Assembly: GCF_036013915.1 (NCBI RefSeq)
Contig: NZ_CP107899.1
Coordinates: 372,001 to 436,000 of the forward strand
Reading direction: 5' to 3'
DNA length: 64,000 nt
DNA from: Streptomyces sp. NBC_00464
GTDB taxonomy: Bacteria > Actinomycetota > Actinomycetes > Streptomycetales > Streptomycetaceae
Below are positions 1 to 64,000 of the stretch, one piece after another; the stretch's first letter is position 1, and the number at the start of each line of letters is the position of its first letter. Under the pieces are notes generated by a model. That model did no database searches. It worked only from the letters and a program-made list of their open reading frames with translations, and was not told the DNA's origin. The position numbers and the translations under genes were made by a program.

Positions 1-339
1 CGCATCGTGCAGTTCCTCGCGGCCGTGTCGGGGCTCCCCCTCGGCGCCGTCCACCACCGGGACCGCAAGGGGGTGGTGCGGCTCGTTCAGGACGTGCCGG
101 GGTGGGTGGACCTCGTGGATCTCGGGTTCGAGGAGATCCGGCGGTGCGCGACCGACAGTCCGCAGGTGACGCGGCGGCTGCTGGCCGGCATCGATGACCT
201 GGTGCTGCTGGCCGGGCCGGAGCGGCAGGGTCCGCTGCTCCGGCACCGTGCGCTGCTGGTGCAGGCGGTGGAGCGCACGGTGCCGGAGGCCGCCGAGCGC
301 GAGTTCGCGCTGCTGCCCGACCGGCAGGGGATCGGGTGA
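1..339 (+). CDS. DUF2254 family membrane protein, C-terminal end (partial)
   Basis: The reading frame is open from the first base and stops with TGA at 337-339, so only the last 112 codons are present. The tail contains a block (DLGFEEIRR, then DSPQVTRRLL) that I recognise as the conserved C-terminal part of DUF2254 predicted integral membrane proteins; the membrane segments would lie upstream of the window. The function of this family is unknown. It converges with the gene remnant at 350-784, leaving a 10-nt gap with no room for a terminator. The family assignment rests on recalled sequence pattern only. Confidence 0.6.
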   Translation, partial: RIVQFLAAVSGLPLGAVHHRDRKGVVRLVQDVPGWVDLVDLGFEEIRRCATDSPQVTRRLLAGIDDLVLLAGPERQGPLLRHRALLVQAVERTVPEAAEREFALLPDRQGIG

Positions 340-349
340 GGGCCCCTGC

Positions 350-784
350 CTAGATCAGGTGGCGGTCCGGGAAGTTGCCCGGCAGGCGGTCGTCCGCCGG
401 GCCGTCGGTGACCGCGCGGACCAGGAGTTCACCGCCGACGAACGCCCCGCGCCAGGAGGCGCCGAAGCCGCCGAAGAGCTCTTCGCGGTCGCCCCGGGAT
501 CGGGGTGTGCCATGGCCGACCTTGAAGGCGCGGATCTGCGGGGCCAGCCCCATGCCGAGAATCCGACGTGCCATGAGGGCCGCAGCCGCGGGGTCCGCCG
601 CCATCCTCACCCCGCCCGCCTTGCCGCGGCCTCCGGTCTTGACCTGCGCCTTGACGACGACGCGTCCGCCGAGCCGCCGGGCCGCCCGCTGCGCCCGCGC
701 CGCACTGCCGACGACCTCGGCGCGGGGTACCGCTATGCCGTGTTCTGCGAAGAGTTGCCGTGCCTGGTGCTCGTACAGATCCAT
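350..784 (-). pseudogene. Chimeric remnant: succinyl-CoA ligase beta N-terminus fused to an unrelated tail
   Basis: Residues 1-79 (starting [16 protein letters not shown] and containing [17 protein letters not shown]) are the classic N-terminal ATP-grasp start of SucC. The family is about 390 residues, but this frame then switches abruptly to 65 residues unlike SucC (with [16 protein letters not shown]), which look like the C-terminal tail of an aldehyde dehydrogenase (low certainty), and stops. The ATG has a good ribosome site (GGGAG, 6 nt upstream). The likely history is an in-frame deletion that joined the 5' end of a sucC-like gene to the 3' end of a neighbour. It cannot be an active ligase because the CoA-ligase domain is absent. 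It is divergent from the oxalate operon. Confidence 0.7.
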
Positions 785-863
785 AGCCACTCCCGATCGC
801 GCCGATTGTGAAAGTGCCGCACGCCCCCTGGACACCACCCACCGGATGCGGGATAACAAGGTT

Positions 864-891
864 CATACAGTATTCGTCGACTGTATGCAAT
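864..891. promoter_or_regulatory. Inverted repeat and ACTGTA(T/G)xCAAT motif upstream of oxalate operon
   Basis: CATACAGT (864-871) and ACTGTATG (880-887) are perfect 8-nt inverted arms separated by 8 nt. The right arm extends into ACTGTATGCAAT (880-891). This lies 59 nt before the start of the oxalyl-CoA decarboxylase-like gene. A matching core occurs before gntR (29181-29192, ACTGTAGACGAT on the minus strand) and before the formate dehydrogenase operon (ACTGTAGACAAT, 30301-30312). The spacing and size suit a GntR-family dimer. Binding by the GntR protein at 28470-29147 is inferred. Confidence 0.6.
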
Positions 892-949
892 GTACCGCGG
901 GGGCACTGGAGCGGCTCCCGTACTCCCCTACGAAGGGACAGGGATCTTC

Positions 950-2632
950 ATGCCCGAGGACAGCCAGGACCTCATTTCCGGTGGGCACTTGGTCGCGAAG
1001 GCGTTGAAGGCCGAGGGGGTGGAGCGCATCTACACCCTCTGCGGCGGCCACATCATCGACATCTACGACGGCTGCGTCGACGAGGGCATCGAGGTCGTCG
1101 ACGTACGACACGAGCAGGTCGCCGCCCACGCCGCCGACGGCTACGCACGGATCACCGGGAAGCCCGGGTGCGCCGTCGTCACCGCAGGGCCGGGGACGAC
1201 GGACGCGGTGACGGGCGTCGCGAACGCCTTCCGCGCCGAGTCGCCCATGCTGCTGATCGGTGGTCAGGGGGCGCACAGCCAGCACAAGATGGGCTCGCTC
1301 CAGGATCTCCCGCATGTCGAGATGATGGCGCCGATCTCGAAGTTCTCCGCCTCCGTGCCGGACACCGCGCGCGCCGCGGACATGGTGTCCATGGCCTTCC
1401 GCGAGTGCTACCACGGCGCCCCCGGCCCGTCCTTCCTGGAGATCCCGCGCGATGTACTGGACGCCAAGGTGCCGGTGTCGAAGGCCCGGGTGCCACAGGC
1501 CGGGCAGTACCGGGCCTCGACCCGCTCGCCCGGAGACCCCGCGGCCGTCGAAAGGCTCGCCGACCTCCTCGTACACGCCGAGAAGCCGGCGATCCTGCTG
1601 GGCAGTCAGGTGTGGACCACCCGCGCCACGGACTCCGCGATCGAGCTCGTACGCACCCTGAACGTCCCGGCGTACATGAACGGGGCGGGCCGCGGCACCC
1701 TGCCGCCCGGGGATCCGCACCACTTCCAGTTGTCGCGTCGCTACGCGTTCTCCAACGCCGACCTCATCATCATCGTGGGGACGCCGTTCGACTTCCGCAT
1801 GGGATACGGGAAGCGGCTCTCCCCCGACGCCACCGTCGTGCAGATCGACCTCGACTACCGCACGGTCGGCAAGAACCGGGACATCGATCTCGGGATCGTC
1901 GGTGACGCGGGCCTGGTCCTGAAGGCCGTCACCGAAGCCGCGAGCGGGCGGCTCAACGGCGGTGCGGTCAAGCGCAAGGCCTGGCTGGAGGAGCTGCGCA
2001 CCGCCGAACAGACCGCGATCGAAAAGCGGTTGCCGAGTCTGAGGTCGGACGCGCCGCCGATCCACCCGTACCGTCTGGTCAGCGAGATCAACGAGTTCCT
2101 CACCGAGGACTCGATCTACATCGGGGACGGCGGCGACATCGTGACCTTCTCCGGTCAGGTCGTGCAGCCGAAGTCGCCCGGCCACTGGATGGACCCGGGG
2201 CCGCTCGGCACCCTCGGCGTCGGCGTGCCGTTCGTGCTGGCCGCAAAGCAGGCCCGGCCCGACAAGGAGGTCGTCGCACTCTTCGGTGACGGCGCGTTCT
2301 CCCTCACCGGCTGGGACTTCGAGACGCTGGTGCGCTACAACCTCCCGTTCGTCGGCATCGTCGGCAACAACTCCTCGATGAACCAGATCCGTTACGGCCA
2401 AAAGGCCAAGTACGGCGACGCGCGCGAGCGGGTCGGCAACACCCTCGGCGACGTCCATTACGACAAGTTCGCCCAGATGCTGGGGGGTTACGGCGAGGAG
2501 GTGCGCGATCCGGCCGACATCGCGCCGGCGCTGCGGCGGGCCCGCGAATCCGGCCTGCCCTCGCTGATCAACGTCTGGGTCGACCCGGACGCGTACGCCC
2601 CCGGAACCATGAACCAGACCATGTACAAGTAG
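950..2632 (+). CDS. ThDP-dependent oxalyl-CoA decarboxylase-like enzyme
   Basis: A 560-residue member of the acetolactate synthase/oxalyl-CoA decarboxylase superfamily with N-terminal Pyr, central and C-terminal PP domains. The ThDP-activating glutamate is Glu55 (DVRHEQ), and the diphosphate/Mg motif runs from GDGAFS (446-451) to NN (473-474). The ATG at 950 was chosen over an in-frame upstream start at 890 because AAGGGACAGGG precedes it and homologous starts begin here. The expected reaction is oxalyl-CoA to formyl-CoA plus CO2 in the cytosol. The substrate is inferred from the adjacent formyl-CoA transferase (16 nt downstream) and oxalate/formate antiporter. The C-terminus (ending MNQTMYK) does not look like the textbook Oxalobacter Oxc, so a related 2-oxoacyl-CoA substrate is possible. 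Confidence 0.8.
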
Positions 2633-2648
2633 CAGAGGAGCCGTTGGC

Positions 2649-3878
2649 ATGACCAAAGCTCTTGAGGGCGTGCGCGTCCTCGACATGACGCACGTACAGT
2701 CCGGTCCCTCCGCCACCCAGCTGCTCGCCTGGCTCGGTGCGGACGTGGTCAAACTGGAGGCTCCCAGCGGTGACATCACCCGCAAGCAGCTGCGCGATCT
2801 GCCCGATGTCGACTCCCTCTACTTCACGATGCTCAACTGCAACAAGCGGAGCATCACGCTGAACACCAAGAGCGCGCGCGGCAAGGAGATCCTCACCGAC
2901 CTCATCCGCCGCAGCGATGTGATGGTGGAGAACTTCGGGCCGGGGGCCGTCGACCGGATGGGATTCACCTGGGAGCGCATCCAGGAGATCAACCCGAGGA
3001 TCGTGTACGCCTCCATCAAGGGCTTCGGGGAAGGGCCGTACACCAACTTCAAGGCGTACGAGGTGGTCGCCCAGGCGATGGGCGGCTCGATGTCCACCAC
3101 CGGTTTCGAGGACGGTCCGCCGCTGGCGACCGGTGCGCAGATCGGTGACTCCGGGACCGGCATCCACGCCGTCGCCGGCATTCTGGCCGCCCTGTTCCAG
3201 CGCGAGAACACCGGGCGGGGGCAGCGCGTCAACGTCGCCATGCAGCACGCGGTGCTCAATCTGTGCCGGGTCAAGCTGCGCGACCAACAGCGCCTCACAC
3301 ACGGCCCGTTGGCCGAGTATCCGAACGAGAACTTCGGCGACGAGGTGCCGCGCAGCGGCAACGCCAGCGGTGGCGGACAGCCCGGCTGGGCGGTGAAGTG
3401 CGCGCCCGGAGGCCCCAACGACTATGTGTACGTGATCGTGCAGCCCGTCGGCTGGCAACCGCTCGCCTCGCTGATCGGGCGTCCGGAGCTGGTGGAGGAC
3501 CCCGAGTGGGCGACGCCCGAGGCCCGGCTGCCCAAGTTGAACAAGATGTTCCAGCTCATCGAGGAGTGGTCGTCCACGCTGCCCAAGTGGGAGGTCCTGG
3601 AACAGCTCAACGGGCACAACATCCCCTGTGGTCCGATCCTGTCCACCAAGGAGATCGTGGAGGACGAGTCGCTGGCCGCCAACGAGATGGTCGTACGGGT
3701 GGAGCACCCCGAGCGCGGGACCTTCACCACCGTCGGAAGTCCGCTGAAGCTCTCCGACTCCCCCGTGGACGTGGTGACCTCACCGCTGCTCGGCCAGCAC
3801 AACGAAGAGGTGTACGTCGGCGAACTGGGCCTCGGTGACGAGGAACTGCGGCTGCTGAAGACGAGCGGAGTCATCTGA
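2649..3878 (+). CDS. frc: Formyl-CoA:oxalate CoA-transferase (family III)
   Basis: 409 residues, close to the Oxalobacter formigenes Frc length (428). The sequence follows Frc almost block by block: [46 protein letters not shown], and the glycine loop SGGGQPGW. The catalytic aspartate that forms acyl-CoA anhydrides is Asp167 (QIGDSGTG; Asp169 in Oxalobacter). It moves CoA from formyl-CoA to oxalate, giving oxalyl-CoA for the upstream decarboxylase and releasing formate. It is second in a four-gene operon, 16 nt after the decarboxylase-like gene and 2 nt before the next start. An acetyl-CoA:oxalate variant (YfdE type) cannot be excluded from sequence alone. Confidence 0.9.
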
Positions 3879-3880
3879 GC

Positions 3881-6019
3881 ATGGTCGAATCACAGGATCG
3901 CGAACAGGTCAGGCAGCTCCTCGAATCCGTCCGGACCTCCGGCCGGACGGCGCTCACCGCCCCCGAGGGCAAGGTCGTGGCGGATGCGTACGGGATCGTG
4001 GTGCCCGGCGAGGAGCTGGCGCAGGACATCGACGAGGCGGTGGCCCATGCGGACCGGCTCGGCGGGCCCGTCGTACTGAAGATCGTCTCCCCCGATGTGC
4101 TGCACAAGACGGATGCCGGCGGGGTCGTCGTCGGTGTGGAGGGTGCCTCGCAGGTCAGGGAGGCGTTCTGCCGCATCATCGAGAACGTGCGGGCGTATGC
4201 GCCGGACGCACGGATCGACGGGGTGCAGGTGCAGCAGCTGGTGCCGCCCGGGCAGGAGGTGATCATCGGTGCGGTGACGGACCCGACGTTCGGCAAGGTC
4301 GTCGCCTTCGGCCTGGGCGGCGTGCTGGTGGAGGTGCTGAAGGACATCACCTTCCGGCTCGCGCCCGTCACCCCGGACGAGGCGCTGTCGATGCTCGACT
4401 CGATCGGCGCGGCGGAGATCCTGCGCGGGGTGCGCGGCGCGCCGGCGGTCGACCGGTGGGCGCTGGCCGAGCAGATCCGTCGGGTGTCCCAACTGGTCAC
4501 GGACTTCCCGGAGATCGCCGAGGTCGACCTCAACCCGGTGATCGCTTCCCCGGACGGTGCCGTCGCCGCCGATATCCGGATTCTGCTGGCCACCGAGGCC
4601 GTCAAGGAACGGCGCACGTACAGCCGCGAGGAGATCCTCGCCTCGATGCGCCGGTTGATGGAGCCTCACTCGGTCGCGGTGATCGGCGCCTCCAACGAGG
4701 CGGGAAAGATCGGTAATTCGGTGATGCGCAACCTCATCGACGGGGGTTTTGCCGGGGAGATCCATCCGGTCAATCCCCGGGCCGATGACATTCTGGGCCG
4801 CAAGGCGTACAAGAGTGTCACGGACGTTCCCGGCGAGGTGGATGTGGCGGTCTTCGCGATCCCTGCCAAGTTCGTGGCGTCGGCGCTGGAGGAGGTGGGC
4901 CGCAAGGGCATCGCGAACGCGGTCCTGATTCCGTCCGGCTTCGCCGAGACCGGTGAACAGGCGTTGCAGGACGAGATCGTGGCGATCGGCGAGCGGCACG
5001 GCGTGCGGCTGCTGGGTCCCAACATCTACGGCTACTACTCGACGTGGCAGGACCTGTGCGCCACGTTCTGCACCCCGTACGACGTGAAGGGCGGGGTGGC
5101 GCTGACGTCCCAGTCCGGTGGCATCGGCATGGCGATCCTCGGCTTCGCCCGTTCGACGAAGACCGGTGTCTCGGCGATCGTCGGGCTCGGCAACAAGTCG
5201 GACCTCGACGAGGACGATCTGCTGACCTGGTTCGGCGAGGACCCACACACCGAGTGCATCGCGATGCACCTGGAGGACCTCAAGGACGGGCGCGCCTTCG
5301 TGGAGGCGGCGCGGGCGACCGTACCGAAGAAGCCGATCGTGGTGCTGAAGGCGGGCCGTACGAGCGCGGGCGCGAAGGCGGCCGGTTCCCACACCGGGGC
5401 GCTGGCCGGCGACGACGCCGTGTACGACGACATCCTGCGCCAGGCAGGAGTGATCAGGGCGCCCGGCCTGAACGACATGCTGGAGTACGCGCGGGCACTG
5501 CCCGTGCTTCCGGCACCCAAGGGCGACAACATCGTCATCATCACCGGCGCGGGCGGATCCGGTGTACTGCTCTCCGACGCGATCGTGGACAACGGCCTGT
5601 CGCTGATGGAGATCCCGCCGGATCTCGACTCCGCGTTCAAGGCGTTCATCCCGCCGTTCGGCGCGGCCGGGAACCCGATCGACATCACGGGCGGTGAGCC
5701 GCCGTCGACGTACGAGGCGACGATCAGGCTCGGCATGGAGGACCCGCGCATCCACGCGCTGGTCCTGGGCTACTGGCACACGATCGTCACCCCGCCGATG
5801 GTCTTCGCCGAGCTGACCGCCCGGGTGGTCCAGGAGTTCCGGGACCGCGGGATCGAGAAGCCGGTCGTCGCGTCGCTGGCCGGGGACACCGAGGTCGAGG
5901 AGGCCTGCGCGTATCTCTTCGAGCGCGGCGTCGTCGCGTACCCCTACACCACCGAGAAGCCGGTCGCGGCGCTCGGTGCGAAGTACCGCTGGGCAAGGGC
6001 CGCGGGGCTGCTGACCTGA
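3881..6019 (+). CDS. ADP-forming acyl-CoA synthetase (acetate-CoA ligase type)
   Basis: 712 residues combining an ATP-grasp (beta-like) domain at about 1-235, a CoA-binding Rossmann domain from about 255 (SVAVIGASNEAGKIGNSV), and succinyl-CoA-ligase-like domains to the end. This is the fused ADP-forming acyl-CoA synthetase layout in the beta-then-alpha order. The phospho-histidine is probably in AGSHTGALAGDD. Such enzymes interconvert acyl-CoA + ADP + Pi with free acid + ATP. In this operon the natural candidates are formyl-CoA or oxalyl-CoA: either energy-conserving cleavage of formyl-CoA or priming of the Frc cycle (inference). The start lies 2 nt after frc, so the two are translationally linked. 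Confidence 0.8.
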   Translation: MVESQDREQVRQLLESVRTSGRTALTAPEGKVVADAYGIVVPGEELAQDIDEAVAHADRLGGPVVLKIVSPDVLHKTDAGGVVVGVEGASQVREAFCRIIENVRAYAPDARIDGVQVQQLVPPGQEVIIGAVTDPTFGKVVAFGLGGVLVEVLKDITFRLAPVTPDEALSMLDSIGAAEILRGVRGAPAVDRWALAEQIRRVSQLVTDFPEIAEVDLNPVIASPDGAVAADIRILLATEAVKERRTYSREEILASMRRLMEPHSVAVIGASNEAGKIGNSVMRNLIDGGFAGEIHPVNPRADDILGRKAYKSVTDVPGEVDVAVFAIPAKFVASALEEVGRKGIANAVLIPSGFAETGEQALQDEIVAIGERHGVRLLGPNIYGYYSTWQDLCATFCTPYDVKGGVALTSQSGGIGMAILGFARSTKTGVSAIVGLGNKSDLDEDDLLTWFGEDPHTECIAMHLEDLKDGRAFVEAARATVPKKPIVVLKAGRTSAGAKAAGSHTGALAGDDAVYDDILRQAGVIRAPGLNDMLEYARALPVLPAPKGDNIVIITGAGGSGVLLSDAIVDNGLSLMEIPPDLDSAFKAFIPPFGAAGNPIDITGGEPPSTYEATIRLGMEDPRIHALVLGYWHTIVTPPMVFAELTARVVQEFRDRGIEKPVVASLAGDTEVEEACAYLFERGVVAYPYTTEKPVAALGAKYRWARAAGLLT

Positions 6020-6088
6020 CCCTTCCCAGGCACGAGGAGTTTGGACAGGGGGCGCTGGCCAGGTTCTTTCGAAGCCAAGGGGAGATTC

Positions 6089-7483
6089 ATGAGCACAGAC
6101 GGACAACCGGGCGCGACAGCCGTCGCGTACCGGGAAGTGACGGACAGCAAGGGCCGCGTCTACCGGGTCGGTGAGACGGACCACGGCATCCTCGGTCACA
6201 GCCGCAAGTTCATGGTGTACCTGCCGTGGATCGCGATGATGGCCATCAGTGTGTCCGAGTACGCCTACGGGTCCGCGGAGGACACCCTCTCCGAGGCCCA
6301 TGGCTGGACACAGAGCAACACGTTCTGGATTCTCAGCGTCTGGGTCTTCTTCCAGGCGGGCATCGCGTTCCCCGCCGGGTGGCTGCGCGAGAAGAACATA
6401 CTCACCGCGCGCCGTGCCATGTACATCGGCGCCGCGCTCTGTCTGGTCGGCTTCCTCGCGCTCTCGCACGTCGACAACGTCTTCGGCGCCATCTGCGGCT
6501 TCGGTGTGGTCGGCGGCCTGGGTTCCGGACTGATCTACGCCACCTGCATCAACATGGTGGGCAAGTGGTTCCCTGAACGGCGCGGTGCGAAGACGGGCTT
6601 CGTCAACGGCGGTTTCGCCTATGGCGCGTTGCCCTTCATCTTCATCTTCAACTACGCCTTCGACACGAGCAACTACAACGAGGTGCTCGACCTCATCGGT
6701 CTCTACGTCCTGATCGTTGTGGCGGTCTGTGCCTGGTTCTTCAAGGACCCGCCGAAGAACTGGTGGCCCTCCGAGATCGACCCGCTGAACTACACGGGCA
6801 ACGCGAAGAGTGCGGCGAGCCTGGCGAAGAACCCGCCGGCGTCGAAGCAGTACACGCCGAAGGAGGCCATCCGGACGGGCATGCTGCCCCTGATGTGGAT
6901 CACCATCGTCCTGACGGCGGGGGTGTCCATATTCGGGATCTCCTTCCAGGTGGACTACGCCAAGGAGGTCGGCTTCGGTCCTCTGGTCGCGGCGTCCTCC
7001 ATGGGCGTCATGGCCGTCATCAACGGGGTCGGCCGGGCCGTCGTCGGCTGGCTCTCCGACATCTGGGGCCGCAAGCTGACCCTGGTGTTCGTCATCGTCG
7101 TGCTGGGCCTCGCCCAGTTCGGTGTGATCTGGGCCGGCAACATGCACAGCGAGTGGCTGTTCCTGTTCTTCGCCTTCCTCTCCGGCTTCGGAGGCGGTGC
7201 GTTCTACCCGATGTTCGCCGCCATGACCCCGGACTACTTCGGGGAGAACTACAACGCCACCAACTACGGTCTCGTCTACAGCGGCAAGCTGGTCAGCGGA
7301 CTGTTCGGCGGTGGTCTCGGCTCGATGGTGGTCGACTCCTGGGGCTACAACGGTGCCTACGCGCTGGCCGGGGCCATCTCCATGGTGGCGGCCTGCATCG
7401 CTCTGATGCTGAGGCAGCCCGGGCGGCCGCGGGTGCGGGACATCGTCCCGAATCCACAGCCGGTCAGCCGGGAGGTCGTCTAG
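6089..7483 (+). CDS. MFS transporter, oxalate/formate antiporter (OFA) family
   Basis: 464 residues with about 12 membrane segments. The ATG at 6089 was chosen over an in-frame start at 6041 because AAGGGGAG sits 5 nt upstream. The C-terminal half has the OFA signature region (GFGGGAFYPMFAAMTPDYFG) and a lysine inside a late membrane segment (Lys400, in YSGKLVSG), resembling the substrate-charge lysine in helix 11 of OxlT. It should bring oxalate in against formate or take up the free acid. It is last in the oxalate operon, 69 nt after the synthetase, and is followed by a strong hairpin. Confidence 0.85.
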   Translation: MSTDGQPGATAVAYREVTDSKGRVYRVGETDHGILGHSRKFMVYLPWIAMMAISVSEYAYGSAEDTLSEAHGWTQSNTFWILSVWVFFQAGIAFPAGWLREKNILTARRAMYIGAALCLVGFLALSHVDNVFGAICGFGVVGGLGSGLIYATCINMVGKWFPERRGAKTGFVNGGFAYGALPFIFIFNYAFDTSNYNEVLDLIGLYVLIVVAVCAWFFKDPPKNWWPSEIDPLNYTGNAKSAASLAKNPPASKQYTPKEAIRTGMLPLMWITIVLTAGVSIFGISFQVDYAKEVGFGPLVAASSMGVMAVINGVGRAVVGWLSDIWGRKLTLVFVIVVLGLAQFGVIWAGNMHSEWLFLFFAFLSGFGGGAFYPMFAAMTPDYFGENYNATNYGLVYSGKLVSGLFGGGLGSMVVDSWGYNGAYALAGAISMVAACIALMLRQPGRPRVRDIVPNPQPVSREVV

Positions 7484-7491
7484 AGGCGACG

Positions 7492-7559
7492 CCCGTCCCA
7501 CCTCATACGTCGGGCCTCCCCGCATGTGCGGGGAGGCCCGACGTATGAGGTGGGACGGG
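7492..7559. terminator. Perfect 68-bp palindrome between convergent genes
   Basis: The arms 7492-7525 and 7526-7559 are perfect reverse complements; as RNA this is a stem of roughly 32 bp with a minimal loop around 7524-7527. It starts 8 nt after the antiporter stop and ends 13 nt before the stop of the minus-strand gene, so it can serve both transcripts. There is no U-tract, as is common in Streptomyces. The length is well beyond a usual terminator. Confidence 0.85.
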
Positions 7560-7572
7560 GACGGAGGCGTGC

Positions 7573-8742
7573 CTACTTGCGCAGCGCCGCCATGCCCTCG
7601 TAGCTGATCCGTGCCTGCTTCAGGGACTGGGCGAGGTCCGTCGAGCTCGGTGCGGTGTCCTGCTCGACCATCGGGTTGCGGTAGTTCGCCTCGCCGACGC
7701 GGCGGAAGAAGGTCCGGTAGTCGATGACCCCCGTGCCGAAGGGGACCATGTCGTAGCCGTCGCCACTCGCCGTGTTGACGATGCCGTCCTTGGCGTGGAA
7801 CAGCGGGTAGCGCTTGTTGTTCCCGCGGACCACTGCGGCGGGGTCGAAGATGTTCTCCCGCTGCGATCCGTCGAGCGCGGTGTAGGTGTGGAACTTGTAC
7901 TGGGCGACGTGCGCCCAGTAGACGTCCATCTCCAGCCATACGGTCTTCGGGTCGGTGACCTTGAGGAAGTACTCCAGCTTGCGGATGCCCGAACTGCGGG
8001 TGGGCCGCCCCTGTTCGTCCAGCGGACCGCCGTCGAGCAGGAAGCCGTAGGCCGCGTCGTGGTTGTGGGTGTACAGCTTGATGCCCGCACGGTGGGCGAT
8101 CTGCCCCAGTGCGTTCCACTTGTCGGCGGCCACGTCCCAGTCGGCGCGGTAGGCGCTGCCGGTGGGGTCGCCTCCGGTGCCCATGTGGTCCATGCCGAGG
8201 ATGTTGGCTATTTCCAGGTGCCGCTTGAACTGGTCGAGGTCGCTCTGACTCAGGGGCCAGGAACCCGGGATGAAGCCGTGGTTGCCCTGGGCGCGCAGTC
8301 CGTAGTCGTCCAGCCACGAGCGCAGCAGCTTCGCGCCCTCCACCGTCTCCAGGTTGTTTCCGCCGGGGGCGTTGGCGTGCTGGCCGTATCCGGCGAACTC
8401 GACCTGCTTGTAGCCGTAGCGGGCCAGCTCCTTGAAGACGTCACGGAAGCCCGAGGGCAGGGTGGTGCTGAGCGGGTCCCGGCCCGTGGCGTCGCGCACG
8501 GTGTACAGGATGATGCCGCGCTTGTGCGCCGGCACCAGAGCCTGTCCGTGTCCGTGGCCATGACCGTGGTCGTGCCCCGGACCGGAGGCGGGCTGGGCGA
8601 AGGCCGGCGATGCGCCGAAGACGGGCGCGGCGATCGCGGCCGCCCCGACAGCCGTGCAGGTGCTGAGGAAGCGGCGGCGGTCGATGCCGAGGCTGCGGCG
8701 CAGGGCGCCGTCCGTTCCGGATGCGTCGTTGTACACGGTCAC
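7573..8742 (-). CDS. Tat-exported sugar isomerase/epimerase-like TIM-barrel protein
   Basis: 389 residues. The N-terminus has a twin-arginine signal (DRRRFLST at 21-28, then a hydrophobic stretch ending near SPAFAQ), followed by a histidine-rich linker (GPGHDHGHGHGHGQ) that could bind metal. The rest is an AP-endonuclease-2/xylose-isomerase-like TIM barrel with likely metal ligands in THNHDAAYG, WLEMDVYW and LFHAKDG. Secreted members of this fold act on sugars and oxidised glycosides; the precise substrate is not readable here. It lies 49 nt downstream of the eboF-like gene on the same strand, so it may be co-transcribed with the ebo-like operon. Homologues of the sugar module further upstream make a role in 3-keto-glycoside chemistry possible (inference). 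Confidence 0.75.
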   Translation of the reverse strand: MTVYNDASGTDGALRRSLGIDRRRFLSTCTAVGAAAIAAPVFGASPAFAQPASGPGHDHGHGHGHGQALVPAHKRGIILYTVRDATGRDPLSTTLPSGFRDVFKELARYGYKQVEFAGYGQHANAPGGNNLETVEGAKLLRSWLDDYGLRAQGNHGFIPGSWPLSQSDLDQFKRHLEIANILGMDHMGTGGDPTGSAYRADWDVAADKWNALGQIAHRAGIKLYTHNHDAAYGFLLDGGPLDEQGRPTRSSGIRKLEYFLKVTDPKTVWLEMDVYWAHVAQYKFHTYTALDGSQRENIFDPAAVVRGNNKRYPLFHAKDGIVNTASGDGYDMVPFGTGVIDYRTFFRRVGEANYRNPMVEQDTAPSSTDLAQSLKQARISYEGMAALRK

Positions 8743-8791
8743 GGTCTCTCTCCTTCTCGAAGATGCTCGCAGCGCTGTGAACGGACCGGTC

Positions 8792-10189
8792 TCATGCGAG
8801 GCCGGCCAGCGTGAGGAGCAGGGACTTCACTTCGGTGGCCCGGACGGGGCCGGTGAACGCATGGGGGGTGGAGCAGAGGATGAGCGGACCTTCGTCGTCG
8901 CTCAGGGGGAGGCGGCCGTGGCTGCCGCGAATGGGTGACGGATCGAGTGGCACGACGGCCATGCGGTAGCGCATGCCGAGCTTCTTGCGGGCGACCGCCG
9001 TGACCGCCTTGACCCGTACGTACGGGTCCTCGGGGTCCATGAAGAGCTCGACGGGGTCGTAGCCGGGTTTGCGGTGGATCTCGACGAGCTGGGCGAAGTC
9101 GGGCGCCCGTTCGTCGTCGAGCCAGTAGTAGTACGTGAACCAGGCGTCCGGTTCGGCGACGGCGACCAGCTCGCCGGAGCGGGGGTGGTCCAGGCCCTGG
9201 GCCTTCTTGCCCTCGTCGTCGAGGAGCTGCTCGATGCCCGGGAGGTCCGCCAGGGCCGCGCGGGCCGCTTCGAGGTCCTCGGGACGGCGTACGTAGATGT
9301 GGGCGATCTGGTGGTCCGCGACGGCGAAGGCCCGGGAGGCCATCGGGTCCAGGTACTCCATGCCGTCCTGGGTGTGGACCTCCAGGAGTCCGGCCCGGCG
9401 CAGCGCTCGGTTGATGTCGACGGGCCGGTCGACGCGGGTGATGCCGTACTCGGAGAGGGCGATGACGGTGCGGCCCTCGCGGCGGGCGTCGTCCAGCAGC
9501 GGGGCCACGGCCCGGTCGAGGTCGGCGGCGGCCTTGAAGGCGCGCGGGTCGTCGGGGCCGTAGCGCTGGAGGTCGTAGTCGAGGTGCGGGAGGTAGCACA
9601 GGGCGAGGTCGGGGTGGCGGGTGTCCAGGATGTGGCGGGTGGCGTCGATGATCCACTGGGAGGAGACGAGGTCGGCGCCGGGCCCCCAGAAGTGGAAGAG
9701 GGGGAAGGTGCCGAGCTTGTCGGTGAGTTCGTCGTGGAGGGCGGGCGGGCGGGTGTAGCAGTCGGGTTCCTTGCGGCCGTCGGCGTAGTAGACGGGGCGC
9801 GGGGTGACGGTCCAGTCGGTGTCGGCGCCCATGGCGTACCACCAGCAGATGTTGGCGACGGTGTAGCCGGGGTGGGTCCGGCGGGCGGCGTCCCAGAGCT
9901 TGTCGCCCTCGACGAGCCCGTTGTGCTGGCGCCACAGGAGCACATCGCCGATTTCGCGGAAGTACCAGCCGTTGGCGACGATGCCGTGCTCGGCGGGGGT
10001 GGTGCCGGTGAGGAAGGTGGACTGGGCGGCGCAGGTGACGGCGGGCAGCACGGTGCCGAGCGGGGCGTGGGTGCCGGACTGTCCCAGCGCCTTGAGGTGG
10101 GGCATGTGGGCGAGGAGGCGGGGGGTGAGTCCGACGACGTCGAGGACGAGGAGGGGTGTGGGGCTGGGCGTCGTCCCGGCGGTGGTCAT
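8792..10189 (-). CDS. eboF: EboF-like alkaline phosphatase/nucleotide pyrophosphatase family protein
   Basis: 465 residues of the type I phosphodiesterase/nucleotide pyrophosphatase fold. Metal ligand Asp17 (LLVLDVVG), probable nucleophile Thr52 (LPAVTCAAQSTFLTG) and ADHQIAHIY near the middle are visible. Where most superfamily members have SDHG, this protein has SEYG, so one metal site may be altered or the protein may bind rather than hydrolyse. There is no signal peptide. The ATG overlaps the eboE stop by 4 nt (ATGA). In ebo/edb clusters of cyanobacteria and Pseudomonas the sixth gene is a phosphatase of this kind, hence the name. The substrate is unknown. Confidence 0.75.
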   Translation of the reverse strand: MTTAGTTPSPTPLLVLDVVGLTPRLLAHMPHLKALGQSGTHAPLGTVLPAVTCAAQSTFLTGTTPAEHGIVANGWYFREIGDVLLWRQHNGLVEGDKLWDAARRTHPGYTVANICWWYAMGADTDWTVTPRPVYYADGRKEPDCYTRPPALHDELTDKLGTFPLFHFWGPGADLVSSQWIIDATRHILDTRHPDLALCYLPHLDYDLQRYGPDDPRAFKAAADLDRAVAPLLDDARREGRTVIALSEYGITRVDRPVDINRALRRAGLLEVHTQDGMEYLDPMASRAFAVADHQIAHIYVRRPEDLEAARAALADLPGIEQLLDDEGKKAQGLDHPRSGELVAVAEPDAWFTYYYWLDDERAPDFAQLVEIHRKPGYDPVELFMDPEDPYVRVKAVTAVARKKLGMRYRMAVVPLDPSPIRGSHGRLPLSDDEGPLILCSTPHAFTGPVRATEVKSLLLTLAGLA

Positions 10190-11361
10190 GGCAGCTCCTT
10201 GAGGCCGAGGTCGACCAGGAGGTCGCGGGCGAGGGTGAGTTCGGCGGCGATGCCGTCGGCGAGCTGGGCGCGGGTGCGGGGGCGCAGCTCGGCCGGGAGT
10301 GCCTGCCAGGTGTACGTCTCGACCTCCAGGTGCCGGGTGAGCGGCCGGGCCCCGCCGACCAGGCGGGCCAGCGTGGCCCGGAGCACGGGCAGGGTGGAGG
10401 TGAGCGGGGGCGCCGGCGGTGCGTGCAGGGGTACGTGGAAGTGGGCGCGCCAGGGGGCGCTGTCGGGCAGGGCGTCGCCGGTGACGGCTTCGTCGAGGTC
10501 GTCGGTGCCGCGCAGTCCGGCAGCGGTGGCGATGCGGGTCTGGTGCAGGAAGCGGGGCTCGGCGAAGGCGGCGAGGGCGGCACGCACCTCGGGGAGGTGG
10601 GGGTGCTCGGCGTGCAGGGCCGCGGAGAGCTGCGCCTTGACGGCGGGGATGCCGGCGGCGGTGAGCGCGTCGAGTGCGGTGTCCGGGTCCTCGAAGGAGG
10701 TGGCGAGGTGGCAGGTGTCGATGCAGACGCCGATGCGTGCGTGGCCGACGGCGGTGAGGGGGGCGATGGCGTCGGCCGTGGTCTCGACGGTGCATCCGGG
10801 TTCGGGTTCGAGGCCGATCCGGATGGACTTGCCCGTGAGTTCGGCGAGTGCGTCGAGGCGTTCGCCGAGGGTGGTGAGCGCGGCGAGTGCGGTGCGGGCC
10901 GCTTCGGGGTCGCCGGTGTACGGGGTGCGCCAGGCGAGCGGGAGGGTGGAGATGGTGCCGTCGGTGACGTCGTCGGGCAGGAGTGTGGCGAGGAGCCGGG
11001 CGAGGTCGGTGGTGTGGGCCAGGCGTTCGGGGTCGGTCCAGTCGGGCTTGTAGACCCGGTACTTGACCTCCTCGGCGCCGAATCCCTCGTAGGGGAAGCC
11101 GTTGAGTGTGACGACTTCGAGGCCGCGGCGGTCGAGTTCGGCGCGCAGGGAGCGCAGTTGCGAGGGGTCGTTGATCAGGGTGCGGGCGGCGTCCCTGGCG
11201 AGCCAGAGGCCGATGCCGAGGCGGTCGCGGCCGAGTCGTCTGCGTACGGGTTCGCAGTGGTCGCGCAGTTGGGTGCGGACGCCTTCGAGGGTTTCGGCGG
11301 GGTGGACGTTGGTGCAGTACGCGAGGTGGACGACGGTGCCGTCGGGGTGGCGGAAGCGCAT
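10186..11361 (-). CDS. eboE: Metabolite traffic protein EboE (TIM-barrel, AP-endonuclease-2-like)
   Basis: 391 residues starting MRFRHPDGTVVHLAYCTNVH. The CTNVHPAE start and the barrel blocks (TLNGFPYEGFG, GLEPEPGC, GVCIDTCHLA) mark the EboE family, a xylose-isomerase-like TIM barrel. The start at 11361 is preferred over the longer frame reaching 11532 because that extension is arginine/proline-rich shadow sequence and 11361 lies 4 nt after the eboB stop. It acts in the ebo cluster, which in Nostoc is needed to move a scytonemin precursor to the periplasm; its reaction is unknown. Confidence 0.8.
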   Translation of the reverse strand: MRFRHPDGTVVHLAYCTNVHPAETLEGVRTQLRDHCEPVRRRLGRDRLGIGLWLARDAARTLINDPSQLRSLRAELDRRGLEVVTLNGFPYEGFGAEEVKYRVYKPDWTDPERLAHTTDLARLLATLLPDDVTDGTISTLPLAWRTPYTGDPEAARTALAALTTLGERLDALAELTGKSIRIGLEPEPGCTVETTADAIAPLTAVGHARIGVCIDTCHLATSFEDPDTALDALTAAGIPAVKAQLSAALHAEHPHLPEVRAALAAFAEPRFLHQTRIATAAGLRGTDDLDEAVTGDALPDSAPWRAHFHVPLHAPPAPPLTSTLPVLRATLARLVGGARPLTRHLEVETYTWQALPAELRPRTRAQLADGIAAELTLARDLLVDLGLKELP

Positions 11362-11365
11362 GGGC

Positions 11366-12214
11366 TCACTCCCCGCCGCGCAGGATGGAGTTGCCCTCGT
11401 GGAGCGGTTCGGGGGCGGCGGTGTCGAGGTGGAGGCGGCCGCTCTGGCCGTAGAAGGCGACGGGGTTGCGCCACAGCACCTGGTCGACGTCGTCGTCGGT
11501 GAAGCCGGCGGCGAGCATGGCGTCGCCCACATGGCGGGTCTTCAGCGGGTCGCTCCTGCCCCAGTCGGCTGCGGAGTTGACGAGGATCCTCTCGGTGCCG
11601 TGGAGCTTGAGGACGGCGACCATGCGGTCCTCGTCCATCTTGGTGTCGGGGTAGATGGAGAAGCCGGCCCAGCAGCCGCTGTCGAGTGCGTCCTTCACGG
11701 TCGTCTCGTTGAGGTGGTCGAGCAGCACCAGTTCCGGGGCGAGGTGGGACTCCCGTACGACGTCGATGGTGCGGCGCAGACCGGCGAGTTTGTCGCGGTG
11801 CGGTGTGTGGACGAGTGCGGGCAGTCCGTGGTCGGCGGCGAGCTGGAGCTGGGCGGCCAGCGCGTGGTCCTCGGCCGGGGTCATCGAGTCGTAGCCGATC
11901 TCGCCGACGGCGACGACGGAGTCCTTGACCAGGTAGCGGGGCAGGGCGTCCAGGACGGGGGTGCAGCGGGGGTCGTTCGCCTCCTTGGGGTTGAGGGCGA
12001 GCGTGCAGTGGTGGGCGATGCCGTACTGGGCGGCGCGGAAGGGCTCCCAGCCGAGCAGCGCGTCGAAGTAGTCGAGGAAGCTGGCGGGCGAGGTGCGGGG
12101 CTGGCCGAGCCAGAAGGAGGGTTCGACCAGGGCGCGGACCCCGGAGTCGTACATCGCCCGGTAGTCGTCCGTGGTGCGGGAGGTCATGTGGATGTGGGGG
12201 TCGAAGATGCGCAT
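11366..12214 (-). CDS. eboB: EboB-like TatD-family metal-dependent hydrolase
   Basis: 282 residues of the amidohydrolase/TatD fold. The N-terminal HxH metal site is FDPHIHMTSR, a bridging glutamate is likely in VAVGEIGYDS, and further histidines occur in PALVHTPHRD and LLDHLNETT. TatD proteins are usually DNases or phosphohydrolases; the EboB branch belongs to the ebo cluster and its substrate is unknown. The start overlaps the eboA stop by one base (TGATG), so the pair is probably translationally coupled. Confidence 0.8.
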   Translation of the reverse strand: MRIFDPHIHMTSRTTDDYRAMYDSGVRALVEPSFWLGQPRTSPASFLDYFDALLGWEPFRAAQYGIAHHCTLALNPKEANDPRCTPVLDALPRYLVKDSVVAVGEIGYDSMTPAEDHALAAQLQLAADHGLPALVHTPHRDKLAGLRRTIDVVRESHLAPELVLLDHLNETTVKDALDSGCWAGFSIYPDTKMDEDRMVAVLKLHGTERILVNSAADWGRSDPLKTRHVGDAMLAAGFTDDDVDQVLWRNPVAFYGQSGRLHLDTAAPEPLHEGNSILRGGE

Positions 12215-12882
12215 CAGGACTCCTCCGTGGGGGCGGCGGGGGCGGCGGGGCCGGGGGCCGTGAGGGCGAGTACGCGGTGCTGGCCGGCGGGGACGGGGCG
12301 GCCCGCGGCGATGCGTTCCGCCGCGTAGTCGCCCAGCATCCGGGCGAGTTCCGCGTCGCCGCGCGATCTTCGGGCCAGCTGGTCGACGGCCTCGACGGGG
12401 ACACCGGTGAACAGGCACTTGAGGACGGCGTGGCGCCAGTTGTGCGGGTCGAGGTGGGTGCCCGCGTACGGGCCGACGGCTGCGGCGACCAGCGTGGTGT
12501 CGTTGGTGCGCAGGGCGTCCTCGACGAGCGGCAGGGCGGTGGCGCCGAGGTCCAGTGCGGGCAGGGTGCGCAGAACGGCGCGGCGTTCGGCGGCCGTGCC
12601 CTGTTCGTAGAGGCGGGTCAGGGCGGGCAGGGCGGTGCGGGCCTCGATGATCAGCAGGGCGCGTACGGAGTCGGCGTGTTCGAGTCCGCAGTACCGGCCG
12701 GCGGCTGCGTACCGCAGCTCCCACGGAGGTACGGCGTAGCTGTCCGAGGGCGCGGTGTCCGGGTGGGCTGCGGAGTGGGCGGCCTCGGCGAGGGCCTCGT
12801 CGAGCCAGGCGCGCGCGGCTCCGCCGAGCAGGGTGTCGAGTTCCTTGCGGGTCAGGAGCGGGGTGGGCGGGTTCTGCGTCAT
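12214..12882 (-). CDS. eboA: EboA domain protein
   Basis: 222 residues, mostly helical, with the pattern of EboA proteins (WELRYAAAGRYCGLEHADS, then HNWRHAVLKCLFTGVPV and an ARMLGDYAAERIAAGR region). No catalytic motif is evident and no function is established for the family beyond its need in ebo/edb clusters. It has a clear ribosome site (AGGGAG) and starts 21 nt after the upstream epimerase-like gene, the only real gap within the operon. The C-terminus is Ala/Pro-rich low complexity. Confidence 0.75.
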   Translation of the reverse strand: MTQNPPTPLLTRKELDTLLGGAARAWLDEALAEAAHSAAHPDTAPSDSYAVPPWELRYAAAGRYCGLEHADSVRALLIIEARTALPALTRLYEQGTAAERRAVLRTLPALDLGATALPLVEDALRTNDTTLVAAAVGPYAGTHLDPHNWRHAVLKCLFTGVPVEAVDQLARRSRGDAELARMLGDYAAERIAAGRPVPAGQHRVLALTAPGPAAPAAPTEES

Positions 12883-12903
12883 GGCGTGCTCCCTTCGGCG
12901 GGC

Positions 12904-13761
12904 TCAGCGGTTCGACGGGCGGTGCTTGTTGAGGAAGTCGAGGGAGGTGCGGGCGAGTTCGGGGCCCGCGTGGGAGTGGCGGGGCAGCTCGACGACGGTG
13001 AGTCCGGCGTATCCGGTGTCGCCGAGCGCGTCGAGTGCGGCGAGCACGGGCGGGAAGTCGATCTCGCCGTCGCCGAAGGGGAGGTGCTCGTGGAGGCCGC
13101 GGCGCATGTCCTCGATCTGTACGTGGCGCAGCCAGGGGGCGGCGTCGCGTACGCAGTCGACGGGCAGGGCGGGCTCCAGGCACTGGCAGTGGCCGATGTC
13201 GAGGGTGAGCCCGAGCGGTTCCGGGTCGCCGCTCAGCACCCGCAGGTGGTGGAAGTCCGCGAGGTTGGCGAGGAGGTGTCCGGGCTCCGGCTCGATCGCG
13301 AGGGGCACCCCGGCCCGTTCGGCGGCGTCCAGGACCGGCCCGAGGGCGTCGGTGAGCCGCTGCCAGGCGGTGTCCGGGGCGGTGTCCGGGGGCCTGATGC
13401 CGCTGAAGCAGTGCACGGCGTGGGCGCCGAGCCCGGCGGCGACGTCGACGGCCCGGACGAGCAGCGCGGTCCTGGCCGCGCGCGCCTCGGGGTCCGGGTC
13501 GAGGAGCGAGGGGCCGTGCTTGCGGCGCGGGTCCAGGACGTAGCGGGCCCCGGTCTCCACGGTGACGCCGAGCCCGAGCTTCTGGAGCCGGGCGGCGACG
13601 TGGCGGGTGCGGGCGGCGAGGTCGGGGGCCATCGGGTCGAGGTGCATGTGGTCGAGGGTCAGGCCGACGCCGTCGTAGCCGAGGTCGGCGAGGAGCCCGA
13701 GGGCGTCGTCCAGGCGTAGGTCGGTGAGCCCGTTGGTGCCGTAGCCGAGGCGGAGTGTCAT
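12904..13761 (-). CDS. Sugar phosphate isomerase/epimerase-like TIM-barrel protein of the ebo-like operon
   Basis: 285 residues of the AP-endonuclease-2/xylose-isomerase-like fold starting MTLRLGYGTNGLTDLRLDDA. Metal and substrate residues are suggested by AIEPEPGHLLAN, LTLDIGHCQC and VQIEDMRRGLHEHLPFGDG. The ATG overlaps the prenyltransferase stop by 4 nt. The cyanobacterial ebo cluster has a single such barrel (EboE); here it is a second barrel, so this operon carries an extra isomerase step. Upstream cyclitol synthesis suggests an inositol-like or oxidised sugar substrate (inference). Confidence 0.75.
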   Translation of the reverse strand: MTLRLGYGTNGLTDLRLDDALGLLADLGYDGVGLTLDHMHLDPMAPDLAARTRHVAARLQKLGLGVTVETGARYVLDPRRKHGPSLLDPDPEARAARTALLVRAVDVAAGLGAHAVHCFSGIRPPDTAPDTAWQRLTDALGPVLDAAERAGVPLAIEPEPGHLLANLADFHHLRVLSGDPEPLGLTLDIGHCQCLEPALPVDCVRDAAPWLRHVQIEDMRRGLHEHLPFGDGEIDFPPVLAALDALGDTGYAGLTVVELPRHSHAGPELARTSLDFLNKHRPSNR

Positions 13762-14642
13762 GTGGGGCTCACCTTCCGGGAGAGGGCGCGGGCGAGCGGG
13801 ACCAGGCCCATGAGCGCGAGCCCCGTGCCGGTGGCTCCGGCGCGTGCGGCGAGGGCGGCCTGGAGCGGGATCATCGACCGGATGCCGCTGCCGACGGCGC
13901 GCTGGGTGAGCGGCGGCGACGGGTTGAGTGCGGCGTGCGCGAGGGGACGTACGGCGGTGCGGAGGTAGGCGCCGGTGAGCGCGGTGAGGAGGATCCGGGC
14001 GGGGGCGCCCCGGGAGGCCGGCCCTTCGCGCACCACGGCCCCGCCGATGCCGGCAACGGCCGCGAGAGCGGCGAGCGGCGCGGTGGTGGATCCGCCCTGG
14101 GTCTCGTGACGGGAGACGGTGGTGACCGCGTAGGTGTGGGTGCTCAGCAGAGCGGCGGCGGTCAGTGCGGCGCGGGTCGCCCGGGGCGCCGGGGCCGTCC
14201 GCGTGGCCGTCGCTCCCAGCAGCAGGTCCAGGCCCCGCGCCGCCGCCATCGCGGCGGGGCCCGCCGGGGTGTGCTTCAGACGGAGGTCGTACGCCCATAC
14301 GGTCGCTGCGAGGCCCGTGGCGACGGTGAATGCCGGACGGCCCGCCCGTGCGGCGAGGGCGAGGCCCGCCGCGGTCAGTGCGCCCGCCGCGGCGAGCGCG
14401 GCGCGGGGCGTGATCCGGCCCGACGGGATCGGGCGGTGCGGCCGGTCGACGGCGTCCTCGTCGCGGTCGGCCCAGTCGTTGAGCGCCATGCCCGCCTCGT
14501 ACAGACAGAGGGAGGCGCAGGCGGCCAGGGCCGTGGAGCGGCCGGGCCGCCGTCCCACGGCTGCCGCGCCCGCGAGGGCGTCGCCCGGGACGGTGAACAG
14601 TGCGGAGACCCTGAGCAGTTCCGCCCAGGCGCCTGCCGTCAC
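13758..14642 (-). CDS. eboC: UbiA-family prenyltransferase (EboC-like)
   Basis: 294 residues with about 8-9 membrane helices. The first aspartate-rich motif is NDWADRDEDAVDRPHRP (NDxxDxxxD), which binds prenyl diphosphate through Mg; a weaker second site is near YDLRLKH. It belongs to the UbiA superfamily of membrane prenyltransferases that attach an isoprenoid to a polar or aromatic acceptor; EboC is the UbiA member of ebo/edb clusters. It starts with GTG, overlapping the cyclitol synthase stop as GTGA. With the upstream gene it could make a prenylated cyclitol or related lipid carrier in the membrane (inference). Confidence 0.8.
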   Translation of the reverse strand: MTAGAWAELLRVSALFTVPGDALAGAAAVGRRPGRSTALAACASLCLYEAGMALNDWADRDEDAVDRPHRPIPSGRITPRAALAAAGALTAAGLALAARAGRPAFTVATGLAATVWAYDLRLKHTPAGPAAMAAARGLDLLLGATATRTAPAPRATRAALTAAALLSTHTYAVTTVSRHETQGGSTTAPLAALAAVAGIGGAVVREGPASRGAPARILLTALTGAYLRTAVRPLAHAALNPSPPLTQRAVGSGIRSMIPLQAALAARAGATGTGLALMGLVPLARALSRKVSPT

Positions 14643-15757
14643 TTCTCCCCCCGCAGCCGCTCGGCGAAGGCCAGCAGCGCCAGGTACTGCTCGGACAGTG
14701 CGGCCGGTCCGCCGTCCGGGTCCTTGAAGTAGAAGCCGAGCTCGGGCCGCGCGCCGGTGAGGCCCACCTCGTGGGCGCGGGCCAGCAGCCGGGCCAGGTC
14801 GAGCACCAGGGGTGCGGCGAGGGCGGAGTCGCAGCCCTGCCAGGTGGTCTGGAGCACCATGCGTGCGCCGAGGAAGCCGTCGAAGGCGATGTGGTCCCAG
14901 GCGGTCTTCCAGTCACCGAGCGCCGGGACGTCGTCGATGTGGACCTCGCCCTCGGGGGCGGCGCCGAGGGTGTCGGCGAGGACGCGTTCCTTGCCGGCGT
15001 TCTTCGCCGCGGCGGCGGCCGGGTCGGCGAGCGCGGCGCCGTCTCCGCCGCCCAGCAGATTGGTGCCGGACCAGGCCCTTACGGGCAGGGCGCGCTGCAC
15101 GAACATCGGGGCGAGGACCGAGCGCAGCAGGGTCTGGCCCGTCTTGCCGTCGCGGCCGGCGTGAGGAAGTCCGCAGGCCGCGACGGAATCCTGGAGGGCG
15201 GGGCTGCGGAGCCCCGTGGAGGGGGTGAAGTTGACGTACGGGCAGCCGGCCCGGAGGGCCGCCGCGGCGTAGAGCGAGCTGGCGGGCAGCCGCTCGGCGC
15301 CGGCGGCGGGTGCCGGTTCGGTGGAGGAGACGTTGACGACGACGGTCCTGGCCAGGCTGTTGCGCCGGCCGAATTCGGTGAGGTCGGCCGCGAACGCTGT
15401 GATGAGTTCCTCGTCCGTGCGGGTGTCGCCGGGAAGGGGGCCGCCGGGGCGTATCTCCGCGTCTGCGGCGGCGAGTTCGGCTCGTACGGCCGACGGGAGT
15501 CCGTGCGGCAGCACTCCCCCGGCAGCCAGGGCCTCGGCCCGTTTGGGAAGCGGACAGTCCAGGATGTCGTGGCCGCCGAAGACGAGCGAGGTCACGGGTG
15601 GCAGACCGCTGTCGGCGAACGGGGCGGTCTCGGTGACCATGCCCGCCCCCGGGTGGAGGCCCGCCGCGATCGCCGCGCAGCCCGCCGTTGCGGTGGTGGC
15701 GACGGAGCCGCGTGCTCCGATGAACCAGACTCCGGTACGTACGCCGGTTGTTGACAC
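14639..15757 (-). CDS. Inositol-3-phosphate synthase-like protein
   Basis: 372 residues with an NAD-binding Rossmann start (GVWFIGARGSVATTA) and MIPS-type blocks (GRDGKTGQTLLRSVLAPMF, SGTNLLGGGDG, NAGKERVLADTLG, FDGFLGARMVLQTTWQGCDSALAAP). The family performs the NAD-dependent cyclisation of glucose-6-phosphate to inositol-3-phosphate in the cytosol. It starts with GTG after GGGAGG. As first gene of the ebo-like operon it occupies the role held by the sugar phosphate cyclase EboD elsewhere: both make a cyclitol from a sugar phosphate. It is not expected to be the housekeeping inositol synthase. Confidence 0.8.
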   Translation of the reverse strand: MSTTGVRTGVWFIGARGSVATTATAGCAAIAAGLHPGAGMVTETAPFADSGLPPVTSLVFGGHDILDCPLPKRAEALAAGGVLPHGLPSAVRAELAAADAEIRPGGPLPGDTRTDEELITAFAADLTEFGRRNSLARTVVVNVSSTEPAPAAGAERLPASSLYAAAALRAGCPYVNFTPSTGLRSPALQDSVAACGLPHAGRDGKTGQTLLRSVLAPMFVQRALPVRAWSGTNLLGGGDGAALADPAAAAAKNAGKERVLADTLGAAPEGEVHIDDVPALGDWKTAWDHIAFDGFLGARMVLQTTWQGCDSALAAPLVLDLARLLARAHEVGLTGARPELGFYFKDPDGGPAALSEQYLALLAFAERLRGEK

Positions 15758-15823
15758 GGGCTGCCTCCCTGGCTGGGGGTCCTGGCTGGGCAGAGCTGAT
15801 GGCGCTGTGCGGAAGGTGCCGGG

Positions 15824-15860
15824 CGACGGCGGGCGGGGTGCGAGGCCCCGCCCGCCGTCG
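15824..15860 (-). terminator. 15-bp perfect hairpin after the ThuA/DUF1080 gene
   Basis: Arms 15824-15838 and 15846-15860 pair perfectly around a 7-nt loop. It lies 16 nt past the stop of the giant minus-strand gene and 67 nt before the start of the ebo-like operon, so it separates the two units. The ebo operon promoter must then lie within 15758-15823 or depend on readthrough. Confidence 0.85.
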
Positions 15861-15875
15861 GCCGGGTGGACTGCT

Positions 15876-18800
15876 CTACGCCGAGGGCAGTTCCTTGAGC
15901 TGGATGTTGCGGAAGGAGACCTGGTCGTCCGCCCCGTGGTTCTGGAGGCCGATGTAGCCGTCCTTGAGGCTGCGGACCGGGTCGGTGTTGGTGAAGTCGT
16001 TGATCTTCACTCCGTTGAGGAAGATCTGGAGCCGTTCACCCTGGACCTTGATCTCGTAGCTGTTCCACTGCCCCGGCGGGCGCAGCACCTGGTCGCGGGC
16101 CTTGATGTTGGCCGCCTTGAAGGTGTAGACGGAGCCGGTGGTGCGGTCGACGGCGTCGGAGGCGTCGATCTGGACCTCGTAGCCGTTGTTCACCGCGGAC
16201 CAGGGGTCGTCGGACTCCGGGAAGCCGACGAAGACGCCGGAGTTGTCGTCGCCCGACAGCTTCCAGTCGAGCTTCAGGGAGTACGACTTCAACTCCTTGG
16301 CCTGGTAGGTCAGCAGGCCCATGCCGCCTTCGGAGCGCAGCTCGCCGTCGACCACGTCGAACTTCCCGGGTCCGGCCTGCTTCCAGCCTTCGAGAGTCGT
16401 GCCGTTGAAGATCGACCGGTAGCCGGTGTCCGGCTTGCAGTCGGCCTTGACCTGGCCGGCCGCGTACCGTACCCCGCCGAGCAGGAGTCCCCGGAAGTCC
16501 GCGTCGGCGTACGACTCCTTCGTGTGGCCGAGGCCGGTGTAGAAGGAGCGGCCGCCCTGGTAGGTCTGGCACCAGGTGATCGGGTGATCGCCCTTCATGG
16601 TGCCGCCGGTGTAGGTCGTCTCGTCCAGGGTGGCGAGGACCTTCACCTTGTCGCGCGGGTTGGTGCGGTAGTTGTACAGCTCGTCGGTCCGCTCCCAGGC
16701 GTCGCCCAGGTGGGCGGTGGCCGGGTTCTTGTGGTCCTCGACGCGGACGGTGACGGGCTGGATGGCGGGGTGGCCGGAGAAGTACGCGCCGACGAGTCCG
16801 CCGTAGAAGGCCCAGTCGTACTCGGTGTCGGCGGCGGCGTGGATGCCCATGTAGCCTCCACCGCCGGCGATGTAGTTCTCGAAGGCCTTCTGCTGGTCGG
16901 CGTTGAGGACGTCACCGGTCGTCGACATGAAGACGACGGCGTCGTAGCGGGCCAGGTTGGCGGTGGTGAACTGGCCGGCCTCCTCGGTGGCGTCGACCGT
17001 GATGTTGCTGTCCTTGCCGAGTTCCTTCAGTGCGGCGATGCCCTCGGGGATCGCGTCGTGGCGGAAGCCGGCGGTCTTGGAGAAGACCAGGACGCGCTTG
17101 GCGGTCTTGTCGGGCGGGGTGTTGGAGAGCTCGAAGTCGTCGATGTCGTAGAGCGCGCCTTCGCCGCCCTTGAACACCAGGAAGAGCTCGGTTGCCTTCT
17201 TCGGTACGCCGCGCAGGGGGACGTCGATGTCCTGGAAGGTCTCCCAGCCGCCGGTCACCGGCACGGGTGCGGAGCCGAGGATCGTCCCGGTCGCCGAGCC
17301 GGACCGTACTTCGAGGAAGCCGCCCGCGCCGCCGGAGGAGATCCGGGCGGTGAGCTTGGTGGAGTCGCCGAGGATGTACGGCTTGAAGGAGATCCAGTCG
17401 TCGTTGTCGATGTCGCCGACGGTCTTGCCGCCCTCGGCGTTCGCCTTGTCGTACGTCTTGATGCCGGACGAGTCGTTGAAGTGCTCGGCCTGGCGGTGGC
17501 GCGGCTGGAGCTGAGACTGGTCGTGGCCGGTCAGTGCGGCCTGGCCGCCGCCCCCGCCGTCGGTGTACGAGGCGTCGATGACCCCGAAGATGTTGGCGTT
17601 GGGGTCGTGCCCGCCGTCCATCTCGGTCTTGATGGTGCCGGTGCAGCCGTGGGCCGAGGTGATCGGGTGGCCGTGGCTGTCGTGGCCGAGGACGAAGCGG
17701 ACCTCGATCTTGGAGCAGTCGATCGTGCCGTCCTCGGGATCGGTGACGGTGACCTTGAACGGGATCTCGTCGCCGAAGGTGAACAGCTGTCCGTCACCGG
17801 GGAGTTCCAGGTTGACCTTGGGCGCGGTGTTGCCGACGGTCACATGGACGCTGGCCGAACCGGTGCGCCCGGAGGGGTCCTTCGCGGTGACGGTGGCGGT
17901 GTAGGTGCCGTTCTTCTTGTACGTGTACGCGGGGCCGGCGGCCGTGGAGGTTCCTCCGTCGCCGAAGTCCCAGGCATACGTGAGGGCGTCACCGTCGCCG
18001 TCCGCGGTGCCGGCCGAGGAGAACTGCACCTTCAGCGGCGCGATGCCCGATGTCTTGTTGGCCGCGGCCTCGGCGATCGGGGAGCGCCCCCCTGTGGCGT
18101 TCTCGATGCGGTAGAGCGCGGAGTTCTCGTCGCCGCCGAACCAGGAGAGGCCGTAGTCCAGGACGTACAGCGCCCCGTCGGGTCCGAAGGCCATGTCCAT
18201 GATCTGGGTGCCGGACCACGGGATGTCGTTGATGGACTGGACCTTGCCGTCGGCGTCCTGCTCGATCCGCTTGATCCACTGGCGGCCGAACTCACCGGCG
18301 AAGAAGTCTCCGTCGTACGCCTCGGGGAACTTCACGGGCGAGTCGAGGTCGGCGTCGTAGTGGTAGACGGGTCCGCCCATCGGGGACTCCGAGCCGGTGC
18401 CGAACTCCGGGACGGACGCACCGTCGTACGGGATCCAGGCGGCCTGGGCCGGGGGCAGGTCGACGAGGCCGGTGTTGTGCGGCGAGGTGTTCTTCGGGGC
18501 GGCGCAGTCGAAGGCCGCGCCGGAGGTCTTGGTGGCGAAGTCGTAGTCGATGAACGGGTCGTTGTTGCCCGTGCAGTACGGCCAGCCGAAGTTCCCGGCC
18601 TTGGTCACCCGGGCGAACTCGACCTGCCCGGCCGGTCCGCGCTTGGGGTCGGCCGCACCGGCGTCCGGCCCGTAGTCACCGACGTAGACGATGCCGGTGG
18701 CCTTGTCGACGGAGAAGCGGAACGGGTTGCGGAAGCCCATCGCGTAGATCTCGGGGCGGGTCTTGTCCGTCCCCGGCGCGAAGAGGTTGCCGTCCGGGAC

Positions 18801-19595
18801 GGTGTACGAGCCGTCGTCGGCGACCTTGATGCGGAGGATCTTGCCGCGCAGGTCGTTGGTGCTGCCCGCGGAGCGGCGGGCGTCGAAGGCCGGGTTGCGG
18901 TCCGGACGCTCGTCGATGGGGCTGAAACCGTCGGAGGCGAAGGGGTTGGAGTCGTCGCCGGTCGACAGGTACAGGTTGCCGTCCGCGTCGAAGTCGATGT
19001 CGCCGCCGACGTGGCAGCACATGCCGCGGGACGTCTGGACGTCGAGGACCTTCTTCTCACTGCCGAGGTCGAGCGTGCCGTCCTCGTTGAGGACGAAGCG
19101 GGAGAGCCGGTTGACTCCGTCGAACGGGGCGAAGTCCGCGGCGGTGCCGGTCTCGGGGGCGTCGCCGGCGGGGGTGTCCAGCGGGGGTGCGTAGTAGAGG
19201 TAGATCGCCCGGTTCTCGCTGAACTTCGGGTCGACCCCGATGCCCTGGAGGCCTTCCTCGTCGTGCGAATAGACGGGGATGACGCCGGAGATCCGGGTGT
19301 TGCCGGCGCTGTCGGTGATACGGAGCTCGCCGCTGCGTGAGGTGTGCAGCACGCTGCGGTCGGGGAGCACGGCCAGCGACATCGGCTCGCCGGTCTCGGC
19401 GGCTCCCTTGGCGAGGGTGACCTGCTGGAAGTCCTCGGCGACCGGGGCGGGGGCGGGATGGTCGTCGTGGGCGGCGGCCGTGCCCGCTGTGGCACTCAGG
19501 CTGAGGGTGGCGGCGGCGAGGAGGCCACCGGTGAACAGAGCGAGGGATTTACGGAGGCGGAGCCTTGTTCGGGTCCTGCTGCGGGTTCTGTGCAC
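15876..19595 (-). CDS. Secreted multidomain protein: sugar dehydrogenase-like propeller, PKD, CBM, ThuA, DUF1080
   Basis: 1239 residues. An Arg-rich signal peptide ends near residue 42 (GTAAA-HDD). About 55-500 is a glucose/sorbosone dehydrogenase-type beta-propeller (SRGMCCHVGGDIDFDADGN, YAMGFRNPFRFS); 505-590 is a PKD domain (YAWDFGDGGTS); about 595-660 is Ig-like; about 690-825 resembles a family-6 carbohydrate-binding module; 833-1045 is ThuA-like, a glutamine-amidotransferase fold (GYMGIHAAADTEYDW, GLGHTKESY); 1055-1237 is DUF1080 (SIFNGTTLEGW, SGVFVGF), the fold of 3-keto-disaccharide hydrolases. It should work outside the cell on glycans or disaccharides. The upstream region contains an operator shared with the ROK repressor gene. 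Activity of the propeller and ThuA parts is not established. Confidence 0.85.
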   Translation of the reverse strand: MHRTRSRTRTRLRLRKSLALFTGGLLAAATLSLSATAGTAAAHDDHPAPAPVAEDFQQVTLAKGAAETGEPMSLAVLPDRSVLHTSRSGELRITDSAGNTRISGVIPVYSHDEEGLQGIGVDPKFSENRAIYLYYAPPLDTPAGDAPETGTAADFAPFDGVNRLSRFVLNEDGTLDLGSEKKVLDVQTSRGMCCHVGGDIDFDADGNLYLSTGDDSNPFASDGFSPIDERPDRNPAFDARRSAGSTNDLRGKILRIKVADDGSYTVPDGNLFAPGTDKTRPEIYAMGFRNPFRFSVDKATGIVYVGDYGPDAGAADPKRGPAGQVEFARVTKAGNFGWPYCTGNNDPFIDYDFATKTSGAAFDCAAPKNTSPHNTGLVDLPPAQAAWIPYDGASVPEFGTGSESPMGGPVYHYDADLDSPVKFPEAYDGDFFAGEFGRQWIKRIEQDADGKVQSINDIPWSGTQIMDMAFGPDGALYVLDYGLSWFGGDENSALYRIENATGGRSPIAEAAANKTSGIAPLKVQFSSAGTADGDGDALTYAWDFGDGGTSTAAGPAYTYKKNGTYTATVTAKDPSGRTGSASVHVTVGNTAPKVNLELPGDGQLFTFGDEIPFKVTVTDPEDGTIDCSKIEVRFVLGHDSHGHPITSAHGCTGTIKTEMDGGHDPNANIFGVIDASYTDGGGGGQAALTGHDQSQLQPRHRQAEHFNDSSGIKTYDKANAEGGKTVGDIDNDDWISFKPYILGDSTKLTARISSGGAGGFLEVRSGSATGTILGSAPVPVTGGWETFQDIDVPLRGVPKKATELFLVFKGGEGALYDIDDFELSNTPPDKTAKRVLVFSKTAGFRHDAIPEGIAALKELGKDSNITVDATEEAGQFTTANLARYDAVVFMSTTGDVLNADQQKAFENYIAGGGGYMGIHAAADTEYDWAFYGGLVGAYFSGHPAIQPVTVRVEDHKNPATAHLGDAWERTDELYNYRTNPRDKVKVLATLDETTYTGGTMKGDHPITWCQTYQGGRSFYTGLGHTKESYADADFRGLLLGGVRYAAGQVKADCKPDTGYRSIFNGTTLEGWKQAGPGKFDVVDGELRSEGGMGLLTYQAKELKSYSLKLDWKLSGDDNSGVFVGFPESDDPWSAVNNGYEVQIDASDAVDRTTGSVYTFKAANIKARDQVLRPPGQWNSYEIKVQGERLQIFLNGVKINDFTNTDPVRSLKDGYIGLQNHGADDQVSFRNIQLKELPSA

Positions 19596-19779
19596 GAGTG
19601 TCCTCCGGAGATGGCCGGTGGTACGGGCGGGTGCTGCCGAGCCGTGACGCGCGGGGACTGCCGCGCAGGTCAGCCGGGGCCTGTGCGGCTCCGGTGACGG
19701 GAGTTATGTCATGTACACGCTTTGGACGGTAGACCTGTTCGTCCGGGACGGAAAGCCCTTGTGCAGCGGTGTTGTTGAA

Positions 19780-19802
19780 CTTTTTCCTTGGCCAGGACAA
19801 AG
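19780..19802. promoter_or_regulatory. Inverted-repeat operator, copy 2 (CTTTTTCC-N7-GGACAAAG)
   Basis: CTTTTTCC at 19780-19787 and GGACAAAG at 19795-19802 form an imperfect palindrome with a 7-nt spacer. The same layout, with the flanking AACTTT and AGGACAAAG identical, occurs at 27453-27475 next to the ROK repressor gene. It lies about 185 nt upstream of the secreted ThuA/DUF1080 gene. ROK regulators bind such inverted repeats, so this is probably a ROK operator that ties the secreted enzyme to the ABC transporter regulon. Confidence 0.6.
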
Positions 19803-19861
19803 GGAGGTGCGGGCAGGGGGGAGCCGCCCGGCGGCGTGTGCGGTGCCGCTGGGCTGGGGGC

Positions 19862-19931
19862 GGGGCTGTTCCCCTACCCGCCCCTTCCCGAACCCGGGGC
19901 TCCGCCCCGGACCCCGCGCCTCAAACGCCGG
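19862..19931. repeat. GC-rich dispersed palindromic repeat, copy 1
   Basis: About 70 nt reading GGGCTGTTCCCCTACCCG at its start, then CCCCTTCCCGAACCC, a short palindrome (GGGGCTCCGCCCC) and TCAAACGCCGG. The reverse complement of the same unit is at 33941-34014. Units of this kind are scattered between genes in many Streptomyces genomes. It lies just downstream of the epimerase-like gene at 19979-20983, where its hairpins could act as a terminator. Confidence 0.8.
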
Positions 19932-19978
19932 CGGGGCTGGATTTGCCCGGGGGCGGAGCCCCCGGAAGGGCCCGCGCC

Positions 19979-20983
19979 TCAGTCCTTGCCGCCGAACGCC
20001 GCGTCGAACGACGCGCTCGGCGGGTCGAAGTCGAACCGCTTCAGCGACGTCAGCGCCTCCGGCGCACCGGCCAGCCGGTCCATGCCCGCGTCCTCCCACT
20101 CCACCGATACCGGGCCCTCGTAACCGATGGACCGCAGCATCCGGAACACGTCCTCCCAGGGCACGTCCCCGTGCCCCGCCGAGACGAAGTCCCAGCCGCG
20201 GCGCGGGTCGCCCCAGGGCAGGTGGGAGCCGAGCCGGCCGTTGCGGCCGTCCAGGCGCTTGCGGGCCTCCTTGCAGTCCACGTGGTAGATCCGGTCCCGG
20301 AAGTCGTACAGGAAGCCCACCGGGTCCAGGTCCTGCCACACGAAGTGGCTCGGGTCGAAGTTCAGCCCGAACGCCGGCCGGTGGTCCACCGCCTCCAGCG
20401 CGCGGTGCGTGGTCCAGTAGTCGTACGCGATCTCGCTGGGGTGGACCTCGTGGGCGAACCGCACCCCCTCCGCGTCGAAGACGTCGAGGATCGGATTCCA
20501 GCGCTCCGCGAAGTCCTCGTACCCGCGCTCGATCATGTGCGGGGGCACCGGCGGGAACATCGCCACCAGGTGCCAGATCGACGAGCCGGTGAAGCCGATG
20601 ACCGTGTCGACGCCGAAGGCGGCGGCGGCCCGTGCGGTGTTCTTGATCTCCTCGGCGGCCCGTCGCCGCACCCCTTCGGGCTCCCCGTCGCCCCAGATCC
20701 GGGCGGGCAGGATGCCCTGGTGGCGCTCGTCGATCGGGCTGTCGCAGACGGCCTGGCCGACCAGGTGGTTGGAGACCGCCCAGCACTTCAGCCCGTACTT
20801 GTCGAGCAGTTGGTGACGGCCCTCCAGATAGCCGGGGTCGGCCAGGGCCTTGTCCACCTCGAAGTGGTCGCCCCAGCAGGCCAGTTCGAGACCGTCGTAG
20901 CCGAAGTCACGGGCGTACCGGCAGACCTCCTCCAGGGGCAGATCGGCCCACTGACCGGTGAAGAGGGTGAAGGGACGGGGCAT
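19979..20983 (-). CDS. Sugar phosphate isomerase/epimerase family protein
   Basis: 334 residues of the AP-endonuclease-2/xylose-isomerase-like TIM barrel. Likely metal-binding blocks are [33 protein letters not shown] and [12 protein letters not shown]. It starts 12 nt after the Gfo/Idh/MocA gene, and the two are a common pair in cyclitol and 3-keto-sugar catabolism, where the dehydrogenase oxidises C3 and the barrel enzyme isomerises or eliminates. It is the last gene of the sugar operon. The substrate is unknown. It is cytosolic, with no signal peptide. Confidence 0.8.
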
Positions 20984-20995
20984 GCGCAGGACCTC

Positions 20996-22234
20996 CTAGA
21001 TCTGTACGGGGGTGTGTACGGAGTTCTTCGCGGCGCTCTCCTCCACCGCTGCCAGCACTCGCTGCACCTGGAGGCCGTCGGCGAACGACGGAACGGGCGG
21101 CGCCCCTTCGGCGATCGTCCGCACCACGTCGCGGGCCTGGTGGATGAACGTGTGCTCGTAGCCCAGCGCGTGCCCCGGCGGCCACCAGGCCTCCAGGTAC
21201 GGATGCTCGGGCTCGGTGACCAGGATGCGCCTGAAGCCGGCCGTGGTGGCGGGCTCGGTGTGGTCGTGGAAGGACAGTTCGTTGAGGCGCTCCAGATCGA
21301 AGGCGAGCGAGCCGAGCTCCCCGTTGATCTCCAGCCTCAGCGCGTTCTTGCGTCCGGCCGCCATCCGGGTCGCCTCGAAGGACGCCAGGGCACCGGAGGC
21401 CAGCCGCCCGGTGAACAGCGCCGCGTCGTCCACCGTCACCGCACCCAGCTCCCCGCCGGCCGCGACCCCGCCGAGGCCCCCTGAGGGACCGGCGAGCAGC
21501 GGGCGTTCGCGGACGAACGTCTCGCTCACCGCCGAGACCCCCACCAGCAGCTCCCCCGCCAGATACTGGGCCAGGTCCACGATGTGCGCGCCGAGGTCAC
21601 CGAGCGCCCCGGAGCCCGCGTGCTCCTTCTTCAGCCGCCAGGTGAGCGGGGAGGCGGGGTCGACCAGCCAGTCCTGGAGGTAGGTGGCCCGGACGTGCCG
21701 CAGGGTACCGAGCCGGCCCTCGGCGATGAGCTTGCGGGCATAGGTGATCGCGGGCACCTTGCGGTAGTTGAAGCCGACCATCGCGATCTGGCCGCGGGCG
21801 GCAGCCCGCGCCGCCGCCTCGGTCATGGCCTCCGCCTCCGCGACCGTGTTGGCGAGCGGCTTCTCGCACAGCACGTGCTTGCCCGCCTCCAGGGCCGCGA
21901 TGGCGATCTCCGCATGGCTGTCGCCGGGGGTGCAGATATCGACGAGCTGGACGTCGTCCCGGGCGATCAGGGCGCGCCAGTCGGTCTCCGCCGCCGCCCA
22001 GCCGAGCCGGTCGGCGGCGGCGTCGACCGCCGTCCGGTCGCGTCCGCAGATCGCGGCGAGAGCCGGCCTCATCGGCAGCTCGAAGACATGGCCCGCGGTG
22101 CGCCACCCCTGCGAGTGGGCGGCGCCCATGAACGCGTATCCGACCATGCCGACCCCGAGCGTGGGTGCGCTCGCCATCGGCCGGTACGTCGGCGGCGCGG
22201 CCGCCTCCTGCTCCGTCTCTTCCCTACGGGCCAT
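20996..22234 (-). CDS. Gfo/Idh/MocA-family NAD(P)-dependent oxidoreductase
   Basis: 412 residues. The N-terminal Rossmann domain has GVGMVGYAFMGAAHSQG, the family EKP motif is in VLCEKPLAN, and the catalytic histidine is likely in DLGAHIVDLAQY. The C-terminal alpha/beta domain follows. The family oxidises sugars and cyclitols at one carbon using a tightly held nicotinamide. An internal ATG at 22177 (MASAPTLG) would remove a 19-residue Glu/Ala/Pro tail and is a plausible alternative start. It stands between the ABC transporter genes and the TIM-barrel gene, so it probably acts on the imported sugar. Confidence 0.85.
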   Translation of the reverse strand: MARREETEQEAAAPPTYRPMASAPTLGVGMVGYAFMGAAHSQGWRTAGHVFELPMRPALAAICGRDRTAVDAAADRLGWAAAETDWRALIARDDVQLVDICTPGDSHAEIAIAALEAGKHVLCEKPLANTVAEAEAMTEAAARAAARGQIAMVGFNYRKVPAITYARKLIAEGRLGTLRHVRATYLQDWLVDPASPLTWRLKKEHAGSGALGDLGAHIVDLAQYLAGELLVGVSAVSETFVRERPLLAGPSGGLGGVAAGGELGAVTVDDAALFTGRLASGALASFEATRMAAGRKNALRLEINGELGSLAFDLERLNELSFHDHTEPATTAGFRRILVTEPEHPYLEAWWPPGHALGYEHTFIHQARDVVRTIAEGAPPVPSFADGLQVQRVLAAVEESAAKNSVHTPVQI

Positions 22235-22270
22235 GCGGACTTCCTCCTCATCGGTGGTTCGGTGGGTGCG

Positions 22271-22294
22271 GCGGGAGGGTCAGCACCCTCCCGC
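22271..22294 (-). terminator. Intra-operon hairpin after the solute-binding protein gene
   Basis: The 10-nt arms 22271-22280 and 22285-22294 pair perfectly around a CAGC loop. It begins 9 nt past the stop of the binding-protein gene and 36 nt before the start of the oxidoreductase gene. It may reduce expression of downstream enzymes or stabilise the 3' end of the binding-protein mRNA, as is usual for ABC operons. Confidence 0.6.
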
Positions 22295-22302
22295 GGGTCG
22301 GC

Positions 22303-23343
22303 TCAGCTGAAGCCCGTCGGCAGGTACTGGTCGATGTTCTCCTTGGTGACCACGGCCGAGTACAGGGTGAGATTGGTCGGGATCTCCAGCTCGGCGAGCC
22401 CCGCCACCCCCTTGGCCTGGCCGAGCGCACGGGCCAGGTCGATGGCCGATGCCGCCATGGTCGGCGGGTAGAGAACGGTGGCCTTCAGCACGCTGTTGTC
22501 GGCCTTGATGGCGTCCATGGCGGACTTGGCCCCGGCGCCGCCGACCATCAGGAACTCGTCGCGGCCGGCCTGCTGGATGGCGCGGAGCGCACCCACACCC
22601 TGGTCGTCGTCGTGGTTCCACAGGGCGTCGAACTTCTTCTGCGCCTGAAGGAGCTGGGCCATCTTCGCCTGGCCGGACTCGACGGTGAAGTCGGCCGCCT
22701 GACGGGCCACCAGCTCGATGTTGGAGTAGTTCTTCAGCGCGTCGGCGAAGCCCTTGCTGCGCTGCTTGGTGAGCTCCAGGTTGTCGATGCCGGCGAGCTC
22801 GACGACCTTGGCGTTCGGCTTGCCCTTGAGCTGTTCGCCGATGTACGTACCGGCGTTGAGCCCCATGCCGTAGTTGTCTCCGCCGACCCAGCAGCGGTAG
22901 GCCTGCGGCGAGGCGAAGATACGGTCCAGGTTGATGACGGGGATGCCCGCCCGCATGGCCTCCAGGCCGACCTGGGTGAGCGCCTTGCCGTCGGCCGGGA
23001 GGATGACGAGGACGTCGACCTTCTTGTTGATGAGGGTCTTGACCTGGCCGATCTGGGCGGCGGTGTCGTTGGAGCCCTCGGTGGTCTCCAGGGTCACCTC
23101 GGAGTACTTCTTCGCCCGCGACTTGGCGTTCTCGTTGATCGCGTTGAGCCAGCCGTGGTCGGCCTGCGGGCCGGCGAAGCCGATGGTGACGGGCTTGCCC
23201 GGCTTGTCGTCGGCGGCGGGGGCGTCGCTCTGCGCGGCGGTGTTCTTCTCCTTGGGGTCGTTGCTGGTGCAGGCGGTCAGCAGGGCACCTGCGGAGACTG
23301 CGGCGGTACCGAAGAGCAGTCCTCTGCGGCTGGTTTCTGGCAT
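22303..23343 (-). CDS. Sugar ABC transporter substrate-binding lipoprotein (RbsB-like)
   Basis: 346 residues. A twin-arginine-like start (SRRGLLFG) and lipobox LTAC give a lipid-anchored extracellular protein. The mature part is a periplasmic-binding-protein type I fold of the ribose/inositol group (PVTIGFAGPQADHGWL, LVILPADGKALTQ, DALWNHDDDQGVG). The start at 23343 follows AAGGG by 10 nt; an in-frame ATG at 23361 is an alternative. It delivers a sugar or cyclitol to the RbsC-like permease encoded 73 nt upstream. The ligand is unknown. Confidence 0.88.
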   Translation of the reverse strand: MPETSRRGLLFGTAAVSAGALLTACTSNDPKEKNTAAQSDAPAADDKPGKPVTIGFAGPQADHGWLNAINENAKSRAKKYSEVTLETTEGSNDTAAQIGQVKTLINKKVDVLVILPADGKALTQVGLEAMRAGIPVINLDRIFASPQAYRCWVGGDNYGMGLNAGTYIGEQLKGKPNAKVVELAGIDNLELTKQRSKGFADALKNYSNIELVARQAADFTVESGQAKMAQLLQAQKKFDALWNHDDDQGVGALRAIQQAGRDEFLMVGGAGAKSAMDAIKADNSVLKATVLYPPTMAASAIDLARALGQAKGVAGLAELEIPTNLTLYSAVVTKENIDQYLPTGFS

Positions 23344-23416
23344 GGCTGTCAAACCCTTCATCCGATGCGGCGTGGGATGCGTAACGGGGAGGAATCGAAA
23401 GGGAGGAGACGGGGGG

Positions 23417-24466
23417 TCAGGTCTCCCCGTGGGCCGACGTCCGTCGCTGTACGAGGACGGCGGCGACGATGATCGCGCCCTTGGCGATCTGCTGGACATC
23501 GCTCTGCAGGTTGTTGAGCGCGAAGATGTTGGTGATCGTGGTGAAGACGAGGACACCCAGGACGGAGCCGACGATGGTGCCGCGGCCGCCGCTGAGCAGG
23601 GTGCCGCCGATGATCGCGGCGGCGATGGCGTCGAGCTCGTACAGGTTGCCGTTGGTGTTCTGGCCGGAGCCGGACAGGATGATCAGCATGAAGGCGGCGA
23701 TGCCGCAGCAGAGCCCGGACAGCAGGTAGAGATAGAGCCGCTGCCTGCGTACGTCGATGCCGGCCAGCCGGGCCGCTTCCGCGTTGCCGCCGACGGCGAC
23801 CGTGCGCCGGCCGAAGGTCGTACGGTTCAGCACCAGCCAGCCGACGACGGTGACGGCCGCGAACATCATGACCAGCGGAGGGATGCCGAGGACGTACGCG
23901 TCGGGCAGCCCCAGGTCGAGGACCGACTTGACGGTGACGATCTGCGTCTTGCCGTCGGTGATGTTCAGGGCAAGTCCGCGGGCGGATGCGAGCATCGCCA
24001 GCGTCGCGATGAACGGCACCAGCCTGCCGTATGCGATGAGCACACCGTTGACGAGTCCGGCACCGAGACCGACCAGGACGGCGGTGAACAGGATGCCCGT
24101 GAAGCCGAAGTCCTGGGTGGCGAGCGTCGTCGCCCAGACGGAGGCGAGGGCGACCATGGCGCCGACGGACAGGTCGATGCCACCGCCGATGATGACGAAG
24201 GTCATGCCGACGGTGACGACACCGATGACGGACGCCTGGGTCAGGATGAGCTGGAGGTTCCCGCTGTCCAGGAAGGCGTCGGGCTCGGTGATGCCGCCGA
24301 CGACCACGAGCACGGCGAGGACGCCGAGCAGGGAGAGGTTGCGGACGTCCGCGCGCAGCCCGAAGGTGCGCGGGGACCGGTCCTTCTTCGGGGACGCGGG
24401 GACGGACACGGGCACGGCGCCCTTGTCCGGCCCGCTCTGCTGCGCCGATGAGACGGGCTGCGTCAT
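23417..24466 (-). CDS. Sugar ABC transporter permease (RbsC-like)
   Basis: 349 residues with about 10 membrane helices and the BPD_transp_2 pattern (GMTFVIIGGGIDLSVGA, ELDAIAAAIIGGTLLSGGRGT). It is the membrane channel of a CUT2-type importer and would work as a homodimer with the fused ATPase encoded just upstream. The ATG overlaps the ATPase stop by 4 nt. The N-terminal 40 residues are polar and probably cytosolic. Confidence 0.9.
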   Translation of the reverse strand: MTQPVSSAQQSGPDKGAVPVSVPASPKKDRSPRTFGLRADVRNLSLLGVLAVLVVVGGITEPDAFLDSGNLQLILTQASVIGVVTVGMTFVIIGGGIDLSVGAMVALASVWATTLATQDFGFTGILFTAVLVGLGAGLVNGVLIAYGRLVPFIATLAMLASARGLALNITDGKTQIVTVKSVLDLGLPDAYVLGIPPLVMMFAAVTVVGWLVLNRTTFGRRTVAVGGNAEAARLAGIDVRRQRLYLYLLSGLCCGIAAFMLIILSGSGQNTNGNLYELDAIAAAIIGGTLLSGGRGTIVGSVLGVLVFTTITNIFALNNLQSDVQQIAKGAIIVAAVLVQRRTSAHGET

Positions 24467-25995
24467 GACGTCGGGCTCCCTTCCATCACGAGGTCGAGTA
24501 CGCGGTGCTCGTCGAGCTCCCCGGCAGGCGCCGTGTGGACGACGCGGCCCTCACGGAGGACCAGCACCCGGTCGGCGAGGCCCAGGACTTCGGGCACTTC
24601 GCTGGAGACGAGCAGAACGGCGAGGCCTTCGTCGGCCAGCCGGCGGATCACGGCGTAGAGCTCGGCGCGGGCGCCGACGTCCACTCCGCGCGTCGGTTCG
24701 TCGAGCAGCAGCACCCGGCAGCCGCGCAGCAGCCAGCGGGCGAGGACCGCCTTCTGCTGGTTGCCGCCGGACAGGGTGCGGACGGGGGTGTCCGGGTTGT
24801 CGGGGCGCAGGGAGAGTTCGCGGGTGGCGGCGCGGGCCGCTTTGCGTTCGGCTCCCCGATCGACCCAACCTGCCCTGGAGAAACGGGACATGGAGGATAC
24901 GGAGACATTGCGGGTGACGGATTCGAGCATCAGCAGGGCCTGCGCCTTGCGTTCCTCGGGGGCGAGGCCGATGCCTGCGGCGACGGCGGCGCGTACGCTG
25001 CCGGGCCGCAGCGGCTTGCCGGCGACCGTGACCCGGCCGGCGGTGGCCCTGCGGGCGCCGTAGATGGTCTCCAGGATCTCGGAGCGCCCGGAGCCGACGA
25101 GTCCGGCGAGGCCGACGATCTCGCCGGGCCTGAGCTCCAGGTCGACGGGTTCGAACTCGCCCTTCCTGGTGAGGCCCTGGACCGTGAGGACCGGGGCGCC
25201 GGCGGGCCGGGCGTCCTCGGGAGCGACTTCGGGCCGGGGCGGGAAGACGTACTCGACGTTGCGACCGGTCATCATGGCAACGATGTCGCGCGTCGGTGTG
25301 GACTCGGCGGGGAGTCCCACCGCGACGGCCCTGCCGTCCTTGAGCACGGTCACGCGGTCGCCGATCCGGCGGATCTCCTCCAGACGGTGCGATATGTAGA
25401 CGACGGCGACGCCGTCGGCGGTCAGCGAGGCGACGATCCGGAAGAGGTTGTCGACCTCGTCGGGGTCGAGGGCGGCGGACGGCTCGTCCATCACGATGAG
25501 GCGTACGTCGTGGGAGAGGGCCCGGGCCATCGAGACGATCTGCTGCTGGGCCGCGGAGAGTTCACCGACCGCGCGGGCGGGATCGATCTCCGGGTGGCCG
25601 AGCCGTCTCAGCAGGGCGGCGGCCGCGGTCCGGCCGTCGCGGATGCGGACCACGAAGCCGGCGCTGGTGGGTTCATGGCCCAGGAAGACGTTCTCGGCGA
25701 CCGACAGGCCCTCCACCAGGTCGAGTTCCTGGTAGATGGTGGCGATCCCGAGACGCATCGCAGTGATGGGCGACTTGAGTACGGCGGGCTCGCCGCACCA
25801 GGTGATCTCGCCGTCGTCGGGCTGGTGGGCCCCGGCGAGCACCTTGATGAGGGTGGACTTTCCGGCGCCGTTCTGGCCGAGGAGGCAGTGGACTTCGCCC
25901 GGCTGGACCTCCAGGTCCACGCCGTCGAGGGCGCGCACACCGGGGAAGGACTTGGTGATGCCGGACATGGTGAGCAGCGGTGGTTCTGGAGCCAT
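24463..25995 (-). CDS. Sugar ABC transporter ATPase with two nucleotide-binding domains (RbsA-like)
   Basis: 510 residues. The first domain has Walker A GQNGAGKST, a degenerate signature (VGELSAAQQQ) and Walker B LIVMDEPSAAL. The second has GLVGSGRSE in place of Walker A, signature LSGGNQQK and Walker B LLLDEPTRG. The degenerate second P-loop is usual for CUT2 importers. The ATG at 25995 follows GAGGGG; the frame extends further upstream but is Pro-rich shadow sequence. It is the first gene of the transporter operon, 166 nt downstream of the ROK gene on the same strand. Confidence 0.9.
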   Translation of the reverse strand: MAPEPPLLTMSGITKSFPGVRALDGVDLEVQPGEVHCLLGQNGAGKSTLIKVLAGAHQPDDGEITWCGEPAVLKSPITAMRLGIATIYQELDLVEGLSVAENVFLGHEPTSAGFVVRIRDGRTAAAALLRRLGHPEIDPARAVGELSAAQQQIVSMARALSHDVRLIVMDEPSAALDPDEVDNLFRIVASLTADGVAVVYISHRLEEIRRIGDRVTVLKDGRAVAVGLPAESTPTRDIVAMMTGRNVEYVFPPRPEVAPEDARPAGAPVLTVQGLTRKGEFEPVDLELRPGEIVGLAGLVGSGRSEILETIYGARRATAGRVTVAGKPLRPGSVRAAVAAGIGLAPEERKAQALLMLESVTRNVSVSSMSRFSRAGWVDRGAERKAARAATRELSLRPDNPDTPVRTLSGGNQQKAVLARWLLRGCRVLLLDEPTRGVDVGARAELYAVIRRLADEGLAVLLVSSEVPEVLGLADRVLVLREGRVVHTAPAGELDEHRVLDLVMEGSPTS

Positions 25996-26161
25996 GACAA
26001 ATCCCCTCGGCGGGTGCGGCCGGTGAGCGGGCAGGGCGCAGTGCGGTCCCGGGGCGTTCCCGGACCCCGGCCTGGAGCGCGGGGCGGTGCCTTGATGGTC
26101 GGCGGGCGGTGGTGCGGGCCGATGAAAGGTGGGACGGGTGAAGGGTGGGACAGGTGAAGGG

Positions 26162-27352
26162 TCAGGCGGGTGAGAAGAGGTGGTCACTGATGAGCCTGGC
26201 CGCGCCGATGACTCCGGCGACGGGTCCGAGCTCGCCCAGCACGATCGGGAGGTTGCCGGTGGCCAGCGGCAGGGACTGCCGGTAGACCTGGGTCCGGACG
26301 CTGGCCAGCAGCGTGTGGCCCAGTCCGGTCACCCCGCCGCCGATCACCACCAGACCGGGGTTGAAGAAGCTGACGAGTCCCGCGATGACCTGTCCGACCC
26401 GGTTGCCGCCTTCACGGATCAGGTCGAGCGAGGTGGGGTCGCCGGCGGCCGCGGCGGCGGCCACGTCGACTGCGGTGAGCTTCCCGGACGCCTCCAGCCG
26501 GGCCGCGAGCTCCGGGGACCGTCCGGCACGTGCCGCGTCCTCGGCGTCGCGGGCCAGTGCGGCACCGCTGAAGTGTGCTTCCAGGCAGCCCCGGTTGCCG
26601 CAGGCGCAGGAACGCCCGTCGGGTTCGACCTGGATGTGGCCGATGTCGCCGGCGCTGCCCGTCGTACCGCGGTGGACCTCTCCGCCGACGACGATGCCGC
26701 AGCCGATGCCGGTGCCGATCTTGACGCAGAGGAAGTCGCCCACGGAGCGGGCGACGCCCGCGTGCTGCTCCCCCATCGCCATCAGATTCACGTCGTTGTC
26801 GACCATGACGGGGCAGCCCAGCTCCTGGCTGAGTGCCTCGCGGACCGGGAAACCGTCCCAGCCGGGCATGATCGGCGGTGCGACCGGGATGCCTTCGGGA
26901 AAGCGGACCGGTCCCGGTACGCCGATGCCCGCGCCGTCGAACCCTTCGGCGAGCCCGGAGGCCCGGAGCTTGGCCGCCATGGACAGCACCTGCTCGAAGA
27001 TGGCCACGGGGCCTTCGCGTACGTCCATGGGGTGGTTGAGGTGGCCCAGGACCTCCAGCTCCGCGTTGGTGACCGCCACATCGACCGAGGTGGCGCCGAT
27101 GTCGACGCCGAGGAAGCGCAGTGCCGGGGCGAGCCGGATGTTGTGCGAGCGACGCCCGCCGCGGGATGCGGCGAGTCCGTCGGCCACGACAAGGCCGGTC
27201 TCCAGCAGTCTGTCCACCTCGACGGCGAGCTTGGAGCGGGAGAGATCGACCTGATCCCCCAGCTGTGCCCGTGAGTTGGGCCCGCCGTCGCGCAACAGCC
27301 GGAGCAGTCGCGCCTGATGCGCATTCGCGGGTCGTGCCGTCATACGTCTCAC
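26162..27352 (-). CDS. ROK-family transcriptional repressor
   Basis: 396 residues. The N-terminal winged HTH spans about 10-60 (NSRAQLGDQVDLSRSKLAVEV). The ROK kinase-fold domain follows (VDIGATSVDVAV, GAGIGVPGPV) with the zinc-binding motif CACGNRGCLEAHFSG. It most likely senses the sugar imported by the adjacent ABC transporter and represses that operon. A palindrome at 27453-27475 lies about 100 nt upstream of its start and recurs before the secreted ThuA gene. The start may instead be the ATG at 27343 (MTARP). Confidence 0.88.
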   Translation of the reverse strand: MRRMTARPANAHQARLLRLLRDGGPNSRAQLGDQVDLSRSKLAVEVDRLLETGLVVADGLAASRGGRRSHNIRLAPALRFLGVDIGATSVDVAVTNAELEVLGHLNHPMDVREGPVAIFEQVLSMAAKLRASGLAEGFDGAGIGVPGPVRFPEGIPVAPPIMPGWDGFPVREALSQELGCPVMVDNDVNLMAMGEQHAGVARSVGDFLCVKIGTGIGCGIVVGGEVHRGTTGSAGDIGHIQVEPDGRSCACGNRGCLEAHFSGAALARDAEDAARAGRSPELAARLEASGKLTAVDVAAAAAAGDPTSLDLIREGGNRVGQVIAGLVSFFNPGLVVIGGGVTGLGHTLLASVRTQVYRQSLPLATGNLPIVLGELGPVAGVIGAARLISDHLFSPA

Positions 27353-27452
27353 GCGCCCCTCCCCGCCACATCGGCCTGTCCGTCGGGCTTTGGAGGGGAA
27401 CGTAGCAGCGCTTGCCGGGAGTGGGAAGAAGTTGCGCAGGAATCCACCTCAA

Positions 27453-27475
27453 CTTTCTCCACCCTGAGGACAAAG
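27453..27475. promoter_or_regulatory. Inverted-repeat operator, copy 1 (CTTTCTCC-N7-GGACAAAG)
   Basis: CTTTCTCC at 27453-27460 and GGACAAAG at 27468-27475 are separated by 7 nt, matching 19780-19802 in both halves and spacing. It sits between the divergent ROK and AraC genes, so it can control both. An overlapping AAGTTG-N15-CAACTT inverted repeat (27429-27455) is also present. Binding by the ROK protein is inferred. Confidence 0.6.
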
Positions 27476-27506
27476 AGGGGTTTCGAGGCCCTCCGATCCG
27501 CTCCCG

Positions 27507-27512
27507 TAACAT
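27507..27512 (+). promoter_or_regulatory. Minus-10 element TAACAT for a leaderless araC-type mRNA
   Basis: TAACAT ends 6 nt before the ATG at 27519, and no ribosome site precedes that ATG. In Streptomyces a TANNNT box placed this way predicts transcription starting at the A of the start codon. Confidence 0.55.
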
Positions 27513-27518
27513 GAATGG

Positions 27519-28406
27519 ATGCGGACCTTCACGCACGGTACGGCTGTGTGGGACGTCGCAAGCCCGCAGCGTCCCAGCAAGGTGGCCGGGCTCAGCATGG
27601 CCGGGTTCCGCGCCCCGGACATGGACACGCTCCGAATGGTCCCGCACCCGGCCGTGACGCTGCTCCTGGAGTTCGGCGCGGGCTCACCCGTCCTCGACTG
27701 TGCCGCCGGGCAGCAGCGGGGAAGCCTCGTGGCCGGGCCGGGACTGGGGGCCGGAGGCGCGGTCCGGGCGTGGGGAGAGAACATCGAGTGCGTACAGGTG
27801 CGTCTGTCCCCGGTGATCGCACGCGCGGTTCTGGGTGTCTCCCCCGCCGGCCTCGACGGCGCCGTCGTGTCCCTGAACGACCTGTGGGGCCGGGAGGCGT
27901 GCCGGATCCGCGAGCAACTGGGCGAAGTCCCGTCGTGGCAGGACCGCTTCGAGTTGACGGACGCGCTGCTCACCCGCCGGTACGCGGCGGGGCCTTCGGT
28001 GGATCCGGAGGTGGCGTGGGCCTGGCACCGGATCATCGGCAGCCGCGGCCTGGTCCGGGTCGACGGACTCGCGGCCGAGGTCGGCTGGAGCCGCAAGCGT
28101 CTGTGGTCCCGGTTCCGGTCGCAGCTCGGCCTCCCGCCCAAGCGCGCGGTGAAGCTGGTCCGCTTCGACCATGCCGCCCACCGCCTGGTGGCGGGCGTGG
28201 GCGCGGCCCGGGTGGCGGCCGACGCCGGCTACACCGACCAGTCCCATCTGCATCGTGACGTCCTGGCCTTCACCGGGGCGACCCCGGCGACCGTGGCCGA
28301 CGAACGGTTTCTCGCCGTTGACGACCTCGCGTGGCCCGGTCACGGAACACCCGCCGGTCCGCACGCCTCCAAGGACCTCCGGCCCGGCCGCCGGCCGGAG
28401 GTGTGA
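27519..28406 (+). CDS. AraC-family transcriptional regulator
   Basis: 295 residues. The C-terminal two-HTH AraC domain covers about 165-260 (LAAEVGWSRKRLWSRFRSQLGLPPKRAVKLVRF, continued by VAADAGYTDQSHLHRDVLAFTG, here quoted in parts). The N-terminal 150 residues are a putative effector domain of the DUF6597-like type without a clear ligand motif. It is divergent from the ROK repressor and appears leaderless. Its targets are unknown; the sugar operon is one candidate by position. Confidence 0.85.
   Translation: MRTFTHGTAVWDVASPQRPSKVAGLSMAGFRAPDMDTLRMVPHPAVTLLLEFGAGSPVLDCAAGQQRGSLVAGPGLGAGGAVRAWGENIECVQVRLSPVIARAVLGVSPAGLDGAVVSLNDLWGREACRIREQLGEVPSWQDRFELTDALLTRRYAAGPSVDPEVAWAWHRIIGSRGLVRVDGLAAEVGWSRKRLWSRFRSQLGLPPKRAVKLVRFDHAAHRLVAGVGAARVAADAGYTDQSHLHRDVLAFTGATPATVADERFLAVDDLAWPGHGTPAGPHASKDLRPGRRPEV
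28375..28402. terminator. Hairpin at the end of the araC-type gene
   Basis: The 10-nt arms 28375-28384 and 28393-28402 are perfect complements with an 8-nt loop. The structure overlaps the last coding codons of the AraC gene and precedes the convergent gntR stop by 67 nt. It may terminate either transcript. Confidence 0.45.
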
Positions 28407-28469
28407 GGGTCTGAGGCCTGCCGCCGCGAGCACCGGGCCCGCGGTACGCACGGGGCGCGCGGCGCGGCG

Positions 28470-29147
28470 TCAGCTCTCTTCGCGCTGGTGGTACGTCTGC
28501 CGGGTGTGCTCCGTGTGGGCCCGCATGACCGCCGTCGCCCGCTGTTCGTCGCGCGAGGAGATCGCGGCGATCAGGGAGCGGTGCTCGATCCAGGACTGGG
28601 TACCGCGCTGCCGGGCGACAGGGGTGTAGTACCAGCGGACCCGGGCGTCCACCTGCCCGGCCAGTTCGGCGAGGACGACATTGCCGGCCAGCTGCATGAC
28701 CTTGGCGTGGAAGGCGGCGTTGGTCGCCACCGCCAGGTCCACGTCGTCGTCGGCGACGGCCTGTTCCCCCTTGGCGCAGAGCTCCTCCAGTGCGGCGATG
28801 CCCGCCGTGCCGGAGTTGGCGGCGGCCAGCCGGGCGGCCTCCGCCTCCAGGAGCGTGCGGACCGAGAGCAGTTGGTCCGCCTCCTCCTCCGTGGGCTCAT
28901 GGACGAACGCACCCTGGGCAGGGCGCAGATCGACCCATCCCTCGGTGTTGAGCCGCTGCAACGCCTCCCGCACCGGCTGCCGGGACACGCCGAGATGGCC
29001 GGCCAGCTCGCTCTCGACCAGATGCTGGCCGGGGCGGAGCGCCCGGGTGGTGATGAGTTCGAGCAGCGCCTCATAGACGCGCTCGCGCAGCGGACCGGGC
29101 CGTTCCAGCTTCGGCACAGCCCCCTGCGGCAGTCCTGTGGACAACAT
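28470..29147 (-). CDS. GntR-family regulator (FCD/FadR type), probable oxalate/formate regulator
   Basis: 225 residues. The winged HTH is at about 15-80 (VYEALLELITTRALRPGQ, LGVSRQPVREALQRL) and the helical FCD ligand domain is at about 90-215 (ATNAAFHAKVMQLAGN, SLIAAISSRD). FCD regulators usually bind carboxylic acids. The ATG at 29147 follows a GGAGGGGGA site; a longer start at 29174 would run into its own putative operator. The motif 29181-29192 lies 34 nt upstream and is shared with the oxalate and formate operons, so autoregulation and control of both are likely (inference). Confidence 0.85.
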   Translation of the reverse strand: MLSTGLPQGAVPKLERPGPLRERVYEALLELITTRALRPGQHLVESELAGHLGVSRQPVREALQRLNTEGWVDLRPAQGAFVHEPTEEEADQLLSVRTLLEAEAARLAAANSGTAGIAALEELCAKGEQAVADDDVDLAVATNAAFHAKVMQLAGNVVLAELAGQVDARVRWYYTPVARQRGTQSWIEHRSLIAAISSRDEQRATAVMRAHTEHTRQTYHQREES

Positions 29148-29180
29148 CGCGGTCCCCCTCCGGGCGACGAGCAATTGCTT

Positions 29181-29192
29181 ATCGTCTACAGT
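29181..29192 (-). promoter_or_regulatory. ACTGTAGACGAT motif upstream of gntR
   Basis: On the minus strand this reads ACTGTAGACGAT. It differs at one base from the site at 30301-30312 and shares the ACTGTA core with 880-891. It lies in the 64-nt gap between the FabH-like gene and gntR, so gntR probably has its own, autoregulated promoter. Confidence 0.5.
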
Positions 29193-29211
29193 CTACCGAG
29201 CACAACGCGCC

Positions 29212-30162
29212 TCAGGGACAGCGGATCACCTGTCCGGCATAACTGAGGTTCCCGCCGAAGCCGAAAAGCAGCGCCGGAGCGCCGGTGGCGACCTCGCCCC
29301 GCTCCACCAGCTTGGACAGGGCCATCGGGATCGAGGCGGCGGATGTATTACCGGAATCCACCACATCCCGGGCAATGACCGCGTTGACCGCGCCGATCTT
29401 CCTGGCGACGGGTTCGATGATCCTCAGATTGGCCTGATGCAACACCACCGCGGCGAGATCCTCGGGGGTGATCCCGGCCTTCTCGCACACCTTGCGCGCG
29501 ATGGGCGGCAGCTGAGTGGTGGCCCAGCGGTAGACGGACTGCCCCTCCTGGGCGAAGCGCGGCGGCGTGCCCTCGATCCGTACCGCATCCCCCATCCCCG
29601 GCACGGAACCCCACAACACCGGCCCGATCCCGGGCCGGCCATCCGCCCCGGAGTCGGCGACCACGACCGCCGCACCGGCGCCGTCACCCATCAGCACACA
29701 GCTGGAGCGGTCGGTCCAGTCGACGATGTCGCCCATCTTGTCGGCGCCGATCACGAGGGCGCGCGTGGCGGCACCGGCCCGGACGGCGTGGTCCGCGGTG
29801 GCGAGGGCGTGGGTGAAACCGGAACACACCACGTTGATGTCCATCACGGCGGGCGAGGACATACCGAGGCGCGCGGCGACCCGGGCCGACATGCTCGGTG
29901 AGCGGTCGATCGCGGTGGAGGTGGCGACCAGGACCAGGTCGATGTCGGACGGCTGCAGGCCGGCAGCGGCGAGGGCCTTGGCGGCCGCGTGCGCGGCCAG
30001 CTCGTCCACCGGCTCGTCGGGGCCACCGAGGTGCCGGGTCTTGATGCCGACACGGCTGGTGATCCACTCGTCGCTGGTGTCGACCATCGCCGCCAGGTCG
30101 TGGTTGGTGAGCACCTTGGCGGGCTGATAGTGGCCGAGCGCCACGACACGTGAGCCGGTCAT
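29212..30162 (-). CDS. FabH-like 3-oxoacyl-ACP synthase III family protein
   Basis: 316 residues with the full catalytic triad of ketosynthase III: Cys113 (NVVCSGFTHAL), His242 (VLHQANLRI) and Asn272 (DSGNTSAASIP). It condenses an acyl-CoA with malonyl-ACP or performs a related acyl transfer in the cytosol. The ATG at 30162 follows GAGGGGAAC; the longer frame toward 31518 is shadow sequence. It is divergent from the fdh operon and shares its 252-nt control region, including the ACTGTAGACAAT motif. There is no acyl carrier protein gene nearby, so it is not housekeeping FabH; its link to formate metabolism is unexplained. Confidence 0.85.
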   Translation of the reverse strand: MTGSRVVALGHYQPAKVLTNHDLAAMVDTSDEWITSRVGIKTRHLGGPDEPVDELAAHAAAKALAAAGLQPSDIDLVLVATSTAIDRSPSMSARVAARLGMSSPAVMDINVVCSGFTHALATADHAVRAGAATRALVIGADKMGDIVDWTDRSSCVLMGDGAGAAVVVADSGADGRPGIGPVLWGSVPGMGDAVRIEGTPPRFAQEGQSVYRWATTQLPPIARKVCEKAGITPEDLAAVVLHQANLRIIEPVARKIGAVNAVIARDVVDSGNTSAASIPMALSKLVERGEVATGAPALLFGFGGNLSYAGQVIRCP

Positions 30163-30300
30163 ATTCAGGTTCCCCTCGCTACATATGGCAGGAACCATCC
30201 AGTCTTGGTCGCTACCGCCCGGTACAGGGGCACGTGATCCCACAGGAATACCGGCCGGAGGTTGGAGGCTTGACAACAGCCTTGACCCTCCAGACCGCAT

Positions 30301-30312
30301 ACTGTAGACAAT
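30301..30312 (+). promoter_or_regulatory. ACTGTAGACAAT motif upstream of the formate dehydrogenase operon
   Basis: The motif lies 102 nt before the first gene of the fdh operon and 138 nt before the divergent FabH-like gene, in an AT-rich patch (30296-30330) that contrasts with the surrounding GC content. A further ATTCTGTCGACTTGACAGT stretch follows (30313-30331), echoing the ATTCGTCGACTGT of the oxalate promoter. Confidence 0.55.
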
Positions 30313-30414
30313 ATTCTGTCGACTTGACAGTGCCTCCCACTTCTCCCACCCGCTCATCCCCCCGCTGCTTCCCCGCTCCCGCCTCGCTCGGTCAGCTACC
30401 GAACGGAGAGCCCC

Positions 30415-31413
30415 GTGAAAGTTGCAGTAGTCGGTGCCGGCGCGATCGGCGCCTATGTCGGGGCCGCGCTCCACCGCGCCGGCGCCGAGGTCCATCTCAT
30501 CGCCCGCGGGCCGCATCTGGCCGCCATGCGCCGTGACGGCGTACGCGTTCTCAGCCCCCGCGGCGACTTCACCGCACGCCCCTCGGCCACCGACGATCCG
30601 TCGGAGGTCGGGCCCGTCGACTTCGTGTTCCTCGGGCTCAAGGCCAACTCGTACACGGCGTCGGGCCCCTTGGTCCACCCGCTGCTCCATGACCGTACGG
30701 CGGTCGTCGCCGCACAGAACGGCATCCCGTGGTGGTACTTCCACGGGCTCGCGGGCCCGCACACCGGGCGCCGCATCAACAGCGTCGACCCGGCCGGCAC
30801 GGTCAGCTCCACGCTGCCGCCCGAGCGGGCCATCGGCTGTGTGGTCTACGCGGCGACGGAGATCGAGGCACCCGGCGTCGTCCGCCATCTCGAAGGGACC
30901 CGGTTCGCCGTCGGGGAGCCCGACCTGACCCTGTCGCGGCGCTGCCACGACTTCAGCGAGGCCATGGTCGCCGGCGGGCTCAAGTGCCCCGTCGAGGCGG
31001 ATCTGCGCAAGGACATCTGGATCAAGCTCATCGGCAACATCTCGTTCAACCCGATCAGCGCGCTGTCCCGGGCCACCATGGGCCAGATCTGCCACCACCC
31101 GGACACCCGCGCGCTCGTGGAGTCGATGATGCGCGAGACCCTCGGTGTCGCGGCCTCGGTCGGCTGCCGGCCCGAGATCTCCGTGGAACGGCGCATCGCC
31201 GACGCCGAACGCGTCGGCGACCACAAGACCTCCACCCTCCAGGACCTGGAGAAGGGCAAGCCCCTCGAACTCGACGTGCTCCTCGCGGCCGTCGTCGAAC
31301 TGGTCGACCTGGCCGGGGCACCCGTCCCGACGCTGCGCGCCGTCCACGCGCTCGCCGACCTCCTCGCCTCCACCTCCTCGGCCGCCACGGCGCCAGCAGG
31401 GAGCGCACCATGA
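30415..31413 (+). CDS. 2-dehydropantoate 2-reductase (PanE/ApbA)-family protein
   Basis: 332 residues starting with GTG after CGGAGAG. The N-terminal Rossmann motif is VAVVGAGAIGAYVGAAL and the C-terminal domain has the family lysine/asparagine region (DIWIKLIGNISFNPISALS). PanE reduces ketopantoate with NADPH, but many paralogues act on other 2-oxo or 2-hydroxy acids. It is first in the fdh operon and its stop overlaps the fdhA ATG (ATGA), which argues for a role in oxalate/formate or related oxo-acid metabolism and not pantothenate synthesis (inference). Confidence 0.8.
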   Translation: MKVAVVGAGAIGAYVGAALHRAGAEVHLIARGPHLAAMRRDGVRVLSPRGDFTARPSATDDPSEVGPVDFVFLGLKANSYTASGPLVHPLLHDRTAVVAAQNGIPWWYFHGLAGPHTGRRINSVDPAGTVSSTLPPERAIGCVVYAATEIEAPGVVRHLEGTRFAVGEPDLTLSRRCHDFSEAMVAGGLKCPVEADLRKDIWIKLIGNISFNPISALSRATMGQICHHPDTRALVESMMRETLGVAASVGCRPEISVERRIADAERVGDHKTSTLQDLEKGKPLELDVLLAAVVELVDLAGAPVPTLRAVHALADLLASTSSAATAPAGSAP

Positions 31414-33337
31414 ACGACAACCGCAAGCGGCGCGAGCGCAAGCAGTACGAGCGGCTGACGCATCCGCTGGTCCGGGACACGGACGGCGTCCTGCGGCAGG
31501 CAAGCTGGGACGAGGCACTGGACCGCGCGGCTGCCGGTTTCCGGCAGGCCCGTCAGGCGCACGGCCCCGACGCCTTCGCGATGCTCTCCTGCGCCCGCGC
31601 CACGAACGAGATGAACTACGTGGCGCAGAAGTTCACCCGGGTGGTGATGGGCACCAACAACGTGGACTCCTGCAACCGCACCTGTCACGCCCCGAGCGTC
31701 GCCGGCCTCTCCGCCGCCTTCGGCTCGGGCGGCGGCACCTCCTCGTACGAGGAGGTCGAGCACACGGACCTCATCGTGATGTGGGGTTCCAACGCCCGGT
31801 TCGCGCACCCGATCTTCTTCCAGCACGTGCTGAAGGGCATCCACAACGGTGCCCGCCTGCACGCCGTCGACCCGCGCCGCACTTCGACGGCCCAGTGGGC
31901 GGAGAGCTGGCTGGGCCTGAACGTCGGTACGGACATCCCCCTCGCCCATGCCATCGGCCGCGAGATCATCCATGCCGGACTGGTCAACCAGGCGTTCGTG
32001 GACCGCGCGACGACCGGCTTCGAGGAGTACGCGGCGCTCGTCGAGCCGTGGACGCTCTCGGCTGCCGAGCAGGTGACCGGAGTGCCCGCCGAGGCCATCC
32101 GCGATCTGGCCCACGCCTACGCCACCGCCGAACGGGCCCAGTTGTGCTGGACCCTCGGCATCACCGAGCACCACAACGGCACCGACAACGTCCGCGCACT
32201 GATCAACCTGTCGATGCTCACCGGGCACGTCGGCCGGTACGGCTCCGGCGTCCAGCCCCTGCGCGGCCAGAACAACGTGCAGGGCGGCGGCGACATGGGC
32301 GCCATCCCCAACAAGCTGCCCGGCTTCCAGGACATCCTGAACCCCTCGTCCCGGCAGAAGTTCGAACGCTCCTGGGACACCGTCATCCAGCCCCGCTACG
32401 GCAAGACGCTCACCGAGATGTTCGAGTCGATGGAGAGCGGCGAGCTGCGCGCGGTCTACTGCATCGGCGAGAACCCCGCCCAGTCGGAGGCCGACAGCGA
32501 ACAGGCCGTACGACGACTGAAGGCCCTGGACCACCTGGTGGTGCAGGACATCTTCCTGACGAGGACCGCCGAACTCGCGGATGTCGTCCTGCCCGCGACG
32601 GCCGCCTGGGCCGAGACGGACGGGACCACGACCAACAGCGAACGCCGGGTCCAGCGCGTCCGGGCGGCCCTCGTCCCACCGGGCGAGGCCCGGGAGGACA
32701 TCGACATCATCTGCGCCCTGGCCGGACGCCTCGGCCACGACTGGAAGTTCACCGACGCCGAGACGGTCTGGAACGAGCTGCGCTCGCTCTCGCCCGACCA
32801 CTTCGGGATGACGTATGACCGACTGGAGGAGCACCAGGGCCTCCAGTGGCCCTGCCCCGACCCGGAGAAGCTCCCGTCGAGCTTCCTGCACGCCCGGCTC
32901 TGGGAGACCGACCCGGCACGCCGCGGCCCGGCCGCCCCCTTCGGGCTCGTCCAGCACGATCCGCCGGTCGACCTCACGGACGAGGTGTATCCGCTGCGCC
33001 TGACGACCGGCCGCCGCCTCGACTCGTACAACACCGGTGTGCAGAGCGGAGGTTACGCATCTCCCCTGCGCCGCGGCGAGTACATCGAGCTGTGCCCCGA
33101 GGACGCGGTCGCCTACGGTGTCGCGACCGGCGAGGAGGTACGGGTGTCGTCGCGTCGCGGCAGCGTGACCGCGCCGGTGTGGATCGATCCCGGGCTGCGG
33201 CCCGGGCTCGCCTTCATGACGATGCACTTCCCGGACGAGGTCGACACCAACGCGCTGACGATCGAGGCGAACTGCCCGATCGCCGGCACCGCCGAGTTCA
33301 AGGCGTCCGCCGTACGGATCGAGAAGCTGGTGCCCGC

Positions 33338-33347
<10 letters not shown>
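31410..33347 (+). CDS. Formate dehydrogenase catalytic molybdopterin subunit lacking the N-terminal Fe-S domains
   Basis: 645 residues. It begins directly with the molybdopterin oxidoreductase core (RLTHPLVRDTDG, ASWDEALDRAA). The active-site cysteine is Cys92 next to His93 (SCNRTCHAPSVAGL), matching Sec140-His141 of E. coli FdhF, so the enzyme is of the Cys type. The MGD-binding C-terminal domain ends with CPIAGTAEFKASAVRIE. Canonical NAD-linked FdsA proteins (about 950 residues) carry [2Fe-2S], 4Fe-4S and Molybdop_Fe4S4 domains ahead of this core; here they are absent and encoded by the gene at 35359-36219. It oxidises formate to CO2. Its 3' end overlaps the next gene by 10 nt. Confidence 0.88.
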
Positions 33348-35358
<2,011 letters not shown>

Positions 35359-35362
<4 letters not shown>

Positions 35363-36219
35363 CCGCTGTTCCCTTGCAACTGCCGCGCCGGCTGATCGAG
35401 TTCACGCTCGACGGCCAGGAGACCCGGGTTCCCGAGGGGTCGACGATCCTCGACGCCTGCCGGGCCGCGGGAAAGGACATCCCGACGCTGTGCCAGGGAG
35501 ACACGCTCACCCCGAAGAACGCCTGCCGGGTCTGTGTCGTCGAGGTGGCGGGAGCCCGTACCCTCGCCCCGGCGTGTTCGCGCCGGGCCGAGGCGGGCAT
35601 GACGGTGCTCACCGACAGCGAGCGGGCCCGGCACAGCCGCAAGGTCGTACTGGAGCTGCTCGCGTCGTCCACCGATCTGTCGACGACCCCCCGGGCCGCC
35701 GAATGGATCAAGGAGTACGAGGCGAAGCCCGGCCGGTTCGGAGCCGACGTGGCCCGCCTCAACGAGGAGCCGAAGGTCGACAACGACCTCTACGTCCGCG
35801 ACTACGACAAGTGCATCCAGTGCTACAAGTGCGTCGACGCGTGCGGCGAGCAGTGGCAGAACACGTTCGCCATCGCGGTCGCGGGCCGCGGCTTCGACGC
35901 CCGCGTCTCGACCGAGCACGGGGTGCCGCTCACCGATTCGGCGTGCGTCTACTGCGGCAACTGCATCGAGGTGTGTCCGACCGGGGCGCTGTCGTTCAAG
36001 AGCGAGTTCGACATGCGGGCGGCCGGGACCTGGGACGAACCGGCCCAGACGGAGACGACCACGGTCTGCGCGTACTGCGGAGTCGGCTGCAACATCACGC
36101 TCCATGTGCAGGACAATGAGATCGTCAAGGTCACCTCGCCGCACGACAACCCGGTGACCCACGGCAACCTCTGCATCAAGGGCCGTTTCGGCTTCCAACA
36201 CGTACAGAATCGGGTCTGA
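35359..36219 (+). CDS. Formate dehydrogenase Fe-S subunit: ferredoxin domains plus detached Molybdop_Fe4S4 domain
   Basis: 286 residues, starting with GTG that overlaps the previous stop (GTGA). Positions 12-85 are a [2Fe-2S] ferredoxin fold (PTLCQGDTLTPKNACRVC); 145-205 hold two [4Fe-4S] motifs (CIQCYKCVDAC, CVYCGNCIEVCP); 240-286 are the Molybdop_Fe4S4 domain (CAYCGVGCNITL, GNLCIKGRFGF). This is precisely the N-terminal part of a standard FdsA/FdhA, ending at the residue where the catalytic core at 31410-33347 begins. The two proteins should assemble into one alpha subunit. The gene order is permuted relative to the domain order. Confidence 0.85.
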
Positions 36220-36224
36220 CTGTC

Positions 36225-37073
36225 ATGGGACGGGTCACCGAGCGCCGCCGCACCATCCGCATCCGGGACGGGGCCGTCTCCGCCCGCCCGGACACCCTCG
36301 TCGCCGAGGAGCCGCTGGAGATCCGGCTGAACGGCAAGGCACTCGCCATCACGATGCGCACCCCGGGCGACGACTTCGCGCTGGCCGCCGGCTTCCTGGT
36401 GAGCGAGGGCGTGATCGGCGAGGGCTCCGAGGTCCAGTCGATCGTGTACTGCGCCGGGGCGACGGCCGACGGGGTGAACACGTACAACGTGGTGGACGTG
36501 AAGCTCGCGCCCGGCGTCGTGGTCCCCGACATCACGCTGGAGCGCAACGTCTACACGACGTCCTCCTGCGGTCTGTGCGGCAAGGCCAGCCTGGACGCGG
36601 TACGCACCACGACCCGGCACCCGGTCGCCGACACTCCCCCGGTCCGGGTCGGCCCCGAGCTGCTGGCCGCGCTCCCCGACCGGCTGCGTGCCTCGCAGCG
36701 GGTGTTCGACCGGACCGGGGGTCTGCACGCGGCGGCACTGTTCTCCGAGACGGGCGAGCTGATCGACGTACGGGAGGACGTCGGCCGGCACAACGCGGTC
36801 GACAAGCTGGTCGGCCGGGCCCTGACCGACGGCCGGCTGCCGCTGTCCCGGTCGATCCTGCTGGTCTCGGGCCGGGCCTCGTTCGAACTGGCACAGAAGG
36901 CGGTGATGGCCGGCATCCCGATGCTGGCGGCCGTCTCGGCGCCCTCGTCCCTCGCGGTCGACCTGGCGGCCGAGACCGGTCTGACCCTGGTCGGCTTCCT
37001 GCGGGGGCCTTCCATGAACGTGTACGCGGGCGAGCACCGCATCGCCCTGGAGGCGACGGCCGTCCAGGGCTAG
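36225..37073 (+). CDS. fdhD: Formate dehydrogenase accessory sulfurtransferase FdhD
   Basis: 282 residues with the FdhD blocks AEEPLEIRLNGK, RTPGDDFALAAGFL and the sulfur-carrying CxxC at Cys115/Cys118 (SSCGLCGK), followed by DVGRHNAVDKL and LVSGRASFELAQKA. FdhD transfers sulfur to the bis-MGD cofactor of formate dehydrogenases in the cytosol and is needed for their activity. It starts 5 nt after the Fe-S subunit stop and closes the fdh operon, supporting the identification of the upstream genes as a formate dehydrogenase. Confidence 0.92.
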   Translation: MGRVTERRRTIRIRDGAVSARPDTLVAEEPLEIRLNGKALAITMRTPGDDFALAAGFLVSEGVIGEGSEVQSIVYCAGATADGVNTYNVVDVKLAPGVVVPDITLERNVYTTSSCGLCGKASLDAVRTTTRHPVADTPPVRVGPELLAALPDRLRASQRVFDRTGGLHAAALFSETGELIDVREDVGRHNAVDKLVGRALTDGRLPLSRSILLVSGRASFELAQKAVMAGIPMLAAVSAPSSLAVDLAAETGLTLVGFLRGPSMNVYAGEHRIALEATAVQG

Positions 37074-37165
37074 GGTCCTTCGTTCGGATCAGGCGGACCC
37101 CACGAGCCCGGCCTGATCCGGTCGAGAGGACCTGGAGGAGCCGCGCCCGCTGCACGGGTCGGGGT

Positions 37166-37199
37166 CCGGCCGGCGGGGAGCGCCCCCTGCGCCGGCCGG
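37166..37199. terminator. Hairpin between convergent fdhD and transporter genes
   Basis: Arms 37166-37175 and 37190-37199 pair over 10 bp, with a GC-rich 14-nt loop that can itself pair partly. It lies 92 nt after fdhD and 2 nt before the stop of the minus-strand transporter, so it can serve both directions. Confidence 0.65.
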
Positions 37200-37201
37200 C
37201 C

Positions 37202-38230
37202 TCAGCCCACCGGCGCGGCCTCCCGTACGGCCCCGGCGCCGTCCGTGAGCGCTTCCTGCGGGTCGCGGGCCCGCCGCTTCGCGATCACCGCGCACACCAT
37301 GAGCTGCATCTGGTGGAAGAGCATCAGCGGCAGCACGGCGAGGCTCGCCTGCGCGCCGAACAGGACGCTGGCCATCGGCAGTCCCGATGCGAGGCTCTTC
37401 TTGGAGCCGGCGAACTGGATGGCGATGCGGTCCTCGCGGCCGAAACCGAGCCGCTTCGCCCCGTACCAGCTCAGCGCGAGCATGAGGGCGAGCAGCACCG
37501 CCTCGGCGGCGAGCAGCGCCCCGAGCCGGGCCGGGGTGACCTGGTGCCAGATGCCCGCGACCATGCCCTCGCTGAACGCGGTGTAGACGACCAGCAGGAT
37601 CGATCCCCGGTCCACATAGCCCAGGACCTTCTTGTGGCGGGCGATGAAGCCGCCGATCCAGCGGCGCAGCAGCTGTCCCGCGACGAACGGCAGCAGCAGC
37701 TGGACGCCGATCTTCAGCAGGGCGTCCGTGGAGAACCCGCCGCCGCTGTTGCCGAGCAGCGCCGCCGCGAGCAGCGGGGTGACGAAGATGCCCGCGATCG
37801 AGGAGAAGGAGCCCGCGCAGATCGCGGCGGGCACATTGCCGCGGGCGATCGAGGTGAAGGCGATCGACGACTGGATCGTCGAGGGGACGAGGCAGAGGAA
37901 GAGGAAGCCGCTCTGCAGCTGGGGCGTCAGTACGTACGGCACCAGGCCCTTGCTGGCCAGCCCCAGCAGCGGGAAGGCGACGAAGGTGCAGGCCAGGACG
38001 GTGAGGTGGAGCCGCCAGTGCTTGAGCCCGTCGAGGGCCTCCGCGGTGGAGAGCCGTGCGCCGTAGAGGAAGAACAGGAACGCGACCGCCCCGGTGGAGG
38101 CCCCGCCCGCCACATCGGCGGCGGTGCCGGAGGCCGGCAGCAGAGCCGCGAGTACGACGGTGCCGATCAACGCCAGGATGTACGGGTCGATCGGCAGCCA
38201 GGACGGCAACTGCGGGGTGCGGCGGCTCAT
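37202..38230 (-). CDS. Bile acid:sodium symporter (BASS/SBF-like) family transporter
   Basis: 342 residues with about 10 membrane helices, of the SBF-like branch (YfeH type). Family-like stretches are FFLYGARLST, LCLVPSTIQSSIAFTSIARG and FAGSKKSLASGLPMASVLFG; the proline-serine-rich crossing in the fourth helix matches the BASS fold. The substrate could be an organic anion or a sterol-like acid, or arsenite-like efflux in distant relatives; no specific clue is present. An in-frame GTG at 38239 is an alternative start. The gene is divergent from a LysR regulator that probably controls it. Confidence 0.85.
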   Translation of the reverse strand: MSRRTPQLPSWLPIDPYILALIGTVVLAALLPASGTAADVAGGASTGAVAFLFFLYGARLSTAEALDGLKHWRLHLTVLACTFVAFPLLGLASKGLVPYVLTPQLQSGFLFLCLVPSTIQSSIAFTSIARGNVPAAICAGSFSSIAGIFVTPLLAAALLGNSGGGFSTDALLKIGVQLLLPFVAGQLLRRWIGGFIARHKKVLGYVDRGSILLVVYTAFSEGMVAGIWHQVTPARLGALLAAEAVLLALMLALSWYGAKRLGFGREDRIAIQFAGSKKSLASGLPMASVLFGAQASLAVLPLMLFHQMQLMVCAVIAKRRARDPQEALTDGAGAVREAAPVG

Positions 38231-38336
38231 GTGCTCCACGTGTTCTCTCGATCATGGTCGTGCCCTCCCCATCCTGCTCCTGATCACCGACATCGGGAAT
38301 CCGGTATACCGCTCTGACTGTGATCACGGTTCGCGA

Positions 38337-38342
38337 TAACCT
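38337..38342 (+). promoter_or_regulatory. Minus-10 element TAACCT for a leaderless lysR mRNA
   Basis: TAACCT ends exactly 6 nt before the LysR ATG at 38349. A TGATCAC/GTGATCA inverted pair (38281-38287 and 38320-38326) flanks the region and may belong to the LysR operator. Confidence 0.5.
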
Positions 38343-38348
38343 CCTTCC

Positions 38349-39251
38349 ATGTACGACCCCGCACAGCTGCGCACCTTCCTCGCCGTCGCCCAGACCCTCA
38401 GCTTCACCGCGGCCGCCCGCCGGCTCGGGGTGCGGCAGTCCACGGTGAGCCAGCACGTGCGGCGACTGGAGGACGCGACCGGGCGTCAGCTGTTCACCCG
38501 GGACACGCACCGGGTCGATCTCACGGTGGACGGCGAGGCGATGCTCGGCTTCGCCCGGACGATCCTGGAGGCCCATGAGCGGGCGTCGGCGTTCTTCACC
38601 GGGACCCGGCTGCGCGGGCGGCTGCGCTTCGGGGCGTCGGAGGACTTCGTGCTGACCCGGCTGCCGGAGATCCTCCAGTCCTTCCGCCGCGACCATCCGG
38701 AGGTCGAGCTGGAGCTGACCGTGGAACTGTCCGGGACACTGCACCGGCAGCTGGCGGCGGGCCGGCTCGATCTGGTGCTCGCCAAGCGACGGACCGGGGA
38801 CACGCACGGGGAGCTGGTCTGGCAGGACGAGATGGTCTGGATCGGTGCGCCGCGGCTGCGGATCGACCCGGACCGCCCGGTGCCGCTGATCCTCTTCCCG
38901 CCGCCGGCCATCACCCGGGCCCGCGCGCTGGAGGTCCTGGAGGAGCAGGGCCGCTCGTGGCGGGTCGCGTGCACGAGCGGCAGCCTCAGCGGGCTGATCG
39001 CGGCCGCCCATGCGGGGCTCGGCGTGATGGCGCACAGTCGCGGCCTGGTCCCGCCCGGACTGGCCCCGGTGGCGGCCAGGGAGGGGCTGCCGGAGCTCGG
39101 CGACGTGGACTTCGTCCTGCTGCACGGCAGGCACCCGGGCGGCGTGCAGCAGGCGGCGGACGCGCTGTCGGCGGCGATCCTGGCGGGCGGTGACCGGCTG
39201 ATCCGCCCGCGCGGCGGAATCGGTGCGATCAGTGCGCGGGACCGCGCATGA
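38349..39251 (+). CDS. LysR-family transcriptional regulator
   Basis: 300 residues. The N-terminal winged HTH spans about 3-60 (FTAAARRLGVRQSTVSQHVRRLE) and the substrate-binding domain about 90-290. The dimer-forming linker (RTILEAHERASAFF) is present. It is divergent from the BASS-family transporter with a 118-nt shared region, the usual layout when a LysR protein activates the neighbouring gene in response to the transported compound. The start codon appears to be the first base of the transcript. Confidence 0.88.
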   Translation: MYDPAQLRTFLAVAQTLSFTAAARRLGVRQSTVSQHVRRLEDATGRQLFTRDTHRVDLTVDGEAMLGFARTILEAHERASAFFTGTRLRGRLRFGASEDFVLTRLPEILQSFRRDHPEVELELTVELSGTLHRQLAAGRLDLVLAKRRTGDTHGELVWQDEMVWIGAPRLRIDPDRPVPLILFPPPAITRARALEVLEEQGRSWRVACTSGSLSGLIAAAHAGLGVMAHSRGLVPPGLAPVAAREGLPELGDVDFVLLHGRHPGGVQQAADALSAAILAGGDRLIRPRGGIGAISARDRA

Positions 39252-39573
39252 GGGAGTGCGGGACGGGGGAGAATGGGCGGTACGCGGCGGCCCCGGGCGG
39301 CCCGGCCCGGTCCCGGCAGGTCCTGACAGATGCGGACCGATCCCCCGTATCCGTACAGAACCCGGTGATCGCGGCGTACAGATTCGGTGGAGATTCCCGC
39401 GCGAGCCACTTACTCCTTGGTCAGAAGCGCGCCCGGGCCTTGCCCATCTGGCCGGATTTCATCACCGGACCAGTGCAGATGCCACCTGGTCCGGACCCCT
39501 CCGGGCCCTCCCGGAGCGGCGCCCGGTGGGGTAGCGTCACGGCGCTGTGCGGAGCGCCACAAGGAGCAGGTCA
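39252..39573. other. Intergenic region upstream of fadD-like gene
   Basis: 322 nt without a convincing gene. Small open frames here lack coding character. The one structure I see is an inverted repeat, CCGGACCAG (39465-39473) and CTGGTCCGG (39486-39494), 80 nt before the acyl-CoA synthetase start. It could be an operator for that gene or a terminator for the LysR gene. Confidence 0.5.
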
Positions 39574-41397
39574 TTGCGTGAGTTCACTGTCCCACCCATG
39601 GCGGCCGCGCCCCACGTAGGCGGGCTCGCGGATGTCGTGTTCGACTACGCCGAGGAGGATCCGCACCGGGTCGCTCTCGGCCGGAAAGACGCGGCCGGAC
39701 GCTGGCGGGATGTCACATCGGCGACGTTCCGCGACGAGGTGCTGGCCCTGGCCAAGGGGCTGATCGCACACGGGGTGCGGTTCGGCGACCGGGTCGCCCT
39801 GATGTCGCGTACCCGTTACGAGTGGACCCTCTTCGACTTCGCCCTGTGGGCGGTCGGCGCGCAGTCCGTGCCGGTCTATCCGACGTCCTCGGCCGAGCAG
39901 GTCCTGTGGATGCTGCACGACGCCGAGGTCTCGGCGGTGATGGTCGAGCACGAGGACCACGCGATGACGATCGCGTCGGTGATCGACCGGCTGCCGCAGC
40001 TGGAGCGGCTGTGGCAGCTGGACGCCGACGCGGTGACCGAGCTGGTCGGGGCCGGCGCCCATATCGACGACGAGGTCGTGCACCGGCACCGGCGCGCGGT
40101 GACGCCCGAGTCGGTCGCGACCGTCATCTACACCTCGGGCACGACGGGGCGCCCGAAGGGCTGTGTGATCACGCACGCCAACTTCATGTTCGAGACGGAG
40201 ACGATGGCCTCCCGCTGGGAGTCGGTCTTCCACTCCAAGCCGGGCGACGAGGCGGCGACGCTGCTCTTCCTGCCGCTGGCGCACGTCTTCGGGCGGATGG
40301 TGGAGGTCACGGCGATCCGCGGCCGGGTCAAGCTCGGCCATCAGCCGGAGCTGTCGGCGAAGGCGCTGATGCCGGACCTGGTGTCGTTCCGTCCCACGTT
40401 CATCCTGGCGGTGCCCTACATCTTCGAGAAGGTCTTCAACGGGGCCCGGCGCAAGGCCGAGGCGGAGGGCCGGGTCGGGCCGTTCGACAAGGCCGTCGAC
40501 ATCGCGGTGAAGTACGCGGAGGCGATGGAGGCGCGCGCGTTCGGCACCGGTCCGGGACCGTCCACCGGGCTGCGGATGCAGCACCAGTTCTTCGACAAGG
40601 TCGTGTACAAGAAGGTGCGCGAGGCGATGGGCGGCCGGATCCGGCACGCCATGTCGGGCGGCTCGGGGATGGAGCGGCAGCTCGGGCTGTTCTTCGCGGG
40701 CGCGGGCGTCACCGTGTACGAGGGGTACGGCCTGACCGAGACGACGGCCGCCGCCACCGCCAACCCCCCGGAGCGCACCCGGTACGGCACGGTGGGGCAG
40801 CCGATCCCCGGCACGTCCGTGCACATCGCCGACGACGGCGAGATATGGGTGTACGGCCCCAACGTCTTCGGCGGGTACCTGGGCGACCCGAAGTCGACCG
40901 ACGCGGTACTCAACGACGGCTGGCTGTCCACCGGCGACCTGGGGGCGCTGGACGAGGACGGCTACCTGACGATCACCGGGCGCAAGAAGGAGATCCTGGT
41001 GACGTCCGGCGGAAAGAGCGTCTCGCCGGCCGGTCTGGAGGAGCGGGTGCGGGCACATCCGCTGGTGGCGCAGTGCATCGTGGTCGGCAACGACCGGCCG
41101 TACATCGCGGCGCTGGTCACCGTCGACCAGGAGTCCGTGGAGCACTGGCTCGCCATGCAGGGGCGGCAGGCGCTGACCCCGGGCGAACTGGTGCGGGACA
41201 CGGATCTGGAGATGGAGGTCCGGCGCGCGGTGGTGGCCGCGAACACGGCGGTCTCCCAGGCCGAGTCGATCCGTACGTTCCGGATCCTGGCCCACCAGTT
41301 CACCGAGGAGCACGGTCTGCTGACGCCGTCGCTGAAGCTGAAGCGCAAGGCGATCGAGACGGCGTACGCGACCGAGGTGGACGCGCTCTACCGCTGA
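39574..41397 (+). CDS. Long-chain fatty acid-CoA ligase (AMP-forming)
   Basis: 607 residues. The TTG at 39574 (giving MREFTVPP) is chosen because AAGGAG lies 7 nt upstream; the earlier GTG at 39547 has none. Motifs of the ANL superfamily: P-loop YTSGTTGRPKGCVITH, GYGLTETTAAA, and hinge/catalytic region GDLGALDEDGYLTITGRKKE with the lysine of GGKSVSP. It activates fatty acids to acyl-CoA through an acyl-adenylate at the membrane face in the cytosol. The extended linker (EKVFNGARRKAEAEG) marks the long-chain (FadD15-like) branch. It is monocistronic. Confidence 0.9.
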   Translation: MREFTVPPMAAAPHVGGLADVVFDYAEEDPHRVALGRKDAAGRWRDVTSATFRDEVLALAKGLIAHGVRFGDRVALMSRTRYEWTLFDFALWAVGAQSVPVYPTSSAEQVLWMLHDAEVSAVMVEHEDHAMTIASVIDRLPQLERLWQLDADAVTELVGAGAHIDDEVVHRHRRAVTPESVATVIYTSGTTGRPKGCVITHANFMFETETMASRWESVFHSKPGDEAATLLFLPLAHVFGRMVEVTAIRGRVKLGHQPELSAKALMPDLVSFRPTFILAVPYIFEKVFNGARRKAEAEGRVGPFDKAVDIAVKYAEAMEARAFGTGPGPSTGLRMQHQFFDKVVYKKVREAMGGRIRHAMSGGSGMERQLGLFFAGAGVTVYEGYGLTETTAAATANPPERTRYGTVGQPIPGTSVHIADDGEIWVYGPNVFGGYLGDPKSTDAVLNDGWLSTGDLGALDEDGYLTITGRKKEILVTSGGKSVSPAGLEERVRAHPLVAQCIVVGNDRPYIAALVTVDQESVEHWLAMQGRQALTPGELVRDTDLEMEVRRAVVAANTAVSQAESIRTFRILAHQFTEEHGLLTPSLKLKRKAIETAYATEVDALYR

Positions 41398-41571
41398 CCG
41401 GCCCCGGTCCCTGCCCCGGTCACGGTCCCGTGCGCGGATCGGCGCACGTACCGCGCCGGGAGTACCGTTCCGGTGAAAACGGCGCGCGGACGGGAATGTG
41501 CGGGCCGTCTTGATCGTTCACCTGGGGAGTCCCACCGAGTCCCACCCCCACAACGTTAGGATCGACCGCTC

Positions 41572-42408
41572 GTGAGCCAGGTCCCCTCCCTCACTCTCAA
41601 CAACGGCGTCGAGATGCCGCAGCTCGGTTTCGGAGTCTGGCAGGTGCCGGACGACGAGGCCGCGACAGCGGTCGCCACGGCCATCGAGTCCGGGTACCGC
41701 AGCATCGACACTGCCGCGATCTACCGGAACGAGGTGGGCACCGGAAAGGCGATCGCGGCCTCCGGTGTCGCCCGCGAAGAGCTCTTCGTGACCACGAAGC
41801 TGTGGAACACGGAGCAGGGTTACGATGCGACGCTGCGCGCCTTCGACGCCTCCCTCGACAAGCTGGGTCTCGACTACGTCGACCTGTACCTGATCCACTG
41901 GCCGGTGCCGGCCAAGGACGCGTACGTCGACACGTACCGGGCCTTCGAGAAGATCTACGCCGACGGCCGCGCGAAGGCCATCGGCGTCTCGAACTTCCTC
42001 CCCGAGCACCTGGAGCGCCTGCTGGGCGAGACCTCCGTGGTGCCGGCGCTCAACCAGATCGAGCTGCACCCGCAGCTCCAGCAGGCCGAGTCGCGCGCGC
42101 TGCACGCCAAGCACGGCATCGCCACCGAGGCCTGGTCCCCGCTCGGTTCGGGCAAGGGGCTCCTGGAGGTCCCGACGGTCGTCGCGGTCGCGCAGAAGCA
42201 CGGCCGCACCCCCGCCCAGGCGGTGCTGCGCTGGCACCTCCAGACGGGCAACGTGGTGATCCCCAAGTCCGTGACGCCGTCGCGGATCGCGGAGAACATC
42301 GATGTGTTCGGCTTCGAGCTGGACGCCGACGACCTGGCCGCGTTCGCTGCGCTGGACGAGGGCAAGCGGCTCGGCCCGAACCCGGGCGAGTTCAACCTCG
42401 GCGCCTGA
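41572..42408 (+). CDS. Aldo/keto reductase
   Basis: 278 residues, starting with GTG. The catalytic tetrad is complete: Asp46, Tyr51 (DTAAIYRNE), Lys76 (VTTKLWN) and His109 (LYLIHWP). The signature VIPKSVTPSRIAEN near the C-terminus binds NADPH. This is the AKR5-like branch that reduces 2,5-diketo-D-gluconate, methylglyoxal and other small carbonyls. It is flanked by an upstream spacer of 174 nt and a strong downstream hairpin, so it is transcribed alone. Confidence 0.92.
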   Translation: MSQVPSLTLNNGVEMPQLGFGVWQVPDDEAATAVATAIESGYRSIDTAAIYRNEVGTGKAIAASGVAREELFVTTKLWNTEQGYDATLRAFDASLDKLGLDYVDLYLIHWPVPAKDAYVDTYRAFEKIYADGRAKAIGVSNFLPEHLERLLGETSVVPALNQIELHPQLQQAESRALHAKHGIATEAWSPLGSGKGLLEVPTVVAVAQKHGRTPAQAVLRWHLQTGNVVIPKSVTPSRIAENIDVFGFELDADDLAAFAALDEGKRLGPNPGEFNLGA

Positions 42409-42434
42409 GGCCCGGCGTACCGCCGCTGCACCAC

Positions 42435-42479
42435 CTGCGACACCGCCGCCCGGCCCGGAGCCGGGCGGCGGTGTCGCAG
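42435..42479. terminator. 20-bp perfect hairpin after the aldo/keto reductase gene
   Basis: Arms 42435-42454 and 42460-42479 are perfect complements around a 5-nt loop (CCGGA), 27 nt past the stop codon. It ends 36 nt before the lectin gene, which therefore needs its own promoter or readthrough. Confidence 0.85.
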
Positions 42480-42514
42480 TACGAACCGTACGAGCCCCAC
42501 GAAGGGACCGGGAC

Positions 42515-42991
42515 ATGACCGGGGACACCGCGCCCGCTGTCGGGGCGGGTCTTTACCGGCTGCGCAACGTGGGCAGCGGGCTGGTGCTGGAGGTGCGGGA
42601 CGCCGCGAAGGGCGGCGGCGCACCGGTGCAGCAGAACGACGCCGACGGGTCGTCGGCCCAGCACTGGGAGTTCGCCCCCGTCCACGAGGGCGCGGCCCTG
42701 CACCATGTGGTCAACGCCCACAGCGGCAAGCGGCTGGACGTGCGCGGCGCCTCCACGGAGAACGGGGCCGTGATCCAGCAGTGGCGCGCGAACAACTTCG
42801 GTGCGCAGGAGTGGCTGGTCGAGCGGCATCTGGAGGCCCCGGGCACCGTGACGCTCGTCAGCTTCGTGAGCGGACTGGTCCTGGAGGTCGCCGACGGCAG
42901 CACGGCGAAGGGGGCGCCCGTCCAGCAGTGGGAGGACACCGACTCGCCCGGCCAGTGGTGGCGGCTGGAGCCGGTGTCCGGCACGTTGTAG
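42515..42991 (+). CDS. RICIN-type beta-trefoil lectin protein
   Basis: 158 residues, almost entirely one beta-trefoil domain with three repeats marked by SGLVLEV, SGKRLDV and SGLVLEV, each followed by a Q-W pair (QHWEF, QEWLV, QWWRL). It is the R-type carbohydrate-binding fold. There is no signal peptide or attached catalytic domain, so it appears cytosolic or released by another route, which is unusual for this family. GAAGGGA precedes the ATG. It converges with the next gene with a 12-nt gap. Confidence 0.88.
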   Translation: MTGDTAPAVGAGLYRLRNVGSGLVLEVRDAAKGGGAPVQQNDADGSSAQHWEFAPVHEGAALHHVVNAHSGKRLDVRGASTENGAVIQQWRANNFGAQEWLVERHLEAPGTVTLVSFVSGLVLEVADGSTAKGAPVQQWEDTDSPGQWWRLEPVSGTL

Positions 42992-43003
42992 GGCGGCTTC
43001 CGG

Positions 43004-43939
43004 TCAGGCGCGGCGTCGCAGGATGTACAGGTCCCACGAGTCGGGGTCGCCGACGTAGACGTAGAGCTTCGGATGTCCGGGGGTGCCGAGCACCTCCCAC
43101 AGGTCCATGGGGCATGCGGGGATGGACACGACCACCGTCTGGGACCGCGGTCCGGCAACGCCCGGGACGTACTCCCAGCTCCCGATGCCGGTGCACCGGT
43201 GCACCACGGGTTCCAAGGAGTAGTCGTGCTCAAACGTCTCGACGCGGTCCGCCATGGCGCTGCCGTCCGCCGTGAGGGTGAGTGTGCCGTCCTTGTCGTC
43301 GGCCCACGTCCCGGCGACCCGTTCCATGCTCAGCTGCGGAGGCTCGTACCCGATCCCGGCGTACAGGCCGATCCCGGCAAGCAGGCCGGCGACGACGACA
43401 GCGAGCGTCCCGTACCAGGCCACCCTTGAGAACATCACGCCGCCGGACAGCCGCGGACGGTCCGGCAACAGCAGTCTGCGTGCGACCAGTGCCGCAGCGG
43501 CGAGCGCCACCGTCATCGCGAACCATCCGCCGAGGCCGGCCGGGAAGCCCATCTCCGTGAGCGCCACCGCGGCCAGGAACGGCAGCACGGTCGCGGCGGC
43601 CGCCGACGCCGGGACCCACCACCATGCCTCGCGTCCGGAGTACCTGCGGCCACACCATCCGGCCAGGACCAGGACCGGCATCACCACCGCGACGGACAGC
43701 AGGTAGCCGACGACTGCACCGGCCGCCGCCAGGAACGGCGCCAGCACGATCAGGAAGAAGATCCCCAAGGCGTTGTACGGGCTGCTCGGGCTCTCCGCGG
43801 CCACATCCCACACGAACAGCGCGATCGCCCCGATCACTGCCTCGACGAACAGCACCGACGTCGACGTCATCAGCACCGCGCCGAACCTGTCCCTCACACG
43901 CGACTGCCCCGGCCCCTGATTCCACGTTTCTGAACGCAT
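43004..43939 (-). CDS. Membrane protein of unknown function
   Basis: 311 residues. Five or six hydrophobic segments occupy about 25-210, with a tryptophan-rich turn (GREAWWWVPAS) in the middle. The C-terminal 100 residues (from GYEPPQLSMERVAGTW) look extracytoplasmic, resembling the lipocalin-like domain GTWADDKDGTLTLTADG seen in secreted actinobacterial proteins. I do not recognise the family. The gene ends convergent with the lectin gene and begins 72 nt after a methyltransferase gene on the same strand. Confidence 0.7.
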   Translation of the reverse strand: MRSETWNQGPGQSRVRDRFGAVLMTSTSVLFVEAVIGAIALFVWDVAAESPSSPYNALGIFFLIVLAPFLAAAGAVVGYLLSVAVVMPVLVLAGWCGRRYSGREAWWWVPASAAAATVLPFLAAVALTEMGFPAGLGGWFAMTVALAAAALVARRLLLPDRPRLSGGVMFSRVAWYGTLAVVVAGLLAGIGLYAGIGYEPPQLSMERVAGTWADDKDGTLTLTADGSAMADRVETFEHDYSLEPVVHRCTGIGSWEYVPGVAGPRSQTVVVSIPACPMDLWEVLGTPGHPKLYVYVGDPDSWDLYILRRRA

Positions 43940-44011
43940 TCAAATCCCCTCCGCCCCGCATCCTCCTCCATCGGGCCGGATCCGGACACCCCTGCGGACG
44001 GGCTTCCCCGC

Positions 44012-44947
44012 TCAGGCGCGGCGGCCCAGGTGGACCGTACGGGCCATGAGGAGGTAGGTGTCGCGGCGGCGGTGCAGTCCGGCCGGGTCCTCGGGGTCGA
44101 GCAGCCGGTCCAGCACCGCGATGTCGTCGGCGTCGAGCCAGTCGCGCAGCCCGTCGCGGCGGCGGGCGAACTCGGCGATGACGTGCTCACGCGCCACCTC
44201 GCCGAGCGGTGCGGGCAGGTCGAGCAGGAAGCTGCGGGTGCCCTGCGGGGCCAGGCCCACCGCGGTGAACAGTGCGGCCCAGTCCTCGTTCTCCCGCCGG
44301 GCGTCGGGCAGGACCGCACGCATCTCCTCGAAGGCCTCGGCCTGCACCGCCTCCATCCGGGCCTCCAGCCCCGGCCGGCCGAAGCCGAGGTCGCGCGGGA
44401 GCTGGCGCGGCTGCAGCCCGCCCTCGACGAGCGCGACGGTGCCGCCGGGGTTCAGCAGCCCGGCGAAGCCGGCCAGCACGGCGCGCTGGTCCCCCATGTG
44501 ATGCAGCGCGTTGCCGGCCCACACCAGGTCCGCCTGCCCCAGCTCCGCCAGACCGTCCGGGATGTCGGCGTGCAGGGTGGTGACCCGGTCTCCGAGCCCG
44601 AGTCGCTGCGCGCGCTCGCGAGTGCGCTCCAGCAGGGCCGGGGTGCCGTCGACTGCGACTACCTCCGACCCCGGGAACGCCTCGGCCAGCAGGCAGGAGA
44701 TCACGCCCGGCCCGCTGCCGATGTCCAGGACCCGGCGCACCTTCGGGGCGTCGGGCAGCCCGGCGATCCAACGGGCCGCCTCCGTGTACTGCTCGCTGCT
44801 GAGTTCGGCGTTCTGCTCCAGCAGCGGACCCATGACGTCCCAGTCGAAGTCGGCCGGGTCCTGGTGGTGCCCGTGCGCACCACCGTGCCCGTGATCGTGC
44901 CCGTGGCTGCTGTCGTGGTGGTGCCCGTGTCCGGTGTGGTTGCTCAT
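44012..44947 (-). CDS. Class I SAM-dependent methyltransferase with histidine-rich N-terminus
   Basis: 311 residues. The first 30 residues are extremely His-rich (HGHHHDSSHGHDHGHGG), suggesting metal binding. The Rossmann methyltransferase domain follows, with SAM motif LDIGSGPGVISCLLAEA and motif III region LLNPGGTVALVEGG. The substrate is unknown. It starts 20 nt after another methyltransferase gene and both are probably one transcript. The His-rich tail is unusual for a methyltransferase and could link it to nickel, zinc or another metal. Confidence 0.8.
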   Translation of the reverse strand: MSNHTGHGHHHDSSHGHDHGHGGAHGHHQDPADFDWDVMGPLLEQNAELSSEQYTEAARWIAGLPDAPKVRRVLDIGSGPGVISCLLAEAFPGSEVVAVDGTPALLERTRERAQRLGLGDRVTTLHADIPDGLAELGQADLVWAGNALHHMGDQRAVLAGFAGLLNPGGTVALVEGGLQPRQLPRDLGFGRPGLEARMEAVQAEAFEEMRAVLPDARRENEDWAALFTAVGLAPQGTRSFLLDLPAPLGEVAREHVIAEFARRRDGLRDWLDADDIAVLDRLLDPEDPAGLHRRRDTYLLMARTVHLGRRA

Positions 44948-44967
44948 GGCATCAGACTCACCACACC

Positions 44968-45759
44968 TCAGCCATGGGGCAAACTTTGTTGCCGTTCCGG
45001 CAAGCCGCGCCCCGGGACCTGTCGGCGGCGAAATGCCAGCAGCCGGTACTCCGGATCCGCGCGCCGATGCTCGGGCCCGGGCAGCGCGGTCAGGACCTGG
45101 GCGAGTTGTTCGGCATCCGTCCCGGACAGGGCCAGGCGCGAGACGAAGTAACCGCGCCGCACACCCCGGGCGGCGTTCAACGGCGTCCGCCCCTGTCCAT
45201 GGCCGCGGAAGACGGCACTGCCCGCCACATCGAGGCCGTGTGCGGCGCCGTACTCGATGATCCGCTCCGTCGCATCGGACGGGCTCGGCGCCAGGTACGG
45301 GGCGAACGCCCCGTCGATGTCGCTGCCGACATCGTGCGCCGCGTCCTTGTCGACGGTGGTGACGAACACACCGCCGGGCCTCAGCACGCGTGCCGCCTGG
45401 GCCACCACCGCTCGCGCGGCCCCTTCCTCGCGCAGCAGGTGCAGCAGCCAGACCGCCGTCACCGCGTCGACCGCCGCATCGGGCAGGGGCAGCCGGCGAG
45501 CGTCGGCGAGCACCACGCCACCGACGCGCTGCCCTGCGACGCGGGCCATGCCGTGGGCGGCGTCGGAGCCGAACACCCGCAGCCGGGGCCGGCCGGCCGC
45601 GATCCGCTCGGTGACCAGTCCCGTACCGCAGCCGATGTCCAGCAGCGTGCGGGCGGCGGGCGGGACGAGGCCGAGCACCGCACCGGCGGCCGCCTCCGCC
45701 CGGGGCACTCCGCCGCGGGTGGCGTCGTAGGTCGCCGCCTCGTTGTCGTAGTCCAGCAT
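44968..45759 (-). CDS. Class I SAM-dependent methyltransferase
   Basis: 263 residues of the UbiE/Methyltransf_11 type. It starts LDYDNEAATYDATRGG, typical of small-molecule methyltransferases; the SAM motif is LDIGCGTGLVTERIA and motif II/III is LPLPDAAVDAVTAVWLLHLL. The substrate is unknown. TAGAGT (45767-45772, minus strand) lies 7 nt upstream of the ATG, with no ribosome site, so the mRNA is probably leaderless. It is the first gene of a two-methyltransferase operon. Confidence 0.85.
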   Translation of the reverse strand: MLDYDNEAATYDATRGGVPRAEAAAGAVLGLVPPAARTLLDIGCGTGLVTERIAAGRPRLRVFGSDAAHGMARVAGQRVGGVVLADARRLPLPDAAVDAVTAVWLLHLLREEGAARAVVAQAARVLRPGGVFVTTVDKDAAHDVGSDIDGAFAPYLAPSPSDATERIIEYGAAHGLDVAGSAVFRGHGQGRTPLNAARGVRRGYFVSRLALSGTDAEQLAQVLTALPGPEHRRADPEYRLLAFRRRQVPGRGLPERQQSLPHG

Positions 45760-45766
45760 TCGAACG

Positions 45767-45772
45767 ACTCTA
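45767..45772 (-). promoter_or_regulatory. Minus-10 element TAGAGT for a leaderless methyltransferase mRNA
   Basis: On the minus strand TAGAGT is followed by 7 nt and the ATG at 45759. The 248-nt divergent region up to 46007 otherwise holds only the promoter of the secreted-protein gene. Confidence 0.45.
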
Positions 45773-46007
45773 GACCCCGATCCGCAGCTCGCAGGCCCGC
45801 CCGAAAGCCGGTCGTCACCGAACTGCTGAACCGGAACCGGAACCCTAACCGGACCAGGACGATGCCGTGTTGATCAAATCGTTGCCGCACCCCGTACAAC
45901 CACGTACAGCCCTCTCCTGTCCCATCAGTCAGTCGCGAGGACGAACCTCCGACCGATTGCGTCCTACGCGTTCGGTCCAGGCTGCAGGGGAAAGGGCGAG
46001 CTCGAAC

Positions 46008-46787
46008 ATGGGGAAGACGATGCGGAATGCGATGGTGGCCGGTGGAGCGGCCATCGTGTTCACAGGGATGGCTGCGGTGCCCGCCGGGGCGGCGGAGGGC
46101 GGGGTCGCCTTCGGCCGGGTCTCGGTGAACGGTGGGAAACCGATCGTGATCGGGGTCAAGGAGGAGGTCGTGGTGCCCGCGACCTTCCGGATGACGACGA
46201 AACTGAGATACGACTTCGGGCCGACGGTGTACCCCTACCGGGGGAAGCCCGACACCGGCGACACGCTGCACAGCTCCGTCGTCACCAGCGACTGCAAGGT
46301 CGTGGACAAGGCGCAAGGAGTCTGCGGCTTCAAGGAATGGCTGTACATCGACCCGCGGAACCACGACTTCGGCAACGAGGATGCCGGCACCTGGCGAACC
46401 GCCGCTCAGGTCTTTCTCGCCGGCGACGCCCACGACACGGATGACAAAGCCCTCCCGTTGCAGGTCAAGCGGGCCACGCGCGTCACCGTCAACGCCTCGC
46501 CGGAGCCGGTCGCGAGAGGGAAGACGATCACCGTGACCGGGCTGGTCACACGGGCGAACTGGGACACCCACACCTACCAGGGGTACGGAGGCCGCACGGT
46601 CAGCCTCCAGTTCAAGGCGGCGGGCGCCTCCTCGTACACGACGGTCAAGAAGGCGATGTCGAACAGGACAGGGACACTGAGGACCACGGTGAAGGCCACC
46701 GGTTCGGGGACCTGGCGGTGGACGTACTACGGAAACCCCACCTCCGGGGCGAAGTCGTCGACCGGGGATCAGGTCACCGTGCGTTAG
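46008..46787 (+). CDS. Secreted protein of unknown function with Ig-like C-terminus
   Basis: 259 residues. The ATG at 46008 follows GGGAAAGGGCGAG and starts a signal peptide (MGKTMRNAMVAGG, cleavage near AGAAE); the earlier in-frame ATG at 45867 would put 47 polar residues before the signal and is rejected. The mature protein has an N-terminal domain with two cysteines (SDCKVVD, GVCGFKE) that may form a disulfide, and a C-terminal 90-residue Ig-like beta-sandwich (VNASPEPVARGKTITVTG, WRWTYYGN). I do not recognise a catalytic site. It is probably structural or adhesive outside the cell. Confidence 0.8.
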   Translation: MGKTMRNAMVAGGAAIVFTGMAAVPAGAAEGGVAFGRVSVNGGKPIVIGVKEEVVVPATFRMTTKLRYDFGPTVYPYRGKPDTGDTLHSSVVTSDCKVVDKAQGVCGFKEWLYIDPRNHDFGNEDAGTWRTAAQVFLAGDAHDTDDKALPLQVKRATRVTVNASPEPVARGKTITVTGLVTRANWDTHTYQGYGGRTVSLQFKAAGASSYTTVKKAMSNRTGTLRTTVKATGSGTWRWTYYGNPTSGAKSSTGDQVTVR

Positions 46788-46839
46788 GCGACGTACACGG
46801 AAGGACCGGGGAGCAATTGCCAGCGGGCCCCCGGGGCCA

Positions 46840-46845
46840 TAACTT
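46840..46845 (+). promoter_or_regulatory. Minus-10 element TAACTT for a leaderless lysR mRNA
   Basis: TAACTT is followed by exactly 6 nt and the ATG at 46852; no ribosome site is present. Confidence 0.5.
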
Positions 46846-46851
46846 GCCCGT

Positions 46852-47814
46852 ATGGAGCTGGAGTTGCGCCATCTGCGAACCGTACGGGCCATCGCCGACA
46901 CCGGAAGCCTCACCAAGGCCGCCGCCTCTCTCGGACTTGCTCAGCCGGCCCTGAGCGCGCAACTGCGCCGCATCGAGAAGGCGCTCGGCGGTCCGCTGTT
47001 CGACCGGGACCACACGGGTGCGCGGCCGACGCTCCTGGGCGAACTGGTGCTGGAGCGGGCGCGGGTGGTGCTGCCCGCCGTGAGCGAGCTCCAGGAGGAG
47101 GCGGTGCGGTTCGCCAACGCCTGGGGGGCCATGGAGCGGTTCCGGCTCGGCGGCACGCACGGACCACTGCTCGGCGGGCTCGTCGACCGGCTGGCGACAG
47201 CGCACCCGGCGGCGCCGGTGACCACGTACACCTCATGGTCGGTGGCGGAGCTGGCTTCCCAGCTGGTGGACGGAAGACTGGATTTCGTCCTCATCGGGGC
47301 CTGCGGTGAGAGCCCGCCGCCGGTGGCCGACCGACTGGAATGGCAGGTCATCGGTATCGATCCGGTCTTCGTGATGCTGCCCGAGACCCACCCACTGGCC
47401 GGGGAGGCGGAGCTGGAACTCTCCGCGCTGGCCGACGAGTGCTGGGCGGATGTGCCGGGCGACGGCTGTTTCGCGGACTGCTTCGTGGCCGCCTGTGCGC
47501 GGGCCGGCTTCAGCCCGGTGTCGGTGTACGAGACGGACACCGCGTCGGTCGTCCATCTGGTGCAGGTGGGGCGCGCGCTCGGGCTGTGCCGGGCGACGTT
47601 CCCGCCGACGCCCGGCGTGGTGACCCGTCCGGTGGCCGGCTCACCGCTCAGCTGGCGCCACCTGCTGGGCTGGCACCCCCGCTCGGCGGCCGCGTCGGCG
47701 GCGGCCGGAGCGGTGAGCGGGCACACCCGAGCGGCTTACGCCCAGGCGGTGGAGCGCAGCGACAGCTACACACGCTGGCTCGCCGCGCATCCGCGCTTCG
47801 GCGCCGCTTCCTGA
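46852..47814 (+). CDS. LysR-family transcriptional regulator
   Basis: 320 residues. The winged HTH is at about 3-60 (LTKAAASLGLAQPALSAQLRRIE) and the LysR substrate-binding domain at about 95-300. An unusual four-cysteine cluster falls in the effector domain (DECWADVPGDGCFADCF then AACARAGF), which could give metal or redox sensitivity. No divergent partner is present: the upstream gene is a co-oriented secreted protein and the downstream gene is convergent. Its target is not evident. Confidence 0.88.
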   Translation: MELELRHLRTVRAIADTGSLTKAAASLGLAQPALSAQLRRIEKALGGPLFDRDHTGARPTLLGELVLERARVVLPAVSELQEEAVRFANAWGAMERFRLGGTHGPLLGGLVDRLATAHPAAPVTTYTSWSVAELASQLVDGRLDFVLIGACGESPPPVADRLEWQVIGIDPVFVMLPETHPLAGEAELELSALADECWADVPGDGCFADCFVAACARAGFSPVSVYETDTASVVHLVQVGRALGLCRATFPPTPGVVTRPVAGSPLSWRHLLGWHPRSAAASAAAGAVSGHTRAAYAQAVERSDSYTRWLAAHPRFGAAS

Positions 47815-47861
47815 CGGGCCCTGAGCAGGGCTTTGCGCCGTCTCCAGGCAGGCGGCCCCGG

Positions 47862-48167
47862 CTACTCCGCCCCGTGTCCCGGGGCGACGGCCTCGACCCT
47901 GGCGGCCAGGGTCAGGTCCTTCTCGGTGACCTTTCCGCCCGCGTCGTGGGAGTTCACGGACAGGGCCACGGTGTTGTAGCCGAGCGTCAGATCGGAGTGA
48001 TGGTTCAGCTCGTCCTGGATCCGGGCGACGTGCACGGTGAGGCCGGCGGCGGCGAAGTGCGACGGGAGACGGTAGGTGCGGGTGATCCGGTCCCCTTCCA
48101 GCGTCCAGCCGGGCAGTTCGCGCAGCCGGTTCTCGATCTCGTCCTGGGGCAGCGGTGCGGCGGGCAT
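47862..48167 (-). CDS. 4a-hydroxytetrahydrobiopterin (pterin-4a-carbinolamine) dehydratase
   Basis: 101 residues, the standard family length. The active-site signature is ELNHHSDLTLGYNTVALSV, with the catalytic histidine pair and the conserved Asp/Tyr. It dehydrates 4a-hydroxytetrahydrobiopterin to regenerate the pterin cofactor of aromatic amino acid hydroxylases. The start at 48167 fits the family; the longer frame to 48233 would overlap the divergent XRE gene. No hydroxylase gene lies nearby. Confidence 0.92.
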   Translation of the reverse strand: MPAAPLPQDEIENRLRELPGWTLEGDRITRTYRLPSHFAAAGLTVHVARIQDELNHHSDLTLGYNTVALSVNSHDAGGKVTEKDLTLAARVEAVAPGHGAE

Positions 48168-48214
48168 GCGGTGGACCCTCCTGAGGTCTTGCCGGTCGAT
48201 GATGCCGGTGACGT

Positions 48215-48220
48215 TACGGT
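48215..48220 (+). promoter_or_regulatory. Minus-10 element TACGGT for a leaderless XRE-regulator mRNA
   Basis: TACGGT is followed by 6 nt and the ATG at 48227, the same geometry as at the AraC, LysR and LacI genes. Confidence 0.45.
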
Positions 48221-48226
48221 CTCCGT

Positions 48227-49051
48227 ATGACAACTGTCGCGCCTGACACGGGGGTAGGGCCGCTGCTGCGCAGCTGGCGGGAGCGTCGCCGGATCAGCCA
48301 GCTGGAGCTGGCACTGCGGGCGGACTCCTCGGCCCGGCACATCTCCTTCATCGAGACCGGCCGTTCCCGCCCCAGCGAGGAGATGGTCCTGCGGCTGGCC
48401 GGCCATCTGGACGTGCCCGTACGGGAACGCAACGCCCTGCTGGTGGTCGCCGGTTACGCCCCGCGCTATACGGAGACCGCCCTCGACGACCCCGCGATGG
48501 GCGCGCTGCGCGAGGGCATGGACCGGCTGCTCCGGGGGTACGACCCGTATCCGGCGTTCGTCGTTGACGGCCTGTACACCGTGGTGGCTGCCAATCAGGG
48601 GATGACCCGGATGCTGGACGGGGTGGCGGAACATCTGCTTACCCCGCCGCTGAACGCGATGCGGCTGACCCTGCACCCGGACGGGCTGGCCCCTCGGATC
48701 CGTAATCTGCGGGAGTGGCGGGCCGATCTGCTGGCCCAGATGGAGCGTCAGATCGCCCTGGTCCGTTCGGCGGAGCTGCGTGCGCTGTACGAGGAGGTGG
48801 CGGGCTACCCCGTGTCGGCGGAGGCGGCGGAAGTGGAGGCGGAAGGCGATGCGGACCGGGCCGCGCCCTCGTCCTCGGTTCCCTTCGCGCTGCCCCTGAT
48901 GATCGAGCACGGCGGCCGGCTGCTCTCCTTCGTCGCGTCCATCGCGACGTTCAACACCCCGATGGACGTGACGGTCGCGGAGCTGGCCATCGAGACGCTG
49001 CTGCCGGCCGACGCGGCCACCGCCACGTATCTGCGGTCGCTCATCTGTTGA
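48227..49051 (+). CDS. XRE-family regulator with MmyB-like ligand domain
   Basis: 274 residues. The HTH_31/XRE domain spans about 10-70 (WRERRRISQLELALRADSSARHISFIETG, quoted in parts as RISQLELAL and SARHISFIETG). The C-terminal 100-265 is a MmyB/MltR-type PAS-like ligand domain (YPAFVVDGLYTVVAANQGM, LAPRIRNLREW). Members of this group sense small hydrophobic ligands and usually regulate a neighbouring short-chain dehydrogenase or similar gene. Here the divergent neighbour is the pterin dehydratase. The 3' end overlaps the convergent DUF1275 gene by 11 nt. Confidence 0.85.
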   Translation: MTTVAPDTGVGPLLRSWRERRRISQLELALRADSSARHISFIETGRSRPSEEMVLRLAGHLDVPVRERNALLVVAGYAPRYTETALDDPAMGALREGMDRLLRGYDPYPAFVVDGLYTVVAANQGMTRMLDGVAEHLLTPPLNAMRLTLHPDGLAPRIRNLREWRADLLAQMERQIALVRSAELRALYEEVAGYPVSAEAAEVEAEGDADRAAPSSSVPFALPLMIEHGGRLLSFVASIATFNTPMDVTVAELAIETLLPADAATATYLRSLIC

Positions 49052-49808
49052 CGACGGGCAGGGCCCACGGGGCGTCGGCCCGGGCCAGGACCTGCGCGGC
49101 CAGGCACACCAGGGCGAGGATCACCACGGCCAGCAGGAGCGGCAGGATCGGATGGCCGTGCAGGACGGCCACGGCCCCGACGAGGGCACCGGCCAGCATC
49201 GCCGCGGCCGAGAGGACCCGGCGGCCGGCCTTGCTGCCGGGTCCCCCGGCCAGTCGGCCGTCGGAGGCGATGCCGGTGATGGTCAGGGTCAGCACGGTCG
49301 TCTTGAGATCGGGAACGGCGAGCGCCCGCGCGACGGCGTTCTGCAGGCCGAGGCCGAGGGCGAGCAGCGCGATGAGGGTGAAGCGCACGCCGCCGGCGTA
49401 CGGGCTGCCCGAGAAGAGCGTGACGACCAGTGCGGCCAGGACACTCAACGTCTCCGCGCACAGGGCGTGCAGCAGCATGCGGCCGCGGTGGGCGTGGGAG
49501 CGGTGGACGATCCGTCCTCCGGTCACCGCCCCGGCGACGAACCCGCCGAGGGCGACGAACGAGGCGGCCAGGGAGAACCCCGGGGCTCCGGCGAACGCGA
49601 ATCCGGCGAAGACCACGTTGCCGGTCATGTTCGCGACGAAGACGTGGCCCAGTTCCAGATAGCTGACGGCGTCGACCAGTCCGGTGACGACGGTCAGGGC
49701 GAGCATGAGCGGCGGCAGCGGGCCGTGCCGGTCGTTCATGTCCGGTACGAGGGTGGTCCATGCCTCACGCAGCACCACGGGCAGGGGCACGGGCACGCTC
49801 CGCATCAC
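49041..49808 (-). CDS. DUF1275 (YoaK-like) membrane protein
   Basis: 255 residues with about six membrane helices and the family start (LMLALTVVTGLVDAVSYL, GHVFVANMTGNVVF). GLQNAVARALAVPDLKTTVLT is the other conserved block. The function of DUF1275 proteins is unknown. An internal ATG at 49736 (MNDRHG) is a plausible alternative start, giving 231 residues closer to the family length. The secDF terminator separates it from the upstream operon. Confidence 0.88.
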   Translation of the reverse strand: MMRSVPVPLPVVLREAWTTLVPDMNDRHGPLPPLMLALTVVTGLVDAVSYLELGHVFVANMTGNVVFAGFAFAGAPGFSLAASFVALGGFVAGAVTGGRIVHRSHAHRGRMLLHALCAETLSVLAALVVTLFSGSPYAGGVRFTLIALLALGLGLQNAVARALAVPDLKTTVLTLTITGIASDGRLAGGPGSKAGRRVLSAAAMLAGALVGAVAVLHGHPILPLLLAVVILALVCLAAQVLARADAPWALPVVNR

Positions 49809-49869
49809 GACGGGGGTGGGGATCAGGATTGTGCCGTCGCAGCTGCCGCCGAATGCCGTGGCCGGCGCG

Positions 49870-49907
49870 CGTCGCTCCTGCGCCGCTCGAACGGCGCAGG
49901 AGCGACG
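49870..49907 (-). terminator. 16-bp perfect hairpin after secDF
   Basis: Arms 49870-49885 and 49892-49907 pair perfectly around a 6-nt loop (CTCGAA), 36 nt beyond the secDF stop on the minus strand. It isolates the DUF1275 gene from the secDF operon. Confidence 0.85.
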
Positions 49908-49943
49908 GCACCGGTTCGAGGCCGTGCCGGTGACGGACGTGCG

Positions 49944-52223
49944 CTACACGCGCGCCCCGTTGTCGAGCGGGTCCCGCTGCCCGGCCCCGGGCTTCCTGCG
50001 CGGGGCGCGGGCGGGCGGCGGGGCCTTGCTGCTGCGCTCCAGGAGGAGGGCGGCCGGTACGGCGGTCATGACCGAGGAGTACGTACCGACGACGATGCCG
50101 ATCAGCAGGGCGAGGGCGAAGTCCGCGAGCGAGTCGCCGCCCAGCACCGCCAGCGCGACGAGGATGAACAGGGCGCCCATACCGGTGTTGACCGTCCGGG
50201 GGACGGTCTGCAGGACGGCCCGGTTCGCCACGGCGGAGAGGGGCTCCTTGCGGGCCTTCGCCCACAGTTCCCTGACCCGGTCGAAGACCACGACCGAGTC
50301 GTTGACGGAGTACCCGATGACGGTGAGGAGCGCCGCCAGGAAGATGCCGTCGACGGTGCGGCCCAGCCAGGCGAAGGCTCCGACCAGGATGATCACGTCG
50401 TGGACGAGCGCCCCGACGGAGGCCACGGCGAACGTCCAGCGGAACCGGATCGCCAGATAGCCCAGTTGGACGAGCACGGCGATGGCCAGGGCGATCAGGG
50501 CGTTGCGCCGCAGTTCGTCGCCCAGGCTGGGTCCGATGAGTTCGTCGCGGACCTTGGTGGTCTCGCCGCCCTCCACGGCGAGGGCCGCGCGCAGTGCGTG
50601 TTCGCCGTCGTTGTCGAGGTTCCCGGTGCGCACGGAGATGTCGCCCGCACCGGCTGTGGTGACCTCGGCTTCGCCGAAGCCCGCACCGGCCAGCGCGGTG
50701 CGGGCACTGTCCACGTCGACGGGGCGGCTGGTGGCGTACTCGACGAGCCGGCCGCCGGTGAACTCGACGCCCAGGTTGACGCCGCGCACCAGGATGCCTG
50801 TCACGGCGACCGCGATCAGGACGGTGGAGACCAGCAGCCAGCGCCGGGGGGAGCGCATCAGCTGCGGATCGCGGCGGGCGATCCAGGTCCGTACCCGGCC
50901 GGGACTCGCGATGCCGTTGACGCCCCGGTAGTCACTGACGAACCGGGAACGGGCGGCCGTCTCGGTGAGGGCGCGGGCGATGACGAGCGCGGAGAACATC
51001 GACGCGAGGACGCCGATGCCGAGCGTGACGCCGAAGCCCTTGACCGGTCCCGAGCCGAGGAAGAAGAGCAGGCCCGCCGCGATGAGCGTCGTGACGTTGG
51101 AGTCCGCGACGGCGCTCCAGGCGTGCCGGAAGCCCGCGGTGAGCGAGGTGCGCAGGGACTTGCCCGGGCGGAGTGCGTGTTCCTCTCTCGCCCGTTCGAA
51201 GACCAGCACGTTCGCGTCGACCGCCATCCCGATGGCCAGCACGAACCCGGCGAGTCCGGGCAGCGTGAGGGTGACGCCGAGCGCGACCAGCGCGGCGTAC
51301 GAGATGACTCCGTAGGCGCCGAGAGCCGCGGCGGCGAGCGCGCCGAAGAGCCGGTAGACGAGGGTGATGAACAGCGCCGTGGCTGCGGCGCCGATGAGGG
51401 CGGCGCGGGCGCTGGCGTCGATGGCGGCGGCGCCGAGCGTCGGGCCGACCGTCCGCTGCTCGACGATCTCGACGGGCACGGGCAGTGCTCCGCCCTGGAT
51501 CAGCAGGGCGAGTTCGCGGGCCTCGTCGGCGCTGAAGGAGCCGGTGATCTGAGTGGATCCGGAGGGCAGGCCGGTGTTGCAGGCGACGGTCGGGGAGACC
51601 TGCGGCGAGGAGATCACCTGTTTGTCGAGGACGATGGCGACACGGCGCCGTTCGTCCTGGACGGGGTGGCAGGCCGCCTCACCGGTCAGCCGGGTCCAGT
51701 CCCGGCCCGCGTCCTTGTGGAAGTCGAGGGAGACGCTCCAGCCGGCGCCCTGCTGGGCGTCGAACGCGGCGGATGCCTCCTTGACGCCCGCGCCCGAGAG
51801 CGCGGCGGGGCCGAGGGCGAGGGTGCGGTCCTGTTCGTCGGGGAGCGTCAGCCCTTCGCCGCCCGGTGTGCCGGGGCCCTGTACGGCGTGGAAGCTGAGC
51901 TGGGCGGTCCTGCCGATGACGTCGGCGGCCTTGCGCGGGTCCTGGACGTCAGGGAGTTCGACGATGATCCGGTCCTCGCCGGAGCGGGTCAGGGTCGGCT
52001 CCGTGACCCCGAGCGAGTCGATGCGCTTGCGCAGCACCTCCAGCGTGCGGTCGGTGCTCTCCCGGTCGGCCTTGGCGGTGTCGGAGTCCTTGGCCTGCAG
52101 CACCATGCGGGTGCCGCCCTGGAGATCGAGGCCGAGTCTGGGGGACATGGTCAGTGCGATGAGCACGGAGACGAGCAGTACGGCCGCAGCCAGAACCGCC
52201 CGCACCGTCGTGGCGCGGGTCAT
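49944..52223 (-). CDS. secDF: Fused SecDF protein translocation motor
   Basis: 759 residues joining SecD and SecF in one chain. The SecD half has LGLDLQGGTRMV near the N-terminus, a P1 loop of about 200 residues and GMAVDANVLVFERARE in the fourth helix. The SecF half begins near VNLGVEFTGGRLVEY and has SVNDSVVVFDRVRE. About 12 helices are expected. It uses the proton-motive force to pull secreted proteins through SecYEG. Streptomyces usually has separate secD and secF with the yajC/ruvB cluster, so this is the extra fused paralogue. The start at 52223 is preferred to 52253. Confidence 0.9.
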   Translation of the reverse strand: MTRATTVRAVLAAAVLLVSVLIALTMSPRLGLDLQGGTRMVLQAKDSDTAKADRESTDRTLEVLRKRIDSLGVTEPTLTRSGEDRIIVELPDVQDPRKAADVIGRTAQLSFHAVQGPGTPGGEGLTLPDEQDRTLALGPAALSGAGVKEASAAFDAQQGAGWSVSLDFHKDAGRDWTRLTGEAACHPVQDERRRVAIVLDKQVISSPQVSPTVACNTGLPSGSTQITGSFSADEARELALLIQGGALPVPVEIVEQRTVGPTLGAAAIDASARAALIGAAATALFITLVYRLFGALAAAALGAYGVISYAALVALGVTLTLPGLAGFVLAIGMAVDANVLVFERAREEHALRPGKSLRTSLTAGFRHAWSAVADSNVTTLIAAGLLFFLGSGPVKGFGVTLGIGVLASMFSALVIARALTETAARSRFVSDYRGVNGIASPGRVRTWIARRDPQLMRSPRRWLLVSTVLIAVAVTGILVRGVNLGVEFTGGRLVEYATSRPVDVDSARTALAGAGFGEAEVTTAGAGDISVRTGNLDNDGEHALRAALAVEGGETTKVRDELIGPSLGDELRRNALIALAIAVLVQLGYLAIRFRWTFAVASVGALVHDVIILVGAFAWLGRTVDGIFLAALLTVIGYSVNDSVVVFDRVRELWAKARKEPLSAVANRAVLQTVPRTVNTGMGALFILVALAVLGGDSLADFALALLIGIVVGTYSSVMTAVPAALLLERSSKAPPPARAPRRKPGAGQRDPLDNGARV

Positions 52224-52274
52224 GCGTGATTCCTCCGAGGGGCGGCCGGACACGGTCCCGCTCCCCGAAGGGCG

Positions 52275-52925
52275 CTAGGACGGCGGGAGCGGCACGCCGG
52301 TGGTGGGGGTCGGGACCCGTGACGGGTCCCCGGGCCGGTGAACGGCAGCCCTCGGAGGCCCACGCACGCCAGGGAGGGCGGCGCGGAAACGGTCGGCGGA
52401 GACAGCGGGTACGGGGGGTGCGGCCCCGGGGACGGGGTGTGGCGGCGGGATCCCGGGCGGGAGCGGTGGCAGAGAACCGGGACCGGGCGGTGGCAGGTGC
52501 TGCGGGGTACGGGGGTGCTCGGCGGCGGCCCACGGCTGGGGTGCCGTCGCCGGTCCGGAGCGGTGGGCGCCGGCGGCGGTGACCACGCCGGTGCGGCGAG
52601 GGGTGGTACGGGGGTCGCGGTCGCCCGGTGACCGGCCGGACGGATGGGTCCGCGCGGGGCGGTCCGTGCGGAGGGAGCGGTCGGTGTGAGGGGCGGACGG
52701 ACGGCTTCCGGCCGGGCCGTCGGCGGTGGGCGCCGGAGCGGCGGACGTGCGGGTGGGAAGTCCGGCCCCGGCCGCTGCGGGTGCGCTGCCCGCCACGGCG
52801 AGGACCGCCAGGAGCAGCGCGGCAAGGAACTGCCGTGCCGTCGCCGCGCGCCCGCGACGCACCAGGTCGTCCAGCCGGCTCCCGGGAGGCGTGTTACCCC
52901 GGGGCGGCCCCGGGAGGGGCGTCAC
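52275..52925 (-). CDS. Proline-rich membrane-anchored or secreted protein of the secDF operon
   Basis: 216 residues. The GTG at 52925 overlaps the mreB-like stop (GTGA), which both fixes the start and argues that the frame is real. A hydrophobic segment at about 34-54 (FLAALLLAVLAVAGSAPAAAG) is an uncleaved anchor or signal. The remaining 160 residues are Pro/Ala/Arg/Gly-rich with no cysteines and no recognisable domain. It lies between the MreB-like and SecDF genes, so a role in envelope assembly or secretion is possible. Low complexity makes gene prediction weaker here than for its neighbours. Confidence 0.6.
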   Translation of the reverse strand: MTPLPGPPRGNTPPGSRLDDLVRRGRAATARQFLAALLLAVLAVAGSAPAAAGAGLPTRTSAAPAPTADGPAGSRPSAPHTDRSLRTDRPARTHPSGRSPGDRDPRTTPRRTGVVTAAGAHRSGPATAPQPWAAAEHPRTPQHLPPPGPGSLPPLPPGIPPPHPVPGAAPPVPAVSADRFRAALPGVRGPPRAAVHRPGDPSRVPTPTTGVPLPPS

Positions 52926-53761
52926 CCGGATCGGCCGGGCAGAGCCGGTGCGGCGGAGGCGTGGCGGAGCACGGAGCTGAGGATCAGCCCGGCGCCGCGC
53001 ACGACCGTGGTCGCAGGATCGTCCGCGAGCCGGACGGGGGCGCCGAGGCTGCCCGCGATCCGGTGGGTGATGTCCGGGCGCAGCGCACCGCCTCCGGCGA
53101 GCAACGGGCCCCTGCGCAGGGCTCCGAGGAGCGCGCCGTTCAGGTCCTGGTGCCACATCCCCGTGACCATGTCCAGGACGGCCCGGACGACGGCGGTGGG
53201 CGTCTCACCGGGATCCAGATCGCTGGTCCCGGTCTCGGCCAGGCGCGCGTCGCGGACCCTTCCGTCGACGAGGAGGGTCACCTCGGTCAGCTCGGCACCG
53301 ATGTCGACGACGAGGAGCGGGCCGCCGTCCTGCGGTCCGGCGCAGGCGGCAGCGGCCCTGGCACTGTCCAGGACGATGACGCTCGACGGGCCGAGCGCGG
53401 TGAGGATCTCCCGGACGGCGGCGCGGTCTCCCGGTCCGGCGAGGACGGGGTGGCTGAGGACGATCACCGTGTCGCTGCGGTCGGCGCCCAGGGCCGTGTC
53501 GGCGATCCGGGCGAGCATCCGGCCGCAGGACTCGGCGTCGACGATGCGGCCGCGCCGGACCGGACGGCCGTCGTGTCCGTACGCACCGGCCTGGTCGGAT
53601 CCGGTGTCCGTCACGACTCCCTGCCCGGGGATCCAGGCGCGCGTGCGCGAACTGCCGAGGTCGATCGCGAGCCCGCGGGTGATCCCGCGGTGCTGCGGAT
53701 GCGGCCGGTGCTGCCGGTGAACGGAGCGAGCCTGCCGCTGTCCGTCGCGCAAAGAACGCAT
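52922..53761 (-). CDS. Short MreB/Mbl-like actin-fold protein
   Basis: 279 residues, compared with about 340 for MreB. The phosphate 1 motif is GLAIDLGSSRTRAW, phosphate 2 is VVDIGAELTEVTLL, and the adenosine motif is LAGGGALRPDITHRIAG. The region between phosphate 1 and 2 is compressed, so part of the subdomain used for polymer contacts is missing. S. coelicolor has a third short MreB-like protein of this kind near its fused secDF, so synteny is plausible. A role in cell-wall or spore-wall assembly is possible but unproven. The N-terminal 28 residues are Arg/His-rich; a later start may be correct. Confidence 0.8.
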   Translation of the reverse strand: MRSLRDGQRQARSVHRQHRPHPQHRGITRGLAIDLGSSRTRAWIPGQGVVTDTGSDQAGAYGHDGRPVRRGRIVDAESCGRMLARIADTALGADRSDTVIVLSHPVLAGPGDRAAVREILTALGPSSVIVLDSARAAAACAGPQDGGPLLVVDIGAELTEVTLLVDGRVRDARLAETGTSDLDPGETPTAVVRAVLDMVTGMWHQDLNGALLGALRRGPLLAGGGALRPDITHRIAGSLGAPVRLADDPATTVVRGAGLILSSVLRHASAAPALPGRSG

Positions 53762-54075
53762 CGCCCCTCACCCCCGGCGCGCTACTGCGGCCGTTCACAC
53801 ACCCATTGACCCGCTGATAGCGAGGCATGGCCGAACCCTCACTATGCAATAGGGAGGCAAAGAAAGCCACTCCCGTACCAAATCGAAGGACGGGGTGGAG
53901 CAGGGAAGTCCGGCGCCGGGCACGAGCGGTTCCGCCGCACCGCGCGGACACTCCCGTGCGACCGGTCGCACGGTCGCCGGAGGCACCTGGGCCGACGGGC
54001 GCAGCGGCGCCGGACGCATGGCCGCCGGGCGTGCGGCCGCCGGACACTCCCCCGCGTCCGACGGCCGCCGCACGG
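53762..54075. other. Intergenic region between ligA-like and mreB-like genes
   Basis: 314 nt with no gene I can support. The part at 53795-53890 is markedly AT-richer than its surroundings and is probably the promoter region of the mreB-like operon. The rest (53890-54075) is GC-rich without clear hairpins. Confidence 0.5.
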
Positions 54076-56169
54076 TCACACCTCGGACGGCAGGAACTCC
54101 GCGATCAGCTCCGCGAACTCCTCCGGACCGGCGATCCGCACCCCCAGGTCCTCCGCCTTGGTGCGCTTGGAGCCGGCCTTCTCACCGGCCACCAGAAGTG
54201 TGGTGCGCTTGGAGACGCTGGAGGACGACTTCCCGCCGGCGCGCTCGATCAGCTCGTTCATCTGATTGCGTGAGAGTTTCTCCAGGGCCCCCGTCATCGC
54301 TCCGGTGACCACCACGGTCATCCCGTCCAGGGGCCGCCCGTCCACGCCCTCGCCGTCCGCCGCGACATCGCCCTCCTCGCCCGGCTCCGGCGGCGGCGTC
54401 GCGCCCGGCTCGCTCATGGTGACCCCGGCGGCAACCAGCTTCTCGATCAGCGGGGCGAGCTCCACCAGCTCCGCGACGACGCCGGCGGCCTTCTCCTTGC
54501 CGATCCCGTCGACCCGCTGGAGCGACTCGACGTCGGCGGCTCTGATGCGGTCCATGTCCGCGAAGTAGCGGGCGATCCGCCGGGACATCGAGCGCCCGGT
54601 GCCTCGCACCCCCAGGGCGCAGAAGACCCGGGAGAGCGGCTGCGCGCGCGCCGCGTCGATCGCGGCCAGGAGATTGTCGGTGCTGGTCTCGCCCATCCGC
54701 TCCAGGTCGAGCAGCTGCCCGCGCTCCAGGGTGAACAGATCGGCGAAGTCGGCGACCAGGCCGGCATCGACGAGCTGGACCACCCGGGTCGCACCGAGGC
54801 CCTCGATGTCGAGCTGGTCGCGCCCCGCCGCGTACGAGATGGAGGCCACCAGACGGCAGTTGCGGCCTCGCACACAGCGCCAGCGCTGCTCACTCGTGTC
54901 GATCTCGGAACCGCACTGCGGGCACGCCTCGGGGAAGACGACCGGCTGCTCGTCACCGGTGCGCAGATGGGCGACCGGGGCCTCGATGCGGGGAATGATG
55001 TCGCCCGCCTTGTAGACCATCACGTGGTCGCCGATCCGCAGATCGCGGCGGGTGATGTCGGCCGGGTTGTGCAGAGTGGCGAAGCTGACGGTCGATCCGT
55101 CGATCTCGACCGGCTCCAGCACGGCGCGCGGCGCGATGATGCCGGTACGGCCCACGTTCCACTCGACGCCGAGCAGGCGGGTTACCTTCTCGACGGCCGG
55201 GAGCTTGTACGCGATGGCCCAGCGCGGTGCCCGGGTGCCGGAGCCGGCGTCGCGCTGGTCGGCGGCGAGGTCCGCCTTGATGACGATGCCGTCGATACCG
55301 AAGGGCAACGAGGCGCGCAGCGAGGCGACTTCCTCGATCCGCGCCTGGGCGTCCTCGGCGGTGGTGACGGTGCGCGGCGCCACCGCCGTGTCCGCTGCGG
55401 TGTGGACTCCGAGTCCGGACGCACGGCCGAGGGTCTCGCTGTGGGGCAGCTCGGCCAGTGTGGCGGTGAGCTCCCCCGATTCGGGCAGCGCCACGACGCC
55501 GTACGCGAAGAACGTCATCTCCACCGTGTAGGGGCGGTCCTTGGCGCGCAGGGTGCCCGCCGCGCCGTTGCGCGCGTTGGCGAAGGGCGCCCCGCCGTGT
55601 TCGGTGCGGAGGGTGTTGGCCTGCTCGAACTGCTCCGTCGTCATCAGGATCTCGCCGCGCATCTCGATCGTGGCCGGCTCGGCGAGCTGCCGGGGCAGTC
55701 CGACGACGGTCCCGATCGCATGCGACACGTCCTCGCCCGCGGTGCCGTCGCCGCGGGTGATCAGCTGCTCCAGCCGGCCGGCGCGGTAACGGGCCGCGAC
55801 CGCGAGGCCGTCGAGCTTCGGCTCGACGCTCCAGGCGGCGACCGGGCGGCCGATCCGGCGCTCCAGCGAGGCCGTCCAGGTGGCGAACTGCTCGGCCGAG
55901 AAGACGTTGTCCAGGGAGAGCATCGGAACCGTGTGCGGCACGTCCCCGACCGCGACGCCTCCGGCCACCTTGCCGGTCGGCGACTCGGCCAGCACGTCCT
56001 GCGGATGCTCCTGCTCGTATGCGGCGATCCCGCGCGCCAGCCGGTCGTACGCATCGTCGTCGAGCACGCTCTCGCCCGTGGCGTAGTACGCGGCGGCGGC
56101 CTGCGACGCTTCTTCGACCGCGGCGGCGTAGGCGGCGGTATCGGCGAGCACAACAGCTGAGTTCGTCAT
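54076..56169 (-). CDS. NAD-dependent DNA ligase (LigA-type), probably a second paralogue
   Basis: About 697 residues. The adenylated lysine is Lys118 (VEPKLDG). OB-fold, four-cysteine zinc finger ([23 protein letters not shown], ligands at both ends), HhH repeats and a C-terminal BRCT domain ([14 protein letters not shown]) are all present, so it should be an active ligase that seals nicks using NAD+. The start is uncertain: ATG at 56169 or 56178, or TTG at 56199. The sequence is divergent from typical housekeeping LigA and it lies in an accessory context. It has an extended acidic loop before BRCT ([17 protein letters not shown]). Confidence 0.9.
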
Positions 56170-56291
56170 GTCCCCCATCCTGCCGTCCACCACTGACAAC
56201 GTGCTGGTGACGAGCGGTGGGCGGCGCCTCGGAACCGGCTCGGAGCCCCACCTGTCCCCTATGCGCCGCCATCCGTCGAATCCTCACATGA

Positions 56292-56303
56292 GAGAGCGCT
56301 CTC
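56292..56303. promoter_or_regulatory. Upstream LacI-type half of an operator pair (GAGAGCGCTCTC)
   Basis: A perfect 12-bp palindrome lying 105 nt before the main operator (centre to centre about 108 nt), suitable for DNA looping by a LacI tetramer. Confidence 0.6.
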
Positions 56304-56363
56304 CCATCAGAACGCACGTCAACTAGCTTCAGAAAGAAGGAACTTGCAGGTCTGCGCACTCTA

Positions 56364-56414
56364 TTGACATGACCGAGACACGCTTTTACGTTCCTCCGAG
56401 AGAGCGCTCTCTCG
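56364..56414 (+). promoter_or_regulatory. Consensus promoter overlapped by an 18-bp LacI-type operator
   Basis: TTGACA (56364-56369) and TACGTT (56387-56392) are separated by 17 nt, a near-consensus housekeeping promoter. The perfect palindrome CGAGAGAGCGCTCTCTCG (56397-56414) covers the predicted start point, so a repressor bound there would block initiation. The central CpG-containing AGCGCT core is typical of LacI-family operators. It drives the DUF1996 gene at 56456 and perhaps the following genes. Confidence 0.75.
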
Positions 56415-56455
56415 CATGGTCAGGAAACCCCCACTTCCCCTCGAACAGGAGTGCC

Positions 56456-57400
56456 GTGCTCTTCTTCCGTCATCGACGCACCGGTGAAGACAGCCGCCGC
56501 AGAACCCTTCCGTCCCGGCGCCACCGCACGGCGGCACTCGTCGCCGCCGCGCTCGCCCTGTCCTTCCTCCAGGCGGCCACCGGCAGCGCGTCCGCCGGGC
56601 CGGACACCGGGATCGCCCCCACCGCCAAGGCCGCTGCGGACGTCGTCCGGGTCGCCGAGTTCCTCGCCGAATGCCCGTACACCCACCGGGCGCCCGACGA
56701 CCCGATCGTCTTCCCCGGGCTGCCCGGGGCCTCGCACATGCACAGCTTCTTCGGCAACGACTCGACGAACGGCAACTCCGACCTCGCCTCACTGGAGAAG
56801 GCCAGGACCAGTTGCGCACCGGACACGGACCTGTCGTCGTACTGGGTGCCGACCCTGTACAACGGCGACACGGAGGTCGAACCCACCGGCACGACCTTCT
56901 ACTACCTGGGCGAAGGCGTCCGGGACGACGTCATCCAGCGGATCCAGCCCTTCCCCCGGGGACTGCGGATCGTCGCGGGGAACGCCAAGGCGACCGGCCC
57001 CGACGACAACACGATCTCGCGCTGGTCGTGCCTGCACCACGGCGAGGTCAACCCGTCCCACGACTTCGTGAACTGCCCGGCGGACGCGATGCTGGAGTCG
57101 TATCTGGACTTCCCGCAGTGCTGGAACGGCAAGGACCTCGACTCGGCCGACCACAAGAGCCACATGGCCTACCCGGTCGGTGGTGAATGCCCGTCGACCC
57201 ACCCGGTGCCGGTTCCCAAGCTGCGCCAGGTGCTGCGGTATCCCGTCAACGGCGACCCGGCGCGGTTCCGACTGGCGTCCGGTCCCGGCTACACGATGCA
57301 CGGCGACTTCTTCAACGTGTGGCCCGAGGCCGAGATGGCGCAGCGTGTCCGCGACTGCATCAACGCCATCGTGAAGTGCGGTGCCGACGGCACCCCCTGA
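56456..57400 (+). CDS. Secreted DUF1996 domain protein
   Basis: 314 residues. The GTG at 56456 follows AGGAG and starts a signal sequence with an Arg-rich front (FFRHRRTGEDSRRR) and hydrophobic core (ALVAAALALSFLQAATG). The mature protein is DUF1996: FLAECPYTHRAPDDPIV, GASHMHSFFGND, STNGNSDLASL, YWVPTLY, and the block from FPQCWNGKDLDS to SHMAYPVGGECPSTHP, with several conserved Cys and His. The family is common in fungi and actinomycetes and its activity is unknown; the His/Cys pattern suggests a metalloenzyme or carbohydrate-active role. It is regulated by a LacI-type operator. Confidence 0.88.
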   Translation: MLFFRHRRTGEDSRRRTLPSRRHRTAALVAAALALSFLQAATGSASAGPDTGIAPTAKAAADVVRVAEFLAECPYTHRAPDDPIVFPGLPGASHMHSFFGNDSTNGNSDLASLEKARTSCAPDTDLSSYWVPTLYNGDTEVEPTGTTFYYLGEGVRDDVIQRIQPFPRGLRIVAGNAKATGPDDNTISRWSCLHHGEVNPSHDFVNCPADAMLESYLDFPQCWNGKDLDSADHKSHMAYPVGGECPSTHPVPVPKLRQVLRYPVNGDPARFRLASGPGYTMHGDFFNVWPEAEMAQRVRDCINAIVKCGADGTP

Positions 57401-57467
57401 CCGCCCGGCACCCGTCCGACGCCCGTCCGGGGCCGTATGCCCCGGGCGGGCCCTTCCGGAGGACCTC

Positions 57468-58052
57468 ATGACGAAGGCGGCCCGCGCCACCGCTGTGCTG
57501 TCCCTGCTTCTGCTCCTGGCCGGCTGCGCGGCCCCGGCGAACGCGCCGAGCCCGTCCGCGTCCGCTCCCCCGGCCCCCGCTCCCCCGCTCTCCGTTCCGG
57601 CCGATCCGACGGATGCCGCCTGGGTCCAGTTGATGACCCCGATGAACGCGCAGGCCGTGGCGCTGCTCTCGCTCGCCGGGCAACGGGCGGATGATCCCCG
57701 GATACGGAGTTGGGCGGCCGCCCTGCGGTCTGCCCAGAACGACGAACTCGCCCGGCTGCGACCGCTGCTGGCCCGGATGGGGCTGCCGGACACCAATGTG
57801 CACAAGGGGCACGACATGCCGGGGATGGTGACGGAGCACGATCTCGAGCACGCCCGAACCGTCGAGGGCGGGGCATTCGACCGCTTCCTGGTGGCGCAGA
57901 TCCGCGACCATCTGCGCCAGTCCGCGCAGGTCTCGCGCTCCGAGACGAAGGCCGGCACCCGCCCGGACGCCCGACGGCTCGCCGCAGCCCTGGTGTCGGC
58001 CCGCCGGGCCGAACTCGACCGGCTGACAAGGCTGTCGGCACGCACCGGCTGA
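57468..58052 (+). CDS. DUF305-like lipoprotein
   Basis: 194 residues with signal and lipobox (LLLLAGC, cysteine at about 20), then a Pro/Ser spacer. The mature region follows the DUF305 four-helix pattern, in which metal-binding blocks are normally MxxHH. Here the first block reads LMTPMNAQAV, with no His pair, whereas the second (HKGHDMPGM) is intact. So copper binding, if any, is altered. The start is fixed by GGAGG 5 nt before ATG. It is 67 nt after the DUF1996 gene and may share its promoter. A ferritin-like fold is likely. Confidence 0.75.
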   Translation: MTKAARATAVLSLLLLLAGCAAPANAPSPSASAPPAPAPPLSVPADPTDAAWVQLMTPMNAQAVALLSLAGQRADDPRIRSWAAALRSAQNDELARLRPLLARMGLPDTNVHKGHDMPGMVTEHDLEHARTVEGGAFDRFLVAQIRDHLRQSAQVSRSETKAGTRPDARRLAAALVSARRAELDRLTRLSARTG

Positions 58053-58114
58053 TGCCTCCACGCCCTTACGCCGAAGGCCTCGGTGGCCGTTTCGGCCCCC
58101 CTCGTACCACCCGG

Positions 58115-58120
58115 TATAAA
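58115..58120 (+). promoter_or_regulatory. Minus-10 element TATAAA for a leaderless lacI-type mRNA
   Basis: TATAAA is followed by exactly 6 nt and the ATG at 58127. No ribosome site precedes the gene, so transcription and translation probably start at the same base. Confidence 0.6.
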
Positions 58121-58126
58121 GACTGC

Positions 58127-59179
58127 ATGACTGCCGACGCGCCGATGCCCGCCCGCCCCGCCACGCTGGAGGACGTCGCCGGGGTGGCCGGGGTGTCCCG
58201 GGCGACGGTGTCCCGGGTGATCAACGGGGCGACCACCGTGGACCCGGCGCTGCGACGGATGGTCGAGGAGGCGGTGGACGCCACCGGGTACGTGCCCAAC
58301 CGTGCTGCCCGCTCGCTGGTGACCCGGCGCACCGACTCGATCGCACTCGTCGTCTCGGAACGCGAGCGACGTCTGGTGTCGGAGCCCTTCGTGGGCCGGA
58401 TGTTCTCCGATCCGTACTTCGGGCGGGTGGTCGGCGGACTGCTCGACGTCCTGCGCCCGGCGGGCATCCAGCTGGTGCTGATGCTGGCCGACGACCAGGA
58501 GTCCCGCGACCAGTTGCTGTCCTACCTGCGCCACGGGCATGTGGACGGGGTGGTGCTGATCTCGTCGCACGCGGACGATCCGCTCCCGGGACTGCTGCAC
58601 GACACCCGGCTGCCCGCCGTGCTCGCCGGACAGCCCCGCAGGCCGACGCCGATCACCTACGTCGAGGCGGACCAGCGGGCCGGGGCCCAGCTGGCGGCCG
58701 ATCACCTGGCTTCGCTGGGCCGTCGTCGGATCGGCACCGTGTCGGGCCCGCAGGACATGCCGGCCGGTCAGGCACGGCTCACGGGCTTCCTGGACGCGCT
58801 CGCCGCGCACGGCATCCGGGACGTGGCCGCCGCCGAGGGCGACTTCACCCATGCGGGCGGGGCGGCGGCGATGCGGCGGCTGCTCGCGGACCGCCCGGAC
58901 CTGGACGCGGTGTTCATCGCGTCGGACCTGATGGCCCTGGGTGCCATTCCGGTGCTGTTGCGGGCCGGCAAGGACGTCCCCGGGGATGTCGCCCTCGTCG
59001 GGTTCGACGACAGCAGTGCGGCCCTGGCCTGCGATCCGCCGCTGACGACGGTCCGGCAGCCGGTGGAGGAGATGTCGGCGGAGATGGCCCGGCTGCTGCT
59101 GAAGCAGATCGGCAGGCCCGGTGTGCCGGCGCCGTCCGTGATCTTCCATCCCACGCTGGTCCGGCGGCAGTCGGCCTGA
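58127..59179 (+). CDS. LacI-family transcriptional regulator
   Basis: 350 residues. The N-terminal HTH is ATLEDVAGVAGVSRATVSRV and the hinge is ATGYVPNRAARSLVTRRT. The periplasmic-binding-protein-like domain spans about 70-345 (HVDGVVLISSHADD, FIASDLMALGAIPVL, VALVGFDDSSAA). It is a candidate to bind the GAGAGCGCTCTC palindromes at 56292 and 56397, controlling the DUF1996 gene. The sequence of the effector pocket does not reveal the ligand. It is transcribed from its own leaderless promoter and converges with the next gene over 17 nt. Confidence 0.9.
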   Translation: MTADAPMPARPATLEDVAGVAGVSRATVSRVINGATTVDPALRRMVEEAVDATGYVPNRAARSLVTRRTDSIALVVSERERRLVSEPFVGRMFSDPYFGRVVGGLLDVLRPAGIQLVLMLADDQESRDQLLSYLRHGHVDGVVLISSHADDPLPGLLHDTRLPAVLAGQPRRPTPITYVEADQRAGAQLAADHLASLGRRRIGTVSGPQDMPAGQARLTGFLDALAAHGIRDVAAAEGDFTHAGGAAAMRRLLADRPDLDAVFIASDLMALGAIPVLLRAGKDVPGDVALVGFDDSSAALACDPPLTTVRQPVEEMSAEMARLLLKQIGRPGVPAPSVIFHPTLVRRQSA

Positions 59180-59196
59180 CCCGGGCCCTCGTGCGG

Positions 59197-61398
59197 TCAG
59201 CCCCGCGCGCCGCTGCCCGCGTCCGTCTCCGTGTCGGAAGGGCCGGGGAGAGCGGAGAGGCCGTTCCCGGGCTCGTTCCCCTGGCTCCGTACGGTCCGGC
59301 GCCCCGTCCCGCGGCCCCGCCCGTCCTCCCGCCGCACCGGCACCTGCGGTCCCGAGACCTCGTGCAGCCAGCGCTTCAGGACCCGGTGCACCGTCTCCGC
59401 GCCGACCAGTTCGGCCGCCCGCTCCCCGCCCTCGGCGGCGGCCGCGTCCAGCGGGTCCGTCATTCCGCGCGGCCACAGCAGGAACGGCCGGGACTGCTCG
59501 CCGCCCAGACCGCCGTGCGAGCCGATCTGCTCCTCGAAGGCGTGCACGGTGCCGGTCTCGGGGTCGTACATCGAGTTGACCATCACATCCGCGACGTGCG
59601 GAAACGTGTCGGTGCGCCGGATCGCGTCGGCAGCGCCCGGGCCGAAGGCGGCCAGCGGGCCCTGTCCGTCCTTCAGCTCCGCCACCGGCACCCGCGCGCC
59701 GTCGCGGCCCAGCACCACCGATCCGTCGCGCTCGCTGCGGACGAGCAGGAAGCCGATGCCGGGGTGGTTGGCGAGCGTGCCGAGCAGGGCGGGGTGGCGG
59801 CGGTCGAGCTGCTCCTGCGAGGCGCGGCCCTCGATGTCGGGGAAGGCGATCAGGCCGAGGTTGCCGGAGGCGAGGACGACCGGGTCGGAGGCCTTCGCCA
59901 CCTGCTTCTCCTCGCCCACGGCGACCGGCCGGTGGAGCGCGATCCGGACCGCGTCGCGTGCCTCGGAGCCGCTCCGGGTGCGCTGGGCCCTTCGGGGCAC
60001 CGGCAGTCCGCTGCCCGCCCGCACCAGGTCCTTGAGCGTGAGCCCGTACGCCCCCGCGAAGGTCTCCCCCGGGCTCTGTCCGTGGTCGGACAGGAGCACG
60101 ATGCGGTAGGTGCGGGGGGTGTGTTCGGCGACCTTGACGATCAGGGCGAGCGAGCGGTCCAGCCGGGCGAGGACCTTCTCGGCGTCCCGGCTGCGCGGCC
60201 CCGAATGGTGGGCCACCTCGTCGTACGCCACCAGGTCGGCGTAGACGGCGGTCCGGCCCGCGAACATGTCCCCTATGACGGCGGAGACCACCACATCGCG
60301 TTCGACGACGGTCGCGAAGGCCCGGATGAAGGGGTAGAGCCCGCCGCGCTTGATCCGGGGCGTCTCCTTGCGGATCCGGGCCCGGGTCGACTGGCCGATC
60401 TCGCGGCCGACCTCGGCGACGAACGAGAGCGCGGTACGGACGGCGTTGGCGGGATCGGAGAAGTAGGCGAAGTATCCGGCTCTGGAGCGTCTGCCCTTGC
60501 CCCGCCGGGCGGCCATCGACAGGACGAGGGCGAGCTGGTCGGCGCCGCCGCTGAAGAGGTTGCCGCGGCTGGCTCCGTCGAGGGTGAGCAGTCCGCCGTC
60601 GCGGGTGCGCACGATGGCGCGGCGCTGCAGTTCGAGGGCGCTCGCCGGTCTGCTGGAGACCATGACGTCGCCGGTCTCCTTCTCGTACCAGCGGAAGGCG
60701 GGGATGTCGTGGTTGCTGCCGTGCAGGATGCCGAGCTGGCTGGCCCCGGTCTGGCTGGACCAGTCGGTGCGCCATGGGGTGAGCCGGTGGCCCCCGGTGT
60801 CGGCCAGCCAGCGCGCGACGGTCGGCATGAGTCCGTCGGCGGCGGCCTGTGCGAGTACGTCGTGGCCGACTCCGTCGAGCTGGATGAAGACGGTGCCGGG
60901 CGGCCCGTCGCCGCCCTCACCGCTGGTGCCGCTGCGGCGGCGGCGTCGTTGGGCCAGGCGCGAGAGTCTGCGGCGGTAGGCGTTGTCGTCACGGACGGCG
61001 AGTGCCGTGGAGGTCGCGGAGGCGACGGCGGACATGACGGCCGCGACGACGACGGCCGTCTCCGGGGCGGCGGCGCCCCGCCCGTCCGGGATGAGCCACA
61101 GCGCGATCAGGAGCAGCGAGCCGTTGAGGAAGAAGACCAGCATGCCGAGGACGAAGGCGGGCACGATGAGCAGGGCCCGTACGAGCACCGGCCAGACCAG
61201 TGCCGAGAGCAGACCGAAGGCGCCCGCGCCCCAGGCCGCGGTGAACGCGGTCTTGGTCACGCTGTCGCCGTCGTCCGACTGGAGCTGGAAGTCCGGCAGA
61301 ATCCCGGCGAGCAGCAGCAGGGTGAGGGTCGATACCGCCCACACCACGATCACCCGCATCAGGGCGCTCCCGGCTGTTCGCCATCGCCCGTCACCCAC
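59197..61398 (-). CDS. Membrane protein with holin-fold N-terminus and alkaline phosphatase-type domain
   Basis: 733 residues. About 15-135 is four membrane helices of the mycobacterial/phage-holin 4 type. About 165-700 is a type I phosphodiesterase/alkaline phosphatase-fold domain with FIQLDGVGHDVL, probable nucleophile in SSQTGASQLG, AYDEVAHHSG, LLSDHGQSPG and IGSHGGLGGEQSRP, so all metal sites appear intact, unlike the EboF-like protein. The holin part probably only anchors the enzyme. The hydrolase domain may be cytoplasmic or extracytoplasmic; topology is not clear. It likely acts on a phospho- or sulfo-ester. No phage genes surround it. Confidence 0.85.
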   Translation of the reverse strand: MGDGRWRTAGSALMRVIVVWAVSTLTLLLLAGILPDFQLQSDDGDSVTKTAFTAAWGAGAFGLLSALVWPVLVRALLIVPAFVLGMLVFFLNGSLLLIALWLIPDGRGAAAPETAVVVAAVMSAVASATSTALAVRDDNAYRRRLSRLAQRRRRRSGTSGEGGDGPPGTVFIQLDGVGHDVLAQAAADGLMPTVARWLADTGGHRLTPWRTDWSSQTGASQLGILHGSNHDIPAFRWYEKETGDVMVSSRPASALELQRRAIVRTRDGGLLTLDGASRGNLFSGGADQLALVLSMAARRGKGRRSRAGYFAYFSDPANAVRTALSFVAEVGREIGQSTRARIRKETPRIKRGGLYPFIRAFATVVERDVVVSAVIGDMFAGRTAVYADLVAYDEVAHHSGPRSRDAEKVLARLDRSLALIVKVAEHTPRTYRIVLLSDHGQSPGETFAGAYGLTLKDLVRAGSGLPVPRRAQRTRSGSEARDAVRIALHRPVAVGEEKQVAKASDPVVLASGNLGLIAFPDIEGRASQEQLDRRHPALLGTLANHPGIGFLLVRSERDGSVVLGRDGARVPVAELKDGQGPLAAFGPGAADAIRRTDTFPHVADVMVNSMYDPETGTVHAFEEQIGSHGGLGGEQSRPFLLWPRGMTDPLDAAAAEGGERAAELVGAETVHRVLKRWLHEVSGPQVPVRREDGRGRGTGRRTVRSQGNEPGNGLSALPGPSDTETDAGSGARG

Positions 61399-61502
61399 GC
61401 CGCTGCCACCTCACGTCCGGGCCCCGCCGTTCCGGGCCCTGCCCCAGCCTTTCACAGCGGGGGCGGCGCGCCGCGGAGCCCCGGGCGGGTGCGGTCGGGC
61501 GG

Positions 61503-61907
61503 TCAGCAGCCGTCGTAGCCGGCGGTCGGCATGGAGAGCCTGCGGTGCACGCCTGCTTTCGTACGGGCGCTGTACGGCGGTTCGTCGAGACCGGCGATCT
61601 CCAGGCGCACGCCGCGCCGCTCGCACTCCGCGGCGAACTGCGGAACCGAGGCGACGGCCCGGGCGAGCACCCGGTCGGTGGGGGCTACGAAGAGTTCGAC
61701 CTCGCCCCCTTCGACGTCGGCCCAGAGCGCTGGGTGGTCGGGGCGCAGTCCGTACAGGCGCAGCTGCCGGGTGACGACGTAGCCCTGGTCGGCTGCCCAG
61801 CGGGCGCACATGGCGTGCTGGCTGCGGGTGTCCACGAGGAACGGATCGCTGTCGAGTTCCTCCAGCGGCGTGAGACTGGCGATGGCCGCCACCCGTACGT
61901 CCCCCAT
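61503..61907 (-). CDS. Small protein of unknown function, resolvase-like pattern
   Basis: 134 residues. The ATG at 61907 follows GGGGAG. The stretch VDTRSQHAMCARWAADQGYVV looks like the region after the active site of serine resolvases (Q-x-x-x-C-x-x-W-A-x-x-x-G-Y), and a later FVAPTDRVLARAVAS block fits the same fold, but there is no catalytic serine or DNA-binding domain. It could be a degenerate or regulatory relative, or an unrelated protein. Only the ORF itself is certain. The long frame running to 62927 is a shadow of the hydrolase gene. Confidence 0.6.
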   Translation of the reverse strand: MGDVRVAAIASLTPLEELDSDPFLVDTRSQHAMCARWAADQGYVVTRQLRLYGLRPDHPALWADVEGGEVELFVAPTDRVLARAVASVPQFAAECERRGVRLEIAGLDEPPYSARTKAGVHRRLSMPTAGYDGC

Positions 61908-62168
61908 GGCCGTCTCCCCGTGTAGGCGTTCTGCGACCCTACCGGCCGGAGTCCCGCACAAGAAGGCGCATGTCAGGGCGGGGAGGGGCGCACGGGGCCG
62001 TGCGCGCGCCGTGAAGGCGGCGCACGCCCGGCCGTCGGACGGTCGGCCGTCGAGCGAGGTCATGACGTGCGGCCGACCATTGAGGCGGCGGCCACGCCGG
62101 GGCTCAGCGACTGAGGGACCGCCCGCCCCGTAGGCTCTTCGGCAGGTCCTACGAGCAGGAGGCGGCAC

Positions 62169-62951
62169 GTGCCGGTGGAGATCACCTGGTGGGGTCATGC
62201 CACCTGCACCATCGAGGATTCCGGGGTGCGGGTCCTGACGGACCCCCTTTTCGTACGGCGCTTCGCGCATCTGCGCCGGCGCCGCGGTGAGCTGCCCGGT
62301 CCGACGGCAGCGGTCGCCGATGTCGTCCTGATCTCGCATCTGCACTCCGACCATCTGCATCTGCCGTCCCTGGCCCGCGTCGCCCCGGGTGCCCGGCTGG
62401 TCGTCCCGCTGGGGGCGGTCCGGGCGGTTCCGGGGCTCCGGCTGCTGCGCCGGATGCGAGGGGTGCGGATCACCGAGGTGGTGGCGGGCGACGAGGTGCG
62501 TGTCGGCGAGGTGGTGATCCGGGCCGTGCCGGCGCTGCACGACGGGCGGCGTCTCCCGGTCGGCCCGCACCGCTCCCCCGCGCTCGGATACGTCGTGGAG
62601 GGCGAGGCGCGCACGTATTTCGCCGGGGACACCGGGCTCTTCGACGACATGGCGCAAGCGGTCGGCCCGGTGGACGTGGCCCTGCTGCCGGTCGGCGGCT
62701 GGGGACCGTACCTCGGGCACAGTCACCTCGACGCGGCGCGCGCGGCCGAGGCGCTGGCCCGGCTCGCGCCGCGCGCGGCGGTGCCGGTGCACTACGGCAC
62801 GTACTGGCCGATCGGGATGGACGGGATCCGGCCCCACGAGTTCCACTCGCCGGGTGACGAGTTCGTCCGCCAGGCGGCGCTGCGGGCGCCCGAGGTGGCG
62901 GTCCACCGGCTGGCGCACGGCGAGCACGTGCGGCCGGGAGCCGCCGGGTGA
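62169..62951 (+). CDS. MBL-fold metallo-hydrolase (UlaG-like)
   Basis: 260 residues, starting with GTG after AGGAGG. It begins with WWGHATCTIE, and the metal motif is SHLHSDHLHLPSL, with further ligands in YFAGDTGLFDD and AVPVHYGTYWPIG. The UlaG-like (beta-lactamase superfamily 3) group covers L-ascorbate-6-phosphate lactonases and N-acyl-phosphatidylethanolamine hydrolases; the exact reaction is unknown. It overlaps the DedA start by 4 nt (GTGA), so the two are co-expressed and a lipid substrate is possible. Confidence 0.88.
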   Translation: MPVEITWWGHATCTIEDSGVRVLTDPLFVRRFAHLRRRRGELPGPTAAVADVVLISHLHSDHLHLPSLARVAPGARLVVPLGAVRAVPGLRLLRRMRGVRITEVVAGDEVRVGEVVIRAVPALHDGRRLPVGPHRSPALGYVVEGEARTYFAGDTGLFDDMAQAVGPVDVALLPVGGWGPYLGHSHLDAARAAEALARLAPRAAVPVHYGTYWPIGMDGIRPHEFHSPGDEFVRQAALRAPEVAVHRLAHGEHVRPGAAG

Positions 62952-63577
62952 TAGTCGACTTCCTCAGACAGACGGCGACGCTGCCCCCGGAGTCGACGCA
63001 GCAGGCGGTCGGCTATCCCTCGCTGTTCCTGCTGGTGGCGCTGGGCGCGCTGGTTCCCGTGGTGCCGACGGGTGCCCTGGTGAGTTCGGCGGCCGTGGTG
63101 GCGTTCCATCAGTCGGCACCGTTCTCGCTGCTGATCGTCGTCGCGGTGGCGTCGTCCGCGGCGTTCCTCGGAGACATCTGCCTGTACTGGCTGGGGCAGC
63201 GCGGGGTCCGGTCGAAGAACGGTTCCAAGTGGCTGCGGGCGATCAGCGACCGGGCCGCGCCGGAGCGGCTCGCGCAGGCGCAGCAGAAGCTCGACGAGCA
63301 CGGGGCGATGGTGCTGGTGCTGTCCCGGCTGGTGCCGGCGGGGCGCATCCCGGTGATGCTGGCGTGCCTGCTGGGCCGGATGCCGCTCAGGCGGTTCGCC
63401 CGGGGCGATGTGCCGGCGTGTCTGGCGTGGGCCGCCACGTATCAGCTGATCGGAATCCTGGGCGGCTCGCTGTTCCCGGAGCCGTGGCAGGGCGTGGTGG
63501 CGGCGGTGGGCCTGACGCTTCTGATCAGCGGGGCGCCGGCAGTGTGGCGCCGGCTGCGTGCACGGTCCGGCCGGTGA
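62948..63577 (+). CDS. DedA family membrane protein
   Basis: 209 residues with about five hydrophobic segments. The DedA/SNARE-associated pattern is seen in VVPTGALVSSAAVVAF, FLGDICLYWLGQRGV and VLVLSRLVPAGRIPVML, including the conserved Arg (RLVPAGR) and an acidic residue (GDICLYW). DedA proteins move lipids such as undecaprenyl phosphate across the membrane using the proton gradient. It starts with a GTG overlapping the upstream stop. Confidence 0.88.
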   Translation: MIVDFLRQTATLPPESTQQAVGYPSLFLLVALGALVPVVPTGALVSSAAVVAFHQSAPFSLLIVVAVASSAAFLGDICLYWLGQRGVRSKNGSKWLRAISDRAAPERLAQAQQKLDEHGAMVLVLSRLVPAGRIPVMLACLLGRMPLRRFARGDVPACLAWAATYQLIGILGGSLFPEPWQGVVAAVGLTLLISGAPAVWRRLRARSGR

Positions 63578-63643
63578 CCGCCGGGGTCCGGGGCTGTCGC
63601 GTCATCGAGTGGTTCCCGTCCCGGAGTGAGCCGGCGCGGTGCG

Positions 63644-64000
63644 TCAGCGGAGTTCGTCGAGGGCCGCCCGGAACCGGCTCAGGGCCGCCGCGACATGCGG
63701 CAGTTCGAGTGGCTCCGCGGCGGTGAGGGACTCCGTCTGCTGCTCCGGGGTCGACCCGAGCAGCGATCCGGTGCCCAGCCGTACCCGCAGCGCACCCAGT
63801 TCGTCACCGAAGCGGTGGCCGCCGGGGACCGGTGCGCCGAGCCGGGCCGTCAGGTACTCCTCCAGCTCCAGCGAGTCGGTGACCCCGCGGGCTGCGAGCC
63901 GGGAGCGGAGCGGGCCGAGGTCCGCGTACAGGTGGCGGCCGGCCTGCGGGGGACGGGCCAGCGCGCCGGAGGCCAGGACCGCCCGGTGGGCAGCCGCCGC
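63644..64000 (-). CDS. PLP-dependent aminotransferase-like protein, C-terminal part (partial)
   Basis: The minus-strand frame is open from base 64000 and stops with TGA at 63646-63644, giving 118 residues. The block HLYADLGPLRSRLAARGV, then ELEEYLTARLGAPVPGGHRFGDE and ALRVRLGTGSLLG, resembles the small C-terminal domain of class I/II fold aminotransferases of the MocR/valine-pyruvate type common in Streptomyces. The PLP lysine and any HTH domain would lie outside the window. It converges with the DedA gene over a 66-nt gap with no obvious terminator. Confidence 0.7.
   Translation of the reverse strand, partial: AAAAHRAVLASGALARPPQAGRHLYADLGPLRSRLAARGVTDSLELEEYLTARLGAPVPGGHRFGDELGALRVRLGTGSLLGSTPEQQTESLTAAEPLELPHVAAALSRFRAALDELR

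Follow-up and report, generated by a model that had tools for sequence, protein, structure and literature searches.

Clusters of ebo genes are known from cyanobacteria, Bacteroidota and eustigmatophyte plastids, and an isoprenoid-cyclitol product has been proposed for them since 2016 (PMC5133447, PMC6282210). The edb ('edible') cluster of Pseudomonas, mutants of which are eaten by nematodes, is described as holding a full ebo cluster, with an eboD homologue reported (PMC6282210). UbiA-297, the EboC of Maribacter, is a prenyltransferase with an Asp-rich motif that lies in ebo context, is partnered with EboD and farnesylates quinoline acids in vitro (PMC9235831). In the scytonemin cluster, the source of ScyD/ScyE, ebo genes are combined with a secreted beta-propeller of the ScyE family (PMC2726228, PMC6282210). 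As described, the classical ebo cluster groups EboA, EboB, EboE and EboF with a UbiA enzyme in a single operon.

The window, a stretch of 64,000 nucleotides from Streptomyces sp. NBC_00464, carries orthologues of EboA, EboB, EboE and EboF together with a UbiA enzyme in a single operon, as the classical cluster does, and an Asp-rich-motif prenyltransferase in ebo context, as in Maribacter. However, no EboD was found in the operon or elsewhere in the genome, and an archaeal-type myo-inositol-1-phosphate synthase (MIPS) and an extra TIM barrel are present instead. The missing EboD sets the window apart from the classical cluster, from UbiA-297 and, by published description only, from edb. Therefore, we class the operon as an ebo variant and not as a standard member; it represents the ebo pathway in its actinobacterial form.

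All seven genes were confirmed by profile searches (Table 1) and form a tight minus-strand operon transcribed from 15757 to 8792, in the order MIPS-type cyclase, EboC-like UbiA enzyme, TIM barrel (TIM1), EboA, EboB, EboE and EboF. Intergenic gaps in this order are −4, −4, 21, −1, 4 and −4 bp, and the near-gapless run of seven ebo-type genes in the first-pass annotation is thus borne out; several of the proteins were profiled as the longest reading frame, with start codons being the analyst's choice. With the window and 14 fetched EboE loci of actinobacteria taken together, 13 of 15 have the identical order, hence the arrangement exceeds chance. The cyclase had also been placed at the head of the operon, but the same-strand run is actually headed by D6, a predicted secreted protein encoded 118 bp upstream of MIPS. 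At the other end, the gene of a TIM-barrel protein that bears a twin-arginine-like signal starts 49 bp past EboF, and its protein cluster is present at 10 of 20 type-1 loci. Scans for sigma-70 promoters and terminators gave 0 and 1 sites, with no excess over shuffled sequence, and an Rfam search gave 0 matches.

Table 1. Features of the ebo-type operon and its neighbours in the window
Feature	Position	Strand	Evidence
MIPS-like cyclase	14639..15757	-	PF07994 107.7 bits, PF01658 103.6 bits
EboC-like UbiA prenyltransferase, SCO3242 family	13758..14642	-	NF045897 397.2 bits (cut-off 260)
TIM1, xylose-isomerase-like TIM barrel (epimerase/isomerase/dehydratase superfamily)	12904..13761	-	PF01261 136 bits
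EboA	12214..12882	-	NF035938 156.3 bits (cut-off 50)
EboB, TatD-like metal-dependent hydrolase	11366..12214	-	PF01026 43.4 bits (cut-off 27)
EboE, TIM barrel	10186..11361	-	NF035939 421.8 bits (cut-off 250)
EboF, type I phosphodiesterase/pyrophosphatase family	8792..10189	-	PF01663 229 bits
TIM-barrel (sugar phosphate isomerase-like), twin-arginine-like signal	7573..8742	-	PF01261 82.9 bits
D6, predicted secreted GSDH-PKD-CBM6-ThuA-3-keto-disaccharide-hydrolase protein; proposed client	15876..19595	-	Pfam domains
TIM-barrel protein, neighbouring sugar system	19979..20983	-	PF01261
GFO/IDH/MocA oxidoreductase	20996..22129	-	
ABC importer sugar-binding protein	22303..23343	-	PF13407
ABC permease	23417..24466	-	PF02653
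ABC ATPase, two matched stretches	24463..25968	-	PF00005

MIPS and the extra TIM barrel stand in for EboD in the actinobacterial ebo operon, as the first-pass annotation had proposed. A search for EboD elsewhere in the genome, one of the checks it had asked for, returned none in any of 10 ebo-positive actinobacteria, and a hidden EboD is thus ruled out; the best match scored 164 bits, against at least 347 bits for EboDs of other phyla, barring two at locus ends with 179 and 216 bits. MIPS was found at 0 of 80 non-actinobacterial ebo loci. The other check was conservation of MIPS with the remaining six genes: of 199 genomes from the same genus, 137 have EboE and 134 have the MIPS-like gene, while 132 have both and 60 have neither (phi 0.92). 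Because MIPS and EboE co-occur across genomes, an unrelated neighbouring MIPS gene is rejected.

The best PDB match of the cyclase, and its nearest solved relative, is the MIPS of A. fulgidus (1u1i, 195.7 bits), compared with 24.4 bits for mycobacterial 1gr0 and 41.8 bits for 6k96. K252, K256, K284, K345, N233 and D239 fall on active-site positions of the archaeal enzyme in the alignment, both Pfam domains are found, and residues that were altered in 3qvw, 3qvx and 3qw2 are kept. The cyclase is an archaeal-type MIPS with intact catalytic residues, and activity on glucose 6-phosphate is predicted. Unlike archaeal MIPS, it belongs to an operon dedicated to a prenyltransferase, and the genome has another, housekeeping MIPS to which it is 25% identical. 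That the cyclase is itself the housekeeping mycothiol enzyme INO1 is rejected on this ground and on its TIGR03450 score (23.2 bits, cut-off 638).

The UbiA enzyme, in distinction from the classical cluster, scores only 145.5 bits with the EboC model NF035940, below its cut-off of 250, and falls outside that equivalog; it is 25% identical to Aureibacter EboC and has a DXXDXXXD motif at residue 56. E157, D188, H213 and E258 of TIM1 align with solved epimerases, which we take to be the E-D-H-E metal-site pattern. EboB is 49% identical to a Bacteroidota EboB, and its HxH and further putative metal-site residues, invariant in a 10-sequence alignment, presumably form the TatD metal site. EboF is 43-50% identical to non-actinobacterial EboF, with 50% for that of Ketogulonicigenium. 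The EboE sequence reached just E 0.0094 as its best match against the PDB. The EboA model is confident and all-helical (pLDDT 91), and a fold search gave no PDB match below E 0.5 (best 0.55).

The strongest association found for the operon is with secreted oxidoreductases, which the first-pass annotation did not mention. D6 has a signal-like N-terminus by sequence, and its glucose/sorbosone-dehydrogenase (GSDH) domain (PF07995, 127.6 bits) keeps the active-site His and Arg-Asn in HMMER alignments; its model, with a pLDDT of only 63, matches the soluble quinoprotein glucose dehydrogenases 2ism, 1c9u and 2g8s. The motif is CCHVGG/GFRNPF and not G(H/I)RNPQ, and Roseobacter-type GSDHs near ebo genes are without the vicinal cysteines of D6. 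A Streptomyces coelicolor enzyme of the GSDH fold (3das) has PQQ bound according to its entry title, therefore the fold can use PQQ. Among 30 genomes having the operon and/or D6, PqqC exceeded its cut-off in 3 and did not in 27. A literature search on ThuA/GSDH found nothing.

With presence set at E 1e-100 or better, D6 and EboE occur together in 132 of the 199 same-genus genomes, EboE only in 5, D6 only in 3 and neither in 59 (phi 0.907); in all three genomes with D6 only, sequence is missing at the site. One genome considered as an operon loss (G305) was dropped, the site there being unread N. In a phylum sample of 296 genomes, 13 have both D6 and ebo, 1 and 2 have one of them alone, and 280 have neither. 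At least 26 changes of the trait are required on a tree built from the rpoB of 120 genomes. D6 lies on different contigs from the operon in four genomes (G097, G162, G268, G279), and at least 12 genomes have a further copy that shares the operon's contig but lies at least 0.35 Mb off. These unlinked copies, together with a control neighbour gene reaching a phi of only 0.36 compared with 0.91 for D6, rule out linkage alone as the source of the correlation. Exceptions exist: one operon (G150) and three MIPS-type operons (G332, G348, G460) are without D6, with MIPS and EboF fragmented in G348; G279 has D6 copies with a damaged operon, in which EboE is split in two and MIPS and TIM1 were not found. 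Against D6 being a client, G031 and G258 have a D6-like GSDH yet no EboE or EboB.

In other phyla, as on Streptomyces plasmids, related beta-propellers (ScyE, GSDH) also adjoin some ebo operons. As a raw count, 18 of the 55 EboB+EboE loci from outside the actinobacteria have propeller genes, and 8 of these 18 are scytonemin-type loci of cyanobacteria. In two Bacteroidota loci (L114, L117), whose operons have EboD, a D6-type GSDH directly follows EboF. In all three opened plasmids of one group (L347-L349), a ScyD/ScyE gene lies ahead of MIPS; with NF033206 (cut-off 80), the L347 and L348 neighbours score 255.4 and 243.2 bits and cyanobacterial controls 400.4 and 401.9 bits, and the L349 assignment comes from the record's annotation only. 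These plasmids thus resemble the scytonemin cluster in pairing ebo with a ScyE-family propeller, but their tables hold no gene annotated ScyA, ScyB or ScyC, and in the window the neighbour is D6.

A paralogue of the operon without MIPS (type-2) exists. Intact catalytic residues in the cyclase, a polyprenyl synthetase adjoining 3 of 20 loci, and an inositol-phosphatase-family gene at 8 of 14 type-2 loci together make a prenylated cyclitol-type product plausible. This part of the first-pass annotation is supported, and the transport role it gave the product is conjectural. The explanation we favour, tentatively, is that the operon makes a prenylated molecule derived from inositol and that this molecule serves oxidoreductases outside the cytoplasm, probably as a redox cofactor or membrane electron carrier. 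According to this model, MIPS would convert glucose 6-phosphate to inositol phosphate, the metal-enzyme folds TIM1, EboE and EboB and the phosphodiesterase-type EboF would reshape it, and membrane EboC would add a prenyl chain, although the steps may follow another order. The product, a small and lipophilic derivative of a cyclitol, would not be incorporated into end products and would support these extracytoplasmic oxidoreductases. Its main client in the window genome may be D6, and elsewhere ScyE-type or other GSDH-type beta-propellers. The scarcity of PqqC above its cut-off speaks for this model; the PQQ-bound 3das, the Roseobacter-type GSDHs without vicinal cysteines, the exceptions to D6 co-occurrence and the antibiotic-cluster operons with no listed propeller speak against it.

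The main rival, which we consider rather doubtful, is that a prenylated cyclitol lipid carries or translocates other metabolites over the membrane, with D6, ScyE and the NRPS or polyketide clusters linked to it since their substrates or products must cross. Two plasmids do carry the operon within an NRPS cluster and one carries it within a type II polyketide cluster; their gene tables, themselves incomplete, list no propeller. The genes given for the calcium-dependent antibiotic cluster include SCO3242 and SCO3243 (PMC3610822). Such contexts suit a general helper in export, the product of which does not become part of the metabolite. However, the main Streptomyces correlate is a predicted secreted protein that itself needs no small-molecule export, the operon encodes no transporter, and export of one metabolite hardly accounts for unlinked D6 copies. 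It is unlikely, in our judgement, that the cyclase makes a different ring, such as an Ari2-like five-membered cyclitol or an equivalent of the EboD product from sedoheptulose 7-phosphate, so that the final product is the classical ebo product. The cyclase occupies the place of the missing EboD, D6-type GSDHs are joined to both operon types in different phyla, and 6k96, the structure of a five-membered-cyclitol synthase, is distantly related, but genuine archaeal MIPS is far nearer and the catalytic positions are kept. Sugar or cyclitol catabolism, in which D6, TIM barrels and GFO/IDH/MocA would degrade 3-keto-glycosides and Ebo enzymes process cyclitol released outside, matches the co-stranded ThuA, 3-keto-disaccharide hydrolase, TIM barrels, GFO/IDH/MocA and sugar ABC importer from 25968 to 7573 but is very improbable, as MIPS is biosynthetic, the UbiA prenyltransferase has no evident catabolic role, and the NRPS, polyketide and ScyE contexts are without annotated sugar genes.

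The favoured redox role has a bolder form, to which we give a low probability: the ebo pathway may make a novel redox cofactor with a prenylated ring, either bound to the membrane or exported, which would replace PQQ in secreted beta-propellers (D6/GSDH, ScyE, PVC-type). Its ring would derive from inositol in this case and from a different cyclitol in others, bypassing the shikimate route. The dimerisation of scytonemin, the oxidation of 3-keto-sugars outside the cell and the recruitment to antibiotic clusters would then all be the same phenomenon.

Genes of the ebo type matter in that several bacterial phyla and algal plastids carry them. The natural swap of MIPS for EboD indicates the kind of starting ring required, and D6, a near-perfect genomic partner and a measurable enzyme, hints at the purpose of ebo clusters. 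If the redox role is true, a new cofactor class would connect antibiotic clusters with the synthesis of sunscreens and the oxidation of sugars.

The seven minus-strand genes between 15757 and 8792 form the almost gapless run that the first-pass annotation had described, in the order MIPS-like, UbiA (EboC-like), TIM1, EboA, EboB, EboE and EboF, with spacings of -4, -4, 21, -1, 4 and -4 bp. The genome measures 8.96 Mb, and the same-strand run extends past the operon on both sides (Table). In a phylum-wide sample of 296 genomes, 14 had EboE (13 over cut-off), and the complete order MIPS-EboC-TIM1-EboA-EboB-EboE-EboF was present in 13 of the 15 loci compared (the window and 14 fetched loci); the other two are L018, a second copy lacking MIPS, and L030, where the locus is broken. 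Within the genus, 137 of 199 genomes carried EboE (134 over cut-off) and 134 carried the MIPS-like gene at E 1e-20 or better; 132 had both, 5 EboE only, 2 MIPS only and 60 neither (phi 0.92). Among genomes with EboE only, two (G344 and G484) have a completeness of about 80%, the operon of G437 reaches a contig end, and only a MIPS-less operon was seen in G308 and G360. The seven genes make up one set, and the MIPS-like gene is kept with EboE, the co-occurrence that the first-pass annotation had wanted checked. One locus carries TIM1 and EboA in a single reading frame, which is the fusion type of actinobacterial EboA with a xylose-isomerase-like protein mentioned, as data not shown, in PMC5133447.

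Features of the window, and related features in surveyed genomes (G numbers) and fetched loci (L numbers)
Feature	Position or locus	Strand	Remarks
D6, predicted secreted GSDH-type protein	15876-19595	minus	signal-like N-terminus; end 118 bp before MIPS start; domains GSDH, PKD, CBM6, ThuA, 3-keto-disaccharide hydrolase
TIM-barrel protein	7573-8742	minus	twin-arginine-like signal; begins 49 bp past EboF
Further TIM barrel, GFO/IDH/MocA oxidoreductase, sugar ABC importer	upstream of D6, up to 25968	same as operon	
Control neighbour	3977-6019		
Molybdopterin oxidoreductase and NuoF-like genes	31410-35362		apparently a formate-dehydrogenase-type set
Another PF01663 phosphodiesterase-family protein	59197-61359		remote from operon; N-terminal Phage_holin_4_2 membrane domain
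TIM1-EboA fusion	L080:7567-8970		
EboE on NBC_01244 plasmid	L350:9995-11173		
MIPS-less (type-2) operons	L018, L064-L075, L077		genomes G128, G302, G343, G393, G427 and others
Distant extra D6 copies	G300, G321, G346, G349, G350, G358, G397, G416, G446, G452, G457, G128		at least 0.35 Mb off, same contig

A MIPS-type cyclase had been proposed to stand for EboD, the sugar phosphate cyclase of ebo clusters elsewhere, and this held from both sides. In ten ebo-positive actinobacteria the best sugar-phosphate-cyclase-family match to two EboD queries was at most 164 bits, whereas EboDs of other phyla reached at least 347 bits, save 179 and 216 for two at locus ends; no EboD was found in 10/10, the loss that the first-pass annotation had wanted checked. 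MIPS was found in none of 80 non-actinobacterial loci (the best 80 of 590 by EboB alignment, from Bacteroidota, Cyanobacteria, Planctomycetota and Proteobacteria); of these loci, 55 have EboB and EboE, and EboD was seen in 52 of them. All seven opened non-actinobacterial plasmid ebo loci carry an annotated 3-dehydroquinate synthase (EboD), adjoining EboE in five and one to two genes off in two, and none an annotated MIPS. MIPS replaces EboD in the actinobacterial operon.

Among the best 120 of 7333 matches, the closest organism-named relatives of the operon MIPS belong to Streptomyces, with two entries from Kitasatospora. Against the PDB, the operon cyclase matched MIPS of A. fulgidus (1u1i) with 195.7 bits, the five-membered-cyclitol-phosphate synthase 6k96 with 41.8 and the mycobacterial enzyme 1gr0 with 24.4. 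Judged by these alignments, the cyclase is nearest to archaeal MIPS. Its K252, K256, K284, K345, N233 and D239 match the archaeal active site in the alignment, at positions with catalytic roles. The aligned residues include positions changed in 3qvw, 3qvx and 3qw2, and equivalent lysines are given for a fungal enzyme in PMC11348189. A second, distant MIPS is present in 9 of 10 ebo-positive genomes, G268 having the operon MIPS only; in G308 and G360 the distant MIPS is the sole one.

Fourteen loci hold the remaining six operon genes with no MIPS seen, although the contig of L077 ends beside EboC. Around these type-2 operons lie genes for a P450 (11/14), a gamma-glutamyltransferase, an inositol-monophosphatase-family protein and a CrtO-like FAD oxidase (8/14 each) and a Macro-domain protein (6/14). 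An inositol-phosphate phosphatase instead of MIPS would fit inositol as the ring source. Most genomes with a type-2 operon also carry a MIPS-bearing (type-1) operon elsewhere.

The presence of D6 follows that of EboE closely. At E 1e-100 or better, D6 was found in 135 of 199 genus genomes, of which 132 have EboE; 3 had D6 only, 5 EboE only and 59 neither (phi 0.907). EboE-negative genus genomes showed no D6 at this threshold save G305, where the stretch from EboF to D6 is unread, G418, with D6 at a contig end, and G426, where MIPS adjoins D6 at a contig end; these three are not clear exceptions. Linkage cannot be the whole cause of this correlation, because at least 12 ebo-positive genomes have a further, distant D6 copy (Table) and the control neighbour gave a phi of only 0.36 with EboE (both in 79 genomes, one of the two in 58 and 12, none in 50). 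When 120 of the 199 genomes (37 EboE-negative, 80 EboE-positive, G308, G418 and G426) were placed on an rpoB tree, the trait required 28 changes, or at least 26 with nodes below 0.9 support free, a count that the limited resolution of this 1.8-kb gene may inflate; shuffled labels gave a mean of 32 and a lowest value of 24, which makes the distribution of the trait on this tree nearly random. Across the phylum, 13 of 14 EboE genomes matched the GSDH portion of D6 (at E 1e-60 or better; six genomes with a ThuA-part match alone excluded), as did 2 of 282 others, G031 and G258. Matches lie on contigs other than the operon's in G097, G162, G268 and G279, and G279 has D6 copies and a damaged operon. 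EboB is also missing from G031 and G258, and both are true exceptions; their D6-like ThuA-GSDH proteins (L099, L100) are candidates for a different electron route.

Similar neighbours occur on plasmids and in other phyla. Seven of 29 EboE-bearing Streptomyces plasmid records were opened. A ScyD/ScyE gene precedes the MIPS-type operon on plasmids of NBC_00028, S. camelliae and NBC_00663, with NF033206 over cut-off in the two tested (NBC_00028 and S. camelliae). The operon lies within NRPS clusters on the NBC_00376 and NBC_00987 plasmids, and within a type II polyketide-like cluster on that of AMCC400023 (L351), whose amidase, glutamine-synthetase and purB-like genes we take to resemble kinamycin-type clusters. 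The NBC_01244 plasmid carries a similar type II polyketide cluster, but its gene table has EboE and no other annotated ebo genes, the whole operon being present in the related cluster of AMCC400023. SCO3242 and SCO3243 are listed among calcium-dependent antibiotic cluster genes in PMC3610822.

In Allomuricauda (L114) and Flagellimonas (L117), a D6-type GSDH lies 9 and 130 bp after EboF; these operons have EboD, not MIPS. GSDH genes are near ebo in Roseobacter, Granulosicoccaceae, Tepidamorphus and Pedobacter loci, the first three without the vicinal cysteines of D6, and Ketogulonicigenium has a PVC-type propeller and a cytochrome c close to ebo. Among the 55 loci with EboB and EboE (within the best 80 of 590), 18, as a raw count, have a propeller within reach: 8 cyanobacterial ScyE-type, expected from the known scytonemin cluster, 9 GSDH-type (L115 and L161 weak) and 1 PVC-type; profile seeds came from four of the 18 (L122, L139, L179, L186). 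EboA-EboB pairs whose fetched surroundings hold no further ebo gene were also seen (L126, L141, L147, L148, L153, L165, L168, L185 and others), many in Planctomycetota and Kuenenia. A ferritin-like gene and a hypothetical gene of about 600 residues stand just upstream of ebo in L109, L110, L111, L089 and L085 (hosts Flavobacterium, Aureibacter and Mycetohabitans), with PF12902 in both ferritin-like genes tested.

In the pathway we propose, MIPS would form an inositol phosphate; TIM1 (which keeps E157, D188, H213 and E258), EboE and EboB have metal-enzyme folds, and EboF is of phosphodiesterase type. EboC keeps its DXXDXXXD motif, and a polyprenyl synthetase gene adjoins the operon in 3 of 20 loci treated as type 1 (two of the three Pfam-checked). 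The EboA model is confident and all-helical; a fold search found no PDB relative, and certain Arg, Lys and Glu residues of EboA are invariant. One EboC described earlier farnesylates quinoline acids (PMC9235831), and a prenylated ring product of ebo was already proposed in 2016 (PMC5133447). The link to secreted oxidoreductases is the new element here: the ebo product may be a redox cofactor or electron carrier for them. D6 has a GSDH fold with His and Arg-Asn aligned, but shows CCHVGG and GFRNPF vs the G(H/I)RNPQ of solved PQQ-type enzymes, and PqqC was over cut-off in only 3 of 30 genomes with the operon and/or D6; an ebo-made cofactor or carrier would explain both. Three points stand against this redox reading. 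In Nostoc, the monomer stays inside the cytoplasm of ebo mutants, in contrast to the scyE mutant; a GSDH-fold enzyme of S. coelicolor was solved with PQQ bound (title of 3das); and D6 is present in G031, which lacks both ebo and a PqqC over cut-off. Among the literature titles and abstract openings listed, few from subscription papers, none described a MIPS-type ebo operon or an ebo-GSDH link. The MIPS-type ebo operon is a variant of the known ebo cluster, with an unusual functional lead.
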